Made by a program: the position numbers and the translations under genes. Source: Microvirga soli (GTDB lineage Bacteria; Pseudomonadota; Alphaproteobacteria; Rhizobiales; Beijerinckiaceae). Taken from it: a stretch of DNA of 64,000 nucleotides. The notes under the pieces were generated by a model. The model saw nothing but the letters and a program-made list of their open reading frames with translations. It did not search any database and was not told the origin of the DNA. The stretch covers positions 62,001 to 126,000 of the forward strand of contig NZ_JAERQE010000014.1 of NCBI RefSeq assembly GCF_016734765.1. Direction: 5' to 3'. Position 1 is the first letter of the stretch. Each line of letters begins with the position of its first letter. Positions 1-64,000 of this stretch are shown piece after piece.

Positions 1-654
1 GCTGTCGTCGGCATTCCGCTCGGTCTCCTAGCCGGTCTCAACCCGGAGAGCCGACCGAGCCGCGCAATCATGGCAGGAACGATCCTTGGCTTTTCCCTTC
101 CGAGTTTCTGGAAGGGGATGATGCTCATCCTTCTCTTCAGCGTCTTTCTCGGCTGGCTGCCGACAGCAGGGCGCGGCGAGACGGTTTCCGTCCTCGGCCT
201 TGAGACGAGCCTGTTGACGCTCAACGGGCTGAAGCACCTCACCCTGCCGGCCCTCAACCTCGCCATTCCGAACATGGCGCTGATGATTCGTCTGGTCGCG
301 GCAGGAACGACGGAAGCGATGACGCAGGACTATGTCAAATACGCCCGCGCCAAAGGCTTGCGCAGCAAACGCATCGTTGGGCGGCATGTGCTGCGCAACA
401 TCCTGATCCCGGTCGTGACGGTGGCCGGCATGGAATTCGGGAGCCTCGTCGCCTTCTCGACAATCACTGAGACCGTGTTCGCTTGGCCAGGCATGGGCAA
501 GCTCCTCATCGACAGCATCTACAATCTCGACCGCCCTGTCGTGGTCGCCTATGTCATGCTCGCAACCCTGCTCTTCGTCGCCGTGAATTTCCTCGTCGAC
601 ATTCTCTACGCGGCGCTCGATCCGCGCGTGAAGCTGACGGGAGAAATGGCATGA
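1..654 (+). CDS. dppB: Peptide-type ABC transporter permease, DppB/OppB family (5' truncated by window edge)
   Basis: Inner-membrane channel subunit of an oligopeptide/dipeptide-type ABC importer. The frame is open from the first base, so the start lies outside the window and only the C-terminal 217 residues are visible. They show several hydrophobic membrane spans and the cytoplasmic EAA loop that docks on the ATPase (around YARAKGLRSKR). The stop overlaps the next start as ATGA, so the two permeases are translationally coupled. The substrate could be a peptide, nickel chelate, opine or other small molecule. The downstream amidohydrolase favours an amide-bonded substrate, but that is inference from context. 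Confidence 0.9.
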   Translation, partial: AVVGIPLGLLAGLNPESRPSRAIMAGTILGFSLPSFWKGMMLILLFSVFLGWLPTAGRGETVSVLGLETSLLTLNGLKHLTLPALNLAIPNMALMIRLVAAGTTEAMTQDYVKYARAKGLRSKRIVGRHVLRNILIPVVTVAGMEFGSLVAFSTITETVFAWPGMGKLLIDSIYNLDRPVVVAYVMLATLLFVAVNFLVDILYAALDPRVKLTGEMA

Positions 655-1565
655 ACTCGTTGAAGGCGATGCCAGCAACCGTGGGGGCCGACGCCGACAC
701 GCCGCTGCGCAGACAAGTCCTGCGCCGGATCAGGAGCCGCCCTACGACACGCGGCGCAATGATATTGCTGGCCATCCTCCTGCTCCTCGCACTCCTTGCC
801 CCCTTTATCGCGCCTCAAAACCCGCATGACCTCGGGTCCTTGAGCGTGATGGACAATCGGCTGGAGCCTGGATCCCAGGGAATGACCGGTATCACCTACT
901 GGCTCGGTACCGACGCGCAGGGGCGCGACATGCTCAGCGCTATCCTGTATGGACTGAGAACCAGTCTTCTGGTCGGCCTGACATCTACCGTAGGCGCACT
1001 CCTCATCGGCGTCTTCGCAGGTCTCGTTGCTGCGCAATTTGGCGGAGCCGTCGATGCGGCAATCATGCGCGTCGTCGATTTCATGCTCGGCTTCCCGTCG
1101 ATCCTGATCGCCCTGGTGCTGCTCGCCTCGATCGGCCGAGGCATCGACAAAGTGATTGTCGCGATCATCCTGGTGCAATGGGCTCAGTACGCGCGATTGA
1201 TGCGTGCCGCAGCACTCGTCGAACGGCGCAAGGAATACATCGAGGCCGCTGTCAACTTCGGTCTGCCGACGCGGCATATCATGCTGGCGCATCTGCTGCC
1301 AAACTCCATCGGCTCCGTGCTGGTCGTATCGACCATCAGCATCGCGGGCGCGATCACCCTGGAAGCCACCCTTTCCTTCCTTGGGGTCGGAGTTCCGGTG
1401 ACGCAGCCCTCCCTCGGCCTCCTGATCGCAAACGGGTTCGAGTTCCTGCTCTCCGGAGAGTATTGGATCGCAGCCTTCCCCGGGATCGCCCTCGTCTTAC
1501 TGATCATGTCGCTCAACCTCGTGGGTGAGCGCCTGCGCCGCAGCTTCAACGTGAGAGGCCCATGA
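651..1565 (+). CDS. dppC: Peptide-type ABC transporter permease, DppC/OppC family
   Basis: Second permease of the importer, 304 residues, the usual length for DppC. I chose ATG 651 because it forms the ATGA overlap with the preceding gene; a longer in-frame extension runs through that gene and is not credible. The N-terminus has a basic stretch and one membrane span (about residues 37-53), followed by the family's periplasmic segment with GTDAQGRD near residue 90. The permease domain follows, with an EAA loop near EAAVNFGLP. The C-terminus overlaps the ATPase start by 4 bp. Confidence 0.92.
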   Translation: MNSLKAMPATVGADADTPLRRQVLRRIRSRPTTRGAMILLAILLLLALLAPFIAPQNPHDLGSLSVMDNRLEPGSQGMTGITYWLGTDAQGRDMLSAILYGLRTSLLVGLTSTVGALLIGVFAGLVAAQFGGAVDAAIMRVVDFMLGFPSILIALVLLASIGRGIDKVIVAIILVQWAQYARLMRAAALVERRKEYIEAAVNFGLPTRHIMLAHLLPNSIGSVLVVSTISIAGAITLEATLSFLGVGVPVTQPSLGLLIANGFEFLLSGEYWIAAFPGIALVLLIMSLNLVGERLRRSFNVRGP

Positions 1566-2545
1566 CGTCGCCGCTGCTCGAAGTTCGCGGATTGAAGACC
1601 GTGTTTCACGATCTCGCGGGCGCGTGGCCCGCTGTCGATGGAGTTGATATTGTCGTGCAGCCAGGCGAGATCGTGGGTCTCGTCGGTGAGTCCGGATCCG
1701 GCAAATCGGTGACCGGATTTTCTCTGGTGCAGTTGATCGACGCTCCGGGCGAGATCGTTGCCGGAGACGTGCTGTTCAAGGGAGAGGATCTGCGCAGAGC
1801 CTCTGAGGAGCGCCTGCGCGATCTGAGGGGCGACCGCATCGCGATGATCTTTCAGGATCCGCTGATGACACTCAATCCCGTTCTCACTATTGGCGAGCAG
1901 ATGTGCGAGGCGATCCTGGAGCACCGTTCCTGCAGCAGGCAGGAGGCCCTGAAGAAATCTTCACTTGCCTTGTCGCGAGTTGGCATTTCCTCTCCAGATG
2001 CACGCCTGAGGCAGTATCCACACGAGTTCTCGGGCGGCATGCGCCAACGTGTGGCGATTGCGACCGCGCTCCTGAACGAACCCGATCTGATCATTGCCGA
2101 CGAGCCGACGACGGCGCTCGACGTCACGATCCAGAGCCAGATCCTGTTCGAGGTCCAAAAACTCAGCCGGGAGACCGGCACAGCGGTTCTTTGGATTACC
2201 CACGATCTCGCCGTCGTGGCAGAACTCGCCGACCGGGTTGCCGTCATGTATGCCGGTCGGATTGTCGAAGCAGGAACGGTCGACGACGTTCTCGACCGCC
2301 CCCGCCATCCTTACACGCTCGGCCTGCTCGGTTCATCGGCCGCGACGGTCGCCCCTGGAGAGCGGCTGAAGCAGATCAGCGGAACGGCCCCCAGCATCAA
2401 TGCGCGGCCCAGCGGCTGCCCGTTTTGTCCACGGTGCGAACGCGCTCTGCCTCTCTGCGCCGAAGTCGATCCCTTGCCGCAGCTCACGAGTCATGAGCAC
2501 AGCTATCGGTGTCATAACCCCGTGTCCGAAAGTCACGCTTCATGA
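1562..2545 (+). CDS. dppD: Peptide-type ABC transporter ATP-binding protein, DppD/OppD family
   Basis: Cytoplasmic ATPase of the importer, 327 residues. Walker A GESGSGKS is at residues 42-49, followed by a Q-loop ([10 protein letters not shown]), ABC signature FSGGMRQR and Walker [12 protein letters not shown]. The C-terminal oligopeptide/dipeptide extension carries a cysteine cluster ([14 protein letters not shown]), which in this family can hold a 4Fe-4S cluster. Both ends overlap neighbours by ATGA. It should pair with the next gene as a heterodimeric ATPase. Confidence 0.94.
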
Positions 2546-3546
2546 ACGGATCCTTCTTCGAGCTGCGTGACGTCAAGAAGCACTTCCGCGGCAAGCCGAC
2601 CATCGCCCAGCGCATCCTGGCCGCGACCGGCAACGCTCCGCCGCCGCCCGTGCTGAAGGCTGTCGACGGCGTTGATCTCAGCCTGAACAAGGGAGAGGTC
2701 TTGGGCCTTGTCGGTGAATCCGGCTGCGGCAAGTCCACGCTTGCGCGGGTTGCGACAGGCATCACCAAGCCCAGCGGCGGGAACGTGGTTTACGAGGGAC
2801 GGCCTGTGGCCGACCTTCACGGCAAGGAGCGGCTGAATTACCTGCTCAAAGTCCAGATGGTGTTTCAAGACCCTTATGCTTCGCTCAATCCGCGCATGCG
2901 GGTGGGCAAGATTGTCGGAGAGGCGCTGCGAGTTCATGGCCTGCTGCCGAAGAGCGAGATCGATGCTGCAGTCGACAGGTCCCTGACCGAAGTCGGCCTC
3001 GATCTCGCCTATCGCGATCGCTACCCGCATCAGTTCTCCGGGGGACAACGGCAGCGCATCGGCATTGCCCGCGCACTCGCGGTGAAGCCGGAGTTCCTGG
3101 TTTGCGACGAACCCGTTTCGGCGCTCGATGTCTCGATCCAGGCGCAGGTCATCAACCTGTTCATGGACATTCGCGAGAAGCATGGGCTGACCTATCTGTT
3201 TGTCAGTCACGATCTCGGCGTCGTCCGTCACATCAGCGATCGTGTCGCGATTATGTATCTCGGACGCATTGTCGAAGTCGGGTCGGCCTCTGCCATCTTC
3301 TCCACGCCGGCTCACCCCTACAGCGCGGCGCTCATTGCGGCGAGCCCCTCGACGGCGCGGCGCAAGCGTGCGTTCCAGCCGCTCAAGGGCGAACTGCCTT
3401 CCCCTCTGGCACCGCCCGGCGGTTGCCCGTTTCACCCCCGCTGCGAGCATGCCATGGCGAAATGCCGTGAAGTCCGCCCGATCCTGAAACAGATTGCTCC
3501 GGGACGCAGCGCTGCCTGCCATCTGCATCATTCGGACAACACATGA
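2542..3546 (+). CDS. dppF: Peptide-type ABC transporter ATP-binding protein, DppF/OppF family
   Basis: Second ATPase subunit, 334 residues. Walker A GESGCGKS is at about residues 58-65, the signature is FSGGQRQR, and Walker B is [10 protein letters not shown]. The C-terminal family extension has the pattern GGCPFHPRC. An insert of about 20 residues before Walker A ([16 protein letters not shown]) is common in OppF/DppF proteins. The ATGA overlaps at both ends support a single transcript for the importer and the following hydrolase. Confidence 0.94.
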
Positions 3547-4415
3547 CAACGACCACGCTTATCCCTGAGATCGGCCGCAGCACGCTTCCCTTCATCGACC
3601 CACACCACCCGGACAGGCCGATCGAAGTAAATTTCTATCGCCCGGTCAATCATGGCCCCGAAGATCCGGTCGTCATCGTCCAGCACGGCATGCTTCGAAA
3701 CGGCGATGAGTATCGGGATTTCTGGATTCCCGCAGCGGACAAGCACCGCATCCTGATCGCGGCGCCGACCTTTTCGGATGCACGCTTTCCCGGCCCCGAG
3801 TCATACAACAACGGCTTGGTCATCGGAGATGGCGGAGGCGTGCGCCCTTTCGAGACATGGCTCTATGCCATCCCGGCTCGCGTCCTCACCGCCTTGCAGA
3901 AGGGGGGTGTGATGTGTCGCCCGAAAGCGAGACTCTTCGGTCATTCGGCCGGTGGACAGTTCGCGCACCGGATGCTTGCAACCCAGGATCACGGATCTTT
4001 CGAGGCCGTCATCGCTGGCAATCCCGGCTGGTACAGCTTGCCGACACTGGAACGCGACTTCCCTGAAGGGCTTGGCAAGCTCGGTCTCGACGAGGCCAGT
4101 CTAGCGCGCTGGTTCGCCTATCCAATGCATATCTTCGCGGGCGATCAGGATATCAGCACCGACGATCCGAACCTCCCTGCGCAGGTCGAGGCCTTGAGGC
4201 AGGGACCGCACCGCTATGCGCGCGCGCAGTTCGTCTACGATTTCGCCTATCAGGAAGCCAAGCGCCTCGGATTTCCCTTCCATTGGAAGTTGATCCACGT
4301 CGGGGGGGTGGGTCATGACGGCGCCGCCATGTCTCGCGCAGCAGCAGCCTACTGGTTCGAGGGGCACATTCCACCGGCTGAAGACCTGATCACCGCAGAA
4401 ATGGGCGCTTTGTAA
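3543..4415 (+). CDS. Alpha/beta hydrolase family protein in peptide-transport operon
   Basis: Predicted cytoplasmic hydrolase of 290 residues with no signal peptide. The nucleophile elbow reads GHSAG (G-x-S-x-G). A later GDQD supplies a candidate acid and VGHDG a candidate histidine, in the order expected for an alpha/beta hydrolase triad. It starts inside the ATPase stop codon (ATGA), so it is made with the transporter and probably acts on the imported compound or a derivative. The substrate cannot be told from sequence; esterase, amidase or lactonase activities are all possible. Confidence 0.82.
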   Translation: MTTTTLIPEIGRSTLPFIDPHHPDRPIEVNFYRPVNHGPEDPVVIVQHGMLRNGDEYRDFWIPAADKHRILIAAPTFSDARFPGPESYNNGLVIGDGGGVRPFETWLYAIPARVLTALQKGGVMCRPKARLFGHSAGGQFAHRMLATQDHGSFEAVIAGNPGWYSLPTLERDFPEGLGKLGLDEASLARWFAYPMHIFAGDQDISTDDPNLPAQVEALRQGPHRYARAQFVYDFAYQEAKRLGFPFHWKLIHVGGVGHDGAAMSRAAAAYWFEGHIPPAEDLITAEMGAL

Positions 4416-4462
4416 AGCGGCGGCGATTTGACGACCTTCCACGACCGACTTTGGAGCGAGAC

Positions 4463-5881
4463 ATGAACGTCCGAAACGAGATCTGGCAGCATGTGGACGC
4501 TGCAAAGAGCCGCCTCATTGCCTTGAGCGATCGCGTCTGGGGAATGCCGGAGGTCTGCTACACCGAAGTTCGCTCCGTTGCCGAGCATGCTGCGGAATTG
4601 CGCTATCAGGGCTTCCGCGTCACCGAGGGTGTTGCCGGCATCCCAACCGCCGTCATCGGCGAAGCGGGCGAAGGCGGACCGGTGATCGCTTTCCTGGGCG
4701 AGTACGATGCTCTGCCAGGCTTGAGCCAGGAAGCCGGCGTTGCGGAGCATCGTCCCATCGAACCCGGTGGGCACGGACACGGATGTGGGCACAATCTTCT
4801 CGGATCGGGCGCCATGCTCGCCGCTGTCGCCCTGAAGAACTGGCTTGCCGAGAAGGGCATTCCGGGTCGCGTCAGGTATTATGGATGCCCGGCCGAGGAA
4901 GGGGGCGCAGCCAAGGCCTTCATGGTGCGCGCTGGCGCCTTCGACGATGCCGACATCGCGATCTCTTGGCATCCCTACAGTTTCTGGGAGGTCGCACCGG
5001 CGCTGTCGCTGGCCAACACTCGCGCCGATTTCGCCTTTACCGGCCGTGCAGCCCATGCCGCTGCAGCTCCTCACTTGGGACGCAGCGCTCTCGATGCCGT
5101 CGAGCTGATGAATGTGGGCGTGAACTATATGCGCGAGCACATGCCGTCCGATGCCCGTGTGCACTATGCCCTGCTGGATACGGGTGGCATCGCGCCGAAC
5201 GTAGTGCAGGCTTATGCCCGCGTGCGCTATTCGATCCGCGCCATGGACCTGCCCGGCATGCTCGACCTGATCGAGCGCGTGCACAAGATCGCGCAGGGAG
5301 CAGCCCTTATGACGGAAACCAGCGTCGAGATGCGGATTGTCAGCGCCGTCTCCGATACGCTTGGCAACACCCCGCTCGAACACGCCCTTCACAATGCCAT
5401 GGAGGAGCTTGGACCGCCTTCATTCGACGACGCCGATCGCGAATTCGCGCGCAAGATCCGTGCAACCCTTTCGGAACAGGAGATCGCATCCGTCTATAAA
5501 GCCATCGGGCAGCCGAAGACCGATGCGCCTCTCGCCGATTTCCTGACGCCTCTCGATTCACCACGCAAGCCCATGATCGGCTCGACCGATATCGGTGATG
5601 TGAGCTGGGTTGTTCCCACCGTTCAAGCACACGCTCCGACGGTGGCAATCGGCACGCCGTTCCACACATGGCAGATCGTGGCCCAAGGCAAAATGCCGGC
5701 CGCGCATAAAGCAATGGTGCATGTCGCCAAGGCGATGGCCGCAACCGGCATGGCGGCGATCACCGATCCATCCCTGATCGCGGCCGCCAAGGCCGATCTT
5801 GCGGAGAGAACGCGTGAGACTCCGTACGTGAGCCCATTGCGGGAGGGCGTCGAACCACCGTTGGACATGTCGCGCAGTTAA
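4463..5881 (+). CDS. M20-family amidohydrolase (AbgB-like)
   Basis: Metal-dependent amidohydrolase of 472 residues. Metal-site motifs of the M20 family are visible: EYDALPG, GHGHGCGHN, the PAEEGG catalytic glutamate region, and HP in ISWHPY. Overall length and order resemble AbgB (p-aminobenzoyl-glutamate hydrolase subunit B) and related aminoacyl-amide hydrolases. ATG 4463 is preferred over the upstream TTG 4451 because GGAG at 4453-4456 is well spaced to it. It follows the hydrolase after a 47-bp gap and likely cleaves the amide bond of the imported compound. Confidence 0.88.
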   Translation: MNVRNEIWQHVDAAKSRLIALSDRVWGMPEVCYTEVRSVAEHAAELRYQGFRVTEGVAGIPTAVIGEAGEGGPVIAFLGEYDALPGLSQEAGVAEHRPIEPGGHGHGCGHNLLGSGAMLAAVALKNWLAEKGIPGRVRYYGCPAEEGGAAKAFMVRAGAFDDADIAISWHPYSFWEVAPALSLANTRADFAFTGRAAHAAAAPHLGRSALDAVELMNVGVNYMREHMPSDARVHYALLDTGGIAPNVVQAYARVRYSIRAMDLPGMLDLIERVHKIAQGAALMTETSVEMRIVSAVSDTLGNTPLEHALHNAMEELGPPSFDDADREFARKIRATLSEQEIASVYKAIGQPKTDAPLADFLTPLDSPRKPMIGSTDIGDVSWVVPTVQAHAPTVAIGTPFHTWQIVAQGKMPAAHKAMVHVAKAMAATGMAAITDPSLIAAAKADLAERTRETPYVSPLREGVEPPLDMSRS

Positions 5882-6206
5882 GTTCTGATCGACGGGGCTC
5901 TGAGACGCCAGAGCCTCATCCGCGCCGTGGTGCTCAAGAGCGACGTGAAATATCGCTTCGTGATCGATACCGCATCCCCGGCGGCCTGACCTCGGCCGGG
6001 AGGCCATTAGCTCCTCCCGCCAGGTTCAGCCCCGTGGTCGGCAGCAAGGCTCCGTCGCACACATCGCCAACTGACATATGCCACAGGACTTGCGCCAGGG
6101 GGCGCGCTCACCCATGAGGGCTAAGGCGCGACATCTCGCAATTCGGCATGTTCGCACTGAAATAGCAGCTCCGTGTCGTACGATCGTTGAGCGCCTCCAG
6201 CCTCAA
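5882..6206. other. Convergent intergenic region, no gene recognised
   Basis: The space between the end of the peptide operon and the end of the oppositely oriented sugar operon. I see no convincing gene. A short open stretch at about 5905-5990 resembles coding sequence but has no start or recognisable family. A hairpin lies at 5997-6019. Confidence 0.6.
5997..6019. terminator. Hairpin in convergent intergenic region, possible terminator
   Basis: CGGGAGG at 5997-6003 pairs with CCTCCCG at 6013-6019 around a 9-nt loop. No clear T run follows on either strand, so a transcription-terminating role is only suggested by its place between convergent operons. Confidence 0.35.
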
Positions 6207-7406
6207 TCACTTTTTCCTGTTGTACACGTCCAGGGACACAGCTGCGAGCAGCACGAGCCCCTTGATGACCTGTTGGTAGTCGATGCCGATCCCTAGAATC
6301 GACATTCCGTTATTCATCACGCCCATTACGAACGCGCCGATGACCGCCCCGGTGACCTTACCGACACCGCCTGTGGCCGAGGCGCCACCGATGAACACCG
6401 CCGCGATCACGTCCAGCTCGAACCCAAGACCAGCCTTCGGGGTTGCAGTGTTTAAACGTGCCGCGAAGATCAAGCCGGCGAGACCGGCCAGAACACCCAT
6501 GTTAACGAACGTGAGAAAGGTCAGGCGCTCGGTCTTGATGCCAGAAAGCTTCGCGGCCTTCTCGTTGCCGCCGAGGGCATAGATACGTCGGCCGATGGTG
6601 GTGCGGTTGGTCACGAAGGCATAGAGTGCGATCAGCACCGCCATAATGACAAGCACGTTCGGCAATCCACGATAGGTCGCCATCAGGTAGCAGAAGGCGA
6701 TCACGAGCACGGCGAGCAGGCCGTTCTTGAATGCGAAGAGGCCGAAGGGAGCCGTTTCCACCCCATGCTTGAGCTGATTGGAGCGGCTGCGGAAACTGAA
6801 GTAGATGAGTGCGGTCAGGCTCGCGATCCCGAGGAAGAGCGCGGTGTAGTTGAAGCCCTGCCCGCCGAAGACATCCGGGATGAAGCCCGAGCTCAGCCGC
6901 TGGAACACCACCGGGAAGGGCCCCACCGACATGCCGCCCAGGAGCGCCAGAGTGAGCCCTTTGAAGACGAGCATGCCGGCAAGGGTCACGATGAAGGACG
7001 GCACTTTGGAATAGGCAACCCAGTAGCCCTGCGCCGCGCCGATGAGGCCTCCCATGATCAGGCAGGCAATGGTGGTCGTGACAGGATCGAAGCCCCACCG
7101 CACCATCATCATGGCGGCCAGGCCACCGACGAAGCCGACGATGGAGCCGACCGAAAGGTCGATATGCCCGGCCACGATCACGAGCAGCATGCCGAGCGCC
7201 ATGATGACGATATAGCTGTTCTGGAGGACGAGATTGGTGAGATTGAGGGGGCGCAGGAGCGTACCGTTGGTGACCACCTGGAAGAACAGCATGATGACCA
7301 GAAGCGACAGCAGCATGCCGTAGTCGCGGAAATGGGCCTTGATGAACTCCATCCACGAGGTCTTCGGCTGGGAAACGTGCAGATCGTCAGCAGTTCTCGT
7401 ATCCAT
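6207..7406 (-). CDS. gguB: Multiple-sugar ABC transporter permease GguB
   Basis: Inner-membrane permease of the CUT2 (ribose/xylose-type) sugar importer family, 399 residues, with many hydrophobic spans and the family loop GHIDLSVGS. ATG 7406 lies 1 bp after the ATPase stop, which decides the start; the in-frame extension upstream runs inside gguA. Length and the ATPase/binding-protein partners match the Agrobacterium chvE-gguA-gguB set, which imports arabinose, galactose, glucose, xylose and similar monosaccharides. Confidence 0.9.
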   Translation of the reverse strand: MDTRTADDLHVSQPKTSWMEFIKAHFRDYGMLLSLLVIMLFFQVVTNGTLLRPLNLTNLVLQNSYIVIMALGMLLVIVAGHIDLSVGSIVGFVGGLAAMMMVRWGFDPVTTTIACLIMGGLIGAAQGYWVAYSKVPSFIVTLAGMLVFKGLTLALLGGMSVGPFPVVFQRLSSGFIPDVFGGQGFNYTALFLGIASLTALIYFSFRSRSNQLKHGVETAPFGLFAFKNGLLAVLVIAFCYLMATYRGLPNVLVIMAVLIALYAFVTNRTTIGRRIYALGGNEKAAKLSGIKTERLTFLTFVNMGVLAGLAGLIFAARLNTATPKAGLGFELDVIAAVFIGGASATGGVGKVTGAVIGAFVMGVMNNGMSILGIGIDYQQVIKGLVLLAAVSLDVYNRKK

Positions 7407-7407
7407 C

Positions 7408-8937
7408 TCAGCGTCTCCCGGACTTGACGATAGCGTGCATGATTTTTTCCTGGGATGCGTCGGCAATGTCGAGCTCGGCGATCAGGGAGCCCTCATTCAT
7501 CACGTAGATCCTGTCGCACATGCCGAGCAGTTCCGGCATCTCGGAGGATATCATGAGAACACCTTTGCCCCCATCGGCCAGCCTGTTGATGATCGTATAA
7601 ATTTCGTATTTCGCACCTACGTCGATACCACGAGTGGGCTCGTCGAGAATGAGGATCTCCGGGTCGGAGAAGAGCCATTTGCTCAGAACGACCTTCTGCT
7701 GGTTGCCACCAGACAGGTTGACCGCCTCCTGAAAGACGCTAGGGCTGCGGATGCGCATCTTGGCGCGATAGTCGTTGGCGACCGCTAGTTCCTGAACATC
7801 ATCGATAACGAGATTTCTGGAAACCCCCTCGAGATTGGCCAAAGTGACGTTCTTACGGATGTCCTCAGCCAGAACGAGGCCATAGGTCTTACGGTCCTCG
7901 GTGGCGTAGGCGATCCTGTTGGAGACGGCCTTCTCGACCGTGCTCACGTCGATCTCCTTGCCGTGGAGCACCACGCGACCGGTGATGTTCTGGCCATAGC
8001 TGCGCCCGAACAGGCTCATGGCGAATTCGGTACGCCCTGCCCCCATCAGTCCAGCGATGCCGACGATCTCTCCACGCCGGATGCTCAGGTTGACGCTCTT
8101 CACGACCTGCATATGGGTGTGGATCGGGTGGTACGCCGACCAATTCTCAACCTCGAAGATAGTTTCACCGATGTTCGGCTCACGCTTAGGGTAGCGGTCC
8201 TCCATGGTGCGGCCCACCATGCCGCGGATGATGCGGTCCTCGCTGACGGTTTCCGCCCGGCAGTCCAGCGTCTCAACTGTGCCGCCATCCCGGAGCACCG
8301 TGATCGCGTCCGCAACCTTGGAAATCTCGTTGAGCTTGTGCGAGATCAGAATCGAGGAGATACCCTGAGCCTTGAACTGGAGCAGCAGGTTCAGAAGGGC
8401 GTCGCTGTCCTTCTCGTTCAAGCTTGCCGTCGGCTCGTCCAAGATGAGAAGCTTAACTTTTTTCGAGAGCGCCTTGGCGATCTCGACAAGCTGCTGCTTG
8501 CCAACACCGAGATTGGTCACGAGTGTCTCGGGAGATTCGTCGAGGCCTACGACCTTGAGCAGTTGCTTCGTCCTCGCGAACGCGGCCGACCAGTCTATGA
8601 TGCCGTAATGCGCCTGCTCGTTGCCAAGAAAGATATTCTCCGCAATCGACAGGAGCGGCACCAGCGCCAGCTCCTGATGGATGATGATGATGCCAAGCGC
8701 CTCGCTGTCGGCGATCCCCTTGAAGCGGCGCTCCTCGCCTTCATAAATGATCGAGCCGGAATAGGAGCCGTGGGGATAGACACCGCTCAAGACCTTCATG
8801 AGCGTGGACTTGCCGGCACCGTTCTCCCCTACAAGCGCATGGATCTCACCGGCCTTGACAGTGATATTGACATTGTCGAGAGCTTTCACGCCTGGAAACG
8901 TCTTGGTGATTTCTCGCATCTCAAGGATTGAGTTCAT
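7408..8937 (-). CDS. gguA: Multiple-sugar ABC transporter ATP-binding protein GguA
   Basis: Double-domain sugar ABC ATPase (RbsA/XylG/MglA type), 509 residues. The N-terminal half has Walker A GENGAGKS, signature-region [15 protein letters not shown] and Walker [12 protein letters not shown]. The C-terminal half has the degenerate Walker [10 protein letters not shown], signature [10 protein letters not shown] and Walker [14 protein letters not shown], as usual in CUT2 ATPases. It sits between the binding protein and the permease and would power uptake with GguB. Confidence 0.93.
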
Positions 8938-8988
8938 TACATAACCTCAAGCGGCGCCGGGTTTGACAAGCTCTCCAGGAACGAGGAA

Positions 8989-9014
8989 GGACCCCACGCG
9001 GCTGCGCAGGGTCC
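8989..9014 (-). terminator. Hairpin between chvE and gguA, likely attenuator or mRNA stabiliser
   Basis: GGACCC at 8989-8994 pairs with GGGTCC at 9009-9014 just after the chvE stop. A hairpin after the binding-protein gene is typical of sugar ABC operons, where it keeps the binding protein in excess over the membrane subunits. No strong T run is present. Confidence 0.5.
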
Positions 9015-9030
9015 GCTTGCATTGGGCCGG

Positions 9031-10095
9031 TTACTTGAACTGATCCTCCTTGTAGTAGCCGCTGCCGACCAGAACTTCCTTCCAGTTCGAGGCATCGACG
9101 CTCACCGGCTTCAGGAGATAGGACGGCACGGTCTTCACGCCGTTCTCATAGGTCTTGGTGTCGTTGACCTCCGGCTGCTTGCCGGAGAGCACGGCGTCGA
9201 CCATGTTGACCGTGACTTTGGCGAGTTCCCGGGTGTCCTTGAACACCGTTGAGGTCTGCTCCTTGGCGAGGATAGACTTCACGGACTGGACTTCCGCATC
9301 CTGTCCGGTGATCACCGGCATCGGTTGCTGAGCCGTGCCGTAGCCCACGCCCTTGAGCGACGAGATGATGCCGATGCTCAAGCCGTCGTAAGGCGAGAGA
9401 ACAGCATCGACGCGCTTGTCGGTGTAGTAGGCGGAGAGCAGGTTATCCATGCGGGCCTGGGCGACCGCGCCATCCCAGCGCAGAGTCGAGACCTTGTCCA
9501 TGCCGGTCTGTCCGCTGGCAACCTTGAGCTTGCCGCTTTTGATGTAGGGGTCGAGCACAGACATGGCGCCGTTGTAGAAGAAGAAGGCGTTGTTGTCGTC
9601 GGGCGAGCCGCCGAACAGCTCAATGTTGAACGGGCCCTTGCCCTCCTTCAGGCCGAGCGCCTTTTCGATGTAGCCGCCCTGGAGCACGCCGACCTGGAAG
9701 TTGTCGAACGTGGCGTAGTAGTCGACGTTCTTGGAATTGCGGATCAGGCGGTCGTAGGCGATGACCTTGATGCCCTTGTCGGCGGCCTGCTGCAGCGCGT
9801 CAGAGAGCGTGGTACCGTCGATGGCCGCGATCACAAGCACCTTGGGGCCCTTGGTGATCATGTTCTCGATCTGCGCCAGCTGGTTCGGGATGTCGTCTTC
9901 CGCATATTGCAGGTCGACGTTGTAGCCCTTCTCTTTGAGCACCTTGACCATGTTGTTGCCGTCGTCAATCCAGCGTGCGGACGACTTCGTCGGCATGGCC
10001 ACGCCAACAGTACCTTTATCCTGCGCCTGTGCGGCACCAAGCAGGCCGAAGGCTCCAAGAGCCGCAGCCGCCAATGTGGTCGTAAACGTCTTCAA
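9031..10095 (-). CDS. chvE: Multiple-sugar-binding periplasmic protein ChvE
   Basis: Periplasmic sugar-binding receptor, 354 residues, type I periplasmic-binding fold. The N-terminus is a signal peptide ([19 protein letters not shown], cleavage likely after AQA). Sugar-contact regions typical of ChvE are present, for example [13 protein letters not shown] near the mature N-terminus and YDGLSIGI. The start is TTG 10095 with the Shine-Dalgarno GAGGGAG close upstream; no ATG fits. In Agrobacterium ChvE also signals sugar presence to VirA. Here only transport can be inferred. Confidence 0.9.
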
Positions 10096-10304
10096 GGTCG
10101 TTCTCCCTCTTCTTCATGCCCAGGCTTTCGCTTTTGCGCCTGGCGCGGATCAGCACCCTTTGTGTCGAAGACTTCCTGTCAGCTTGCCGCTTCAGCATAC
10201 CCCAGAAGCGGCTGTCTGATCTCATTATCAAGGCAGGTCAGCTCCCGTCTGGCGACCTGCTCTGTGCAGCCTAGCAGAATGTTAGTTCAGCCTCCCTGAT
10301 AATA

Positions 10305-10322
10305 AATCATACTATACTACTA
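10305..10322. promoter_or_regulatory. Candidate operator upstream of chvE
   Basis: The 18 bases AATCATACTATACTACTA match 15 of 18 positions of the reverse complement of 54371-54388, in the promoter region of the other sugar-binding-protein gene. It lies about 210 bp upstream of the chvE start. The GntR/FadR protein encoded at 48988-49764 is the natural candidate ligand; this is inference. Confidence 0.4.
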
Positions 10323-10436
10323 TTTCCTCAGCAGCGAGGCTGAGCCTGTCTTAACCAGTCGGCCTCGGAGGAGGCATGGCTTCGGGCCTCGGCTAGTGAT
10401 CTCCCAGGGTCATCTGGGTGAATCCTCTCCGCCACC

Positions 10437-10587
10437 TGCCGGATAAGCTTAGCCCAGGTGCTGCTTAATGAAGGATTGTGACGCGACCCAAGACGTTGCG
10501 CCATCCCAGCAATCCTTACATCCGGATACCAAGAAGGGTCTAATCCAGATTACTGGATGCCTCGTTCCGGTGGTTCTGCGCTGGGCA
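10437..10587 (+). pseudogene. Relic of a DapA-family (2-keto-3-deoxy-arabonate dehydratase-type) gene, C-terminus only
   Basis: Two pieces in different frames match the C-terminus of the dehydratase at 56234-57172. In frame from 10437 the relic reads CRISLAQVLLNEG against CGLSAAKVLMKEG, then meets a TGA at 10479. One base shift later, from 10516, it reads LHPDTKKGLIQ...PVVLRWA against LHPETRKGLIE...PVVLRWG. The rest of the gene (about 250 codons) is missing or unrecognisable. It is a frameshifted, truncated pseudogene beside a sugar transporter. Confidence 0.8.
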
Positions 10588-11051
10588 ATAGAGGCGCACG
10601 TAAAGGAGGGCAAGCTCCGGATATCCCAGCGGGCAAGCGCCTCAACGGGCAGTTCTTAGAGAGAGTGGGCCGACCTTGGCTTCTCCCTGCGACGCTCGCC
10701 TTGGGGTCTGGAACCACCATCACCGAGATAACAGGGTACCTTGCGACTGTGGCAGAGCAGAACTGCTCACCGGAGCTACAAGCTGTCTACCATTGCCGGC
10801 ACGGCCGAATGCGGCCTAGGGGCCATCACCTCGAAATGACAGCACTCATGCTTTTTGGGGCCCAACCGCCCAGACCAGATACGCTCCTGACGGGGAGCCC
10901 CTGGCCCTGAGGAGCGTGAGAATCGACAATCAAGGTTGGGCAGGCAGCATGGAACAATGTAAAAAATAAGAGATGAGGAGCATTCAGATACAAGAGGCCG
11001 CGGCCTGCGAATTGTTGACCAGCTCAGCCATTAGGTATAATTTTGGCTTAC

Positions 11052-11080
11052 TTGACAGGCAAGCGTAGCAAGCAATTCTT
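11052..11080 (+). promoter_or_regulatory. Possible sigma-70 promoter of the aa3 oxidase operon
   Basis: TTGACA at 11052-11057 is a perfect -35 hexamer. A 17-bp spacer leads to ATTCTT, a weak -10. An inverted repeat ACCTAA (11115-11120) and TTAGGT (11135-11140) lies between it and coxM. There is no FixK box here. Confidence 0.3.
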
Positions 11081-11197
11081 GCGACGAGTACCCTGGAAGA
11101 ATTAGTGCGATATGACCTAAAGCAGCCTGATGCCTTAGGTGAGAAGTTATTGCCTTCTGTTTCATGCCGAAAGCCACTTCGGCAAGGATGAACGGGG

Positions 11198-12004
11198 ATG
11201 GCTGTAGCGCTCATACTGGTTCTGATCGCTGTAGGCTCGGTGGTTTTCCATCTTGTGAGCCCCTGGTGGTGGACGCCGATTGCGTCGAACTGGGGCTATA
11301 TCGATAGCACTATCGTCATCACATTCTGGATCACGGGCGCGGTTTTCGTCGCGATCGTGCTTTTCATGGCTTATTGCGTCTACCGATTCCGTCATCAACC
11401 AGGCCGGCGGGCCCACTACGAACCCGAAAGCAGGCGCTTGGAACTGTGGCTCACTGTCGGCACCGGCGTCGGCGTCGCGGCCATGCTGACGCCAGGCTTG
11501 TTCGTTTGGAGGCAGTTCATCACCGTTCCGGCGGATGCGACCGACATCGAAATTCTCGGCCAGCAATGGCAGTGGAGCTTTCGCCTTCCCGGTCCGGATG
11601 GTCAGCTTGGCATTGTCGACACCCGCCTTGTCAGTGCTGACAATCCCTTGGGCGTTAGCCGTGAGGATCCGAAGGCCCAGGATGACCTGATCGTCGAGGG
11701 CGGCGAGCTACGCCTGCCCGTCGGCAAACCAGTCAAGGCGCTGCTGCGCTCTGTCGACGTTATCCATAATTTCTACGTCCCCGAAGTGCGTGCGAAGATG
11801 GATCTGGTGCCTGGCCAAGTATCCTACATCTGGTTCACGCCGACGCGGACCGGAACCTTTGAGATCCTGTGCGCCGAACTCTGCGGCGTCGGGCACCCCC
11901 AGATGCGGGGAAAGGTCGTCGTGCAGGAGCAGGGCGACTACCAGGCCTGGCTGCAAGATCAGCGGTCTCGCAGCTTTGCGCGTCTAATGCCTGAGGCTCA
12001 ATAA
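11198..12004 (+). CDS. coxM: Cytochrome c oxidase subunit II (CoxM-type)
   Basis: Subunit II of an aa3-type haem-copper oxidase, 268 residues. It accepts electrons from cytochrome c through the binuclear CuA centre. Two N-terminal membrane spans are followed by a periplasmic cupredoxin domain. CuA ligands are visible in DVIHNFYVPE and CAELCGVGHPQM (two Cys, His, Met). There is no fused cytochrome c domain, so it is not a caa3 enzyme. The start ATG 11198 has AAGGA at 11184-11188. Gene order II-I-III-III matches the alternative oxidase coxMNOP of Bradyrhizobium. Confidence 0.9.
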   Translation: MAVALILVLIAVGSVVFHLVSPWWWTPIASNWGYIDSTIVITFWITGAVFVAIVLFMAYCVYRFRHQPGRRAHYEPESRRLELWLTVGTGVGVAAMLTPGLFVWRQFITVPADATDIEILGQQWQWSFRLPGPDGQLGIVDTRLVSADNPLGVSREDPKAQDDLIVEGGELRLPVGKPVKALLRSVDVIHNFYVPEVRAKMDLVPGQVSYIWFTPTRTGTFEILCAELCGVGHPQMRGKVVVQEQGDYQAWLQDQRSRSFARLMPEAQ

Positions 12005-12064
12005 AGAATCGCCGATCATGGCAAGTAAGCAAGGGGCGAAGAAGACGATCAGGGAACGATCCCA

Positions 12065-13843
12065 ATGGTTGATGTGCCCCTCGATCATGCCGGAACGGGA
12101 CCCGATGTGGTTGCCGGTGATGTCGAGCTCTACCACCCGCACAGCTGGGTGACGAAATACGTCTTCAGCCAGGACGCGAAGATCATCGCCATCCAATATT
12201 CTCTCACCGCATTGACCGTTGGGCTAGTCGCGCTCGTGCTCTCATGGCTGATGCGCCTGCAGCTCGGTTTTCCCGGCGTCTTCTCGTTTATCGACGCGAA
12301 CGCTTATTATCAGTTCATCACCATGCATGGAATGATGATGGTGGTCTACGTGCTGACTGCACTCTTCCTCGGAGGTTTCGGCAATTACCTCATTCCCCTG
12401 ATGGTTGGCGCGCGCGATATGGTCTTTCCCTATGTCAACATGTTGAGCTTCTGGGTGTACCTGCTCGCCGTGCTCATCCTCGTTGCAAGCTTCTTCGCGC
12501 CGGGCGGGCCTACTGGCGCCGGTTGGACCCTGTATCCGCCACAAGCGATCCTATCCGGTACGCCGGGAGGGCAGGACTGGGGCATCATCCTCATGCTCGT
12601 CTCGCTGATGGTCTTCATCATCGGTTTCACCATGGGTGGCTTGAACTATGTGGTAACCGTGCTGCAGGCGCGGGCGCAGGGGATGACCTTGATGCGCATG
12701 CCGCTGACGGTATGGGGCATCTTCACTGCAAGCTTCATGGCACTCCTGGCCTTTCCGGCCCTGTTCGTGGGTGCCGTGATGATGCTGTTCGACCGGGCGC
12801 TCGGCACCAGCTTCTTTATGCCGGCCATCATCGAGATGGGCCAGCCCTTAGACCGCAGCGGCGGAAGTCCGCTGCTCTTTCAGCACCTGTTCTGGTTCTT
12901 CGGCCATCCGGAGGTATACATTGTCGCCCTGCCGGCGTTCGGGATCGTGTCCGACCTGATCAGCACCCATGCGCGGCGCAATATCTTCGGCTATCGAATG
13001 ATGGTCTGGGCTCTCCTGGCAATCGGCGCTCTCAGTTTCGTCGTGTGGGCTCACCACATGTATGTGAGCGGTATGGACCCGTATTTCGGATTCTTCTTTG
13101 CCACCACCACGCTCATCATTGCCATTCCAACCGCGATCAAAGTCTACAATTGGGTTCTGACTCTCTGGCGCGGCGACATCCACCTGAACGTTCCCATGCT
13201 GTTCGCGCTCGCGTTCATCGTCACCTTTCTGAATGGGGGCCTGACAGGCTTGTTTCTCGGCAATGTCGTCGTGGATGTACCGCTCTCCGATACGATGTTC
13301 GTCGTTGCGCACTTCCATATGGTCATGGGCGTCGCTCCAATTCTGGTGATTTTCGGTGCCGTCTACCATTGGTATCCGAAGGTGACCGGCCGCATGCTGA
13401 ACGATACGCTTGGAAAGCTTCACTTCTGGGTTACTTTCCTAGGAGCTTACGCGATCTTCTTTCCCATGCACTATCTTGGCCTCATGGGAGTTCCGCGCCG
13501 CTATTACGAGATCGGCGACATGGCCTTCGTTCCTGCATCTGCCCACACGCTCAACGCCTTCATCACCATTGTCGCGCTGATCGTCGGCGCCGTTCAGCTT
13601 GTCTTCGTTTTCAATCTCTTCTGGAGCCTGCGTTCCGGCAGGCCTGCTGGTGGAAATCCCTGGCACGCGACCACGCTGGAGTGGCAAACCCCTGAAACCC
13701 CACCTCCGCACGGCAACTGGGGCAAGGATATGCCAGTCGTCTACCGCTGGGCCTACGATTACAGCGTTCCGGGCGCACCCGTCGATTTCCTGCCTCAAAA
13801 CCAGCCAAGCACCCAACTCGCTCCAGGTGCAGCTCATGGGTAG
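12065..13843 (+). CDS. coxN: Cytochrome c oxidase subunit I (CoxN-type)
   Basis: Catalytic subunit of the aa3 oxidase, 592 residues with about 12 membrane spans. Conserved elements include the haem a ligand in ITMHGMMMV, the CuB histidine with cross-linked tyrosine in GHPEVY, the two CuB histidines in VWAHHMYV, and haem ligands in VAHFHMVMG. The glutamate in GHPEVY and the aspartate in GARDM mark an A-type enzyme with a D proton channel. AGGGAA precedes ATG 12065. It overlaps coxO by 8 bp. Confidence 0.95.
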   Translation: MVDVPLDHAGTGPDVVAGDVELYHPHSWVTKYVFSQDAKIIAIQYSLTALTVGLVALVLSWLMRLQLGFPGVFSFIDANAYYQFITMHGMMMVVYVLTALFLGGFGNYLIPLMVGARDMVFPYVNMLSFWVYLLAVLILVASFFAPGGPTGAGWTLYPPQAILSGTPGGQDWGIILMLVSLMVFIIGFTMGGLNYVVTVLQARAQGMTLMRMPLTVWGIFTASFMALLAFPALFVGAVMMLFDRALGTSFFMPAIIEMGQPLDRSGGSPLLFQHLFWFFGHPEVYIVALPAFGIVSDLISTHARRNIFGYRMMVWALLAIGALSFVVWAHHMYVSGMDPYFGFFFATTTLIIAIPTAIKVYNWVLTLWRGDIHLNVPMLFALAFIVTFLNGGLTGLFLGNVVVDVPLSDTMFVVAHFHMVMGVAPILVIFGAVYHWYPKVTGRMLNDTLGKLHFWVTFLGAYAIFFPMHYLGLMGVPRRYYEIGDMAFVPASAHTLNAFITIVALIVGAVQLVFVFNLFWSLRSGRPAGGNPWHATTLEWQTPETPPPHGNWGKDMPVVYRWAYDYSVPGAPVDFLPQNQPSTQLAPGAAHG

Positions 13844-14540
13844 CATTCTCATTGTCCTAGGCGTCCTAATTGCTATCGGTGTGTGGTGGCTCTCGCGTCA
13901 GGGAGTGATGACCAAACCCTGGCTGGAACAAGGGGCTACAGTTGCCTATGCCCCCCTGGGAGGCGTGGACCCAGCGGTCGCCAGGACAGGGCTCAGGGTT
14001 TTTCTGGCCGTGGTCGGTTCTCTCTTCGCGCTTTTCATCAGCGCCTATGCAATCAGGATGCAGATGCCTGACTGGCGCGACGTGCCCCTGCCCAACGTGG
14101 TGTGGCTGAACACTATCATGCTGATCCTAAGCAGCATCGCCTTGCACGACGCGGGAAAGGCAGCCACCCGGAACGATGGTGCTGCCCTGAGACTAGGGCT
14201 CCTTGCAGCTGGCGTGACGGCGCTGGCTTTCCTGTCAGGGCAGCTTCTGGCTTGGCACCAACTGACGACAGGCGGCTACCTCCTTGCTTCGAACTCCGCC
14301 AATGCTTTCTTCTATGTCCTGACGGGAGTTCATGGCGTACACGTGATCGGCGGTATGGTGGCCTTGAGCCGAGCGATCGCCGCTGCATGGCGCGACGCCC
14401 CGCCTGAGCGGCTGCGGCTGAGCGTGGGGCTCTGCGCTACCTATTGGCATTTCCTGCTGTTCATTTGGCTCGTCCTCCTGAGCATCCTGACAGGATGGGC
14501 CGGCACCGCCATTGACCTTTGCCGGCAAGTATTAGGCTAG
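13836..14540 (+). CDS. coxO: Cytochrome c oxidase subunit III-family protein (CoxO-type)
   Basis: Membrane protein of 234 residues in the subunit III superfamily. Several spans are present, with the family's HxxxG-type motif in LTGVHGVHVIGG and a terminal segment containing YWHFLLFIWLVL. ATG 13836 overlaps the coxN stop by 8 bp; the frame is open further upstream but only inside coxN. In coxMNOP operons two subunit-III-like proteins (CoxO and CoxP) follow subunit I, and this is the first. Confidence 0.85.
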   Translation: MGSILIVLGVLIAIGVWWLSRQGVMTKPWLEQGATVAYAPLGGVDPAVARTGLRVFLAVVGSLFALFISAYAIRMQMPDWRDVPLPNVVWLNTIMLILSSIALHDAGKAATRNDGAALRLGLLAAGVTALAFLSGQLLAWHQLTTGGYLLASNSANAFFYVLTGVHGVHVIGGMVALSRAIAAAWRDAPPERLRLSVGLCATYWHFLLFIWLVLLSILTGWAGTAIDLCRQVLG

Positions 14541-14554
14541 GAGGAATGCACGCC

Positions 14555-15277
14555 ATGGCAGAGCAAGCCTTCTCTCCCCTCGCGACAACCCAGAACGATC
14601 CTTCGGGACTGCGCAGCATCGCGAGTGACTTCTCCTCCGACAGGACTGCCTTCAGGAACGTGTCTTGGGGCAAGGCAATGATGTGGATCTTCCTGCTCAG
14701 CGACACTTTCGTTTTTAGCAGCTTCCTGATTGCCTACATGACCGCCAGGATGTCCACGACGGTCCTATGGCCGAATGCAAGCGAGGTTTTTGCCCTGACG
14801 ATCGGAGGCATGACACTGCCCCTCATCCTGATCGCCATCATGACCTTCGTCTTGATCAGCAGCAGTGGCACCATGGCCATGGCCGTCAATTTTGGTTATC
14901 GCCGCGACCGCAGGAAAACCGCCACCCTAATGCTCTTGACGGCGTTTCTCGGCGCCACCTTCGTTGGCATGCAGGCTTTCGAGTGGACTAAGCTAATCCA
15001 TGAGGGGGTGAGGCCGTGGTCCAACCCGTGGGGAGCGGCCCAGTTCGGATCGACATTCTTCATGATCACCGGCTTTCACGGCACCCACGTGACCATTGGC
15101 GTGATCTTCCTTCTGATTGTCGCAAGAAAAGTCTGGCGCGGTGACTTCGATCACGAGCGAAGAGGTTTCTTCACGAGCCGGAAGGGACGGTACGAGGCCG
15201 TGGAGATCATAGGCCTCTACTGGCACTTCGTGGACCTGGTATGGGTCTTCATCTTCGCCCTCTTCTATCTCTGGTAG
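14555..15277 (+). CDS. coxP: Cytochrome c oxidase subunit III (CoxP-type)
   Basis: Second subunit-III-like protein, 240 residues. Typical motifs are FHGTHVTIGV and YWHFVDLVWVFIF near the C-terminus. The start is ATG 14555: AGGAGG at 14539-14544 sits 10 bp before it, whereas ATG 14546 would be only 1 bp from that Shine-Dalgarno. It should stabilise subunit I and the D-channel proton supply, as known for this family. Confidence 0.9.
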   Translation: MAEQAFSPLATTQNDPSGLRSIASDFSSDRTAFRNVSWGKAMMWIFLLSDTFVFSSFLIAYMTARMSTTVLWPNASEVFALTIGGMTLPLILIAIMTFVLISSSGTMAMAVNFGYRRDRRKTATLMLLTAFLGATFVGMQAFEWTKLIHEGVRPWSNPWGAAQFGSTFFMITGFHGTHVTIGVIFLLIVARKVWRGDFDHERRGFFTSRKGRYEAVEIIGLYWHFVDLVWVFIFALFYLW

Positions 15278-15287
15278 GGACCAGACC

Positions 15288-15629
15288 ATGGCACAGGAAA
15301 CGGCACTTCGCCCCGCGCAGGGACAGCAGCATCCCATCAGGCTCTACCTTGTCGTCTGGGCATGGCTGTTCATTCTGAGTGCCTGCTCATACCTCGTCGA
15401 TTACTTCCAGCTGGAGGGCAGCCTTCGCTACTCTCTGATCCTCTTGTTCATGCTGCTCAAGGCCGGTCTCATTGTGGCGGTATTCATGCACATGGCCTGG
15501 GAGCGCCTATCCCTCGTCTATGCCATCCTGGTCCCGATCAGCGCCGTTCTGGCCTTCGTCGCGATCATGGTGCTTGAGTCGGACCACACATTGCTGTCGC
15601 GCCTCACGTTCTTCGCACCTGGATCGTGA
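15288..15629 (+). CDS. Small cytochrome oxidase subunit IV-family protein (COX4_pro/CyoD-like)
   Basis: Membrane protein of 113 residues with three hydrophobic spans (about 22-42, 49-70 and 77-97). The pattern LILLFMLLKAGLIVAVFMHM is typical of prokaryotic subunit IV/CyoD proteins. It starts 10 bp after coxP and ends the recognisable oxidase genes, so it is most likely an accessory subunit of this aa3 enzyme. Confidence 0.82.
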   Translation: MAQETALRPAQGQQHPIRLYLVVWAWLFILSACSYLVDYFQLEGSLRYSLILLFMLLKAGLIVAVFMHMAWERLSLVYAILVPISAVLAFVAIMVLESDHTLLSRLTFFAPGS

Positions 15630-15931
15630 GCTTCCGATCGCTTCATGGTCGGATATGCCAGCGTATCGCTTGCACCGGCGACAATATCAAACTGGCCCAT
15701 AGTCCGGACCTCCAGGGATGAACCTTGGCAGTCTGGGCACAGACGGGATGCTTCGTATTCGACGGCCTCGCGCAGCCGCGGCCTCGAAGCTTGATCATAC
15801 TTCCAAACGGGGCCTGCATCGCCTGGAAATGCCTAATCCAGCTGCACGACTGTCGATGAGGCCCCGGTATACCTATCCTTGGCATGCGGAGTCCATGGTA
15901 GAATGCATGGCCCTGACAACAGGAGAGCTCC
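15630..15931. other. Intergenic region, nothing recognised
   Basis: About 300 bp between the oxidase operon and the small membrane gene at 15932. No gene, hairpin with a T run, or known binding site is evident. Confidence 0.6.
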
Positions 15932-16177
15932 GTGGATTCTGGCTTTGCCCTTATCTGGATTGGCGCTTTGCTCATCATTGCCGGCGTGGTTTATGCCGCA
16001 AGTCAGGCTCTCTGGAGAGGTCGGCTCAGCGATGCACGGCGGAGCGGGACAGAAAGTCAGCGGGCGAGTCTGGAGCCGCAGCAGTACCCAAGATCCTTCA
16101 GCCTCATGATCCATTGGCCGGCTATCGCTCTCATTCTCCTCGGCAGCATTCTCATCATGATGGACATGGTCCTTTGA
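15932..16177 (+). CDS. Small two-span membrane protein, function unknown
   Basis: 81 residues with two hydrophobic helices, one at the N-terminus (about residues 6-27) and one at the C-terminus (about 60-80), joined by a basic, polar linker. The start is GTG 15932 with AGGAGAG at 15921-15927. The good Shine-Dalgarno and clean two-span layout make it a likely real gene. I do not recognise the family. Its position behind the aa3 oxidase genes allows, but does not prove, a role with that enzyme. Confidence 0.6.
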   Translation: MDSGFALIWIGALLIIAGVVYAASQALWRGRLSDARRSGTESQRASLEPQQYPRSFSLMIHWPAIALILLGSILIMMDMVL

Positions 16178-17010
16178 CTTATGCCTAGGGACAAATCTCT
16201 CAAATCCATGCTGGAGATTTAGCGATAGTCGACGAATGAAATGTTATTCCAAAGAGGCATCTTCAGCATAAGGTTTACTATCAGCCTCATCACAGGTTCA
16301 AAGGTCGTTATAATGCTCAAGGCTTCTGCCGGACATGCAGCGGCGATCAGCATAAGGGCTTCGCATACCAGAAGGCAGCAGCTACGCGGGCACCGGATCC
16401 CTGGCTTTGTAGGCTCGATCAATCCCCGAACTCAGCGATGTCGCACCCCGCTCCCGATCTTGCAATCTAATATCGTCGGCGAAATACCCCTACCTTATAA
16501 ATTGAATTATCCATTTAAGGTCAAATCACTAGGGGGATTATACTAAGTTTGAGTCAGGCTTCTGGTGTCACGAACAATTCTTCTAGAAGAGGCTTGACCC
16601 AAGTCCCTATTTCGATGCGGCATTTGGTAGCATACCGCACCAGATTTGATCGTGCCTGTCAGATGGGCTCCCGCTCGAATTCGAGGGTGAGATCAATTTG
16701 TGAGTTGAAGAGAAATCGAAAACGGAAATCCTTTGGACCGCTCTGTGCTGCAAGTGAACTTGCATACATACGCACATCAATGATCACGCGCACGCTCCGT
16801 CTCAACGCGCGCACATCCTCAGCATGAGCTTGGGTTCTCCTCCTGACAAATAAGGTACTCCTTTGGGGGTAGACAAGTCGAAGATTCCGGCCAGATTATC
16901 AAAAAGCGTGAACGCGCTGACAGGCAGGTAGACGCCGTGCCTGAGGGAAAATTGGTAGCTGCAGAACGGCACAGCCGGAATCTGCGCACAGTCGTGAGAG
17001 GAACCCTACG
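16178..17010. other. Intergenic region of about 830 bp, no gene recognised
   Basis: Noticeably richer in A and T than the surroundings (for example around 16480-16550). Short open frames exist on both strands but lack plausible starts, Shine-Dalgarno sites or family resemblance. It ends with the promoter region and Shine-Dalgarno of the protease gene at 17011. Confidence 0.55.
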
Positions 17011-20000
17011 ATGCCGAGTCCCAGTCAAACGAGCGATCAGTGGTGGGTTAACGATCAGACACCGGATAATCCTTATGGCAAGAGCGAAGACTATGAGGCC
17101 TTCCTTGATTATCTCGGTGCATTGCCTCGCAGCCTGACGCCCGAGATCGCCGCGGGAACGCTGAGGATTAACGTCTACGAACTCAACGATCACCCTGATT
17201 ACAAGGCTGCCGCGATCGGCGCCTTACAAATGTGGTCGTCTGTCACTCCTCTGAAATTCGAGATCGTGGATGACGCGCCATTCAATAGAGCAACGGATTG
17301 GATAGAGGTTGTCAGCCCCGAGCTTGGTGAAGAGGATGATGGCAGCGCCTATTCGAGCAATCGCTATGTCAGCATCGGCCAGCGTTTCCACGATACGGAA
17401 CCCAATAAGACCGATCTCGGCGGTTACGTTTTCGATTCCTTCGTCCACGAATTCGGCCATGAATTTGGCCTCAATCATCCGGGGCTCTACAATTATAGCG
17501 GCCCCGGCGGCGTACAGATTAATTATCTGAACAACGCAACCTGGACTTATGATCGCCAGCAATACAGCGTCATGTCCTACTTCGATGGAATCGATGTCGG
17601 TGAAACCAGCCGCTGGTCCGCAGCGACGCCGCTTATGGCCGACATTGAGGCGACCATTCGCCGGTTTTTCTCAACCGTCGACGCGAATGGAGTGCGCACC
17701 TATCAGTCTATCGACCTCAATACCGGCGACAATGTCTACGGCTTCGGCAGCACGCAGTACGGCTACAAGCTGACCTCCTCGGGTATGCAGCATGACATCG
17801 GTTTTGCGATCCATGATACCGGCGGGACCGACACGATCAACTTCTCCGGCTCGACTGCGGGTACAATCCTCGATTTGCGCGCTGGACAGTTCTCCAGTGT
17901 CAACGGGCACAGCAATAATGTGTCGATCTTCGCCGGGCACAACGCAAACGGGACTGACTATTATATCGAGAACGGCATCGGCAGCAGGTATGACGACGTC
18001 CTGATCGGCAATGATGGCGCCAACACTCTGGACGGCCGCGGCGGCGGTGACCGTATGGCCGGCAACGGCGGCGACGACATCTATTTCGTCGATTCCATGG
18101 ACGACATCGTTCGGGAGGAGGCCAACGGCGGCAACGACACGGTTATCCTCCTGGCCAGGAACTTGAGGATCAGGAAGATCGCCAACGTCGAAAACATCAT
18201 CTACGCCGACGTGTCGACGACGCAGCCTGATGACGACGGCGAGAGCCCACCCATCGTCGGCGACAACACGATGACCAGCCTTATCTTCGGCGATGGCGGA
18301 AACAATACGCTCGACGGCGGCGCCGGCGACGATACGGTCTTCGGCCAGGGAGGTGATGACCTGATCATCGGCGGCCGCGACTCACTCGCCAGCCGTGACA
18401 TCAACAACACGATCGATGTTGAAGACCTTGAAGACCAGACCGAAAGCGACGATGGAGACGACGCGCTTTACGGCGGCGGCGGCAACGACGTCATCCTTGG
18501 CGGCCAAGGCAATGATATGCTCGATGGCGGCGACGGCAACGATACACTGAGCGGCCAGGACGGCATAGATGTATTCAGGGGTGGCGCAGGCATCGACACG
18601 GTCGATTATAGCAAGGAAAGCCCGTTCCAGCTGCTCGTCAATCTCGCTACGAATGTTGCCAGCGGCGGGACCGCCTCGGGTGACACTTTCAACAGCATCG
18701 AGAATCTGATCGGCTCAGATGACCGTATTGACCGCTTCATCGGCACATCCGCCGCTAATCATTTCTGGGGCCGAGGTGGCGGAGATTACTTCAATGGCGG
18801 TGGCGGCAATGACATCCTGGATGGCGGCAATGATGGCGACATCCTGTATGGCGAAGCCGGCAACGACACGATCATCGGCGGCTCTGGTCAAGACTACCTG
18901 GATGGCGGGTCAGGTACAGACACGGTCGTCTACGCGGGCAGCTCTGGCGGTGTGACAATAGATCTTGCGAACGGCACGGCCTACGGTGGCGACGGCGATG
19001 GTCCGGTGCAAATCGTCGGTCGAGGCACAACTATACGGCACGATATACTTGTCGGCTTTGAAAATGCCGTCGGTTCATCCTCCAATGATCGTCTCATCGG
19101 CACGGACCGGGCCAATGAACTCTCCGGCGGGGCTGGGGATGACACGCTGACCGGCGGTGGCGGCGCTGACAGATTGAACGGCGGTGCCGGCAGAGACACG
19201 GCAGACTACTCTGACGCGACGCGCGGCGTTGCACTGACTCTCACTGGAGGGAAATCCGGTGGAGATAAATATGTCTCCATCGAAAATCTTGCAGGTTCGG
19301 GATTCAATGACCGCCTGACCGGCGATGGCGCAGCCAATGTATTAACTGGCCAGGGCGGGAACGACGTCATCGACGGTGGCCGCGGCGATGACACCCTGCT
19401 GGGCGATTTCGACTATCAGGGCGACGCGGCTCCACGGCCGGGCATGGGGACCGGTTACGCCACGTTGGGATCGGACGCGACGAACAACTCGATCGCAGCC
19501 GCGTTTGACATCTCCAACAACTTCTCCCTTGCCAGCGACCCCGATATCTTCGATTCGACGACGGTGCTTCATACCACCGTCAATGCTACCGGAAACGGCA
19601 AGGGCGGCTATTACAAGATCGATCTGGCGGCCGGGACGGTCATTACGATCGATATTGACGGGATTGCCGATCCGAATGTTCATGACAGTTGGCTGAGGCT
19701 GCTCGACAGCAACGGCAACATCGTCACTCAGAACGATGATGGCGGCGGCGACCCTGGCTCTACCAGCAACCGGGACTCAAGCACTGTATTTGTCGTGGAG
19801 GAGACCGGAACCTATTACATCCTGGAAGGTAGCTGGTCGGAGACGGCGCCGGGCAATGGCTGGGCAGAAGCCATACCGGAAGGATCAACCTATGAGTTGA
19901 ACGTGTCGGTTGAGTTCCCCCCCGCGCCGGCCCGGCCGGGCGTTGCGGGATCTGATAGGCTCAACGGTGGCCGGGGCAGCGATCTGCTGGATGGCGGCCT

Positions 20001-20349
20001 TGCAGCCGACACGCTCACTGGCGGCTCGGGAGAGGATACTTTCCGCTTCTCGACGGAACTTGGGAACGGCAATGTCGACTGGATCAAGGACTTCATCGTC
20101 GCCGACGATACGATCCTGTTGGACAACCTCATCTTTACAGACGTGGGTGGCGATGGCGCCCTTGCTTTAGGGGCATTTCACCGGAGTGCGGCGGGTGTCG
20201 CCCATGACACCGATGACCGTATCATCTACGATACCGATAGTGGCGCCTTGTCCTATGACGTAGATGGCACTGGACAAGCTGGAGCTATTCAGTTTGCGCG
20301 ATTGAGCAAACACCTGAATGTTTCGGCTGCCGACTTCATTATCATCTAA
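17011..20349 (+). CDS. RTX-type serralysin-like zinc metalloprotease (M10) with pre-peptidase domain
   Basis: 1112-residue secreted protease. The zinc site HEFGHEFGLNH gives H146, E147, H150 and H156. The Met-turn SVMSYF follows at about 186-191, where the tyrosine is the serralysin-type extra ligand. Next come an M10 C-terminal region and many glycine/aspartate-rich calcium-binding nonapeptides (GGxGxD) from about residue 330 to 805. A beta-sandwich resembling a bacterial pre-peptidase C-terminal domain lies at about 825-965, then further RTX repeats and a terminal type I secretion signal. There is no N-terminal signal peptide, as expected for type I export. GAGAGGAA precedes the ATG. Most serralysins have about 480 residues, so this one is extended. 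No exporter genes are nearby. Confidence 0.9.
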   Translation: MPSPSQTSDQWWVNDQTPDNPYGKSEDYEAFLDYLGALPRSLTPEIAAGTLRINVYELNDHPDYKAAAIGALQMWSSVTPLKFEIVDDAPFNRATDWIEVVSPELGEEDDGSAYSSNRYVSIGQRFHDTEPNKTDLGGYVFDSFVHEFGHEFGLNHPGLYNYSGPGGVQINYLNNATWTYDRQQYSVMSYFDGIDVGETSRWSAATPLMADIEATIRRFFSTVDANGVRTYQSIDLNTGDNVYGFGSTQYGYKLTSSGMQHDIGFAIHDTGGTDTINFSGSTAGTILDLRAGQFSSVNGHSNNVSIFAGHNANGTDYYIENGIGSRYDDVLIGNDGANTLDGRGGGDRMAGNGGDDIYFVDSMDDIVREEANGGNDTVILLARNLRIRKIANVENIIYADVSTTQPDDDGESPPIVGDNTMTSLIFGDGGNNTLDGGAGDDTVFGQGGDDLIIGGRDSLASRDINNTIDVEDLEDQTESDDGDDALYGGGGNDVILGGQGNDMLDGGDGNDTLSGQDGIDVFRGGAGIDTVDYSKESPFQLLVNLATNVASGGTASGDTFNSIENLIGSDDRIDRFIGTSAANHFWGRGGGDYFNGGGGNDILDGGNDGDILYGEAGNDTIIGGSGQDYLDGGSGTDTVVYAGSSGGVTIDLANGTAYGGDGDGPVQIVGRGTTIRHDILVGFENAVGSSSNDRLIGTDRANELSGGAGDDTLTGGGGADRLNGGAGRDTADYSDATRGVALTLTGGKSGGDKYVSIENLAGSGFNDRLTGDGAANVLTGQGGNDVIDGGRGDDTLLGDFDYQGDAAPRPGMGTGYATLGSDATNNSIAAAFDISNNFSLASDPDIFDSTTVLHTTVNATGNGKGGYYKIDLAAGTVITIDIDGIADPNVHDSWLRLLDSNGNIVTQNDDGGGDPGSTSNRDSSTVFVVEETGTYYILEGSWSETAPGNGWAEAIPEGSTYELNVSVEFPPAPARPGVAGSDRLNGGRGSDLLDGGLAADTLTGGSGEDTFRFSTELGNGNVDWIKDFIVADDTILLDNLIFTDVGGDGALALGAFHRSAAGVAHDTDDRIIYDTDSGALSYDVDGTGQAGAIQFARLSKHLNVSAADFIII

Positions 20350-20357
20350 CTCGACCG

Positions 20358-20387
20358 CAGATGGGGCGCTTCCAAGCGCCCCATCTG
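20358..20387 (+). terminator. Strong hairpin after the protease gene
   Basis: AGATGGGGCGCTT at 20359-20371 is followed after two bases by its exact complement at 20374-20386, and the flanking C20358/G20387 also pair. It lies 9 bp past the stop. It lacks a T run, so it may act as a 3' stabiliser or a non-canonical terminator. Confidence 0.6.
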
Positions 20388-20484
20388 GTACTGCAGTTGC
20401 AGTTACCTCGTCCTAAGAAGCACGAGCTGTGCGTTAACGCTGCCACCGCGCGCTTTTTTGCGGGGTGATAATGGAGAGTGCTTG

Positions 20485-20886
20485 ATGACGCGTATGACCG
20501 CCCGCCGCACAGTACTACTGACAGCGGGAGTTGCGGCCTTCGCTACGTCCGTCGGACCAGTTGCTGCACAACCAGCAGATATTCGTGGTGCCATAACATT
20601 CGAGGGCGGCGCGGTTATCCCAGAGGGTTACGTCGAGGTTTACCTTGAAGACTCTGCCATTCGGGACAATGCGCGACGACGCATCGCGAAAACGCGCATT
20701 AAAAGTGATGGGAGATCAAGGACCATAGCCTTTAACTTGCCCTCACCAGCGAGCGCGACTGCTTCGTCGACGCTGCAGATTGTTGCGCGCTTGGAGCGTA
20801 CGGATGGCTGGCTGGTCGCGCGGGGCAGCGAACAACTGGCGGCGGCTTCGCCCGTCTCTGTCACACTTAATGCAGTGATGTATTGA
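20485..20886 (+). CDS. Small secreted YbaY/YscW-like protein
   Basis: 133 residues with an N-terminal export signal (ARRTVLLTAGVAAFATS, cleavage likely after VAAQ); the twin arginine could mean Tat export. The mature part is beta-rich with the pattern of YbaY/YscW proteins: an initial strand, then VIPEGYVEVYLEDSA, and later IAFNLPSP. ATG 20485 has GGAGAG 7 bp upstream and is preferred to TTG 20458. It follows the protease gene after a hairpin. Serralysin operons often encode a periplasmic inhibitor at this place, but I see no proof that this protein is one. Confidence 0.6.
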   Translation: MTRMTARRTVLLTAGVAAFATSVGPVAAQPADIRGAITFEGGAVIPEGYVEVYLEDSAIRDNARRRIAKTRIKSDGRSRTIAFNLPSPASATASSTLQIVARLERTDGWLVARGSEQLAAASPVSVTLNAVMY

Positions 20887-21227
20887 AGGCCGAGGCCAAT
20901 GGCTGACCAAATCAGGCCGTCCCTAACTCGTCAGCGGCTCTGCGCTAGGTCCTCCCTTTGCGGTTGCCCTTTGATCCCGTCACAGGTTGTTTCAGGACAG
21001 GACGGCTTACGCTATCGGTGGCGGCCTCGATGACAGTTGGAAGCTAACCATCCAGACGAGTATCTCGCGCCCTCTTCCATTATATAAGCCTCTGACTTTA
21101 TATAGTATTTACCTTATGGGCCCTTACCCTTAAAGGCCGATTGCCTCTCAAAGGCTTGTCTCTGAGCCTTGGCATTCTCTTGACCTAAATCAAGGCCATA
21201 CGGATCCTGATGATGCACGTTCTGGCT
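20887..21227. other. hemN upstream region
   Basis: About 340 bp without a gene. It includes an A/T-rich inverted repeat (TATATAA at 21081-21087 and TTATATA at 21098-21104) and the FixK box at 21180-21193 before hemN. Confidence 0.6.
21180..21193. promoter_or_regulatory. FixK/FNR box upstream of hemN
   Basis: TTGACCTAAATCAA matches the consensus TTGA(T/C)-N4-ATCAA recognised by FixK/FNR proteins. A FixK is encoded at 34669. Its centre lies 41.5 bp before the A of ATG 21228. Confidence 0.82.
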
Positions 21228-22574
21228 ATGACGCCAGAACTCATTGCCCGATACGATCAGCGTGTTCCACGCTACACCAGCTATCCGACCGCTCCGCATT
21301 TTAAGCCGGACGTCACGGCCGAGACTTACGCTTCCTGGCTTGCCGAGCTCGCGCCAGACAAGCCTGTTTCCCTTTACCTGCATGTGCCGTTCTGTGCGGA
21401 GCTTTGCCTCTATTGCGGCTGCAACACGGTCGTGACTCGCGGCTATAAAGCGGTTGCCTCCTATGTGGAGTGCCTGGAGCGGGAGATCGAACTCGTCGCG
21501 AGCCGTCTGCCTGGCCGCCTGGATGCATCCCACATTCATTGGGGCGGCGGCACACCCACAATCCTGTCACCGGAGGATCTCAGACAGGTCTCAAATCGCC
21601 TGGATGCAGCCTTCGCGGTTCGATCCGATGCGGAGATTGCTGTCGAAATCGATCCGAGAACCATCACCGTGGCCCATGTCGAGGCCCTCGCGGCCTCCGG
21701 GCTCAACCGAGCCAGTCTTGGGGTTCAGGATTTCGATCCGTTAGTTCAGGAAACCATCAAGCGGGTTCAGTCCTTCGAGCAGACGGCGCAGGTCGTTGCC
21801 TGGTTGCGGCAGGCTGGGGTGAGCGGCCTGAATCTTGATCTCATGTATGGCCTGCCATTTCAGAGCGTCGAAAGCGTCACGCGCTCCGTGGAACTGGCGC
21901 TGAAGCTCGATCCCGACCGTATCGCCCTTTTCGGCTATGCCCATGTGCCCTGGATGAAGCGCCACCAAGCCCTGATGCCCGAGCAGGCTCTCCCCGATGC
22001 CGTTGCACGTGTCGAACAACGTGAGGCTGCAGCCACCGTCTTTATGCGTGCAGGCTATGTCCAGGTCGGCATCGACCATTTCGCCAAGCCGGGCGACCCC
22101 ATGGCACGCCGGCAGAAGGATGGACGGCTCCACCGCAACTTCCAGGGCTACACGACGGACGAGGCGACGGCCCTGATCGGGTTCGGCACATCGGCCATCG
22201 GCTCCCTACCGCAAGGCTACATCCAGAACGCTCCAACGACGGTCGGCTATCGCGAGGCTGTTCTGAAGGGTCGGTTGCCCGTCGTTCGCGGCGTCGCTCT
22301 CTCCGGGGACGATCGCCTGCGCCGCATGATCATCGAACGTCTGATGTGCGATTTCTCGGTGGATCTCGATGAGATCGCTTCGGAGTTTTGCTCTCCAGTG
22401 GATTTCAGACCGGAGCTTGATGCCATCGACGAACTCGCGCGGGATGGGCTTGTCATCCGTGACGGTCTGACCCTGGTGATTCCAGCCGAGGGGCGCGCTC
22501 TAGTCAGAAATGTCTGCGCCGTATTCGACCGCTATCTGGAAAACGGCACCCAGCGACACTCCCGCGCCCTGTAG
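21228..22574 (+). CDS. hemN: Oxygen-independent coproporphyrinogen III oxidase
   Basis: Radical-SAM enzyme of 448 residues that makes protoporphyrinogen IX without O2, supplying haem at low oxygen. The SAM/4Fe-4S motif CAELCLYCGC places cysteines at 56, 60 and 63, plus the extra HemN cysteine at 65. Later motifs are GGGTPT and YGLPFQ. I chose ATG 21228 because the conserved family N-terminus begins there (LIARYDQRVPRYTSYPTAPHF region) and the FixK box geometry points to it; ATG 21210 and 21213 are alternatives. It is the first gene of the low-oxygen respiration module. Confidence 0.92.
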   Translation: MTPELIARYDQRVPRYTSYPTAPHFKPDVTAETYASWLAELAPDKPVSLYLHVPFCAELCLYCGCNTVVTRGYKAVASYVECLEREIELVASRLPGRLDASHIHWGGGTPTILSPEDLRQVSNRLDAAFAVRSDAEIAVEIDPRTITVAHVEALAASGLNRASLGVQDFDPLVQETIKRVQSFEQTAQVVAWLRQAGVSGLNLDLMYGLPFQSVESVTRSVELALKLDPDRIALFGYAHVPWMKRHQALMPEQALPDAVARVEQREAAATVFMRAGYVQVGIDHFAKPGDPMARRQKDGRLHRNFQGYTTDEATALIGFGTSAIGSLPQGYIQNAPTTVGYREAVLKGRLPVVRGVALSGDDRLRRMIIERLMCDFSVDLDEIASEFCSPVDFRPELDAIDELARDGLVIRDGLTLVIPAEGRALVRNVCAVFDRYLENGTQRHSRAL

Positions 22575-22599
22575 GTGCCGGGCACAGGCAAACGGCCGT

Positions 22600-22613
22600 T
22601 TGATCTGCATCAA
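22600..22613. promoter_or_regulatory. FixK/FNR box upstream of ccoN
   Basis: TTGATCTGCATCAA is a near-perfect FixK box with both half-sites intact. It lies 84 bp before ATG 22698, so a class II promoter would give a leader of about 50 nt. Confidence 0.88.
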
Positions 22614-22697
22614 TGCCCCTTCCCAACCCTCTCCTTAAACAACTCTGCTGACGGCGAAGCTCACGGCCTCGCCGATGTTCTCAAAAGGTTGAAGCCT

Positions 22698-24362
22698 ATG
22701 GCTCAAGCGGTAGCACCCTCAAAAGGAATGACCTTCGGCGAAGGGGGCTCCGCCCTTGCCTTCGCCGCCCTGGCGCTCCTCAGCATCATCATCGCGGCGA
22801 AGGCCTATACGCCCGAATACGCCTTCCACGCCTACCTTTTCGCGGCAGCCAGCGTGGCTGCCGTGTTCGCCATCGTGAACCGGTACTACGAGCGCCCGGC
22901 GCAGCTGCCCCCGCTGACCATCGGCGACAAGCCGAACTACAACATGGGACCCGTGAAGTTCGCCACGATCGCCTCCGTGATATGGGGCATCGCCGGTTTC
23001 ACCATTGGCCTCCTGATCGCCCTACAGCTCGCCTATCCGGCCCTTAACTTCGACACGTCCTGGCTATCGTTCGGCAGGATGCGTCCGCTGCACACATCGG
23101 CCGTGATCTTCGCCTTCGGCGGCAACGTGCTGATCGCCAGCTCGTTCTATGTCGTGCAGCGCACCTGCCGGGCCCGCATGGTCGGCGACATCGCACCCTG
23201 GTTCGTGGTCCTGGGCTATAATTTCTTCATCGTGATCGCCGGCACGGGCTACCTGCTTGGCATCACGCAGGGCAAGGAATATGCCGAACCCGAGTGGTAT
23301 GCGGATCTCTTCCTGACCGTCGTGTGGGTCACGTATTTCCTGGTCTTCCTCGGCACGGTCATGCGACGCAAGGAGCCGCACATCTATGTGGCGAACTGGT
23401 TCTATCTCGCCTTCATCCTGACCATCGCGGTCCTGCATCTCGGCAACAACGCGGCTATCCCGGTCTCGCTGTTCTCGCCCAAGAGCTATATCGTGTGGTC
23501 GGGCGTGCAGGATGCGCTGGTGCAATGGTGGTACGGCCATAACGCTGTCGGCTTCTTCCTCACCGCCGGCTTCCTCGCCATCATGTACTACTTCATCCCG
23601 AAGCGGGCCGAGCGGCCGGTCTATTCCTACCGGCTCTCGATCATCCACTTCTGGTCGCTGATCTTCATGTATATCTGGGCAGGCCCCCACCACCTGCATT
23701 ACACCGCCCTGCCCGATTGGGCGCAGACGCTCGGCATGGTCTTCTCGGTCATGCTCTGGATGCCCTCATGGGGCGGCATGATCAACGGTCTCATGACTCT
23801 CTCGGGTGCCTGGGACAAGCTGCGCACCGACCCTGTGCTGCGCCTCATGGTGGTGTCGGTTGCCTTCTATGGCATGGCCACTTTCGAAGGTCCGCTCATG
23901 TCCGTGAAGGCCGTGAACTCCCTGTCGCACTACACTGATTGGACCATCGGCCACGTCCATGCCGGCGCACTCGGCTGGGTCGCCTACATCTCCTTCGGCG
24001 CCATCTACTGCCTCGTGCCGTGGCTGTGGAACAAGAAGGAGCTCTACTCCATGAAGGCCGTCTCCTGGCACTTCTGGATCTCCACCCTGGGCATCGTTCT
24101 CTACATCTCGTCGATGTGGGTGGCCGGCATCCTCCAGGGCCTCATGTGGCGCGCTTATACCAGCCTCGGCTTCCTTGAATACTCCTTCATCGAGACGGTG
24201 GAAGCGATGAACCCCTTCTATGTCATCCGTGCACTCGGCGGCGCCTTCTTCGTGGCCGGCAGCCTGATCATGGCCTGGAACGTCTGGAAGACGATTTCGG
24301 CCGGAGAGGCGGTCGAGGAAGTGCCTCAGACCATGCAGCCCGCCCTCATTGCCGCCGAATAA
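22698..24362 (+). CDS. ccoN: cbb3-type cytochrome c oxidase subunit I
   Basis: Catalytic subunit of the high-affinity cbb3 oxidase, 554 residues and about 12 membrane spans. Haem and CuB ligand regions are [40 protein letters not shown] and [14 protein letters not shown] 22698 is used; the open frame upstream to 22575 crosses the FixK box and is not coding. It is the first gene of ccoNOQP and lets the cell respire at nanomolar oxygen. Confidence 0.96.
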
Positions 24363-24373
24363 AGGAAACGATC

Positions 24374-25108
24374 ATGTCATTCTGGTCCCGTCACAAGATC
24401 TTCGAGACCAATTCGATCATCCTCATCCTCGGGGTGCTGATCGTCATCTCCATCGGCGGCCTGGTCGAGATCGTGCCCCTCTTCTACCTGAAGAGCACCA
24501 TTGAGAAGGTGGAGGGCGTCAGGCCCTACACCCCGCTCGAGATGGCGGGCCGCAACATCTATGTGCGTGAGGGATGCTACAACTGCCACAGCCAGATGGT
24601 GCGTCCGTTGCGCGACGAGGTGGAACGCTACGGCCATTACTCGCTGGCAGCCGAGAGCATGTACGACCGGCCCTTCCAGTGGGGCTCCAAGCGCACCGGC
24701 CCGGATCTAGCCCGTCTCGGCAACAAGTACTCCGACGACTGGCATAAGGATCACTTAAAGGATCCTCGCGCGGTGGTGCCCGGTTCAATCATGCCGAGCT
24801 ATCCATGGCTCGAGAAGACGGAGCTCGACACGTCCACCATCGCGCAGGAGCTGAAGGTTCAGGCGACCCTCGGCGTCCCCTATACCGCAGAGATGCTGAA
24901 GCTGGCCGAGAGCGACATTCGGATCCAGGCCAATGGCGACGACCCGAATGCTATCGGCCTCGCCAAGCGCTATCCGAAGGCGCAGTCGCGCACCTTCGAC
25001 GGCAACCCGCAGAAGGTCACGGAAGCCGACGCCCTCATCGCCTACCTGCAGATGCTGGGTACACAGGTCGGCTTCAAACTCTACGACAACAAGGCCAACG
25101 TGCGCTGA
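24374..25108 (+). CDS. ccoO: cbb3-type cytochrome c oxidase subunit II (mono-haem)
   Basis: Membrane-anchored c-type cytochrome of 244 residues. An N-terminal span (about 15-37) is followed by the haem-binding motif CYNCH at residues 68-72 and a distal methionine region (IMPSYPWL). It passes electrons from CcoP to CcoN. It starts 11 bp after ccoN with AAAGGAAA upstream. Confidence 0.95.
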
Positions 25109-25120
25109 GGACCGACGAAC

Positions 25121-25276
25121 ATGCCAGCCGCATATAAATTCTTCGCCGAATTCGCCCAGACCTGGGGGCTCCTCTACTTCGTCGCCGTCTTCCTGTCGGT
25201 GCTGATCTATGCCCTCGCTCCCTCGCGGAAGGCCCGCTTCGATGAAGCCTCCCGCATGCCTCTCCAGGAGGATTGA
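25121..25276 (+). CDS. ccoQ: cbb3-type cytochrome c oxidase subunit CcoQ
   Basis: 51-residue single-span protein lying between ccoO and ccoP. It has a short N-terminus, a hydrophobic helix (about residues 15-33, GLLYFVAVFLSVLIYAL) and a polar tail beginning APSRKARFDEA, typical of CcoQ. It stabilises the assembled cbb3 complex. The stop lies 4 bp before ccoP, whose Shine-Dalgarno AGGAGGA is inside this gene's end. Confidence 0.9.
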   Translation: MPAAYKFFAEFAQTWGLLYFVAVFLSVLIYALAPSRKARFDEASRMPLQED

Positions 25277-25280
25277 TCCC

Positions 25281-26165
25281 ATGGCCCATGAGTCTCATGA
25301 ACAGGTGGATGCCGTCACGGGCGTCACCACAACGGGGCACGCCTGGGACGGCATCCAGGAGCTCAACAACCCATTGCCGCGCTGGTGGCTGTGGACATTC
25401 TACCTGACGATCTTCTGGTCTGTTCTCTACGCCTTCGCCTACCCGGCAATTCCGATGATCTCGTCCTACACCAGGGGTGCGCTCGGGTGGCATTCGCGCG
25501 ACGCGGTCGTGGTGGAGCTCGAAGCTCTCAAGCAGCAGCGCTCCGGCATGACGACGAAGCTCGCAGGGTCTTCTCTCGAGGAGATCAAGCAGAACCCTGA
25601 AATGTTCGCCTTCGCGCGGGCTCAGGGCAAGGCCGCGTTTGGCGACAATTGCGCTCCCTGCCACGGAGCGGGTGGCGCTGGCGCCAAGGGCTATCCGAAC
25701 CTGAACGACGACGATTGGCTCTGGGGCGGATCGCTCGCCCAGATCGAGCACACGATCCGCCACGGCGCCCGCTCGACGAGTGACCAGGGCCATTCAGGTA
25801 CCATGCCTGCCTTCGGCCGCGACGGAATGCTGAAGCGCGAAGAGATCTCTCATGCGGCGGATTACGTTCGGTCCCTGTCGGGCCTTCCGACCGACAAGGG
25901 AGCCGATCTGGCAGCCGGTGCCAAGGTCTATGCCGATAACTGCGCCGCCTGCCACGGCATCAAGGGACAAGGCAGCCAGGAACTCGGCGCGCCGAACCTG
26001 TCGGACAAGATCTGGCTCTTCGGATCGGACAAGGCGAACATCGTGGAAGGGCTGATGAACGGCCGAGGAGGCGTCATGCCAACATGGCACGGACGACTGG
26101 ATGACACGACCATCAAGGCGTTGACTCTCTACGTTCATTCCCTGGGCGGCGACCAGAAGCCGTGA
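25281..26165 (+). CDS. ccoP: cbb3-type cytochrome c oxidase subunit III (di-haem)
   Basis: Di-haem cytochrome c subunit, 294 residues. One N-terminal span (about 35-60) is followed by two haem motifs, CAPCH at 124-128 and CAACH at 221-225. It takes electrons from soluble or membrane cytochrome c. ATG 25281 is set by AGGAGGA at 25266-25272; a longer frame overlaps ccoQ. It is the last gene of ccoNOQP, before a new FixK box. Confidence 0.95.
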   Translation: MAHESHEQVDAVTGVTTTGHAWDGIQELNNPLPRWWLWTFYLTIFWSVLYAFAYPAIPMISSYTRGALGWHSRDAVVVELEALKQQRSGMTTKLAGSSLEEIKQNPEMFAFARAQGKAAFGDNCAPCHGAGGAGAKGYPNLNDDDWLWGGSLAQIEHTIRHGARSTSDQGHSGTMPAFGRDGMLKREEISHAADYVRSLSGLPTDKGADLAAGAKVYADNCAACHGIKGQGSQELGAPNLSDKIWLFGSDKANIVEGLMNGRGGVMPTWHGRLDDTTIKALTLYVHSLGGDQKP

Positions 26166-26218
26166 GCCTGTTCAAGTTCTGAGAACCAAGCGGCTGGTGG
26201 GCGACCTCCGGCCGCTGC

Positions 26219-26232
26219 TTGATTTGGATCAA
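26219..26232. promoter_or_regulatory. FixK/FNR box upstream of ccoG
   Basis: TTGATTTGGATCAA is a near-perfect FixK box 64 bp before ATG 26297. It gives the assembly genes ccoGHIS their own low-oxygen promoter. Confidence 0.88.
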
Positions 26233-26296
26233 GGCGGCTTGGCGTGCCGCATCGTATCCCATCGTCATTCAGATCGAGACGATTGCGATAGATTCG

Positions 26297-27754
26297 ATGG
26301 CCGACGCCCCCCTTCCCCATCCCTATGGAGCCTCGGCCGACGACGCGCCGCTCTATGCTCCCCGCAAGCAGATTTATCCTCAGGCCGTCAAAGGCCGCTA
26401 TCGCACGATCAAGTGGATCGTCCTCGCCGTTACCCTCGGCATCTACTACTTCCTGCCCTTCATCCGTTGGGATCGCGGCCCTAACGCGCCGGACCAGGCC
26501 ATTCTCGTCGACCTGGCCAACAGCCGCTTCTATTTCCTCTTCATCGAGATCTGGCCGCAGGAGGTCTACTACCTGACCGGCCTTCTGGTCCTGGCGGCGC
26601 TGATCCTTTTCCTCATGAATGCCGTCGCCGGCCGGATCTGGTGCGGCTATCTCTGCCCTCAAACCGTATGGACCGACCTGTTCTACGCTGTCGAACGCTG
26701 GGTGGAGGGCGACCGGCGGGAGCGGATCCGCCACGACAAGGAAAAGCTTACCCTCCCGGTCTTCGCTCGGAAGGGATTGAAGCATTTCATCTGGATCATG
26801 ATCGCCTGGTGGACTGGCGGCGCCTGGGTGCTCTACTTTGCCGACGCACCGACCCTAGTCTATGAGTTGGCAACCTTCCAGGCGTCTTACATTGCCTATC
26901 TCTGGATCGGCATTCTTACCGTCACGACCTACACCCTCGCCGGCTTCATGCGCGAACAGGTCTGCACCTATATGTGCCCATGGCCGCGCATCCAGGCTGC
27001 ACTGACGGACGAATACGCGCTGAACGTCACCTACCGCTACGACCGCGGCGAGCCGCGTGGCTCGGTGAAGAAGAACGAGGCGTTGAAGCTGCAGGGCCTG
27101 CCTGCCGGCGATTGCATCGATTGCAATCAATGTGTGGTCGTTTGCCCCACGGGCGTCGATATCCGCAAGGGCCTGCAGCTCGATTGCATCCAATGCGGCC
27201 TGTGCATGGACGCCTGCGACAGCGTCATGGATAAGATCGGCCGCCCCCAGGGCCTGATTGCCTACGATACCGACATGAACGTCCAGGCGCGCATCGAAGG
27301 GCGCCCGGAAGTGCGCCGCATTCTGCGCCCGCGCACACTCTTCTATGCCGGCCTCATCGCCCTTGTCGGCGCGATCATGATTACCTCTCTCGCCATGCGC
27401 CAGAGCCTCTACTTGAGCGTCATGCACGACCGCAACCCCCTCTTCGTCCGCCTCTCCGATGGCTCGATCCGCAACGGCTTCACCATCCGTGTCGCCAACA
27501 AGAATCTCGACGAGCGCCGCTATGCTCTCATGGTGGAAGGGCTAGGCGAGGCCAAGGTGGAACTGGTCGGCGGAGAAATCGACCAGCAGGGCCGCTCCAT
27601 CGTCACCGTCGGGCCGGATCAGACCCTCGAGGCGCGCGTTCTGGTGACGGATACCGCTTCGATGGCCGAAGACTCGACATCTGTCCGCTTTGTCCTGACC
27701 GACCTCGCCACCGGCGATACCGCGAGCACGAGCGATCACTTCAAGGCTCCATAA
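26297..27754 (+). CDS. ccoG: cbb3 oxidase assembly protein CcoG (FixG/RdxA)
   Basis: Membrane-bound ferredoxin-like protein of 485 residues. Several membrane spans, including the NosR/NapH-type motif WCGYLCPQTVW, precede two 4Fe-4S clusters: CIDCNQCVVVCP and CIQCGLCMDAC. The C-terminus is an Ig-like periplasmic domain. Work in other bacteria implicates CcoG in reducing Cu(II) for oxidase assembly. ATG 26297 was chosen because the upstream open frame runs through the FixK box. It is followed 11 bp later by ccoH. Confidence 0.94.
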   Translation: MADAPLPHPYGASADDAPLYAPRKQIYPQAVKGRYRTIKWIVLAVTLGIYYFLPFIRWDRGPNAPDQAILVDLANSRFYFLFIEIWPQEVYYLTGLLVLAALILFLMNAVAGRIWCGYLCPQTVWTDLFYAVERWVEGDRRERIRHDKEKLTLPVFARKGLKHFIWIMIAWWTGGAWVLYFADAPTLVYELATFQASYIAYLWIGILTVTTYTLAGFMREQVCTYMCPWPRIQAALTDEYALNVTYRYDRGEPRGSVKKNEALKLQGLPAGDCIDCNQCVVVCPTGVDIRKGLQLDCIQCGLCMDACDSVMDKIGRPQGLIAYDTDMNVQARIEGRPEVRRILRPRTLFYAGLIALVGAIMITSLAMRQSLYLSVMHDRNPLFVRLSDGSIRNGFTIRVANKNLDERRYALMVEGLGEAKVELVGGEIDQQGRSIVTVGPDQTLEARVLVTDTASMAEDSTSVRFVLTDLATGDTASTSDHFKAP

Positions 27755-27765
27755 GGATCGATCCC

Positions 27766-28263
27766 ATGACCACCACAGCCACTACAAAACGGCCGCCGAG
27801 GCCCATCACCGGTCGCACGGTCCTTCTCTATTTCGTGTCGTTCTTCGGCGTCATCTTCGCCATGAACTTCTACATGGTGCGCGTTGCCATCTCGAGCTTC
27901 AGCGGCGTTGAAACGGAGAGCGCCTACAAGGCCGGCCTATCGTTCAAGAACGATGTTGCGGCCGCTCAAGCCCAGGACTCCCGCCATTGGACGATCGAGG
28001 CATCCCTGCCCCACGGCGCGGCCTCAGACATCATCATCACGGCGCGCGATGCCCAGGGGCATGCCTTAGCAGGTCTCACGCCCGAGGTTCGTCTCGCCCA
28101 TCCCACCGACAAGCGTCGTGACGTGATCCTCGAAGTCGTCGAGCTGACACCCGGCCGGTTCAAGAGCCTGACACCTGCGCCGGAAGGCCTGTGGGATTTC
28201 GTCATCGACTTGAAGCGCGAGGCGAAAACCGTTTTCCGCTCGAAGAGCCGTGTCACACTCTGA
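27766..28263 (+). CDS. ccoH: cbb3 oxidase assembly protein CcoH (FixH)
   Basis: 165-residue protein with one N-terminal membrane span (about 21-42) and a FixH-type periplasmic domain (GLSFKNDVAAAQAQD, and a C-terminal stretch ending in FRSKSRVTL). It is needed for stable assembly of cbb3 oxidase. It lies between ccoG and ccoI in the usual order. Confidence 0.9.
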   Translation: MTTTATTKRPPRPITGRTVLLYFVSFFGVIFAMNFYMVRVAISSFSGVETESAYKAGLSFKNDVAAAQAQDSRHWTIEASLPHGAASDIIITARDAQGHALAGLTPEVRLAHPTDKRRDVILEVVELTPGRFKSLTPAPEGLWDFVIDLKREAKTVFRSKSRVTL

Positions 28264-28276
28264 GGATTCCTTTTCG

Positions 28277-30511
28277 ATGGCCGACACTCTCGATCTCTCC
28301 ATCTACGTGCAACGCCAGGGCGATGGCACGGCTCATCTCGACCTTGCCGTCGAGGGGATTGATTGTGCCGCCTGCATCGACGAGATCGAGGGTGGCTTAT
28401 GCCGGCTTCCGGGCATTGTGGACGCGCGCCTGAACTACACCAATCATCGTCTCGCCGTGGAATGGCGCGACGGAGCGGTTTCTCCGACCGATGTAGTGGA
28501 AGAACTCCAGCGGCTCGGCTACCGGGGGCATCCCTTCCGGTCGAGGCTGGTGGAGGAAGAGGAGGATCGCCGGGCCAAATGGCTCTTGAAATGCCTGACG
28601 GTTGCAGGCTTCGCCTCCATGAACATCATGTTGCTTGCCGTATCCGTCTGGTCAGGCAACGTCACGGACATCACGCCTGAGACCCGCGACTTCTTCCATT
28701 GGCTCGCTGCCCTCATCGCCCTGCCGGCGGTCGCCTATGCCGGCCAGCCGTTCTTCCGAAGCGCCTTGAACGCGCTGCGCAACCGCCGCACCAACATGGA
28801 TGTGCCGATCGTCATCGGCATTCTGCTGGCCCTGACCGTGTCGGTGGTCGAGACAATCAACTCTGCCGAGCACACATATTTCGACTCTGTCGTCATGCTG
28901 CTCTTCTTCCTGCTCTGCGGCCGCTACCTCGATCAGGCCATGCGGCGCAAAACCCGAGCGGTCGCAAGCAACCTCGCGTCGTTCCGGGCCGAAGTCGCAC
29001 GCAGGATCGAGGAGACAGGCGAGGTCGTCCTGCTCCCCACCGCTGCCTTGAACGCTGGTGACCGGGTTCTTGTGCGCCCGGGTGAGCGCATTTCCGTTGA
29101 CGGCGTCGTCATCTCCGGCTCTTCGGACATTGACGAGAGTCTCGTAACCGGAGAGACGACTCATCGGGCTGTGAGAGCCGAGGATCAGGTCTATGCCGGG
29201 AGCATGAACTACAACGGCACCCTGACCCTGCGGGTCACCGCAGCGGGCAAGGGCACGCTCCTCGACGAGGTCGAAAGGCTGTTGGAGAACGCGGCGGCGG
29301 CCAAATCGCGTTATGTGCAGTTGGCCGACCGGGTGGCAAAGATCTACGCGCCGGTCGTCCACACGGCGGCCGCCATCACGGCCCTGACCTGGATTATGAC
29401 CGGGGCGTCCGTGCACGATGCTCTGATTGCGGCCATTGCGGTTCTCATCATCACATGCCCGTGCGCGCTGGCACTGGCCGTGCCGGTGGTCCAGGTGGTT
29501 GCCTCTGGGGCTCTCTTCCGCGCCGGCGTGTTCCTCAACGCGGGCGACGCCTTCGAGCGCCTGGCCAAGGTCGATACGATCGTCTTCGACAAGACCGGGA
29601 CCCTGACTCTCCCGGCCATGAGTGTGATCAACGCCGGCGATGTGGAGCCCAGGCTGTTGGAGGCCGCAGGCCGGCTTGCGCTGTCGAGCCACCATCCTCT
29701 GGCCGCTGCAGTGGCGCAGATGACTCAAGACCGCCGGCCCTATGGCGATGTCCTGGAAGAGCCCGGTCAGGGTGTTTGGGCCGTCGTAGACGGTCAGGAG
29801 ATGCGGCTCGGCAGCCTGACCTTCTGCGGTGCTCTAGGCATCGCGGAGAAAATAGCCTCGACCGATCCGATGGCCTCCGTAATCGCCTTCTCCTGGGGTG
29901 ACAGGCAGACCGTTCTGCTTGTACGGCAGGCGCTTCGCCCTGACGCTGTCACCATCGTGCAGAGCCTGCGCCAGCGCGGCTTCGACTGCCGCATCCTGTC
30001 CGGCGACCGGTCCGAGGCCGTAGCCCCCATTGCCGCCATGCTCGGCATCGACCTATGGCGCGGCAACTGCAAGCCGGCCGACAAGATCGAAGCGCTTGAA
30101 GCTCTCAAAGCCGACGGCCGCAAGGTGCTGATGGTCGGCGACGGCCTCAACGACGCACCGGCACTGGCGGCGGCACATGTCTCGCTGTCGCCGATCAGTG
30201 CCGCAGATCTGACGCAGGCGCAGGCCGATGCGGTCTTCCTAGGCGACAGGCTGAAGCCTGTGCAGGATACTCTCGAGATCGCCCGCCGGGCTCACCGACT
30301 CATGCGACAGAATCTTGGCATTGCCCTGATCTATAACCTGATTGCCGTTCCCCTCGCCTTCCTTGGCTATGTTACGCCCCTGGTGGCGGCGCTTGCCATG
30401 TCAGGGTCCTCGTCCATCGTGACACTGAACGCTCTTCGGAGCCGCGGCCGGGCTCCCATCATGCCTGCTGCCCCTGTCGCTTCTAATTCTATCCTGGTCG
30501 AGGGAGCCTGA
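28277..30511 (+). CDS. ccoI: Copper-exporting P1B-type ATPase CcoI (FixI), for cbb3 oxidase assembly
   Basis: 744-residue P-type ATPase that supplies copper for the CuB centre of cbb3. An N-terminal metal-binding domain has CAAC at residues 30-33. Membrane metal site CPCALA, phosphorylation site DKTGTLT, TGET in the actuator domain, HHPLA and GDGLNDAP are all present. ATG 28277 with GAGGA at 28262-28266 is preferred to GTG 28250, which overlaps ccoH. Confidence 0.95.
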   Translation: MADTLDLSIYVQRQGDGTAHLDLAVEGIDCAACIDEIEGGLCRLPGIVDARLNYTNHRLAVEWRDGAVSPTDVVEELQRLGYRGHPFRSRLVEEEEDRRAKWLLKCLTVAGFASMNIMLLAVSVWSGNVTDITPETRDFFHWLAALIALPAVAYAGQPFFRSALNALRNRRTNMDVPIVIGILLALTVSVVETINSAEHTYFDSVVMLLFFLLCGRYLDQAMRRKTRAVASNLASFRAEVARRIEETGEVVLLPTAALNAGDRVLVRPGERISVDGVVISGSSDIDESLVTGETTHRAVRAEDQVYAGSMNYNGTLTLRVTAAGKGTLLDEVERLLENAAAAKSRYVQLADRVAKIYAPVVHTAAAITALTWIMTGASVHDALIAAIAVLIITCPCALALAVPVVQVVASGALFRAGVFLNAGDAFERLAKVDTIVFDKTGTLTLPAMSVINAGDVEPRLLEAAGRLALSSHHPLAAAVAQMTQDRRPYGDVLEEPGQGVWAVVDGQEMRLGSLTFCGALGIAEKIASTDPMASVIAFSWGDRQTVLLVRQALRPDAVTIVQSLRQRGFDCRILSGDRSEAVAPIAAMLGIDLWRGNCKPADKIEALEALKADGRKVLMVGDGLNDAPALAAAHVSLSPISAADLTQAQADAVFLGDRLKPVQDTLEIARRAHRLMRQNLGIALIYNLIAVPLAFLGYVTPLVAALAMSGSSSIVTLNALRSRGRAPIMPAAPVASNSILVEGA

Positions 30512-30515
30512 TGCC

Positions 30516-30665
30516 ATGGAAGTGTTGATTTACCTCGTTCCCATAGCCCTCCTGCTGGGGCTCACGGGTCTCGCGGCCTTTCTCTGGTCGCTCAAGGATG
30601 GGCAGTATGACGACGTGCAGGGTGCAGCCGTCCGGGTCCTATCCGATGACGACGTCCGGCGATGA
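30516..30665 (+). CDS. ccoS: cbb3 oxidase maturation protein CcoS
   Basis: 49-residue protein with one N-terminal span (about residues 3-24), then WSLKDGQYDD, the hallmark of CcoS/FixS. It is needed for cofactor insertion into cbb3. It starts 4 bp after ccoI, and its stop overlaps the following ATG as ATGA, coupling it to the next gene. Confidence 0.92.
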   Translation: MEVLIYLVPIALLLGLTGLAAFLWSLKDGQYDDVQGAAVRVLSDDDVRR

Positions 30666-31777
30666 CATCGCTATCCGCCATGCCCCGAGCAGGGCGGCTC
30701 GACTGTGTGTGCGAGCCTGGACCGGTCAGCGACAGCACCGCTGATCGCAGCCCAACGGCGCCTCTCGCCATCGGTTTTGCCTTCTCCATCCTGGCGCAGG
30801 TTCTCACCTTGAGCATCCTCCCGCTGGCGGGCCTCGCGCTTGCGCCGAGCAAGGGCTGGGCCACGGTGCCCTATACAGCCTTCTATGCAGGAGCGGCGCT
30901 CGCCAGTCTGCCAGCGTCCCTCCTTCTCGATTCCTTCGGACGCCGGGCGGCTTTTTCTCTGGGCGGGAGCCTTGGGGCGGCGGGCGGCCTGGTTCTGGTC
31001 TGGGCTCTCGTGACGCTGCATTTCGGAGCCCTGGTGCTCGGGGCCTTCTGGCTCGGCATCGCTGCTGGCTTTGGCTTGTTCTATCGCCATGCTGCCATGC
31101 CCATGGGTAGCAAGGGCACCAGACCTGTACTGATCGTCTTCGGAGCAGCCACCCTTGCGAGCTTGGCTGCGCCGACCATTGCCGATCTCGCAGGGATCTT
31201 TGCCTCACCGCGGGCATTTGCCGGAACGGCGGCGGCGGCCGCACTGGCTCATGTGGGGTCTCTTGCCGCCACCGCGGCTCTTCCCTATCGCAGGACGCGT
31301 GAGGTTCAAAGCCAAGCCAAGGGGTTGCAACGGTTGCGCGACATTGTGGCGCCAACGGCTCTCGGCACCTTGGCTTGGTTCCTCATGACGGCTCTCATGG
31401 GCGCGATGCCGATCGCAATGGTTGGGTGCGGCCTTGCGGAGGCCGTCGCAGGAACGGTCGCGTGGCACATCATGGCCATGTATGCCCCTTCCCTGGCACT
31501 TGCCTGCCTTCCCAGCGCGGCCCGCCCTGTTCCTCTGGTTTCACTGGGAGGCCTTCTGCTGATCGCAGGAAGCCTGATCTTTGGATTATCTCAGGAAGCG
31601 ACGGGCTTTTCCCTTTCGGTCGCCCTGATCGGCATTGGATGGTCACTTGTGACCCTCGGCACCACCTTATGGATTTATAAGGATGGCGCGCCATCGCGCC
31701 TCCTGCTCGGCATTCACGACGGTTCCCTGCTCAGCGGCGCACTTCTGGGGGCATTCGCGGCCAGCGCCTTCTCGTAA
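30662..31777 (+). CDS. ccoA: MFS-type copper importer, CcoA-like
   Basis: 371-residue membrane protein of the major facilitator superfamily, with about ten hydrophobic spans and the loop DSFGRRAAF after the second or third. CcoA of Rhodobacter imports copper for cbb3 oxidase through an MxxxM and an HxxxM motif about 28 residues apart. Here M242-TAL-M246 and H269-IMA-M273 are 27 apart in the corresponding region. ATGA overlap with ccoS ties it to the cbb3 assembly operon. The first 30 or so residues are polar and the true start may be slightly downstream. Confidence 0.8.
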   Translation: MTSLSAMPRAGRLDCVCEPGPVSDSTADRSPTAPLAIGFAFSILAQVLTLSILPLAGLALAPSKGWATVPYTAFYAGAALASLPASLLLDSFGRRAAFSLGGSLGAAGGLVLVWALVTLHFGALVLGAFWLGIAAGFGLFYRHAAMPMGSKGTRPVLIVFGAATLASLAAPTIADLAGIFASPRAFAGTAAAAALAHVGSLAATAALPYRRTREVQSQAKGLQRLRDIVAPTALGTLAWFLMTALMGAMPIAMVGCGLAEAVAGTVAWHIMAMYAPSLALACLPSAARPVPLVSLGGLLLIAGSLIFGLSQEATGFSLSVALIGIGWSLVTLGTTLWIYKDGAPSRLLLGIHDGSLLSGALLGAFAASAFS

Positions 31778-31816
31778 CCTTCTCTCCCGCGACATGCCTT
31801 CCATAGAAGGCAACCC

Positions 31817-31833
31817 GCTCCTGTGATAGGAGC
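31817..31833. terminator. Hairpin between ccoA and fixL
   Basis: GCTCCT (31817-31822) and AGGAGC (31828-31833) pair around a 5-nt loop, 40 bp past the ccoA stop. It has no T run, so it could be a weak terminator or a regulatory element. Confidence 0.35.
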
Positions 31834-31910
31834 CAGGGTGGAAACAACGATTTTTACAGGGTATACCGCACCTGATGCTCCGGAGCCCGTTTCCGGACGG
31901 GAGAATCTGT

Positions 31911-33452
31911 TTGACGACTGCGCCCAACCTCACTGCCGTCTCGCCATGCTCGGATCAGACTTTCGAGCGCCTCGTAGATGCAGTGGCAGATTACGCGATC
32001 TGCATGCTTGACTTGCAGGGGCATGTCACCACCTGGAACACCGGAGCCGAGTATATTACCGGCTGGGGCAAGGACCAGGTTCTGGGCCGGCATTTCTCGA
32101 TTTTCCATACGCCCGAGGATCGGGCGGATGGCAAGGCTGACCGCGCACTCGAACTCGCCCATAAAACTGGCCGTTTCGAGGAACAGGGTATCCGAGTTCG
32201 TCAGGATGGCACCACTTTCCTGGCACATGTCAGCCTGACCCCATTGAAGGACGCAGCGGGGCAGTTGCTGGGCTATGCCAAGGTAACGCGCGACATCACC
32301 GAACGCGCTGCAGCTGAAGAAGCTCTCAAAACCCGTGAAGCGCATCTTCGTTCGATCCTGGAGACTGTGCCGGACGCCATGATCGTTATCGATGAGCAGG
32401 CGAGGATGCAGTTCTTCAGCGCCGCAGCCGAACGCCTGTTCAATTTTAAGGCGCAAGAAGTGATTGGTGAGAACATCAAGATTCTCATGCCAAATCCCTA
32501 CCGGGACCAGCATGACACTTATATGAGCCGCTATCTCACGACCGGTGAGCGCAAGATCATTGGAATCGGACGCGTAGTGGTCGGGCAGCGCAAGGATGGT
32601 TCCACGTTTCCTATGGAGCTTGCAGTCGGTGAAATGCGCTCCAGCGGCCAGCGTTACTTTACCGGATTTATCCGTGACCTGACGGAGCGCCAGAGAACTG
32701 AAGCCCGCCTGCAGGAGCTGCAATCCGAACTCGTTCACATGTCTCGCTTCACGGCTCTTGGCGAGATGGCTTCGACATTAGCCCACGAGATCAATCAGCC
32801 CCTCACGGCCATCGCCAATTACCTCAAGGGATGCCGCCGCATCCTCCAACGCATGGTAGGCGACGAAGTACCTATGCTGCAGAATGCGGTCAACGAGGCG
32901 GCCGACCAAGCCCTCCGGGCAGGCCAGGTCATCCGCCATCTGCGTGAGTTCGTGACCCGTGGCGAAAGCGAACGCCACATCGAGAACCTGCCTAAGCTCG
33001 TCGAGGAAGCAAGCGCACTGGCCCTGGTCGGCGCTAAGGAGAGAGACGTACGCGTCACCTTCAGTCTCGATCCCAATGCCTCTCTTGTGCTGGCGGATCG
33101 CATTCAGGTGCAGCAGGTCTTGCTGAACCTCATTCGCAATGCCATCGAGGCGATGCAGGATGCGCCGCAACGCGAACTCGTGGTGGCAACCAAAGCGCTG
33201 TCGAGCGACCACATGATTGAAGTCAGCGTCTCGGACACGGGCACCGGCATCGCACCTGAGATCATCAATCAACTATTCCAGCCGTTCATCACGACCAAGA
33301 AGCACGGCATGGGTGTCGGCCTTTCGATCTGCCGGACGATCATCGAGTCGCATGGCGGCAAGATCTGGGTTAAGTCGAAGCCGAACCAGGGCACCAGTTT
33401 CAGGTTTACCCTGCGATCTGTCAGTCAGGAGGAGTTGGCTAATGCCGAGTGA
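31911..33452 (+). CDS. fixL: Oxygen-sensing histidine kinase FixL
   Basis: Soluble haem sensor kinase, 513 residues from TTG 31911. PAS domain 1 is at about 15-130. PAS domain 2 (about 145-260) binds haem, with proximal H201 (in YRDQHDTY) and the signalling arginine R221 (in GIGRVV). The kinase core has phospho-acceptor H292 (HEINQP) and N, G1 and G2 boxes ([24 protein letters not shown]). TTG 31911 with GGGAG at 31899-31903 brings residue numbers within one of Bradyrhizobium FixL (H200, R220, H291); ATG 31875 is the alternative. It overlaps fixJ. Confidence 0.93.
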
Positions 33453-34068
33453 GGCTGTTGTACATGTGGTTGATGATGATCAGGCGGTACGCCAATCGCT
33501 TTCTTTCCTGCTCGCCTCAGACGGCCTGCCAGTGCGCCTTCACGAATCTGCCTCCTCGTTCCTGCAAAATGTGAGGGATGCATCGACCGGATGCATCATT
33601 ACCGATGTCCGCATGCCAGGGATCGACGGCATCGAGTTTCTACGTCGCCTGAAGGCAGGCGGCTTCAGGCTTCCTGTCATCGTCATGACAGGCCATGCGG
33701 ATGTCCCTTTGGCCGTTGAAGCCATGAAAGAGGGCGCGCTCGACTTTATCGAAAAGCCCTTCGACGACGATCTCTTTCTCGCAGCCGTCCGGGCCGCTCT
33801 GAAGCGCCAAGAGCAGAATGCTCACCAGGACGCCCAAGCCACCGAGATCAAAGCGCGGGCTCTCTCCCTTTCTGAGCGCGAGGCCCAGGTTCTGGAAGGT
33901 CTTGTCTCCGGCAAAGCCAACAAGGTCATTGCCTACGATCTCGGCATCAGCCCGCGTACGGTTGAAATCTATCGGGCAAACGTTATGAGCAAGATGCAGG
34001 CTTCAAGCCTCTCGGAGCTTGTCCGTATGGCTCTTCTGATCGGCCAGCGGTCCATCCCTGGTCCTTAA
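33442..34068 (+). CDS. fixJ: Response regulator FixJ
   Basis: 208-residue DNA-binding regulator activated by FixL. The receiver domain has the acidic pair DDD (11-13), phospho-aspartate D55 (TDVRMPG) and lysine in EKPF. The C-terminal LuxR-type helix-turn-helix includes [12 protein letters not shown] and [19 protein letters not shown] 33442 overlaps the fixL stop and has AGGAGGAG at 33428-33435. Its expected targets are the two genes downstream. Confidence 0.94.
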
Positions 34069-34081
34069 GGGAAATTCCTGA
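34066..34081. promoter_or_regulatory. Candidate FixJ operator upstream of the response-regulator gene
   Basis: TAAGGGAAATTCCTGA begins in the fixJ stop codon and shares 13 of 16 positions with TAAGGGATATCCCTTA at 34572-34587 before fixK. The distances to the downstream starts are similar (99 and 82 bp). Confidence 0.5.
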
Positions 34082-34179
34082 ATAGGAGAGAGCCTGCAAG
34101 TTGAGGCATATCAAGTCCTTAATTCCGTGGGTGGAGTAGGCCCAAGGTTCTCCAGCCAGGAATTGCGCAGGATCGTACC

Positions 34180-34557
34180 ATGCCGGTGAAATCAGGGCCG
34201 GTCATCGTCGTGGACGATGACGCGGCCGTCCGACAATCGTTGAAGTTTGCTCTCGAGATGGAGGGCCTGGACGTGCGCCTCTATGAGAGCGGCGACCAGC
34301 TCCTTGCCGATGTCGACCTGCCTGCAACCGGCTGCCTCGTCGTCGATTACTACATGCCGAAGATGAACGGGGTCGAGTTGATGGAGCGGCTCCGGCGACG
34401 TGCCGTCAAGCTCCCGGGCATATTGATCACAGCCAGAGCCACCAAGGATATGCAGAAGCGGGCGGTTCACTCCGGCTTTCGGCAGGTGCTGGAAAAGCCG
34501 CTTGAGGACAGCACCCTGATTGACAGCATTCTTGGGGCTCTCTCGCCTTCTGCTTAG
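34180..34557 (+). CDS. Single-domain response regulator
   Basis: 125 residues, a CheY-like receiver only. It has acidic residues VDDD, phospho-aspartate D56 (in VVDYYMP) and lysine in LEKP; no output domain is present. It sits between fixJ and fixK, a position also occupied by a receiver protein in Bradyrhizobium. It may compete for phosphate from FixL, or serve as a feedback brake in the way FixT does in other rhizobia; the mechanism is inference. Confidence 0.88.
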   Translation: MPVKSGPVIVVDDDAAVRQSLKFALEMEGLDVRLYESGDQLLADVDLPATGCLVVDYYMPKMNGVELMERLRRRAVKLPGILITARATKDMQKRAVHSGFRQVLEKPLEDSTLIDSILGALSPSA

Positions 34558-34569
34558 TGCCTGCGATCA

Positions 34570-34589
34570 CCTAAGGGATATCCCTTAGG
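34570..34589. promoter_or_regulatory. 20-bp perfect palindrome upstream of fixK, candidate FixJ operator
   Basis: CCTAAGGGATATCCCTTAGG is a perfect 20-bp palindrome 79 bp before the fixK start. The response-regulator gene upstream carries a similar sequence. FixJ is the likely binder, because fixK is its classical target. Confidence 0.6.
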
Positions 34590-34668
34590 GGAAGCATCTG
34601 AATTTTACGGCCCACCCCCCCAAGGTAATTCTGAGCTCACGTCAGACACAGAAGAAGACGAGAGTTCC

Positions 34669-35349
34669 ATGCAAACCGTCCACGCCTCAAGCATCTCCCA
34701 GCCCGCGCCTGCTATCCTTCTACGCAGTGTTCCCCTGCCGCGCCCGTCACAGGATACAGTCGCCCTAGGAGCCACACGCACTGTCGCCAAGGACGAAGAG
34801 ATTTTTGCCGAGGGAGACCGACCGGCCTTTTTCTACAAGGTGGTGACCGGCGCAGTGCGGACCTACAAGCTTCTCAGCGACGGACGGCGGCAGATTGATG
34901 CCTTTCACCTTCCTGGCGACATCTTTGGCCTTGAACCCGGTGAGGAACACCGCTTCACCGCCGAGGCACTCGGAGACACGACCGTCGTCCTCTACCGCCA
35001 CTGCAATCTTGGCGCATTAGCCCTGGATGGCGGAGAACTTTCCCGGCAGATCGTGACCGCAATGATGCGCTCGCTTGAGCACGCGCAAAATCACATGCTG
35101 CTTCTCGGACGCAAGAACGCGTTAGAGAAAGTCGCCACGTTCCTGCTCGCCATGTCGAAACGCGTTTCCAATGACGAACAGGTCGACCTCCCAATGTCGC
35201 GCCTCGACATCGCTGATCACCTAGGCCTGACCATCGAAACGGTCTCGCGTTCCTTGACCCAGCTGGAACGTAAGGGTGTTATCGATCTCCCCACACACCG
35301 TTCCATCGTCTTACGCGACAAAGAAGCCTTGGGGCAGCTGGATTCTTAA
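34669..35349 (+). CDS. fixK: FixK-type Crp/Fnr transcription regulator
   Basis: 226-residue regulator with a cyclic-nucleotide-like beta barrel (about 35-120), a dimer helix (about 125-160) and a helix-turn-helix (about 177-205) whose recognition helix contains E190-TVSR194, the FNR-type pattern that reads TTGAT. No N-terminal cysteine cluster is present, so it is FixK rather than an Fe-S FNR, and it depends on FixJ for oxygen control. Its single cysteine is in YRHCNL (C112). Targets in this window are hemN, ccoN and ccoG. Confidence 0.92.
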   Translation: MQTVHASSISQPAPAILLRSVPLPRPSQDTVALGATRTVAKDEEIFAEGDRPAFFYKVVTGAVRTYKLLSDGRRQIDAFHLPGDIFGLEPGEEHRFTAEALGDTTVVLYRHCNLGALALDGGELSRQIVTAMMRSLEHAQNHMLLLGRKNALEKVATFLLAMSKRVSNDEQVDLPMSRLDIADHLGLTIETVSRSLTQLERKGVIDLPTHRSIVLRDKEALGQLDS

Positions 35350-35494
35350 GATTTGAAAGACCAAAAGTATCGGAACGGGAGCGTTTGTAATATACGGCTT
35401 GACTAAGCACGCCGATATTATCGTTTTCCCATAGGCGCAGGTCTTACAGTACGAAGTTATGAAGAACTCCATACTGGAGTTCTCGGCGGAATTT

Positions 35495-36292
35495 TCAAAT
35501 AATTGCACCAGCACCGGCTGCGATCAGTGTCCGTGTATCGGCTACGCTTGCGCGAGACGCAGCGGCGAGGAGGCGGACGTCGTTGGGGAGTGTCACTAGA
35601 TCGAAGCCCCAGCTTATGGCCTTTGCGGCGTAGGCCGGCGCACCGCAGTGAAGGGCGGCACGGATGCCAGTCCGATGGGCGGCATCGAGGATCTTGCGGA
35701 TCGCGTCTACCATCTCCGGTTCCTCCCGATCGAAACCGAAGGGGTATTGCCGCCCGGTCAGCCCAAGGGTCAGATCGGACGGGCCGATATAGATGCCGTC
35801 CAAGCCTGGGGTCGAAACGATCTCCTCAAGATTTTTAAATGCCTCAGCCGTTTCGATCATAGCGAAGCAGAGAACATAGTCATCTGCCTCCGCACCATAG
35901 TTTGATCCAGCGGAGAACACGGCCCGGGTCGGACCGAAGCTGCGGGTTCCTGCCGGAGGATAGCGCATGTACGACACAAGTTCGGCCGCTTCGGCCCCGC
36001 TGTTGATCATCGGGCAAATGACCCCGCAGGCTCCAGCGTCAAGCACCTTCATGATGGCGGCGGGATCGAGCCACGGAACACGCACGAGAGGCGCGACTTC
36101 ACTGGCGCGCATCGCCTGCAGCATGCTGACTGCAACCTGATAGTCGATGAGCCCATGCTGGAGGTCGATCGTGATGGAATCGTATCCCTGCTCCGCCAGA
36201 ATCTCGGCCGTAAACGCATTCGGAATTGAGAGCCAGCCATTTAGTACCGGCTTGTTGTCCGCCCATAGCGACTTAATCCTGTTCGCTTTCAT
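35495..36292 (-). CDS. HpcH/HpaI-family class II aldolase
   Basis: 265-residue aldolase of the HpcH/HpaI (2-keto-3-deoxy acid aldolase) family. Typical features are the divalent-metal and pyruvate-binding motifs DLQHG, MIET (metal-ligand glutamate) and YIGPSDLTL. It should cleave a 2-keto-3-deoxy sugar acid to pyruvate plus an aldehyde, as in RhmA, YfaU or GarL. It is the last gene of the Tct operon, 87 bp after the RraA-family gene, fitting the final step of the proposed sugar-acid pathway. Confidence 0.88.
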   Translation of the reverse strand: MKANRIKSLWADNKPVLNGWLSIPNAFTAEILAEQGYDSITIDLQHGLIDYQVAVSMLQAMRASEVAPLVRVPWLDPAAIMKVLDAGACGVICPMINSGAEAAELVSYMRYPPAGTRSFGPTRAVFSAGSNYGAEADDYVLCFAMIETAEAFKNLEEIVSTPGLDGIYIGPSDLTLGLTGRQYPFGFDREEPEMVDAIRKILDAAHRTGIRAALHCGAPAYAAKAISWGFDLVTLPNDVRLLAAASRASVADTRTLIAAGAGAII

Positions 36293-36379
36293 CTCGCCTC
36301 CAAATGACCTACACCTTGCGCTTGGAGCGTAAGGCGTTTTGCAGACTCGTCATGTTGTCGCTCTTCGTCAACCATCCAA

Positions 36380-37099
36380 TCAGCGGCCCGTTCTCTCGCG
36401 CCAAGCTGCAAAGTCGATGCTGGCCTGCTCGTCCGTGGCCGGATAGAGGCCCAGGATGGAACGCCCCTTCAGGACCTCCTCGGTCACGAAATCCTCGAAC
36501 GCCGTCATCTCGACCGTCTCATCTGCGATCTCGTCAGCCAGGTGAGCCGGAATCACCACCACGCCTTCGGCATCGCCGACGATGACGTCGCCGGGGAACA
36601 CCGGCGCATCGCCGCAGCCGATCGGCACGTTGATGTCGATGGCTTGGTGCAGGGTCAAGTTGGTCGGGGCGGATGGACGATTGTGATAAGCTGGAATCCC
36701 AAGGCTCTCGATCTCGGGCGTATCGCGAAAGCCGCCGTCGGTGACCACGCCGGCAACGCCCCGCACCATCAAGCGGGAGATCAAGATCGAGCCGGCCGAG
36801 GCCGCACGCGGGTTCTTGCGGCTGTCCATGACGAGAACCGCCCCCGGAGGGCAGATCTCTACCGCCTTACGCTGCGGATGCTCACGGTCCCTGAAGACGC
36901 TCAGCTGGTTCAGGTCCTCACGAGCCGGCATGTAGCGCAGCGTGAAGGCCTCGCCCACCATCGGGCCAGCATCGCGGTTGATGCGGTGGACGTCCTGGAT
37001 CCACTGGTTGCGCAGCCCGCGCTTGTAGAGAGCCGTCATCAGCGTAGGGGTCGCGACTTTCTTGAGCTTCTCGCAGGTCTCAGACTTCAGTCCGGTCAT
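36380..37099 (-). CDS. RraA-family protein (possible aldolase or decarboxylase)
   Basis: 239-residue protein of the RraA/HMG-aldolase family. Family motifs include VMDSRKNPRAASAGSILI, DGGFRDTPEI (conserved Arg-Asp that holds the metal and pyruvate moiety) and GDAEGVVVIP. Members cleave 4-hydroxy-4-methyl-2-oxoglutarate or decarboxylate oxaloacetate, or act on sugar-derived keto acids. AGGAG is 8 bp before the ATG. It lies between the dehydratase and the aldolase genes, and its exact step in this pathway is unknown. Confidence 0.85.
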   Translation of the reverse strand: MTGLKSETCEKLKKVATPTLMTALYKRGLRNQWIQDVHRINRDAGPMVGEAFTLRYMPAREDLNQLSVFRDREHPQRKAVEICPPGAVLVMDSRKNPRAASAGSILISRLMVRGVAGVVTDGGFRDTPEIESLGIPAYHNRPSAPTNLTLHQAIDINVPIGCGDAPVFPGDVIVGDAEGVVVIPAHLADEIADETVEMTAFEDFVTEEVLKGRSILGLYPATDEQASIDFAAWRERTGR

Positions 37100-37117
37100 T
37101 GGTGCATCTCCTGGAAC

Positions 37118-38857
37118 TTAGAAAATATCGGGCTCGGCCACGGGTGCGCCGTGGCTTGTTTCGAGGAAATCGAAGTCGCAACCCTCATGAGCTTGGCGGA
37201 TATGCTTGGTAAACATCCAGCCGTAGCCACGCTCAAAACGCGGCTTGCGCTCCGGCAGCAGGGCGCGTCTCAATTCGAGCTCCTCGTCGGCGACTTCGAG
37301 GGTGATGCGGCGAGCCGGAATATCGACAGAGATGATGTCGCCTGTGCGTACGAGGGCGAGTGGCCCGCCCACATGCGCCTCGGGCGACACGTGAAGGATG
37401 CATGCGCCGTAGCTCGTGCCACTCATGCGGGCGTCCGACAGGCGTAGCATGTCACGCACGCCCTGCCTCACGAGCTTCTTCGGAATCGGCAGCATGCCCC
37501 ATTCCGGCATTCCAGGGCCGCCCTGGGGGCCCGCATTGCGCAGGACCAAGATATGATCAGCCGTCACATCGAGATCGTCGTCATCGATGGCGGCCTTCAT
37601 GGAAGGATAGTCGTCGAAGACGAGAGCTGGTCCCGAATGTTGGCGTAACCGCGGCTCGCAGGCGCTCGGCTTCATGACGCAACCATCCGGCGCCAGATTG
37701 CCCTTGAGGACGGCGAGCGCGCCTTCCTCGTAGATGGCGTTGTCCACGTTGCGGATGACATCGTCGTTATAGACCTCTGCGCGTGCGATGTTCTCGCCGA
37801 GCGTCCTGCCCGTCACCGTGAGACAATCAAGATGAAGATGCCCGCTGATGCGCGTCATCAACGCCGGCAACCCGCCGGCGAAGTAGAAGTCTTCCATCAG
37901 ATAGGCCGCACCGCTCGGGCGGACGTTCGCGATCACCGGGACCTTGCGGCTGGCGATCTCGAAATCGTCGAGGCCGATATCGTGCCCGGCCCGGCGCCCC
38001 ATGGCGATCAGGTGAATCACGGCATTGGTGGAGCAGCCCATGGCCATGGCGACCGCGATGGCGTTCTCGTAAGCTGGACGGGTCTGGACCTTGCCCGGTG
38101 TGAGATCCTCCCACACCATTTCGACAGCGCGTCGGCCCGCCTCTGCACACATGCGGATGTGATTGACGTCGGCGGCAGGGATAGAGGAAGCACCCGGCAG
38201 CGTCATGCCGACGGACTCTGCAATGGCCGTCATGGTGCTGGCGGTGCCCATGGTCATGCAGTGGCCGTGGCTACGGGCGATGCCGCCTTCGACCTCCACC
38301 CAATCCTCCTTGGTGATGTTGCCGGCCCGGCGCTCATCCCAATATTTCCAGGCATCGGAGCCGGAGCCGAGGGTCTTACCCTTCCAGTTGCCGCGCAGCA
38401 TGGGACCAGCCGGAATGTAGATCGTCGGCAGGTTGGCGCTCGTTGCACCCAGCAGAAGGCCAGGCGTGGTCTTGTCGCAGCCACCCATGAGGACCACGCC
38501 GTCAACCGGGTGAGAGCGGATGAGCTCTTCCGTGTCCATGGCCAGCATGTTGCGGTAGAGCATGGTGGTCGGTTTGACGAAGTTCTCTGACAGAGAGATC
38601 GCAGGCAGTTCGATGGGAAAGCCGCCGGCCTGGAATACGCCGCGCTTCACGTCCTCGACCCGCTGCTTGAAGTGGGAGTGGCAAGGGTTGATGTCGGACC
38701 AGGTGTTGATGATCGCAATGATAGGGCGCCCGACCCAGTCCTCGGGAGCATAGCCCATCTGCATGATCCGGGACCGGTGGCCGAAGCCACGCAGGTCGTC
38801 GGGAGCGAACCATCGCGCGCTACGAAGATCTTCGGGCTTTTTGGTCTTGGTTGTCAT
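37118..38857 (-). CDS. IlvD/Edd-family sugar-acid dehydratase
   Basis: 579-residue iron-sulfur dehydratase. Cluster cysteines are C59 (NPCHSHF), C127 (GGCDKTTPG) and C200 (SHGHCMTMG). Length and pattern match aldonate dehydratases (arabinonate/xylonate type) more than dihydroxyacid dehydratase of valine synthesis. It would convert an aldonate to its 2-keto-3-deoxy form. It is encoded between tctA and the RraA-family gene on one transcript. I used ATG 38857; GTG 38866 is an alternative. A second member of the family lies at 54468. Confidence 0.9.
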   Translation of the reverse strand: MTTKTKKPEDLRSARWFAPDDLRGFGHRSRIMQMGYAPEDWVGRPIIAIINTWSDINPCHSHFKQRVEDVKRGVFQAGGFPIELPAISLSENFVKPTTMLYRNMLAMDTEELIRSHPVDGVVLMGGCDKTTPGLLLGATSANLPTIYIPAGPMLRGNWKGKTLGSGSDAWKYWDERRAGNITKEDWVEVEGGIARSHGHCMTMGTASTMTAIAESVGMTLPGASSIPAADVNHIRMCAEAGRRAVEMVWEDLTPGKVQTRPAYENAIAVAMAMGCSTNAVIHLIAMGRRAGHDIGLDDFEIASRKVPVIANVRPSGAAYLMEDFYFAGGLPALMTRISGHLHLDCLTVTGRTLGENIARAEVYNDDVIRNVDNAIYEEGALAVLKGNLAPDGCVMKPSACEPRLRQHSGPALVFDDYPSMKAAIDDDDLDVTADHILVLRNAGPQGGPGMPEWGMLPIPKKLVRQGVRDMLRLSDARMSGTSYGACILHVSPEAHVGGPLALVRTGDIISVDIPARRITLEVADEELELRRALLPERKPRFERGYGWMFTKHIRQAHEGCDFDFLETSHGAPVAEPDIF

Positions 38858-38911
38858 AGGACTCACGTCGTGCCTGTGATGTCGATGTGTTTGGGATCAA
38901 TGGGCGGGGGC

Positions 38912-40417
38912 TCAGCCTTCCTCCTGGAAGGCTTCTTCACGCTTCTGGCGGACAGCCGGAGCCAGCACCGTTGCAAGGAGGATGAACGCCAGGATCAGCA
39001 TCGTCGCGCTGATCGGACGGCCCAGAAAAACCATGGTATCGCCTTTGGAGATCAGCATGGCCCGGCGCAGATGCTCCTCCATCATCGGGCCGAGGATGAA
39101 CCCGAGCAGCATGGGAGCCGGCTCGCAATCGAGCTTGCGGAAAATGTATCCCAGGAACCCGAAGATCGCCATCAGGTAGACGTCGAAGGTTGCATTGTTG
39201 AGGCTGAACACGCCAATGGCGCAGAAGACCAGGATAGCCGGGTACAGGAAGTGATATGGCACCGAGATCATCCGCACCCACAGCCCGATCAGCGGCAGGT
39301 TGAGGACGAGCAGGAATAGGTTGCCGATCCACATGGAGACGATGAGGCCCCAGAACAGCACCGGCTGCTCGGTCATCACCGAAGGGCCTGGCTGGATGCC
39401 CTGCATGATCATCGCGCCGATCATGAGAGCCATGACGGGATTGGACGGGATACCGAGCGTCAGCATGGGAATGAAAGACGTCTGCGCGCCGGCGTTGTTG
39501 GCGCTCTCCGGTCCCGCCACCCCCTCGATGGCACCCTTGCCGAACTGCTCAGGCGTACGGGAGACCTTCTTCTCCAGGGTATAGGCCGCGAACGAAGCGA
39601 GCATGGCACCGCCGCCCGGAAGAATGCCGAGCATGGATCCCAAAATTGTCCCGCGCAGGATGGGCGCCGCAATCCTCTTCAGGTCTTCTCTCGTCGGCAT
39701 GAGCCCCGTCACGCTTTTGAGCACCGCCGTGCGGGTCGCTTCGTTCTCTAGATTGCCGATGATTTCTCCAAGTCCGAAAACGCCCATGGCGACAACGACG
39801 AAATTGATCCCGTCGGCAATCTGCGGGAAGCCGAATGTGTAACGGGTCGTGCCAGAATTCACGTCGGTTCCGATCAGTCCCAGGATGAGGCCGAGGATGA
39901 TCATGCCGAAAGCATGCAGCAGCGAGCCATGTGCCAGCACAACCGAAGCGACAAGGCCTAGCACCATCAGGGAAAAGTATTCGGCAGGACCGAACTGCAA
40001 GGCAAGATCCGCCAATGGAGGTGCGAAGACGGCAAGAAGCACAGTCGCGACAGTGCCGGCGAAGAAGGAGCCGATGGCAGCCGTCGCCAGCGCCTTGCCC
40101 GCCTTGCCCTGGCGAGCCATCTGGTAGCCGTCGAGCGCGGTCACAACGCTCGATGATTCACCCGGCAGGTTGACCAGGATTGCAGTGGTGGAGCCACCAT
40201 ATTGCGCGCCGTAGTAGATGCCGGCCAGCATGATCAGCGCCGAGACCGGCGGCAGGCCGAAGGTGACAGGCAGCAGCATGGCAATGGTGGCCGTCGGCCC
40301 AAGGCCGGGCAGCACACCGATTGCAGTGCCGAGGAGCACGCCCGTCATGCAATAGGTCAGGTTCCAGAACGTCAGGGCGGTTTCAAGACCAAGCCACAAG
40401 TTGGAGATCGTTTCCAT
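38912..40417 (-). CDS. tctA: Tripartite tricarboxylate transporter large permease TctA
   Basis: 501-residue multi-span permease of the TTT family. The conserved N-terminal motif GTAIGVLPGLGPTATIAMLL and the later GILPGGGAMLASF are characteristic. It uses an ion gradient to move an organic acid delivered by TctC. It starts 9 bp after tctB. In this operon the substrate is probably a sugar acid, inferred from the enzymes that follow. Confidence 0.94.
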   Translation of the reverse strand: METISNLWLGLETALTFWNLTYCMTGVLLGTAIGVLPGLGPTATIAMLLPVTFGLPPVSALIMLAGIYYGAQYGGSTTAILVNLPGESSSVVTALDGYQMARQGKAGKALATAAIGSFFAGTVATVLLAVFAPPLADLALQFGPAEYFSLMVLGLVASVVLAHGSLLHAFGMIILGLILGLIGTDVNSGTTRYTFGFPQIADGINFVVVAMGVFGLGEIIGNLENEATRTAVLKSVTGLMPTREDLKRIAAPILRGTILGSMLGILPGGGAMLASFAAYTLEKKVSRTPEQFGKGAIEGVAGPESANNAGAQTSFIPMLTLGIPSNPVMALMIGAMIMQGIQPGPSVMTEQPVLFWGLIVSMWIGNLFLLVLNLPLIGLWVRMISVPYHFLYPAILVFCAIGVFSLNNATFDVYLMAIFGFLGYIFRKLDCEPAPMLLGFILGPMMEEHLRRAMLISKGDTMVFLGRPISATMLILAFILLATVLAPAVRQKREEAFQEEG

Positions 40418-40426
40418 GGCCCGCCC

Positions 40427-40888
40427 CTACTCGCCAAACCAGGAGCCGACGAGCGGCAGAGGCACGCCAAGAGCCTTGACGAAAACGACGGTGCAGAACG
40501 CCACCAGGAGGATCAATCCGGCGACAGCCTTGGGGTCCAGGCGGAAATATTGGCTCGCGAAGGCGCTGGTCAGAATGAGGACAGTGAGGGCGACGACCAA
40601 GCCCGCCGTAGGGAGCAGCAGCCCGAAGAGAGCCACCGAGCCGACGACGAGCGCCAGAGGCTTCCAGGCGATGGCGCCGACAGGTTGACCCTCCTGACGA
40701 AAAGCGCGCGCTGCGGAGAGCAGGCCGATCAGCATGAGGATGACGCTGAGCACGGAAGGGAAATAGCCTGCTCCCATGCGCCCTGCCGTGCCCATCGGAT
40801 AATCCCGGCCGATCCAGAAGGCGGCGGCCCCGAAGGCGATGTAGAGCACGCCAGCCCAAAAATCTTTCTTCTGGAGCACGTGTGACAT
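40427..40888 (-). CDS. tctB: Tripartite tricarboxylate transporter small permease TctB
   Basis: 153-residue membrane protein with about four spans, the usual form of TctB. The early motif WIGRDYPMGTAGRMGAGYFP is typical of the family. ATG 40888 with AGGAGGA upstream is preferred over GTG 40891. It sits between tctC and tctA. Confidence 0.9.
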   Translation of the reverse strand: MSHVLQKKDFWAGVLYIAFGAAAFWIGRDYPMGTAGRMGAGYFPSVLSVILMLIGLLSAARAFRQEGQPVGAIAWKPLALVVGSVALFGLLLPTAGLVVALTVLILTSAFASQYFRLDPKAVAGLILLVAFCTVVFVKALGVPLPLVGSWFGE

Positions 40889-41042
40889 CACGAGCGTCCT
40901 CCTGGTGCAATGAAGATGAGCGCTTCGCCATCACCTCAGCGCGCACGATGGCTGCACAAGGACCGGACGAAAGGCGACGCTCTGAGCAATCTCAAAATGT
41001 CAGGATGTGGAGCAGCCAGGACGGCTGCCCCACGAGGCTGGA

Positions 41043-42014
41043 TTATTGGTCAGCCGTGATCTTGCCGGTTTCGACAACAGTCTTCCAGCGACTGATTTCC
41101 TGGTTCAGGAAATCCGAGAATTGGCCGCTCGTGTTGGCGACGACCTCGAAGCCGATGTCGTTGAACTTGCCCTTCACGTCGGGCGAGTTCAATGCGGAGA
41201 TCAGGGACTGTTCGAGCTTGCTCTTCACATCGGCCGGGAGTCCTTTCGGGGCTGCGACGGCCTGCCAGGAATAAACTTCGACTCCCTCGACGCCAGCCTC
41301 TTTCATAGTCGGTGCATCCGAGAAGGTGGGGTTCCGCTTCTCAGCCGTAACGGCCAAAAGCTTCAGCTTTCCGGCCTTGATATGGTTCGACACGGCGCCG
41401 AGGTTCTGGAACGACACGTCGGCGTGGCCGCCGATCAAATCAGTGATAGCGGGAGCGCCACCCTTGTAGGGCACATGGACGCCGGTGGTGCCGGTCTTCT
41501 GCCAGAACAGAGCCGCCGTAAGATGGTCAGACGAGCCCGCTCCGGACGAGGCGAATGTCACCTTCTCAGGGTTCTTCTTGAGATGCTCGACAAGCTCCTT
41601 GACGTTGTTGGCCGGAAAATTCGGGTTGGCCACGAGAACGTTCGGCGTGCGCACGGCCACCGTGAGCAGGTCGAAATCCTTGGTCGGGTCGTAAGGCAGG
41701 CTCTTGTAGAGAACCGGGTTGATGGCATAGACGCCGATTGAACCGACGATTAGGGTGTAGCCATCGGCCTTGGCCTTCGCGACCTGCCCTGCACCGAGGG
41801 AGCCATTAGCGCCAGGCTTGTTCTCAACGACGATGGGCTGCCCCAGGCTTTCCTGCATCTTCTGGGTGGTCACGCGAGCCGTCGTGTCGGATGCGCCACC
41901 TGCCGGGAACGGCACCACCACCGTGACAGGCTTTTCCGGATAGCCGGCAGCGAATGCTGGTGCAGAGATCGCGATGCCCAGAACTGCGGCAGATAACAGC
42001 TTCAGCGACTTCAT
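41043..42014 (-). CDS. tctC: Tripartite tricarboxylate transporter substrate-binding protein TctC (Bug family)
   Basis: 323-residue periplasmic receptor. The signal peptide MKSLKLLSAAVLGIAISA ends at AFA-A. The mature part begins YPEKPVTVVVPFPAGG, the standard Bug-family opening that binds the carboxylate of the ligand. AGGAGGA lies 5 bp before ATG 42014; a longer frame reaches into the promoter. It is the first gene of the transport operon and is followed by a gap of about 150 bp before tctB. Confidence 0.93.
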   Translation of the reverse strand: MKSLKLLSAAVLGIAISAPAFAAGYPEKPVTVVVPFPAGGASDTTARVTTQKMQESLGQPIVVENKPGANGSLGAGQVAKAKADGYTLIVGSIGVYAINPVLYKSLPYDPTKDFDLLTVAVRTPNVLVANPNFPANNVKELVEHLKKNPEKVTFASSGAGSSDHLTAALFWQKTGTTGVHVPYKGGAPAITDLIGGHADVSFQNLGAVSNHIKAGKLKLLAVTAEKRNPTFSDAPTMKEAGVEGVEVYSWQAVAAPKGLPADVKSKLEQSLISALNSPDVKGKFNDIGFEVVANTSGQFSDFLNQEISRWKTVVETGKITADQ

Positions 42015-42105
42015 GCGCTTCCTCCTATGATTTGCGTCAGGTGTTGTTACCCGTCTGTGCGGGCTTGCGGCTGGATGTCCCAGCAAGAACATTGGCGACT
42101 AAAAC

Positions 42106-42119
42106 GCTAATGCATTAGC
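42106..42119. promoter_or_regulatory. Palindromic operator between tctC and gntR
   Basis: GCTAATGCATTAGC is a perfect 14-bp palindrome. A second partial copy, CTAATGCA, is at 42135-42142. They lie in the divergent promoter region and are the natural binding sites for the GntR protein encoded at 42200. Confidence 0.7.
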
Positions 42120-42199
42120 CTGTCAACTTGTATTCTAATGCAAATTTTTGATGTAATACTGCCCGGCAATTGGGCCGCAGCCCATAGGAAGGACAGGAG

Positions 42200-42898
42200 A
42201 TGGATACCTTGACGGTGACTTCATTGCGGCCCCGGGACAGGTCACGCCATGCGGCTCCTCAGGTTTTCGAGTATCTGCGAGAAGCCATCCTCGCCCTCAC
42301 CCTCGCCCCGGGAACGGTGCTGAACCGCCTCACCCTCCAGAAGGAATTCGGCCTTAGCTCGACGCCGATCCGGGACGCTCTCCTGAAGCTCCAGGAGGAG
42401 GGTTTGGTGGAAATTTTCCCGCAGCATGCGACCGTCGTCAGTCCAATCGACCTGACGCTTGCTCATCAGGCGCATTTCCTTCGCCGTTCTTTGGAACTTG
42501 AGATCGTCAGGACCCTGGCGCTCACGCCCGATCAGAGGCTGATCGCGAGGCTCCACGGCTTCCTGGCTCAACAGCAGGCCCTGATGGAGGCTGAAGATTT
42601 CGAAGTTTTCGCCGCAGCGGACCAGGACTTCCATCAGCATCTCTATGAGGCTGCGCAGATGCAGGAACTCTGGGTTCTCGTGCGCAGCCGCAGCGGACAT
42701 ATCGATCGTCTACGCCGACTGCACCTTCCTACTCCGGGCAAGGCTCAAAACATTGTGCATCATCACAGGCTGATCGTGCAGGCCATTGCCGACGGCAAAC
42801 CCGAGGAAGCACAGAAGCATCTCCGGGAGCACCTCTCAGGCACATTGTCCCATATCGATGAGATCAAAGCCAAGTATCCCGGGTACGTCCGAGTCTAG
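42200..42898 (+). CDS. GntR/FadR-family transcription regulator (FCD domain)
   Basis: 232-residue regulator. The N-terminal winged helix (about 20-80) has LNRLTLQKEFGLSSTPIRDAL, and the C-terminal all-helical FCD domain has metal/ligand residues (for example DFHQHLY and HHHRLIV). It is divergent from the tct operon with palindromic operators between, so it probably represses the operon and responds to the imported acid or a pathway intermediate. Confidence 0.9.
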   Translation: MDTLTVTSLRPRDRSRHAAPQVFEYLREAILALTLAPGTVLNRLTLQKEFGLSSTPIRDALLKLQEEGLVEIFPQHATVVSPIDLTLAHQAHFLRRSLELEIVRTLALTPDQRLIARLHGFLAQQQALMEAEDFEVFAAADQDFHQHLYEAAQMQELWVLVRSRSGHIDRLRRLHLPTPGKAQNIVHHHRLIVQAIADGKPEEAQKHLREHLSGTLSHIDEIKAKYPGYVRV

Positions 42899-43050
42899 GC
42901 AACGACCAAGCCTAGAGATGATATTGCCCAAGCAGACATGCGGTCGGATTGATCTGCCGTGGGAACGGCCTTACGAGGGATTGGGCACGTACAGCCAATC
43001 TGCCTGCTATCGTGTCGAATCAACCGAAGGCATGTGCTGAGAGCGGACTC

Positions 43051-44067
43051 ATGAAGAAGATCGGATTTCTGTCGTTCGGACATTGGTCGCCTTCGCCCCA
43101 ATCACAGACGCGAACCGCCCGTGACACCCTCCTTCAATCGATTGACCTTGCCGTGGCGGCGGAAGAGCTTGGCGCGGACGGCGCCTATTTTCGTGTCCAT
43201 CACTTCGCGCGCCAGCTCGCCTCGCCTTTTCCGCTGCTGGCAGCCGTCGGCGCGAGGACCAGCCGCATCGAGATCGGCACGGCCGTCATCGACATGCGCT
43301 ACGAAAACCCTCTCTACATGGCCGAGGATGCAGGCGCGGCCGATCTGATCAGCGGCAGCCGTCTTCAGCTCGGCATCAGCCGCGGCTCACCCGAGCAGGT
43401 GATCGATGGCTGGCGGTACTTCGGTTATGCGCCCGAGGAGGGCCAGAGCGATGCCGACATGGCCCGCCAACATGCGGAGGTGTTTCTGAACATCCTCAAA
43501 GGTGAGGGTTTTGCCCAGCCGAACCCGCGCCCGATGTTTCCGAACCCTCCCGGCCTGCTGCGCCTTGAGCCACACTCGGAGGGCCTGCGAGAGCGCATCT
43601 GGTGGGGGGCTGCCTCCGATGCCACGGCCGCATGGGCCGCACAACACGGCATGAACCTCCAGAGCTCGACCCTGAAGGAGGACGAGACAGGCGAACCCTT
43701 CCACGTTCAGCAGGCCAAGCAGATCCGCCGCTACAGGACAGCCTGGAAAGAGGCGGGACACATCCGCGAGCCACGCGTCTCGGTCTCACGCTCAATCTTC
43801 GCCCTCGTGGACGACCGCGACCGCGCCTATTTCGGCCGCGGCAACGACAGTGACCAAATCGGCATCATCGACAACATGCGCGCCATCTTCGGCCGCTCGT
43901 ATGCTGCCGAGCCAGACCGGCTCGTGGAAGAACTCAAGGCCGACGAGGCGATTGCAGAGGCCGATACCCTGCTTCTGACTGTACCGAACCAGCTTGGCGT
44001 CGATTATAACGCCCATGTCATCGAGGCTATCCTGAAGCATGTCGCGCCAGCCCTAGGCTGGCGGTGA
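43051..44067 (+). CDS. LLM-class flavin-dependent monooxygenase
   Basis: 338-residue luciferase-like (FMN-dependent) oxidoreductase. Family patterns are present: an N-terminal strand KKIGFLSFGHW, then AAEELGADGAYFRVHHF, and GSRLQLGISRGSP. ATG 43051 was chosen because homology begins there, while a longer frame starts in the gntR tail. It could oxidise an aliphatic, thiol or aromatic compound; nothing nearby shows the substrate. Confidence 0.88.
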   Translation: MKKIGFLSFGHWSPSPQSQTRTARDTLLQSIDLAVAAEELGADGAYFRVHHFARQLASPFPLLAAVGARTSRIEIGTAVIDMRYENPLYMAEDAGAADLISGSRLQLGISRGSPEQVIDGWRYFGYAPEEGQSDADMARQHAEVFLNILKGEGFAQPNPRPMFPNPPGLLRLEPHSEGLRERIWWGAASDATAAWAAQHGMNLQSSTLKEDETGEPFHVQQAKQIRRYRTAWKEAGHIREPRVSVSRSIFALVDDRDRAYFGRGNDSDQIGIIDNMRAIFGRSYAAEPDRLVEELKADEAIAEADTLLLTVPNQLGVDYNAHVIEAILKHVAPALGWR

Positions 44068-44299
44068 CGACCGGCTCAGTTTCCTGTTCGGCGTTCCAGT
44101 TTAGACAGCCAATCTTCGTGGCCACCACCTTAAGTGGCATGGGTTGCGCCAGAAATAGCAATCAACTTATGGGAACCGCCAGCGAGACACTGCTGCTGCC
44201 AAGCTTTAGCAACACTCATACACAGTTCGTGAAGGAATAAGCCGATGTCTGCGTGCGTTTGACAGCCATGCATTCGCACTCAAACGCAGGATAAAGCTC
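44068..44299. other. Intergenic region, no gene seen
   Basis: Space between the monooxygenase gene and the small genes. No promoter, hairpin with T run or coding sequence was evident. Confidence 0.5.
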
Positions 44300-44446
44300 A
44301 TGTCCCTTGATCAAGGCTCACAGACGATCAACTCGGAACAGATCGATGGCTCCCACGCAGGTCCCTCGCTTGGGAGGGCCTCGATCCTCTTCGTTACCTC
44401 TGTCAGTTCCTTCATCGGGGCAAGTCTCTTGCTCGCCAGCATATGA
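44300..44446 (+). CDS. Possible 48-residue small membrane protein
   Basis: The reading frame from ATG 44300 gives a polar N-terminal half and a C-terminal hydrophobic helix, about residues 28-48 (ILFVTSVSSFIGASLLLA). AGGATAAAG lies about 10 bp upstream. The stop overlaps an ATG (44443) of the next frame as ATGA, which is a sign of translational coupling. No family is recognised, and the length means the evidence is moderate. Confidence 0.4.
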   Translation: MSLDQGSQTINSEQIDGSHAGPSLGRASILFVTSVSSFIGASLLLASI

Positions 44447-44496
44447 CAAGGAAGCGCACCAGAACATTCCAATCCTCTGGAGCAGGGATCTCTATC

Positions 44497-44727
44497 ATGA
44501 GCAGAGCAAGGACCGACCCCACAGTGGAGCTCGTGGCTCGGGCAATCTACGAGGCTGAGAAACATGGCTCCTCATGGGACAACGGCCCTGCAACGAGCAA
44601 GGAGCGCTCCCGGGAGTATGCTCGCAATGCCATCAGGCTGCTGAACGACGACATCGGCGTTCTTCTCTTCGCGTTGAATGAGGCGGCAGCGGAGCACTCC
44701 TTAAGAGGTTCGGGAGCAGTGAACTGA
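44497..44727 (+). CDS. Small hypothetical protein
   Basis: 76 residues, mostly charged and helical (VELVARAIYEAEKHG, REYARNAIRLLND), without a signal or membrane span. I selected ATG 44497 with AGGGA at 44484-44488. An upstream in-frame ATG (44443) overlaps the preceding small gene and would add 18 residues. I do not recognise a function. Confidence 0.5.
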   Translation: MSRARTDPTVELVARAIYEAEKHGSSWDNGPATSKERSREYARNAIRLLNDDIGVLLFALNEAAAEHSLRGSGAVN

Positions 44728-44749
44728 CCCCATGTTGATCGGTGAAGCT

Positions 44750-45637
44750 TCAGCGCAGAGCCACAACGGAACCCGCAGCATTGAGCCGGCACGCAACGCG
44801 GGACTGTCGAATCTGGCGTGCGTTCGCACGGGCATACACGACGCTGACCTGGAGAGGAGCCATGAGCCCGCCACCTGGTAGGCGGCTTGTCTGCCCGGCC
44901 CCTGCCGCATCCACCCGGATTGCTCCATAACGAAGAGCCGCCGCCGCGATGGAAGTGCGGCATAGCTCGACAATCCGGCCTGATACCCCCGCTCGCATCC
45001 TTCGCACCTCAATCGGCTCCCCTCTCTCGGCACGCGAGGGTTCAAGACGAGGGATAAGCGAGGATGGGAGGTTCAATTCGGCCATGCCCTCTCGAGCTGC
45101 GAATGATGCAGCCGTTGCCGCTGGTGTGCCTCCTACAGCCTCAGCCCTTGGCGCGGCCGGCGGCTCCGCACTACGAGCGTCCCGATTATCGCGACCCCCG
45201 GTATTGGCGGTTGATCCTCCGCGAGCACTCTGTCCAGCATCTGCTGGGCTGCTGCTCCCTCCAGCAACTCCTTCGCTGGCACCACGTCCATGACTGCCAC
45301 GCCCCTCGGCACTCCCTCCGCTTCTGTTGTTCCCTGCCCCCTGCCCCTCGTTGCCCTGACCGCCTCTGCTGCCTCCACTGTCCTGGCCACCACGCCCGCC
45401 CCTCTCTCCACCACCGCTGCTGTTGCCTTTATCGCCATTGTTGGCGTTGCCGCCGTTGCCTTTGCCCCCACCATTCCCATGATCCTGACCGCCACCATTT
45501 CCATGACCTTGGCTGCCCCCACCGCCATTCTCTCCGCCTCTACCATTGCCACCGCCGTTACCCTCATTCTTGGCAGCGACAGGATGAGCTGCCAGCAATG
45601 CAGCAATGACAATTGAAGTGAGAGGTATCCGGAGCAT
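44750..45637 (-). CDS. Secreted glycine-rich protein with conserved C-terminal domain, function unknown
   Basis: 295 residues. An N-terminal signal peptide (about 1-22, ending HPVAA) is followed by about 100 residues of Gly/Asn/Ser/Gln repeats and a proline/alanine stretch. The C-terminal region (about 190-295) is non-repetitive, with two cysteines (VELCRTS and SRVACRL). AGGAGG before the ATG supports translation. The low-complexity part resembles secreted, cell-surface or biofilm proteins only in composition. Confidence 0.7.
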   Translation of the reverse strand: MLRIPLTSIVIAALLAAHPVAAKNEGNGGGNGRGGENGGGGSQGHGNGGGQDHGNGGGKGNGGNANNGDKGNSSGGGERGGRGGQDSGGSRGGQGNEGQGAGNNRSGGSAEGRGSHGRGASEGVAGGSSSPADAGQSARGGSTANTGGRDNRDARSAEPPAAPRAEAVGGTPAATAASFAAREGMAELNLPSSLIPRLEPSRAERGEPIEVRRMRAGVSGRIVELCRTSIAAAALRYGAIRVDAAGAGQTSRLPGGGLMAPLQVSVVYARANARQIRQSRVACRLNAAGSVVALR

Positions 45638-45694
45638 GGCTCCTCCTAATGATTGAGGTTCAGGAAACCACTGAGGCTGGACGCTGACGAAAGT

Positions 45695-46873
45695 TCACCA
45701 AAGCTTGCTGTCGGGCAGCAAATCACCCGGCAAGCTAAGAGCGCCAGAGTCACGCTGATTTCGAGTCTCCTGAGTAAGCACGCGGGGCGGCTGACCTGCT
45801 TGTTGCGGGGGCTTTCCTACTGTTCGCACGTTCCGGTTTGTCGGTTCGTGGGTGAGCCTAGTGTGTCTTGATGCGTCAGGATCAGGTGTGGAAATTGGAG
45901 CAGCCACAGTCTTGTTAGCTGGTCTAGCCAGCGGTTTAACCCTGGTACTTAAGAGAGCTTGATGAGGCTTGTCAGTGATCGCCCTGGGGCTTCTGCTCGG
46001 CCGAATATTTCGAACTGGGAATTGTCTTTGCTCGATGGATAAAGTCTGATTTGCCTTTGGAGGCAGAGAGAGCTCGGAGGCTCGCTCTGCTGGGTGGACA
46101 TCTCTAGGGTTATCGAGAAGAGATTCATCAACAATCCCGTCGTTCTTTGACCCAGGCTGGCTCTCTGTCCTGTGGCTTGGCAGAGCAGTGGCGATCGCCA
46201 GCTGATGCTGTACCGCTTCCAGCTGCGCAAACGCAGAAGCAGCTCTCACGGTCTCGACGTCCGCTGTTGTCTTAGCCTTGAGAACCTCCGTACTAAGGTT
46301 TGACAGCTCCTCCTGCAATGCGGCGACCCTGAACAGTGCATTGTCTGCACGTTTTTTCTGCTCAGTCTCCGCGCTTATGAGTTCGGGTGTTTGTCTTGCG
46401 TGCTCCTTTGCATCAGCAAGCTGCTCCCGGAGAACCAGTACCTCCTCCTGCGTCTCCCGCAGGTTAGCCAACTTCTCTTGAAGGCTAACAACCTGCAGCT
46501 GAGCAGCGGCGGCACTATTCCGCTCCCGCTCAAAAGCGGCTTGGAGCGCAAAGAGCCGGACCTCGCCATCTGCCGCAATCTCGGAAGAGCCTTGCAATGC
46601 GAGCAGGGGCACATCTTGCCACGTAGCGATTGGCGGGGAGTATGATTTAGGCACCCCCCCGCTGTTGGCATCTGCATTATTCGGAGCAGGCGGGATGTCG
46701 GTTACTTCGGCTAGGTGGTGTCCTCTTATATGCCGTCCATTTGCCAAGCCTGGCAATAGGTAGGCTGTGGTGCCCAATGCACCAAGGGCCCCGATTATGA
46801 TCCACCATTTTCTGTCTATGGTTGATCTTCCCTCGTGGACCGACCCAGATCGCCAGAACATTTGTCGAGTCAT
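45695..46873 (-). CDS. Membrane-anchored coiled-coil protein, function unknown
   Basis: 392 residues. One N-terminal membrane span (about 23-45, WWIIIGALGALGTTAYLLPG) is followed by a long coiled coil (about 100-230, heptads such as LQVVSLQEKLANLRETQ) and a basic, proline-rich tail. The layout suggests a protein anchored in the inner membrane with a long helical arm. Base composition is lower in GC than neighbouring genes. GAGGG precedes the ATG. I recognise no family. Confidence 0.6.
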   Translation of the reverse strand: MTRQMFWRSGSVHEGRSTIDRKWWIIIGALGALGTTAYLLPGLANGRHIRGHHLAEVTDIPPAPNNADANSGGVPKSYSPPIATWQDVPLLALQGSSEIAADGEVRLFALQAAFERERNSAAAAQLQVVSLQEKLANLRETQEEVLVLREQLADAKEHARQTPELISAETEQKKRADNALFRVAALQEELSNLSTEVLKAKTTADVETVRAASAFAQLEAVQHQLAIATALPSHRTESQPGSKNDGIVDESLLDNPRDVHPAERASELSLPPKANQTLSIEQRQFPVRNIRPSRSPRAITDKPHQALLSTRVKPLARPANKTVAAPISTPDPDASRHTRLTHEPTNRNVRTVGKPPQQAGQPPRVLTQETRNQRDSGALSLPGDLLPDSKLW

Positions 46874-47128
46874 GGCCAGCCCTCTTTTATCTAACCCTTA
46901 CGGGTTGATGGCTCGCACGAAGGGCACCCATGATTACAATCTCTCGTTTAGATGGCCTCGCCGATGGCAATCTATTACGAAGCCGCATTATGGCTTCGCC
47001 GTGTATTCACACTGGAAATTTGGAGCGATGATACCTTTGGGGGTGTTCAATGCCTACACAGAGGGCCGGAAACACGGGCCTCTTTGCAGGTCTCGAAGCA
47101 CGTGATTAACCTTTGGGATCAGCATCTT

Positions 47129-47356
47129 TTACGAAGATGTCTCGACGCCCGGAGGCGCTGGAGGAGGCATCCAGTGAGTAGCGTCATCCACGTCGATATA
47201 ATCACGCAGATGACTGTCGAAGAATACGAACGCACCTTGAGGAAATCCGGGACCTTGATGCCAAAACACATCAATGTAACGGACTCCGTTTTCCGTCCAT
47301 ACATCGAGCCTGGATCCATCCCGAGGTGCGGTCTTCAACGGCCGCCATTCACTCAT
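47129..47356 (-). CDS. DUF551-like small protein
   Basis: 75 residues opening with WRPLKTAPRDG and closing with ATHWMPPPAPP, the pattern of DUF551-type proteins that occur in phages and bacterial genomes. No export signal. GGAG is 8 bp before the ATG. The role is unknown; its presence among unknown genes suggests an accessory segment. Confidence 0.65.
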   Translation of the reverse strand: MSEWRPLKTAPRDGSRLDVWTENGVRYIDVFWHQGPGFPQGAFVFFDSHLRDYIDVDDATHWMPPPAPPGVETSS

Positions 47357-47565
47357 TGAGGGGCTCCTTCAAAGGAACAGAATCTTCCATGCTTGGGCAA
47401 TATCGAACAAATCCGACGATGTCTTCCATAGAGTGATAGTTGCCATTCGGGGAGACACGAAGCAGGAATGACATGCGACCGCTTCAGCGGAGACCAAGAT
47501 AAGCTTTGAGCCGGTTTGCAAGTATGGTCGATACTAAGGAAGGGAACGCACAAGCGCTTGGCGGA

Positions 47566-47964
47566 TCAGAAAGCACCTCCCGAGACCTGATGTCCATGAG
47601 CGATCAACGCATTCTTCCGCATCCGCCCGGAGCGAAATACCTTCTTTGATGCCGGCAGCAGAGCTGCGTTTAGCACCTCATTCAGTCTCTGAAGCTCCTC
47701 CTGCAAGCGTTCAAGACGCGTTAGCAACTCGGAATCGGATATTCGGGCAGGAGATTGATCAGCACGGGAAGGATGCTGATTGTCCGTGGCTTGACGGATG
47801 CACGCCAATGCAGTCCGCCCGATCCCCGGAACGGCCAACCAGCTTCTGTCGCAGATCAGAGCAACCTCTCGAATAGCAGGTGTGCGCCCCTTGAACTCGC
47901 GCAAGATCGCAAACTTCACCCGAGATGGAACAGTATCCAGAGGAAACAACTCATTCTCATGCAT
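47566..47964 (-). CDS. Small protein with helix-hairpin-helix (RNA-polymerase alpha-CTD-like) motif
   Basis: 132 residues from ATG 47964 (GTG 47967 gives one more). The central segment VALICDRSWLAVPGIGRTALACIRQA resembles the alpha-CTD or HhH fold, in which PGIG binds the DNA backbone. The C-terminal half has a leucine-rich helix (LLTRLERLQEELQRLNEVL), which may dimerise. It may be a small nucleic-acid-binding regulator; the function is not known. Confidence 0.5.
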   Translation of the reverse strand: MHENELFPLDTVPSRVKFAILREFKGRTPAIREVALICDRSWLAVPGIGRTALACIRQATDNQHPSRADQSPARISDSELLTRLERLQEELQRLNEVLNAALLPASKKVFRSGRMRKNALIAHGHQVSGGAF

Positions 47965-48317
47965 CACAAATTTCCGCTTATCCCAAAGACGATCATAAAG
48001 TCAGTGTTCAATCGAGGCAAAGGCGCGTCAGGATTTAGACTGATTTGAGATCTTACACGGCTATATACAGAAGAGATCAATCCTCCTCCCTATGCTCCCG
48101 TCCTCTGGGTGAATATGAATTGCTCATGGAACAAGAAATTATCGGTATGGCATGACCTTGATCAAACCGCCTTCCGCACAGGATCCATCGTTCCTAAGTG
48201 AATAGCCCATCTTGAAGGGCATCAAAAGGAAGCCAAATATCCTTCGGGCGCCGCTGTATTTACATCCATGACCTGTGCCAGAATTTCGCAACCCACCTAA
48301 CTGCAAAGGAAGCGAGC
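47965..48317. other. Intergenic region upstream of trhA
   Basis: About 350 bp with no recognisable gene. It contains CCTTGATCAAA near 48156, which lacks the four-base spacer of a FixK box. Confidence 0.5.
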
Positions 48318-48962
48318 TTGAGATGGGACTACGACAAGCATGAGATGATCGCCGACGGCATTGTCCATGCAGTAGGCGTGACAGTCGGGACTGTCTCCAT
48401 CATTGCCCTGCTTATCATAGCGGCTCCGACCGTTGGAATATGGGAGTTCACTTCCATCTTGGTCTATGGCGTCGGCCTATTGGCAGTGCTCACGATATCG
48501 GCGCTCTACAACCTTTGGCCGATCTCGCCCATCAAATGGATGCTGCGGCGGTTTGACCATTCCGCCATTTACCTCCTGATCGCCGGCACCTACACGCCGT
48601 TCATCACCCAAATGAAGGCAGGAGCGGAATCCTTGCTACTGCTGGGCGGTGTGTGGTTGACATCCGTATTGGGCATCGCACTCAAACTCCTGTTCCCAGG
48701 CCGGTTCGACCGCCTCTCGATTCTGCTCTACCTGTTCCTGAGCTGGAGCGGCGTCATGGCTTATGAGACAGTGTTCGGCGCTCTCCCCGACTCGACTTTC
48801 TGGCTTCTCGCCATCGGGGGCATTCTCTACACGGCCGGCGTGGTGTTCCACCTCTGGGAGAGCCTGCGCTATCAGAATGCGATCTGGCACGGCTTCGTTC
48901 TCGTCGCGGCCGCCTGCCATTATGGCGCCGTGCTCGACTGCTTGGTGCTTACACGCTCGTGA
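48318..48962 (+). CDS. trhA: Hemolysin III/TrhA-family membrane protein
   Basis: 214-residue, seven-span membrane protein of the PAQR/HlyIII family. Typical residues are RFDHSAIYLLIAGTYTPF and the C-terminal His motifs HLWESLRYQNAIWH and CHYG, which form a metal site in this family. Members affect membrane-lipid balance in bacteria and are not true haemolysins. TTG 48318 is used because the family opening RWDYD begins there, with GGAAGCGAG before it. Confidence 0.85.
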   Translation: MRWDYDKHEMIADGIVHAVGVTVGTVSIIALLIIAAPTVGIWEFTSILVYGVGLLAVLTISALYNLWPISPIKWMLRRFDHSAIYLLIAGTYTPFITQMKAGAESLLLLGGVWLTSVLGIALKLLFPGRFDRLSILLYLFLSWSGVMAYETVFGALPDSTFWLLAIGGILYTAGVVFHLWESLRYQNAIWHGFVLVAAACHYGAVLDCLVLTRS

Positions 48963-48987
48963 AGAAGCGCAGAGAGTAGTGCCCTAG

Positions 48988-49764
48988 TTAATCGGCCCCT
49001 GAGAACGTGTGGATCTGGATCCTAGCGAGCGAGCTCTCCGCGTGCTTGATCTGAACTCTCTCCGCAGCCTGTAGGATGAGCGCGGCCATGGCGTCGCTTG
49101 CGGCAGCCGGATTCCGCTGATCGATGGCGTCGAAAACGCCTTGATGCTGTCGCATCACCTCGTTGAAACGATCATCGCTGGAGACCGGGGAGCTGATCGT
49201 GAACGACGTCGCCAGCGCAGCTCCGATGACGGAGCCGATCGACTGCAGAAAGGGATTGCCGGAGGCCTCAAGGATGGCTTGGTGAAAAGCCAAATCGGCT
49301 TTGGTGAAACCTTGCCGGTTGCTCTCGCACCCGTACATGCCCTGAAGAGCCTTGTGCATGGCCTTGAGCTGCTCCGGCGTGCGCCGCAGGGCCGCCGTCG
49401 CGCAGGCGAGCGGCTCCAGCATCTGCCGGATCTCGAACAACCATCCGAGGAAGCGGGCATCGACGCCCATCTCAAGATGCCAATCAAGGATGTCGGCGTC
49501 GAACATGTTCCAGTTGTTGCGATCCAGAACCTTGGTACCAACCTTCGTCTTGGACTCGATCAGCCCCTTTGCGGCAAGGGTCTTCAAAGCCTCCCGGAGC
49601 GCTGTGCGCGAGACCCCATAAAGCTCCATCAGCTCCACGTCGCCCGGCAGGATGCTGCCGATAGGGAAGCGGCCCTGCATGATATTCTGACCGATTCCAT
49701 GGGCGACGAGATCGTGGGCCGATCGCGCTCTTGAGGGCTTCTGGAAACCGTTCATCAACACCAT
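48988..49764 (-). CDS. GntR/FadR-family regulator of the sugar-transport operon
   Basis: 258-residue regulator with a winged-helix N-terminus (LMELYGVSRTALREALKTL) and a C-terminal FCD ligand domain (FHQAILEASGNPFL). It is the distal gene of the ytfQ-ytfR-ytfT-yjfF operon, starting 12 bp after yjfF. Members of this family typically respond to sugar acids. It is the likely regulator of the arabinose-type genes, perhaps through the sites at 54371-54388 and 10305-10322 (inference). Confidence 0.88.
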   Translation of the reverse strand: MVLMNGFQKPSRARSAHDLVAHGIGQNIMQGRFPIGSILPGDVELMELYGVSRTALREALKTLAAKGLIESKTKVGTKVLDRNNWNMFDADILDWHLEMGVDARFLGWLFEIRQMLEPLACATAALRRTPEQLKAMHKALQGMYGCESNRQGFTKADLAFHQAILEASGNPFLQSIGSVIGAALATSFTISSPVSSDDRFNEVMRQHQGVFDAIDQRNPAAASDAMAALILQAAERVQIKHAESSLARIQIHTFSGAD

Positions 49765-49776
49765 GATCCTGTTCTC

Positions 49777-50742
49777 TCAATTGGACCGGGATCGAACAGA
49801 TGCCGCCGACAACCCCCGCTGCAAGACAATGAATGCGAACAGGAGAGCACCGATGGCAATTTTCGTCCACCAGGAACTTAAGGTCCCCTCGAAGGTAATG
49901 TACGTCTGGATCAACCCCTGGATCAGCACGCCGACCAACGTACCGATGATTGTCCCATAGCCACCTGTCAGCAACGTGCCGCCGATTACCACCGCTGCGA
50001 TGGTGTCGAGTTCGACCCCGGTCGCAGCCAGGGAATAGCCTGCGGAGGTGTAGAAGGAAAAGACAATTCCCGCCAGGGCGGCGAGAAGGCTCGACAGCAT
50101 GTAGATCCGGATCGTGGTCTTCCCTACGGGAACACCCATCAGTTCGGCCGAGTTTCGGTTGCCACCGAGTGCATAAACATTGGCGCCGAACCGCGTGAAG
50201 TGGGCCAAGACGATGCCGGCCGCGAAGGTCAGGAGCATGACGATGGCAATGAAGGTCAGCCTGCCTCCGCCCGGGAGCGTAAAGGAAATGTCGGTAATCT
50301 GGCCATAGGCGGGGGCATTGATCGGGATCGAATCCGTGGTGAGCACGAAACAGAGGCCGCGAGCCAGGAACATGCCCGCCAACGTCACGATGAAGGCCGG
50401 GATCTGAAAAGCATGGATCAGGAAACCCATGGCGGCTCCAAAGAGCGCGGCCAGGCCGAGGATGAGGATGAAGGCCAGGTATGGGTTGAGACCATACCGC
50501 TCGATGACCACCGCCAGGAAGACGCCCGTGAAGGCGATCACCGAGCCGACCGAGAGGTCGATGCCGCCGGACAGGATCACGAAGGTCATGCCGACAGCGA
50601 CGATGCCGAGAAAGGCATTGTCCGTCAGGAGATTGCCGATCACACGCGTCGAGGCGAAGCTCGGAAACTGGGCGAGGCAGATCAGGTAGCCGGCGATGAA
50701 AACGGCGAGCGTGATGAGAACCGGGAGATGACGCCTGATCAT
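49777..50742 (-). CDS. yjfF: Sugar ABC transporter permease, YjfF-like
   Basis: 321-residue CUT2 permease with about eight or nine spans and the family loop GIDLSVGSVI. It is the second membrane subunit; ATG 50742 overlaps the YtfT stop as ATGA. With YtfT it would form the heterodimeric channel of a galactofuranose/arabinose-type importer. Confidence 0.88.
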   Translation of the reverse strand: MIRRHLPVLITLAVFIAGYLICLAQFPSFASTRVIGNLLTDNAFLGIVAVGMTFVILSGGIDLSVGSVIAFTGVFLAVVIERYGLNPYLAFILILGLAALFGAAMGFLIHAFQIPAFIVTLAGMFLARGLCFVLTTDSIPINAPAYGQITDISFTLPGGGRLTFIAIVMLLTFAAGIVLAHFTRFGANVYALGGNRNSAELMGVPVGKTTIRIYMLSSLLAALAGIVFSFYTSAGYSLAATGVELDTIAAVVIGGTLLTGGYGTIIGTLVGVLIQGLIQTYITFEGTLSSWWTKIAIGALLFAFIVLQRGLSAASVRSRSN

Positions 50743-51743
50743 GCCTTTGCCTTCCAGACGGAACGGATGGCCGACAGAACCGGCGATTGGGCGAGCAGCA
50801 CGGCAAGCACGACGATGGCTTTCACGATGAGGTTGTACTCGGGAGGGTAGCCGCTCAGCAGGATGCCGGTGTTCATAGCTTGGATGATGAGCGCACCGAC
50901 GACCGAGAGACCAAGACTGAACCGGCCGCCGAACAAGGAGGTGCCGCCGATCACCACGGCGAGAATGGCATCGAGCTCAAGCCACAAGCCCGCATTGTTG
51001 GCATCCGCTCCACGGATATCGGCCGTGACGATGAGGCCCGCGATGGCAGCACAGAGGCTGCACCACATATAGACTGAGATGGTGACAGCCTTGGTGCCGA
51101 TCCCCGCGTAGGCGCTGGACCTGTTATTGGCTCCGATGGATTCGATGAAAAGCCCGAGTGCGGTGTACCGAACCACGAGGTGGGTCACGAGCAGCATCAC
51201 GAGGGCAATGACAACCGGCATCGGCAGCATCAGGAAGGATCCCCCGCCGATCACGGCAAAGCCTTCGCTCACGAAGGTGATGATCTGACCTTCCGTAACA
51301 AGCTGCGCAAAGCCGCGCCCGGCCACCATCAGGATCAGGGTTGCCACAAAGGGCTGGATTTCAAGAACGGCAACAAGGATCCCGTTCCAAAGGCCGCAGA
51401 GAAGGCCGACGCCGGCAGCGGCCGCGAATGCGACGGGAAGCGGATGGCCCTGAGCCGTCAGAGTTGCGGCCACGGCCCCTGCAATCGCCATGACGGCCCC
51501 GACGGAGAGATCGATCCCTCTTGTGGCGATGACGAGTGTCATGCCCAATGCGAGAATAGCGACGGGCGCGGCTCTGTTCAGCACATCGACGAGACTGCCG
51601 AACAGCCGCCCATCCTGCAGCCGCAGGGCAAAGAAGTCGCGGAAGACGAGCCAGTTGACGAGAAAGACGATCAGGAGCGCCGCAACCTGCGGCAGCCCCT
51701 TGGGTATGGTGCGTGGAGCAATGGCCTGGATCATGCCGCTCAT
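50739..51743 (-). CDS. ytfT: Sugar ABC transporter permease, YtfT-like
   Basis: 334-residue CUT2 permease. The loop TRGIDLSVGAVMAIAG is the family hallmark, followed by several hydrophobic spans. It starts directly next to the ATPase stop and overlaps YjfF. Two distinct permeases in one operon is the arrangement of the E. coli ytfQRT-yjfF set. Confidence 0.88.
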   Translation of the reverse strand: MSGMIQAIAPRTIPKGLPQVAALLIVFLVNWLVFRDFFALRLQDGRLFGSLVDVLNRAAPVAILALGMTLVIATRGIDLSVGAVMAIAGAVAATLTAQGHPLPVAFAAAAGVGLLCGLWNGILVAVLEIQPFVATLILMVAGRGFAQLVTEGQIITFVSEGFAVIGGGSFLMLPMPVVIALVMLLVTHLVVRYTALGLFIESIGANNRSSAYAGIGTKAVTISVYMWCSLCAAIAGLIVTADIRGADANNAGLWLELDAILAVVIGGTSLFGGRFSLGLSVVGALIIQAMNTGILLSGYPPEYNLIVKAIVVLAVLLAQSPVLSAIRSVWKAKA

Positions 51744-53252
51744 TCAGTGGCTCGCAATGGTTGTCATGATGGTGTCGGCGCTCACCTCGTTTCCCGAAAG
51801 CTCGCGCACATGCCTGCGATCGCGCAGCACAACCACACGGTCGCTGTAGGAGGCGATTTCCTCAAGTTCAGAGGAGATCACCAGGAGCGCAAGACCATCT
51901 TCGCACAGCCGCTCGATCAGGCGGATGATCTCGGCATGGGCTCCCACATCGATGCCGCGGGTCGGCTCGTCGAGGATCAGGAAGCGAGGCTCGGTAGCAA
52001 GCCAGCGGGCCAGCAATGCCTTCTGCTGGTTGCCACCGGAGAGAAGACCGATTGGCTTCTCCGCATCCGGGGTGCGGATATCAAGGAGCTTGATGAAGCG
52101 ATTTGCAATCTCATCCTGCTTGGCGCGCGGGATCTTGTGCAGCCAGCCGCGTTGCGCCTGCAGCGCCAGGATGATGTTCTCACGGATCGACAGCTCTGCG
52201 ACGATGCCTTCCGTCTTGCGGTCTTCAGGCGTGAAGCCGAAGCGCAATCGCGCGGCATCGCGCGGGGAGGCAAGCCGAACAGCCTTGCCGTCCACAAAGG
52301 CCTGACCGCTATCCGCCCGTTCAATGCCGAAAACCAGCTTGGCGGTTTCGGTCCGCCCTGAGCCGAGAAGTCCGGCCAGCCCAACGACCTCACCAGGGCG
52401 CAAAGCCAGATCGAACGGTTCGATCAGGCGGCTCTTGCCGTAATTCTTGAAAGCGACGAGGGGTTCCCCCGAAACGGCAGGGCGCTGGTTGCGGTGGAGC
52501 GCCTCAGCGGCGAGTTCGCGCCCCAGCATCATGGACACGAGTTCGATCCGCGGCAATTCGGCGATGGGGCGGGAGCCCACAAGACGCCCGTTGCGCAGCA
52601 CGGTGATGCGGTCGCAGACAGCATAGACCTGATCGAGGAAATGCGTGACGAACACGATGCCGATGCCACGGCTCTTCAGACGATTCAAGATCCCGAAGAG
52701 AGTCTCAACCTCCTGGGCGTCGAGACTTGCCGTCGGCTCGTCGAGAATCAGCACCTTGGCCGAGAGATCGACAGCGCGGGCAATCGCAACGATCTGCTGA
52801 ATGGCGACGGAATAGCTGCTCAAGGGATTGGCGACATCGATGTCGAGGCCATAGCCCGTGAGCAATTCGGCGGCGCGGCGGCGCATCTCGCCGGTGCGCA
52901 CGAGGCCGAAACGGTGCGGCTGTCGGCCGATGAAAAGGTTTTCCGCCACGGAGAGGTTCGGCAGGAGATTGACCTCCTGATAGACCGTACCGATTCCTAA
53001 CGAGAGCGCATCGGCGGGGTCGCGGGCTGACACCTCTTTGCCCTCGAGACGGATGGTGCCGGCATCGCGCCTGAACACGCCCGTCAGCACCTTGATCAAG
53101 GTCGACTTGCCGGCGCCGTTCTCGCCGAGCAAACCATGAATCTCCCCCGCATGGAGGGTGAAATCGACCTGAGCGAGGGCCTGCACTCCTGGAAATCCCT
53201 TCGTGAGACCTCGGATCTCAAGGAGCTGAGGCTGCTCTGTCACTGGCTGCAT
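51744..53252 (-). CDS. ytfR: Sugar ABC transporter ATP-binding protein, YtfR-like
   Basis: 502-residue double ATPase. The first half has Walker A GENGAGKS and Walker [12 protein letters not shown]. The second half has the degenerate P-loop GLLGSGRTE, signature LSGGNQQKA and Walker [15 protein letters not shown] 53252, preceded by GAGGG, is preferred over GTG 53255. It is separated from the binding-protein gene by a strong hairpin. Confidence 0.92.
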   Translation of the reverse strand: MQPVTEQPQLLEIRGLTKGFPGVQALAQVDFTLHAGEIHGLLGENGAGKSTLIKVLTGVFRRDAGTIRLEGKEVSARDPADALSLGIGTVYQEVNLLPNLSVAENLFIGRQPHRFGLVRTGEMRRRAAELLTGYGLDIDVANPLSSYSVAIQQIVAIARAVDLSAKVLILDEPTASLDAQEVETLFGILNRLKSRGIGIVFVTHFLDQVYAVCDRITVLRNGRLVGSRPIAELPRIELVSMMLGRELAAEALHRNQRPAVSGEPLVAFKNYGKSRLIEPFDLALRPGEVVGLAGLLGSGRTETAKLVFGIERADSGQAFVDGKAVRLASPRDAARLRFGFTPEDRKTEGIVAELSIRENIILALQAQRGWLHKIPRAKQDEIANRFIKLLDIRTPDAEKPIGLLSGGNQQKALLARWLATEPRFLILDEPTRGIDVGAHAEIIRLIERLCEDGLALLVISSELEEIASYSDRVVVLRDRRHVRELSGNEVSADTIMTTIASH

Positions 53253-53304
53253 CACGCCCTCGCATGCACACGCGCAAAACCGCCGAAGCTTGGCGGGTCT
53301 ATAT

Positions 53305-53330
53305 GGCAGCAGGCAAACCTGCCTGCTGCC
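53305..53330 (-). terminator. Hairpin between ytfQ and ytfR, likely attenuator
   Basis: GGCAGCAGGC (53305-53314) and GCCTGCTGCC (53321-53330) pair perfectly over 10 bp around a 6-nt loop, just after the binding-protein stop. It should reduce expression of membrane subunits relative to the receptor, as in other sugar operons. Confidence 0.65.
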
Positions 53331-53347
53331 GCTTATGCCTTACGATC

Positions 53348-54310
53348 TTAGTAGAGATCCTTGCGCTTGTCGTACTCGGCCTTTGCGGTCTCGGGCGTAT
53401 AGACCTTGGACTCCGTCTGGATCCACTTCGGCGGCTGCTTGCCGTCCTTCTTGAAGGCCATCAGGGCATCGAAAGCCGGACCTGCCATGTTGGGGGTCAG
53501 TTCCACGGTCACATTGGCTTCACCATCAGCCATAGCCTTGAAGATGTCTGGCACGGCATCGATGGACACGATCTTGATGTCCTTGCCGGGCTTCAGCCCC
53601 GCTTCCTTGATGGCCTGAATGGCGCCGATCGCCATGTCGTCGTTGTGCGCATAGACGGCGCAGATGTTCTTGCCGCCGCCTTCGGCCTTGATGAAGCTTT
53701 CCATGACTTCCTTGCCCTTCGTGCGGGTGAAGTCACCGGACTGGGTACGGACGATCTTCATGCCGGGATTGGCGGCAATGACCTGATCGAACCCCTTCTT
53801 GCGGTTGATCGCCGGGCTCGACCCGACGGTGCCCTGCAGTTCCACCACGTTGCACTTGCCGCCGGTCTCCTTGGCCAGCCACTCACCGGCCACCTTGCCC
53901 TCATACACGGTGTCGGAAGTCACGGCCGTGAGATAGAGCGAATCGTCTTTGGTCTCGATGGAGCGGTCGAGCAGGACAACGGGGATCTTGGCGTCCTTGG
54001 CCTCTTTGAGAACCGCGTCCCAGCCCGTGGACACCACCGGCGCAATGAAGATTCCGTCGACGCCCTGTGCGATGAAGGACCTGACGGCGCGGATCTGGTT
54101 TTCCTGTTTCTGCTGTGCATCGGAGATCTTCAGGTCGACACCCCGCTTATCGGCCTCGATTTTCGAGACCTTGGTCTCGGCAGCCCGCCAGCCGGATTCC
54201 GACCCGACCTGCGAGAACCCGATGGTCATTTTGGATTGGGCATAGGCGGCACCCGAGGACAGCATCAGTGCAGCCATGCCGATTGTCGTCAGAAGATGAC
54301 GAGCCTTCAT
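53348..54310 (-). CDS. ytfQ: Periplasmic sugar-binding protein, YtfQ-like (galactofuranose/L-arabinose type)
   Basis: 320-residue receptor. The signal peptide is about 1-24 (LLTTIGMAALMLSSGAAYA). The mature start TIGFSQVGSESGWRAAET is typical of YtfQ-type receptors. In E. coli YtfQ binds galactofuranose. Here the neighbouring pathway genes suggest L-arabinose or a related sugar. It is the first gene of the minus-strand operon and divergent from the dehydratase. Confidence 0.88.
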   Translation of the reverse strand: MKARHLLTTIGMAALMLSSGAAYAQSKMTIGFSQVGSESGWRAAETKVSKIEADKRGVDLKISDAQQKQENQIRAVRSFIAQGVDGIFIAPVVSTGWDAVLKEAKDAKIPVVLLDRSIETKDDSLYLTAVTSDTVYEGKVAGEWLAKETGGKCNVVELQGTVGSSPAINRKKGFDQVIAANPGMKIVRTQSGDFTRTKGKEVMESFIKAEGGGKNICAVYAHNDDMAIGAIQAIKEAGLKPGKDIKIVSIDAVPDIFKAMADGEANVTVELTPNMAGPAFDALMAFKKDGKQPPKWIQTESKVYTPETAKAEYDKRKDLY

Positions 54311-54370
54311 GCGTTCTCTCCCTCAATTTGTCGTTGCTCTTCGACTTTAGCAGCCTTAACAGCTGCCTAT

Positions 54371-54388
54371 TAGTAGTATTATATGAAT
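54371..54388. promoter_or_regulatory. Candidate operator between ytfQ and the arabinonate dehydratase gene
   Basis: TAGTAGTATTATATGAAT is, on the opposite strand, 15/18 identical to the site upstream of chvE at 10305-10322. It lies in the divergent promoter region, so one protein could control both directions. The co-encoded GntR/FadR protein is the candidate binder. Confidence 0.45.
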
Positions 54389-54467
54389 TGATGAGAGCGC
54401 CTATACAACCAAAGTCGTGGGGTCCTAGCCCCATCTGGATGGCGCGGCAGTGTCAAAGGCGAGCACG

Positions 54468-56201
54468 ATGAGTGAAGACAAGAAGCGCGAACTTCGCAGC
54501 CAAGCCTGGTTTGGACGACAGGACAAGATGGGGTTCTATTACCGCTCCTTCCTCAAGAACAGCGGCTTTCCCCAGGACCAGTTCGATGGCCGTCCGGTCA
54601 TCGGGATCTGCAACACCTGGTCCGAGCTCACCCCCTGCAACGCCCATTTCCGCACCATTGCCGAGCATGTGAAATATGGCGTGCTCGATGCCGGCGGCTT
54701 CCCGCTCGAGTTCCCCGTCTCCTCGCTCGGCGAGGTGACCATGCGCCCCACTGCCATGCTGTTTCGCAACCTCGCGGCCATGGATGTGGAGGAGGCGATC
54801 CGCGCCCATCCGCTCGACGGTGTCGTCCTGCTCATGGGCTGCGACAAGACCACCCCTGCCCTGCTCATGGGGGCAGCCTCTGCGGACCTGCCCACCATCG
54901 GGGTCTCCGGCGGGCCGCAGTTGCGCGGGGTTTATCGCGGCAAGATCATCGGCTCGGGCACCAACATCATCTCCATGAGCGAGCAGCTCCGTGCCGGAGA
55001 GGTCACGCTGGAGGAGTTCCATGAGGCGGAGGGTGGCATGAACCGCTCGGCCGGACACTGCATGACCATGGGCACCGGCTCCACCATGGCGTCCATGGTC
55101 GAGGCGCTCGGTGTCGGCCTGCCGGAGAATGCCGCCATCCCGGCTGCTGACGCGCGCCGCAATCAGCTCGCCCGCATGGCCGGACGGCGCATCGTCGAGA
55201 TGGTGCACGAGGATCTCGTGCTCTCCAAGGTCATGACACGACAGGCGTTCGAGAACGCCATCCGCACGCTCGCGGCCATCGGCGGCTCGACCAACGCTGT
55301 GGTGCATCTGCTGGCGATCGCCGGCCGTGTCGGCATCGATCTTACCCTCGACGACTTCGACCGGCTCGGGCGAGACATCCACTGCCTCGTGGACCTCATG
55401 CCCTCCGGCCGTTTCCTGATGGAGGATTTCTACTACGCCGGTGGCCTGCCGGTGGTGTTGCGCACGCTCGGCGAACGCGGCCTGCTGCACAAGGATGCGC
55501 TGACCGTCAACGGCCGACCGATCTGGGACAACGTCAAGGACGCGCCGTGCTGGAATCGGGAGGTGATCACCTCCTTTGAGGAACCATTCAAGCCGGAAGC
55601 CGGCATTGCTATCCTCAAGGGAAATCTGGCGCCGAACGGCGCCGTCATTAAGCCGTCAGCCGCTTCGCCCGAACTGATGCAGCACACGGGTCGCGCGGTC
55701 GTGTTTGAGACGATTGAGGATCTGCATCACCGCATCGATGACGATGATCTCGACATCGACGAGACCTGCATCATGGTGCTCAAGAATTGCGGACCGAAGG
55801 GTTACCCTGGCATGGCGGAAGTCGGCAACATGCCCCTGCCGCAGAAGCTGCTCAGAAAGGGGGTCCGTGACATGATCCGCATCTCGGATGCGCGTATGTC
55901 GGGCACCGCCTACGGCACCGTGGTGCTGCATGTGGCACCGGAAGCGGCCGCTGGTGGACCACTGGCGCTGGTGCAGAGCGGTGACCTGATCACACTTGAT
56001 GTGACGGCCCGCAGCCTGCATCTTCACGTGGAAGCAGACGAGATGGAGCGCAGGCGGGCTGCATGGGTGGCGCCGGAGCCGCACGCGACGCGCGGCTGGG
56101 CCAAGCTTTATGTCGACCATGTCCTGCAGGCTGACAAAGGGGTTGATCTGGATTTCCTGGTGGGCCGTACCGGCTCGCCTGTACCGCGCGACAACCACTA
56201 G
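54468..56201 (+). CDS. L-arabinonate dehydratase-type IlvD/Edd enzyme
   Basis: 577-residue iron-sulfur dehydratase. Cluster cysteines are C57 (ELTPCNAHF), C125 (MGCDKTTPA) and C198 (SAGHCMTMG). The length and the DapA-type gene just downstream fit the known pair in non-phosphorylating L-arabinose breakdown: L-arabinonate to 2-keto-3-deoxy-L-arabinonate. ATG 54468 with AAAGGCGAG upstream is preferred to GTG 54450. Confidence 0.9.
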   Translation: MSEDKKRELRSQAWFGRQDKMGFYYRSFLKNSGFPQDQFDGRPVIGICNTWSELTPCNAHFRTIAEHVKYGVLDAGGFPLEFPVSSLGEVTMRPTAMLFRNLAAMDVEEAIRAHPLDGVVLLMGCDKTTPALLMGAASADLPTIGVSGGPQLRGVYRGKIIGSGTNIISMSEQLRAGEVTLEEFHEAEGGMNRSAGHCMTMGTGSTMASMVEALGVGLPENAAIPAADARRNQLARMAGRRIVEMVHEDLVLSKVMTRQAFENAIRTLAAIGGSTNAVVHLLAIAGRVGIDLTLDDFDRLGRDIHCLVDLMPSGRFLMEDFYYAGGLPVVLRTLGERGLLHKDALTVNGRPIWDNVKDAPCWNREVITSFEEPFKPEAGIAILKGNLAPNGAVIKPSAASPELMQHTGRAVVFETIEDLHHRIDDDDLDIDETCIMVLKNCGPKGYPGMAEVGNMPLPQKLLRKGVRDMIRISDARMSGTAYGTVVLHVAPEAAAGGPLALVQSGDLITLDVTARSLHLHVEADEMERRRAAWVAPEPHATRGWAKLYVDHVLQADKGVDLDFLVGRTGSPVPRDNH

Positions 56202-56233
56202 AGAACGGCACCACAATCATGAAGGAAGAGACC

Positions 56234-57172
56234 ATGTCCGCAACCGGCAGCAGTTCCAACCGCCCCTATCGTGGCGTGTTTCCGGTAGCTCCCACCATCT
56301 TCGACGACAGCGGCCGCGTTGATCTCGAAGGCCAGAAGCGCGCTATCGATTTCATGATCGATGCGGGTTCCGACGGCCTCTGCATCCTGGCGAACTTCTC
56401 CGAGCAGTTCCTGCTGCGCGACGAGGAGCGCGAGGCCGTGATGACGACAGTGCTTGAGCATGTCGCAGGCCGGGTTCCGGTCATCGTCACCACCAGCCAC
56501 TTCTCGACCGAGATCTGCGCCGAGCGCAGCCGGCGCGCGCAGGACGCTGGCGCCGCGATGGTCATGATAATGCCACCCTTCTTCGGCGCGACCCTGCGGG
56601 TGTCGGAACCCGGCATCTCCGAATTCTTCCGCCAGGTCTCCGACGCGATCAGCATCCCGATCATGATCCAGGATGCGCCGATGGCCGGCACGTCCCTGTC
56701 GGCGCCGTTCCTCGCGCGCATGGCGCAGGAGATTGCCAATGTGTCCTACTTCAAGATCGAAGTGGCCGGCACGGCGAACAAACTTCGCGAACTGATCGCA
56801 CTTGGGGGCGACGCCATCGAAGGGCCGTGGGACGGCGAAGAAGCCATCACGCTGATGGCCGACCTCGATGCTGGTGCTACGGGCGCGATGACGGGCGGCG
56901 CCTATCCGGACGGCATCCGCCAGATCATCGATCCCTACTTTGCGGGCGACCGTGAAGAAGCGGCGGCGGCCTACGAGCGTTGGCTGCCTCTGATCAATTA
57001 TGAGAACAGGCAGTGTGGGCTCTCGGCTGCCAAGGTATTGATGAAGGAAGGTGGCGTGATCCGCTCGGACGCGGTGCGACGTCCCCTGATGCCCCTGCAC
57101 CCGGAGACCCGAAAAGGTCTCATTGAAATTGCAAAGCGCCTCGATCCAGTCGTTCTGCGCTGGGGACGGTAA
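56234..57172 (+). CDS. 2-keto-3-deoxy-L-arabonate dehydratase (DapA family)
   Basis: 312-residue class I aldolase-fold enzyme. The Schiff-base lysine K174 is in SYFKIEV. It should convert 2-keto-3-deoxy-L-arabonate to 2-oxoglutarate semialdehyde, which another dehydrogenase would turn into 2-oxoglutarate. ATG 56234 has AAGGAAGAG close upstream; ATG 56219 is an alternative. Related DapA-family members act on other keto acids, but the partner dehydratase supports this call. A decayed copy of its 3' end lies at 10437-10587. Confidence 0.85.
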   Translation: MSATGSSSNRPYRGVFPVAPTIFDDSGRVDLEGQKRAIDFMIDAGSDGLCILANFSEQFLLRDEEREAVMTTVLEHVAGRVPVIVTTSHFSTEICAERSRRAQDAGAAMVMIMPPFFGATLRVSEPGISEFFRQVSDAISIPIMIQDAPMAGTSLSAPFLARMAQEIANVSYFKIEVAGTANKLRELIALGGDAIEGPWDGEEAITLMADLDAGATGAMTGGAYPDGIRQIIDPYFAGDREEAAAAYERWLPLINYENRQCGLSAAKVLMKEGGVIRSDAVRRPLMPLHPETRKGLIEIAKRLDPVVLRWGR

Positions 57173-57188
57173 AACTTTATTGCCGCTA

Positions 57189-57220
57189 GGCCGCCGCATG
57201 GGCTCATGCGGCGGCCTTTA
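57189..57220 (+). terminator. Rho-independent terminator of the arabinonate pathway genes
   Basis: GGCCGCCGCATG (57189-57200) pairs with CATGCGGCGGCC (57205-57216) around a 4-nt loop and is followed by TTTATT. It is the strongest terminator in the window. Confidence 0.9.
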
Positions 57221-57615
57221 TTGTTGATGCTCCCAGCAAAGCCAGCGTCAATCTAAGCTGATTGTCCTTCTGATCGGGAGCAGTTGCTCAGCCGGGTCTG
57301 AAGCAGCTTCACGCCCCCCAAGCTTGGTCACGGTGCCTTCACCGTTGGGATCTTCCCTGAAGGACTTATCTCCCGCAACGATCCCTTTGTGAGCGTCAGG
57401 CGTCAACTCGAGTGGGTCCACAACCTAGGGTTAATCACCTTGCGTCGCCTCTCATGGACGTCACACCCAGAAAATCCACTATAGGAGATTTTCCTATTGC
57501 TCAGCTGGATTCTACCATGGTAGATGTTGATACATAATAATGAACCATAAGAAGGCAGGTTACGGTTTGGCGCCTTGCGAGGGTGGCCCTGCCGTCGCCT
57601 AAACGGGAGAGCATC
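57221..57615. other. Intergenic region with two palindromes, promoter of the HMG-CoA-lyase-type gene
   Basis: No gene in about 400 bp. It contains ATAGGA-N5-TCCTAT (57481-57497) and the perfect palindrome TCTACCATGGTAGA (57511-57524), followed by the truncated CoA-transferase reading frame. Confidence 0.6.
57511..57524. promoter_or_regulatory. 14-bp perfect palindrome, candidate operator
   Basis: TCTACCATGGTAGA is a perfect palindrome about 90 bp upstream of GTG 57616. A second inverted repeat at 57481-57497 lies just before it. A regulator of the downstream acyl-CoA genes probably binds here; which one cannot be told. Confidence 0.5.
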
Positions 57616-57915
57616 GTGGGATCCTCAATCGCCGCAATATTGGCCGAAGCCGATATACCATCCAGCCGCGTCTATACGGCTGCGGACATCGCAGAGGATG
57701 CGCAATACAACGCTCGCAGGATGGTGCAGTGGGTGGAGGACCCGTATTTAGGCCGCGTGCTGCACCCTGGAACCGTGCCGATGTTTGGCCCCGCGTCACG
57801 TCAGGTCCGCTGGGCCGGCCCTGCAGTCGGGGAGCACAATCGGGAAGTCTATTGCGGCCTCCTGAGAATGAATGAAGCTCAGTTGGATCGCCTTTCGCAG
57901 AATGGGACGATCTAA
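57616..57915 (+). pseudogene. Truncated CaiB/BaiF-type (class III) CoA-transferase, C-terminus only
   Basis: About 100 codons match the C-terminal end of class III CoA-transferases: IPSSRVYTAADIAEDAQY, DPYLGRVLHPGTVPMFG and VGEHNREVYCGLL. Complete members have about 400 residues, so about three quarters are missing. The remaining frame is intact, with GGGAGAG at 57605-57611 before GTG 57616, so a short product could be made. It lacks the N-terminal domain that carries the catalytic aspartate, so activity is unlikely. It lies 3 bp before the next gene. Confidence 0.8.
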
Positions 57916-57918
57916 GCC

Positions 57919-58848
57919 GTGACTCGCTTGCCTGATCGCGTATTCATCACCGAAGTCGGCCTGCGCGATGGCCTGCAGATCGAAAAGCGAATTCTCTCCA
58001 CGCACGAGAAGTTGGCATTGGCCCGCGCGCTGATCGATGCCGGCCATACCAGTCTGGAGGTGACATCATTTGTCTCACCCACACGCGTGCCGCAGCTGGC
58101 GGATGCAGCAGAGCTCCTTGCTGCGCTTGGCCGCACGCCCGGAATGGAGCTTAAGGCACTGATTCCCAACATCCGTGGCGCGGAGCGCGCCATAGCGGCA
58201 GAAGCTGACGTGCTTGTTTTCGTTCTCTCGGCCACAGACACCCATGGGGCACACAATCTCAACCGGAGCACTGACGAATCCTTGGCAGAGTTGCATGAAA
58301 TCGTCAGAACGGCCTATGCTGCCGGAGTTCGGGTCGATATTTCGCTTTCCGTTGCTTTTGGCTGCCCCTTTGAAGGCAACGTGCCGGTTGAGAAGGTGAT
58401 CGGGCTTGCGGATAGGATTCAGCAGCTCGGCATTTCACGAGTGAGCTTCTGCGACACCACCGGAATGGCCACGCCGCGCCAGGTTCAGACGCTCGCCGAA
58501 GCCCTGAAGCACAAGCTGCCTGAGATCGACCCGGCATTCCATTTCCACAACACACGAGGCCTGGGCCTGGTGGGAGTAATGGTGGCGCTGCAGCAGGGGA
58601 TCAGACGCTTCGAGAGCAGCGTCGGCGGGATGGGAGGATGCCCATTTGCGCCTCAGGCCGCAGGCAATGTCTGCACGGAAGACATGGTTCATATGCTCCA
58701 TGAGATGGACATCGAAACAGGTCTAAGTCTCACCCGTCTGATCGAAGCGGCGCGTTTGGCCGAGAAGCTGGTTGAGCGCACGCTCGACGGGCAAGTGATG
58801 AAGGCTGGCCCACGCTTACATCTTCACAGCCAGGATGGTTGCAAGTGA
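57919..58848 (+). CDS. Hydroxymethylglutaryl-CoA lyase family protein
   Basis: 309-residue lyase of the HMGL-like/DRE-TIM family. The motif LRDGLQ places Arg-Asp at the active site. FHFHNTRGLG gives the metal-binding histidines, and the conserved glycine-rich cysteine loop GGMGGCPFAPQA is present. It cleaves HMG-CoA or a related 3-hydroxyacyl-CoA. The start is GTG 57919, 3 bp after the CoA-transferase remnant. Intact CoA-transferase/lyase pairs of this kind act on branched dicarboxylic acyl-CoAs. Confidence 0.9.
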   Translation: MTRLPDRVFITEVGLRDGLQIEKRILSTHEKLALARALIDAGHTSLEVTSFVSPTRVPQLADAAELLAALGRTPGMELKALIPNIRGAERAIAAEADVLVFVLSATDTHGAHNLNRSTDESLAELHEIVRTAYAAGVRVDISLSVAFGCPFEGNVPVEKVIGLADRIQQLGISRVSFCDTTGMATPRQVQTLAEALKHKLPEIDPAFHFHNTRGLGLVGVMVALQQGIRRFESSVGGMGGCPFAPQAAGNVCTEDMVHMLHEMDIETGLSLTRLIEAARLAEKLVERTLDGQVMKAGPRLHLHSQDGCK

Positions 58849-58905
58849 TAAGCCCTCGCAGCATAAGGACCTTCACCTCATGTTTTACCGGGTAGGCTCG
58901 ACCCC

Positions 58906-59541
58906 ATGCGTACACCCCCTGCCATAAACAAAGAAACTGATGGTGGCAGCGAATCCGGGGAGGAGTTGCTGGCGGTTCTTGGATCTCGCCTGCGAGAGCT
59001 TCGCCGAACGCAAAGCCTGACTTTGGAAATGCTGGCCCAACGAGCCCAGGTCAGCCGGGCCATGATCTCGAAGATCGAGCGCGGCGAGAAGATGCCGACC
59101 GTCGGGATTCTCGTCCGCATCGCAACGTGTCTCAACGTGAGCCTGTCCGCATTGCTTGGCGAACAGGCGCAGTCTTCCGCTATTCAGCTGCAGCGGGCCC
59201 AGCGGCGAAGCCGCTTTCGCGACCCATCGACCGGCTTTGAACGGGAGGCCGTCTTTTCCCCGGCGGAGGGAGACGACATTGAACTGGTGCGACATGTTCT
59301 GCCCGGATTTCAATCGACAGGCCTGCTCTCTCCCTATCCGGTGCCGACCCGCAAGCTCATCTTCTCTCCAAGCGGACCGCTTGTCGTCAAAATCGGGGAC
59401 GAGACATTCTACATGGAGCCCGGTGACGCGCTGCGCTTCGATGTGACCTCCGCCTACAGCTTCTCTAATCCGGAGGCGGCACCGGTCAGCTACTACCTGT
59501 TCATGTCGCGGCATGGCAGCGCGGTGATTTCAGCCCCGTAG
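58906..59541 (+). CDS. XRE-type regulator with C-terminal cupin
   Basis: 211-residue regulator. The N-terminal helix-turn-helix (about 26-82, RLRELRRTQSLTLEMLAQRAQVSRAMISKIERG) is followed by a cupin domain (about 135-205, METGD-type strand YMEPGDALRFD) that would bind a small effector. It faces the dioxygenase gene tail to tail and lies next to the lyase gene. Its ligand and targets are unknown, but it may control the aromatic or acyl-CoA genes around it. Confidence 0.88.
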   Translation: MRTPPAINKETDGGSESGEELLAVLGSRLRELRRTQSLTLEMLAQRAQVSRAMISKIERGEKMPTVGILVRIATCLNVSLSALLGEQAQSSAIQLQRAQRRSRFRDPSTGFEREAVFSPAEGDDIELVRHVLPGFQSTGLLSPYPVPTRKLIFSPSGPLVVKIGDETFYMEPGDALRFDVTSAYSFSNPEAAPVSYYLFMSRHGSAVISAP

Positions 59542-59556
59542 ATGACCTCGTGGTCG

Positions 59557-60525
59557 TCAGTCCACATCCTCAACCGGTGGCGTGCCATAGGTGTGGAACG
59601 ACTCGACCGTCTTCATCCCCCAGGCCTGTCCCTTCTTGCGCTCCTCTTCGGTCCAGACGATCGGTTTCCAGTCCGGTGCGAGGATGAGGCGGGCGCCCGC
59701 ATTGCATACCTCGACGCGGTTTCCTCCTGGCTCATAGACGTAGAGGAAGAAGGTTTGCTGGACCGCGTGCTTGTGCGGCCCGGACTCGATGGGCACACCG
59801 GCTTCGAGGAAGATGTCGGCGGCCCTCAAGACATCTTCCCGGCTATCGAGGGCATAGGTCAGATGGTGAAAGCGCCCCTTGGCTCCCGTGTGATCACGAG
59901 TAAAGGCGAAGTCATAGCTCTTGTTGGTAAGCGTCATCCACATGCCGGCCTCGTTGCCATCATTCTGAATGATCTGCTCGGTCAGGCGACATCCGAGATA
60001 ATCCTCATAGAAGATGCGGTTCGCACGGATGTCGGACGCTAGGCAATTCAGGTGATCGAGACGGCGCACGTTGACGCCGCGGGCCGGGAAGCGCTGGGCC
60101 TGGTTCTTCAGGGCAGGTTTCAGTTCGGGCGGAGCCACGTACCATTCGGTCTCGTAATAGAGTTCGATTTGATGCCCATCGGGATCGCGGCAGAGGAAGG
60201 CCGGGCCATGCCCCAGATCGCCGTCGGTCCAGCCGATGTCATAGCCGGAGCCCTTGAGCGCCGCGACCCGCCGCTCAAGCGCGGGCTGGCTGCGTGCGCG
60301 AAAGGCCATGTGGCCCATGCCGGGCTTTTTTGACGCTGTCAGCTTGAGCGAGTGCCGCTCATAGTCGTCCCAGCCGCGAAGATAGACCGAATCCCCCTGC
60401 CGGCCGCTCTCGGTCATGCCGAGCACGTCGACGAAGAAGCGGAGGCTCTCGTCCGGCTTCGGCGTCAGCAGTTCGAGATGCCCGAGATGCGCAAGGTCGA
60501 GCACAGGTTCATCTTGCGTCGTCAT
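59557..60525 (-). CDS. Extradiol ring-cleavage dioxygenase (catechol 2,3-dioxygenase family)
   Basis: 322-residue type I extradiol dioxygenase with two glyoxalase-fold domains. Probable iron ligands in the C-terminal half are H158 (LDHLN), H221 (FHHLTY) and E272 (NRVEVCN). It opens catechol-type rings next to the two hydroxyls using Fe(II) and O2. It is followed upstream on the same strand by the MetE-like and liv genes; the real substrate is not shown. Confidence 0.88.
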   Translation of the reverse strand: MTTQDEPVLDLAHLGHLELLTPKPDESLRFFVDVLGMTESGRQGDSVYLRGWDDYERHSLKLTASKKPGMGHMAFRARSQPALERRVAALKGSGYDIGWTDGDLGHGPAFLCRDPDGHQIELYYETEWYVAPPELKPALKNQAQRFPARGVNVRRLDHLNCLASDIRANRIFYEDYLGCRLTEQIIQNDGNEAGMWMTLTNKSYDFAFTRDHTGAKGRFHHLTYALDSREDVLRAADIFLEAGVPIESGPHKHAVQQTFFLYVYEPGGNRVEVCNAGARLILAPDWKPIVWTEEERKKGQAWGMKTVESFHTYGTPPVEDVD

Positions 60526-60594
60526 GTCTTTTGATCCGGTGAGCCTGCAAAGCGGGAGCCTGGAGTGTCTTGCACCCAGGCTCCCAGTTGATGA

Positions 60595-61728
60595 TCAGGC
60601 TGCCTTCCTGGCGCCGGAGCCGGGGCTGCCCCAGACCTCCTCGGCTATCTCGACGATCATGCGCAGCTTGGCCCACTGCTCCTCCTCGGCGAGCGTATTG
60701 CCTTCCTCCGTGGAGGCGAAGCCGCATTGCGGCGAGAGGCAGAGCTGGTCGAGGTCGACATACTTGGCGGCTTCGTCGATGCGGCGCTTGATGTCGTCCT
60801 TCTTCTCGAGAATACCGGTCTTGGATGTTACGAGCCCCAGGATCACGGACTTGCCCTTCGGCAGGAAGCGCAGGGGCTCGAAGCCACCGGCACGATCCGT
60901 GTCCCACTCCATGAAATAGCCGTCGACCGGCATGCGATTGAACAGGACCTCGGCTACGGGCTCGTAGCCCCCGGACGCGATGAAGGTGGAGCGGAAATTG
61001 CCGCGGCACAGATGCATCGTGATCGTCAGGTCGTCCGGCTTGTCCTTGAGGGCTTCGCGCACCATGCTGGCATAGATCTCGGGCTGCTTTTCCGGATCGT
61101 CGCCGCGCTGGCGCAGCATCTCGCGCTGATCGGGGTCGCAGAGATAGGCAAACGAGATGTCGTCGAGCTGAAGATAGCGGCAGCCGGCATCATAGAAGGC
61201 ATGCACGGCCTTATTGTAGGCCTTGCCGACATCGGCATAGAAGTCATCCATATTGGGATAGACGCCCATGTTCATCATCTTCCGCCCACCGCGGTAATGC
61301 AGCATGCTCGGGCCAGGGATCGTCATTTTGGCGACCCGATCCGTGTTGTCCTTCACGAAGCGAAAGTGGTCGATCATCGGGTGCTGGCCCGAGAAGCCAA
61401 CCTTGCCGGTCACGCGCAGAGCCTTCGCAATGCCGACGCCACCCTTGAAGTTCATGCCGGAATCAGCCTCGACCGACGTGACGCCGTCGAGATGCTCCAG
61501 GAAGTCGAAATGCCAGTAGGCGCGGCGGAACTCGCCATCGGTCACCGCATGCAGGCCGATCTCCTCCTGGCGCTTGATGAGAGCCCGGATCTCACGATCC
61601 TCGACTTCTTTCAGAGCCTTGTCCGAGATCTCCCCGTCATGGTGCTTGTGACGGGCTTCCTTGAGGGCTGCCGTGCGCAGAAGGCTGCCGACCATGTCGG
61701 CGCGGAAAGGTGGCTTGGTGCGTTGCAT
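60595..61728 (-). CDS. MetE-like protein (cobalamin-independent methionine synthase C-terminal family)
   Basis: 377 residues, matching only the catalytic C-terminal half of MetE (full-length MetE has about 750). Zinc-ligand regions are MHLCRGN (His and Cys), FMEWD (Glu) and SPQCGFAS (Cys). Standalone members of this family (YxjG/YxjH-like) transfer methyl groups but often from donors other than the usual folate. It lies 69 bp after the dioxygenase gene in transcription order and 24 bp from livF. A role in demethylating an aromatic methyl ether is possible but unproven. Confidence 0.88.
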   Translation of the reverse strand: MQRTKPPFRADMVGSLLRTAALKEARHKHHDGEISDKALKEVEDREIRALIKRQEEIGLHAVTDGEFRRAYWHFDFLEHLDGVTSVEADSGMNFKGGVGIAKALRVTGKVGFSGQHPMIDHFRFVKDNTDRVAKMTIPGPSMLHYRGGRKMMNMGVYPNMDDFYADVGKAYNKAVHAFYDAGCRYLQLDDISFAYLCDPDQREMLRQRGDDPEKQPEIYASMVREALKDKPDDLTITMHLCRGNFRSTFIASGGYEPVAEVLFNRMPVDGYFMEWDTDRAGGFEPLRFLPKGKSVILGLVTSKTGILEKKDDIKRRIDEAAKYVDLDQLCLSPQCGFASTEEGNTLAEEEQWAKLRMIVEIAEEVWGSPGSGARKAA

Positions 61729-61752
61729 GGGTCGATACTCCGGTTCTTCAGG

Positions 61753-62487
61753 CTAATGGGATACGGCGCGCATCGGCTTCTTCTTTGCCGTCACGCCGAG
61801 GTGCTGTTCGAGAGCGGCCGGGTCGTCGATGAGAGACCGGCTTGAGCTTGCATGAACGATGGTGCCGCGATCGAGGATGAGCGCGTTGTCGGTCACGCCA
61901 AGGATCTTCTTCGCATGCTGCTCGACCACGATGGCCGACATGCCCTCTCCGCGAATGATTCGCGTCAGTGCGGCAAGCAGTTCCTCGATGATGATGGGTG
62001 CAAGGCCTTCCGTCGGCTCGTCCAGCAGCAGGAGCTTTGGATTGAGCACCAGCGCACGGGCCACCGCCAGCATCTGCTGCTCTCCGCCGGAGAGCTGGTT
62101 GCCCATATTGGTTCGGCGCTCCTTGAGACGCGGAAACATCTCGTACACACGGTTCACGTTCCAAGGCCCTGGACGGGATATCGCCGTGAGGTTTTCCTCC
62201 ACGGTCAGTGACTTGAAGATGTTGCGTTCCTGCGGAACCCAGCCGATGCCCGCATGCGCGCGCTTGTCGGAGCGCGTCGTCGTCAGGTTTTGACCGTCGA
62301 GCATGATCGAGCCGCCGCGATGACGGGTGACTCCGATGATGGTATTCAGAAGCGTGGTCTTGCCCGTGCCGTTGCGGCCGAGCACGGCCAGGGACTCACC
62401 TGGCTTGAGGTGAAGGTCGATGTTCGAGACGACGATCGCATCGCCGTAACCTGCGGATACCTTCTGCAGGGTGAGAAGATCACTCAT
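61753..62487 (-). CDS. livF: Branched-chain amino acid-type ABC transporter ATP-binding protein LivF
   Basis: 244-residue ATPase. Walker A GRNGTGKT, signature QLSGGEQQML, and Walker B LLLLDEPTEGLAP are diagnostic of LivF. ATG 62487 overlaps the livG tail by 8 bp. Despite the name, the family also carries aromatic acids and amides. Confidence 0.92.
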   Translation of the reverse strand: MSDLLTLQKVSAGYGDAIVVSNIDLHLKPGESLAVLGRNGTGKTTLLNTIIGVTRHRGGSIMLDGQNLTTTRSDKRAHAGIGWVPQERNIFKSLTVEENLTAISRPGPWNVNRVYEMFPRLKERRTNMGNQLSGGEQQMLAVARALVLNPKLLLLDEPTEGLAPIIIEELLAALTRIIRGEGMSAIVVEQHAKKILGVTDNALILDRGTIVHASSSRSLIDDPAALEQHLGVTAKKKPMRAVSH

Positions 62488-63232
62488 CGACGCTCTCCCC
62501 GAGATAGACGGCGCGAACCCTCGGATCGGTCGAAACCTCCTCGACGGTGCCTTCCGTGAACAGCGCACCGTTGACCAGCACCGAAATGCGGTCGGCAAAG
62601 CTGAAGACCAGATCCATGTCGTGCTCGATCAGGAGAACGGAAACGTCCCGCGGGAGCGCTGCCACGGTCGCAAGCAGTTCGTGCCGCTCCGCCTCCGGCA
62701 CGCCGGCGGCCGGCTCGTCCAGCAGGAGCACGCGGGGTTTGCAGGCGAAGGCCACAGCAATCTCCAGGAGCCGCTGCTTGCCATAGGCCAGATTGGAGGT
62801 TCGCTCGTCGAGCACATCGGTGAGGCGGAAGCGTTGCGCGATCTCGACGATCTCATCGATGATCTCCCGCTTGCTCCCCGTTACGCGCCACCAGTCGCGT
62901 CCACCGCCGGTGCGCTCGGACACGGCTAGACCGATGGTCTCAAGCGGAGTCATGGCGGGAAAGAGCTGGTTGATCTGGAAGGTGCGTGCGAGGCCGCGCT
63001 GCACCCGCAGTTCGGGGCGAAGGCCTGTGATCTCCTGACCTTCCAGGTAGATCTGCCCGGCCGTCGGTTTGATGACACCGGTGAGCAGGTTGATAAATGT
63101 CGTCTTGCCGGCGCCATTGGGGCCGATCAGCGCATGGCGGGCACCCTGCTCCAGCTTGAACGACACATTATCTGTCGCGACGAGGCCGCCGAAGCGTTTG
63201 ACGAGACCTTTGGTTTCGAGAGCGATGGTCAC
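62480..63232 (-). CDS. livG: Branched-chain amino acid-type ABC transporter ATP-binding protein LivG
   Basis: 250-residue ATPase. Walker A GPNGAGKT and Walker B VLLLDEPAAGVPEAE are the LivG type, with the LAYGKQRLLEIA signature. The start is GTG 63232, with GGGAGG 6 bp upstream, and lies 1 bp from the livM stop. It overlaps livF by 8 bp. Confidence 0.92.
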   Translation of the reverse strand: MTIALETKGLVKRFGGLVATDNVSFKLEQGARHALIGPNGAGKTTFINLLTGVIKPTAGQIYLEGQEITGLRPELRVQRGLARTFQINQLFPAMTPLETIGLAVSERTGGGRDWWRVTGSKREIIDEIVEIAQRFRLTDVLDERTSNLAYGKQRLLEIAVAFACKPRVLLLDEPAAGVPEAERHELLATVAALPRDVSVLLIEHDMDLVFSFADRISVLVNGALFTEGTVEEVSTDPRVRAVYLGESVDE

Positions 63233-63233
63233 G

Positions 63234-64000
63234 TCATACCTCCCGGGCAGATGTTTTCTGCAGCGTCTCAGGGCTCTTGGCCGTGCGGCCTGCTGCGCCC
63301 TTCCAAAGCACCCTCACCCGCTCGGTCAGGCGCTCACGACCTACAAGCACGATGATGACCAAGATCAGGCCGATCCAGAACTGCCAGTATTGTGGCGTCC
63401 ACGCCGAGATCACGTCCTGCAGCACCTTGAACACGATGGCTCCAATGAGCCCGCCATAGAGATAGCCGACGCCGCCGATCACAAGCACCAGCATCACGTC
63501 GGCGGAGCGATGGAAGGCGAGAACATCAAGCGACACAAACTGAGTGGTTTGGGCCAGCAACGCACCCGCCACACCGGCATAAGCCGCCGCAAGCGTGTAA
63601 ACCGCCACGAGGCGGTGATTGACCGGAATCCCGACGGCGCGGGCCTTCAGGGGATTGTCGCGGATCGAACGCAGCGAAAGGCCGTAGGGCGAGACCACGA
63701 TCCTGCGCGCGACGATGAAGAGCAGGAAGGTCACCGTGAGGCTGTAGGCGTAAGCCGTCGTGCCGAAGATGTCGAACTCGAACAGACCGAGGATGGGGCC
63801 CATGGTGATGCCCTGGAGACCATCCGCACCACCTGTGAGCCAGGAGGCTTGATTGGCGATTTCGCCGAGAACGAGCGCCACGCCCAGCGTCACCATCAGC
63901 TTGGTGAGGTCGGACCCGCGCAGCACGAGGAAGCTTGTCACGAAACCCAAGATCGCGGCGGCGATGGCGGCGGCTCCCAATCCCAGTAATGGATCTGCGA
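63234..64000 (-). CDS. livM: Branched-chain amino acid-type ABC transporter permease LivM (5' truncated by window edge)
   Basis: The frame stays open to the last base, so the N-terminus lies outside the window; about 255 residues are visible. Several spans and the LivM-type motifs SLRSIRDNPLKARAVG and GGVGYLYGGLIGA are present. It would pair with a LivH subunit that must lie further upstream on the minus strand. Confidence 0.9.
   Translation of the reverse strand, partial: ADPLLGLGAAAIAAAILGFVTSFLVLRGSDLTKLMVTLGVALVLGEIANQASWLTGGADGLQGITMGPILGLFEFDIFGTTAYAYSLTVTFLLFIVARRIVVSPYGLSLRSIRDNPLKARAVGIPVNHRLVAVYTLAAAYAGVAGALLAQTTQFVSLDVLAFHRSADVMLVLVIGGVGYLYGGLIGAIVFKVLQDVISAWTPQYWQFWIGLILVIIVLVGRERLTERVRVLWKGAAGRTAKSPETLQKTSAREV

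Follow-up and report, generated by a model that had tools for sequence, protein, structure and literature searches.

Gene content and organisation of the locus

The window (the whole stretch of 64,000 nucleotides that was analysed) was found in the ORF list to carry six minus-strand genes in the order TctC-TctB-TctA-IlvD/Edd-RraA-HpaI, with the gene of a GntR/FCD regulator diverging from them. All are ORFs, and seven of seven proteins scored above the curated Pfam cut-offs for their families in a profile search, which bears out the gene set and position given in an earlier note on this DNA. The features identified are as follows.

42200..42898, plus strand: GntR-family regulator with an FCD domain, divergent from the operon (Pfam FCD 82.6 bits, GntR 48.8 bits)
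42135-42142: half-site CTAATGCA, adjoining the operator candidate
42106-42119: palindromic operator candidate GCTAATGCATTAGC, located between the regulator gene and the operon, with the 12-base core CTAATGCATTAG
41043..42014, minus strand: TctC, periplasmic solute-binding protein of a tripartite tricarboxylate transporter (TTT) (Pfam TctC 260.6 bits)
40427..40891, minus strand: TctB, small membrane subunit (Pfam TctB 58 bits)
38912..40417, minus strand: TctA, large membrane subunit (Pfam TctA 548 bits)
37118..38866, minus strand: predicted IlvD/Edd-family sugar-acid dehydratase of a clade of its own (Pfam ILVD_EDD N 352 bits, C 218 bits)
36380..37099, minus strand: RraA-like protein of the PRK08245 subfamily, a predicted metal-dependent enzyme (NF006093 342 bits, cut-off 208; Pfam RraA-like 107 bits)
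35495..36292, minus strand: HpcH/HpaI-family class II pyruvate aldolase, at the end of the operon (Pfam HpcH_HpaI 111 bits)

Intergenic gaps were found to be 151 bp (tctC-tctB), 9 bp (tctB-tctA), 45 bp (tctA-ilvD), 18 bp (ilvD-rraA) and 87 bp (rraA-hpaI). A simple scan for promoter-like and terminator-like signals gave no excess over shuffled sequences (1 against a mean of 1.8 and 4 against 5.6, respectively), and co-transcription of the six minus-strand genes is plausible. As a TTT, an IlvD/Edd protein, a GntR regulator with a conserved operator and a member of a pyruvate-type aldolase family occur together, the simplest reading of this gene set is a pathway for the uptake and breakdown of a sugar acid. 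This reading is well supported, with the substrate itself being a prediction.

Regulator and operator

The core CTAATGCATTAG was found as a single exact copy in the whole 6.25-Mb genome. Its conservation was investigated for 45 homologous regulators for which 150 bp or more of upstream sequence was available. Within 300 bp upstream of these genes, the core occurred exactly in 21 of 45 and with at most two mismatches in 40 of 45, with the best match among the controls (the first 300 bp of the 45 GntR coding regions and 45 shuffled upstream regions) having three mismatches. The palindrome that had been claimed as the operator of the GntR protein is thus more than a chance occurrence. At two or fewer mismatches no genome-wide enrichment was seen, the core giving 40 sites and its reversed pattern 127, and in the genome-wide search the exact site is the only one that carries weight. 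A GntR homologue was identified within 6 kb of RraA in 46 of 80 loci (the best 80 of at least 520 RraA relatives).

Conservation of the neighbourhood

Related loci were taken as the best 80 of at least 520 relatives, chosen by RraA similarity, and this chosen sample underlies the neighbour counts and the clade test given below. Thirteen of the 80 loci have less than 4 kb of flanking sequence on one side, making the neighbour counts lower bounds. An IlvD gene was found near RraA on the same strand in 68 of the 80 (best 80 of at least 520), with IlvD identities of 64-97%, and HpaI was found within 5 kb in eight, six of them close Microvirga relatives. In this sample of the best 80 of at least 520, the conserved core consists of IlvD and RraA, the transporter (TTT or ABC) and later enzymes vary, and the aldolase joins the core mainly in Microvirga.

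SMP-30-type lactonases were present in 20 loci and a DHDPS-family gene adjoining RraA in six (best 80 of at least 520), with one betaproteobacterial locus of the same sample carrying RraA, DHDPS, FAH and dehydrogenase genes in a row. The DHDPS-family gene beside RraA in these six loci may already make alpha-ketoglutaric semialdehyde (KGSA), which was counted against the main reading given below.

The transporter

TctA, TctB and TctC are encoded together in the order C-B-A and are predicted to bind and import a carboxylate. The TctC ORF is open up to 42092, with the preferred start at 42014 giving a protein of 323 aa with a signal peptide recognised by eye. Orthologues called as ORFs in five Microvirga were of 349, 352, 323, 323 and 323 aa, and the start is likely to be 42014 instead of 42092, since three of the five share the length of 323 aa. 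The closest solved relatives of TctC were 2dvz (241 bits; BugE, PMC5812351), a terephthalate-binding protein (236) and BugD (227), which bind diacids according to the ligands given in PMC5812351 and the chain names.

The earlier note had regarded a sugar-acid TTT system combined with an RraA step as new. Such transporters had been predicted in 2017 for galactarate/glucarate and other sugar acids, with three sugar-acid TTT systems in Leyn et al. 2017 (PMC5507952). The Rosa 2018 review repeats these predictions in its Table 1, and its table also holds a sulfolactate TTT (PMC5812351). A further TTT, for oligosaccharides of alginate, was reported in 2026 along with binding data from ITC (PMC13390454).

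The IlvD/Edd dehydratase

In 66 of 66 operon IlvDs (from the best 80 of at least 520 loci), placement by motif showed the catalytic serine and all three [2Fe-2S] cysteines to be conserved; the corresponding residues of the R. leguminosarum enzyme are Cys59, Cys127, Cys200 and Ser480 (PMC9795676). The IlvD tree comprised these 66 proteins, from 65 loci and the window out of 68 loci with an IlvD; matches had to reach about 450 residues to be included, and translated matches were stripped of stop signs and gaps. All 66 operon IlvDs were found to form their own clade with a support of 1.0 (loci from the best 80 of at least 520). Outside this clade, 5j83 and 8ej0 group with a second IlvD of the window (54450-56201) with a support of 0.94. 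The second IlvD is 72% identical to 8ej0 and 64% to 5j83, and adjoins a DHDPS-like gene and a sugar ABC transporter. It is of the L-arabinonate type, and the L-arabinonate role is therefore probably already taken.

The NCBIfam model NF009559 (L-arabinonate dehydratase, cut-off 882) was passed by the operon IlvD (1077 bits), by 5j83 and by the IlvD of an apparent sulfoquinovose locus of this genome (929 bits), and was just missed by the second IlvD of the window (864 bits against 882). The model name was rejected as the function of the operon enzyme, as the model also accepts the sulfoquinovose-locus IlvD and the enzyme of proven activity falls elsewhere in the tree. That the operon IlvD lies above this cut-off was counted against the main reading.

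The operon IlvD is 58.7% identical to the sulfoquinovose-locus IlvD, compared to 46.7% to L-arabinonate dehydratase. As the substrate of this nearer relative would be doubly charged, the result was counted in favour of an acid with two charges. Alignment columns that separate the operon IlvDs from arabinonate dehydratases exist and are not tied to substrate-pocket positions. The literature searched contained no IlvD/Edd enzyme with an aldarate as its substrate, which was counted against the main reading.

The RraA-like protein

R125, D126, G103 and E202 of RraA are invariant in 80 of 80 loci (best 80 of at least 520) and correspond to R123, D124, G101 and E199 of HMG/CHA aldolase, in which the Asp and Glu are metal-binding and the Arg is enolate-stabilising (PMC5065237). 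R125 and D126 were placed by HMMER alignment with 3noj, with E202 being a probable equivalent placed by ungapped extension three residues beyond. The model fold was found to match HMG/CHA aldolase 3noj (E 7e-15) as well as RraA proteins; five AlphaFold models were used, two of which scored only 58 and 49. The fit of these residues to a class II aldolase role as well was counted against the main reading.

The protein has 239 residues, compared to 161-183 in the classical RraA-like PDB chains 2pcn, 1j3l, 3c8o and 1nxj, and it fails the RNase E regulator RraA model NF006875 (37.7 against 136 bits).

FlDet of Flavobacterium sp. UMI-01, an RraA-like protein described in 2021, converts 2-keto-3-deoxy-hexarate to KGSA, its product being seen at m/z 129 in negative mode (PMC8563752). 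In a comparison confined to the first 19 N-terminal residues of FlDet, 12 were identical in the RraA of the window, 7-13 across the 80 loci (best 80 of at least 520) and 3-6 in four other RraA paralogues of the genome, with 20,000 shuffles giving a mean of 4.1 and a maximum of 9. Action of an RraA-like enzyme on a keto-deoxy sugar acid, put forward earlier as part of a new system, thus has a precedent, and by analogy the step in this operon may follow a chemistry found demonstrated once before. FlDet is reported as inactive on KDG, KDPG, DEHU and 4-hydroxy-2-oxoglutarate, with pentonate intermediates lying outside the tested panel (PMC8563752). Due to this narrow range, transfer to RraA requires either a hexarate as substrate or a shift in specificity. 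FlDet is also unaffected by EDTA (PMC8563752), which fits badly with a strict need for metal.

Literature searches for L-arabinonate dehydratase with RraA and for tripartite tricarboxylate with IlvD and dehydratase gave no match, and a search for ribonuclease activity regulator with dihydroxy-acid dehydratase gave only valine production.

The aldolase and a putative semialdehyde dehydrogenase

Among solved structures, HpaI scored best (217 bits) with chains that bear the names HpcH/HpaI aldolase or hydroxyketoacid aldolase. The protein carries DLQHG, RVP, IET and GPSDL, motifs of the HpcH/HpaI class II aldolase family, and it fails the NCBIfam cut-off for GarL, the 2-keto-3-deoxy-glucarate aldolase (124 against 407 bits). 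The dehydration and subsequent cleavage to pyruvate and an aldehyde proposed in the earlier note stand as regards a sugar-acid pathway with an IlvD/Edd protein and an aldolase family member, but HpaI is not a conserved step. Cleavage of this kind is unlikely to be the core route, as HpaI was found in 8 of 80 loci and IlvD with RraA in 68 of 80 (best 80 of at least 520).

An aldehyde dehydrogenase gene starts 25-115 bp after RraA in 11 of the best 80 of at least 520 loci, namely one Microvirga, one Noviherbaspirillum, eight Bradyrhizobium and one alphaproteobacterial MAG. Its top NCBIfam scores, of 515 bits, were to the models for alpha-ketoglutaric semialdehyde and 2,5-dioxovalerate dehydrogenases and fell short of the cut-offs. 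The M. makkahensis operon itself contains a candidate semialdehyde dehydrogenase gene, and the genome of the window has a 94% identical copy away from the operon, beside a FAH-family gene. Co-regulation of this distant copy through the CTAATGCATTAG operator was considered and rejected, the best match at its locus having four mismatches. The occurrence of the dehydrogenase after RraA in only these 11 of 80 loci (best 80 of at least 520), and its absence from the operon of the window, were counted against the main reading.

Proposed pathway and alternatives

We tentatively favour, at somewhat less than an even chance, a sugar-acid route, possibly for an aldarate, comprising TTT uptake, dehydration by IlvD and formation of KGSA by RraA, with HpaI as an alternative. 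Counted in its favour were the linkage of IlvD to RraA, the KGSA-type dehydrogenase gene following RraA in 11 of 80 loci and the invariant RraA residues (all in the best 80 of at least 520), the N-terminal match to FlDet, the diacid ligands of the TctC relatives, the nearness of the operon IlvD to that of the sulfoquinovose locus, the separate L-arabinonate-type IlvD and the betaproteobacterial row of RraA, DHDPS, FAH and dehydrogenase genes. In such a route, the GntR/FCD protein on CTAATGCATTAG would block transcription until the acid or an intermediate binds. Judging by the transporter family, the acid would be captured in the periplasm by TctC and then imported by TctAB. The IlvD/Edd enzyme, in which the catalytic residues are present, would remove water to give a 2-keto-3-deoxy acid. 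RraA would act as a metal-dependent dehydratase, with decarboxylation in addition if the acid is a hexarate, yielding KGSA like its apparent relative FlDet, and a semialdehyde dehydrogenase would convert KGSA to alpha-ketoglutarate. HpaI would provide, mainly in Microvirga, an alternative cleavage of the 2-keto-3-deoxy acid to pyruvate and an aldehyde. A number of weak indications point to a doubly charged acid, and we give slight preference to an aldarate, which is charged at both ends, over a simple aldonate.

A possible but rather unlikely alternative is uptake of a pentonate or hexonate by the TTT, with IlvD and then HpaI giving pyruvate and glycolaldehyde or glyceraldehyde, and RraA being accessory. 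Both structurally solved IlvD/Edd aldopentonate dehydratases accept pentonates and hexonates (PMC9795676), the operon IlvD bears the NCBIfam name L-arabinonate dehydratase, the top matches of HpaI are aldolase chains, and the SMP-30-type lactonases in 20 of 80 loci (best 80 of at least 520) fit an aldonolactone. This aldonate route is at odds with the scarcity of HpaI (8 of 80, against 68 of 80 for RraA-IlvD; best 80 of at least 520) and with the separate L-arabinonate-type dehydratase already in the window, and the NCBIfam name also covers the sulfoquinovose-locus IlvD, hence it does not fix the substrate. It is unlikely that RraA serves as the principal class II pyruvate aldolase for the 2-keto-3-deoxy acid, with the dehydrogenase oxidising a released aldehyde such as glycolaldehyde or tartronate semialdehyde. 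In its favour, 80 of 80 loci (best 80 of at least 520) keep the HMG/CHA aldolase Arg, Asp and Glu unchanged, the fold matches 3noj, and most RraA homologues have been described as probable class II pyruvate aldolases (PMC5065237). Such a role would, however, make HpaI redundant in Microvirga, which keeps both; FlDet, the characterised relative closest to it at the N-terminus, works as a dehydratase/decarboxylase (PMC8563752), and the dehydrogenase scores best with KGSA-type dehydrogenases.

It is very improbable that the substrate is a sulfonated aldonate, e.g. 6-sulfogluconate, and the operon a transporter-fed branch of the sulfo-Entner-Doudoroff (sulfo-ED) pathway. Within the genome, the IlvD paralogue nearest to the operon enzyme belongs to a sulfoquinovosidase-type locus that also encodes a mutarotase, a lactonase, an SDR and an aldolase of the HpaI family, the enzyme families named for sulfo-ED (PMC9594981), and a TTT for sulfolactate has been listed (PMC5812351). 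Against this, the operon is without a sulfoquinovosidase, SQ dehydrogenase (SDR) or lactonase, its HpaI is only 32% identical to that of the sulfoquinovose locus, RraA is not among the sulfo-ED enzymes named in PMC9594981, and the operon IlvDs form their own clade (66/66, support 1.0; from the best 80 of at least 520). The sulfo-ED set of SQ dehydrogenase, lactonase, SG dehydratase and KDSG aldolase was not found in the operon, with candidates lying elsewhere in the genome. That RraA is an RNase E regulator sitting by chance in a metabolic operon was rejected as extremely improbable. The family name and the fold match to RraA proteins are outweighed by the invariant metal- and enolate-binding residues (80 of 80) and linkage to IlvD (68 of 80; both from the best 80 of at least 520), the greater length, the failed NF006875 model and the FlDet precedent (PMC8563752).

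Returning to the favoured route, it is possible, but rather unlikely, that it represents a widespread proteobacterial aldarate pathway with a hexarate IlvD/Edd enzyme, an RraA dehydratase/decarboxylase, interchangeable TTT and ABC transporters and one CTAATGCATTAG switch, a pathway undescribed in the literature searched. If so, RraA would be a further KGSA-making family in proteobacterial sugar-acid catabolism beside DHDPS and FAH. RraA-like relatives are common (at least 520 in one genome scan); relatives of FlDet are annotated as RNase activity regulators (PMC8563752), and the NCBIfam label for the PRK08245 subfamily is hypothetical protein. If these relatives are sugar-acid enzymes, a large gene set would gain a function and the name L-arabinonate dehydratase would have to be replaced for the neighbouring enzyme. 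The conserved operator CTAATGCATTAG offers a ready reporter for finding the natural substrate.

Comparison with known systems

The predicted galactarate/glucarate TctABC operons of Halomonas likewise combine a TTT and sugar-acid enzymes under a GntR regulator, but RraA is absent from the main text describing them and their function is a prediction without assay (PMC5507952). A sulfo-ED cluster likewise has an IlvD/Edd dehydratase and an HpaI-family aldolase; the apparent cluster of this genome has a sulfoquinovosidase, mutarotase, lactonase and SDR, with no TTT or RraA seen there. The R. leguminosarum L-arabinonate dehydratase (5j83) and dehydratase 8ej0 share the IlvD/Edd family and the conserved cysteines and serine with the operon IlvD, which is 46.7% and 48.5% identical to them, respectively, and both fall outside the operon clade.

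HMG/CHA aldolase has a common fold with the RraA of the window, along with the active-site Gly, Arg, Asp and, by extension, Glu, but belongs to an aromatic-acid pathway and is 22% identical to it. The Asp following the pocket glycine in this aldolase is replaced by Ser at position 104 of the window RraA, and by Ser, Gly or Ala in the relatives inspected. FlDet is also of the RraA-like family, is of similar length (237 against 239 residues) and acts before a KGSA dehydrogenase (PMC8563752). It differs in being part of alginate catabolism, with its substrate arising from DEHU oxidation and not from an IlvD dehydratase (PMC8563752). The two proteins stand at comparable distances from other family members, with FlDet being 26% and the window RraA model 27% identical to a Streptomyces RraA protein, and 20% and 22% identical, respectively, to HMG/CHA aldolase (PMC8563752 for FlDet).

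Operon organization and conserved core

The gene set described in the earlier note was borne out, with six minus-strand genes and a divergent GntR/FCD regulator found on a genome of 6.25 Mb. A TctC start at 42014 is better placed than one at 42092. The features referred to are as follows:

35495-42014, minus strand: tctC, tctB, tctA, IlvD/Edd dehydratase, RraA-like gene and HpcH/HpaI aldolase, in that order
42200-42898, divergent from the operon: GntR/FCD regulator
Intergenic, between the GntR regulator and tctC: palindrome GCTAATGCATTAGC, with a half-site close by
42949-44067, 3' of the GntR gene: luciferase-like monooxygenase, scoring 99 bits in Pfam
49777-57172: sugar locus in which minus-strand ABC transporter genes diverge from the next two genes
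54450-56201: second IlvD, L-arabinonate-type (72% to 8ej0, 64% to 5j83)
56219-57172, 3' of the second IlvD: DHDPS-like gene, scoring 94 bits against the dapA model, which is under its cut-off
C33:113000-128000, same genome: L098, holding the IlvD nearest to that of the operon

Comparison of the RraA protein to GTDB genomes matched at least 593 stretches, at least 520 of them relatives, and the best 80 of these at least 520 were taken as loci. Among the matches listed, the nearest relatives were from Microvirga, with M. lupini and M. pakistanensis at 97%. Within 6 kb of RraA, IlvD was found in 68 of the 80 loci, a GntR homologue in 46, TctC in 24, TctA in 11 and HpaI in nine (eight at 5 kb with a stricter threshold). 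Six of these eight are close Microvirga relatives, with the other two possessing HpaI genes at 32% and 35% identity, one of them on the opposite strand. These counts identify IlvD and RraA as the core and HpaI as optional; the cleavage to pyruvate and an aldehyde proposed in the earlier note is thus unlikely to be the core route.

Bradyrhizobium and others possess an ABC transporter instead of the tripartite tricarboxylate transporter (TTT); its SBP was seen in 24 of the 80 loci, its ATPase in 25 and its permease in 23. TctC at 67-71% identity accompanies the core in three loci outside Microvirga (L009, L012 and L031). An SMP-30 family lactonase, apparently exported as judged by eye from its N-terminus, adjoins the core in 20 of the 80 (Pfam SGL, 169 bits). 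An aldehyde dehydrogenase begins 25-115 bp 3' of RraA in 11 of the 80, and in M. makkahensis one lies between RraA and HpaI. Since no half-length match to the monooxygenase (42949-44067) was identified among the 80 loci (E 1e-8), it is probably unrelated to the operon.

Other arrangements were also observed. Five Bosea loci (L016, L017, L018, L021 and L026) have no IlvD close to RraA, which instead adjoins TctC, a small gene placed where TctB would be, TctA and a gene of the DHDPS family, along with PdxA-like and SAF-domain-like genes (by eye); these loci perhaps represent a different pathway with a common RraA step. Adjoining the operon and convergent with it (31875-35349) are genes identified by eye as encoding a sensor kinase, response regulators and a regulator of Crp/Fnr type, resembling FixL-FixJ-FixK. 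The TctC family has 15 matches across the genome.

A probable conserved operator

Regions upstream of 45 GntR homologues, drawn from the 80 loci, were searched for the 12-base core of the palindrome, which was exact in 21, with one mismatch in eight, two in 11 and three to six in five. Controls (45 coding stretches and 45 shuffles) never gave fewer than three mismatches. The 21 exact and 19 near sites against these controls are strong evidence that the palindrome is a conserved operator. The site was absent in L028, L039 and L067, where the regulator has the opposite orientation, and in L045. Many two-mismatch sites remain perfect palindromes (CACTAATATATTAGTG), with the centre changed from GC to AT (L009, L012, L025, L037, L042, L044, L058, L062 and others), possibly a record of operator/regulator co-evolution. 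The core occurs once genome-wide, suggesting a regulon of one operon in this genome; the pattern with up to two mismatches showed no excess across the genome (40 sites versus 127 for the reversed pattern).

The IlvD/Edd dehydratase

All 66 operon IlvD sequences retain the catalytic serine and the three cysteines of the cluster, and they form a single clade (support 1.0). The operon IlvD passes the NCBIfam L-arabinonate dehydratase model NF009559 (1077 bits), as do the R. leguminosarum L-arabinonate dehydratase (990) and the IlvD of L098 (L098:6314-8047, 929), while the second window IlvD narrowly misses it (864 versus 882 bits). Because the model takes in members of at least three dehydratase lineages and misses the best L-arabinonate candidate of the window, its name is judged from these sequences to be misleading. 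In the tree, the second window IlvD clusters with 8ej0 and the R. leguminosarum enzyme, outside the operon clade. Given these identities, the DHDPS-like gene and the sugar ABC transporter, L-arabinonate is probably handled at 54450-56201, in what looks like a canonical non-phosphorylative L-arabinose locus (49777-57172).

In the tree, the operon IlvD lay closest to the IlvD on C33 (58.7% identity, support 0.97). L098 looks like a sulfo-Entner-Doudoroff locus: its GH31 enzyme scores 1145 bits to 5ohs (Alpha-glucosidase yihQ) and 754 bits to 5aed, also named sulfoquinovosidase, with an HpaI-family aldolase, an aldose-epimerase-like gene, an SDR and an SMP-30-like gene identified by eye. These enzyme families are those listed for that pathway in the available text of PMC9594981; in that pathway the dehydratase acts on a substrate with a second negative charge. 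Also in the locus are an ABC transporter and, judged by eye, a TauE-like membrane protein.

The RraA-like protein

The window RraA passes the PRK08245 subfamily model (342 bits, cut-off 208) and falls below the cut-off of the NCBIfam RNase-regulator model (38 versus 136 bits). Positions 268-495 of an NCBIfam FAH family model (501 positions) also match it, below cut-off (193 bits). One betaproteobacterial locus encodes RraA, DHDPS, FAH and a dehydrogenase consecutively, and a FAH-dehydrogenase pair lies distant from the operon in the same genome (57% and 71% to related locus L022). The best AlphaFold model had a mean pLDDT of 85.8 (two of the five were at 58 and 49), with best Foldseek matches in the PDB to RraAS2 (5x15), 5ir2 (titled cellulase), uncharacterised 3k4i and HMG/CHA aldolase (3noj). 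Arg-125, Asp-126 and Gly-103 align to Arg-123, Asp-124 and Gly-101 of the aldolase, and Glu-202 corresponds to Glu-199 by ungapped extension; all four are invariant in the 80 loci. The aldolase has Asp after Gly-101, whereas Ser, Gly or Ala stands at the aligned position among the RraA-like sequences listed. The motif G-X20-R-D-X2-E/D was reportedly described by Mazurkewich in 2014 in other RraA-like enzymes; the window RraA has S-X20-R-D-X2-E.

FlDet of Flavobacterium sp. UMI-01 is an RraA-like enzyme of 237 residues. According to the available text of PMC8563752, the purified recombinant protein converted 2-keto-3-deoxy-hexarate to a product whose mass was that of alpha-ketoglutaric semialdehyde and was inactive on KDG, KDPG, DEHU and 4-hydroxy-2-oxoglutarate. 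Twelve of its 19 published N-terminal residues are identical in the window RraA (7-13 in the 80 loci), compared to 3, 4, 6 and 4 in four other RraA paralogues of the genome and a mean of 4.1 (maximum 9) in 20,000 shuffles of the first 40 residues of the window RraA, a match over a short stretch that falls short of proving orthology.

Proposed pathway and comparison with known systems

Beyond the gene order, conserved operator and conserved catalytic residues seen in the sequence, a pathway may be proposed in which the TTT would take up the acid, IlvD would dehydrate it and RraA would yield alpha-ketoglutaric semialdehyde, to be oxidised to alpha-ketoglutarate, with HpaI providing a side cleavage. 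We lean towards a doubly charged acid as substrate, owing to the substrate of FlDet, the IlvD relative on C33 and the nearest solved relatives of TctC (2dvz or BugE, a terephthalate-binding protein and BugD). TTT ligands known in 2018 had two carboxylic or comparable groups, nicotinic acid excepted (Rosa 2018, PMC5812351, available text). However, SMP-30 lactonases also suit aldonates, and the literature examined gave no example of an IlvD/Edd enzyme with activity towards an aldarate.

In a literature search of partial coverage, RraA was tied to ketoglutaric semialdehyde by the FlDet work alone (PMC8563752), and no description of an IlvD-RraA core was found. The novelty claimed in the earlier note for a sugar-acid TTT system with an RraA step was not supported: sugar-acid transporters of this type had been published as predictions (PMC5507952; PMC5812351), and FlDet already acts on 2-keto-3-deoxy-hexarate, as far as the available texts go. 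D-glucarate is given as a TTT substrate, citing other work, in the accessible part of PMC13390454, whose own binding protein was studied by ITC with alginate oligosaccharides. The operon IlvD passes the same NCBIfam model as the R. leguminosarum L-arabinonate dehydratase but belongs to a separate clade.
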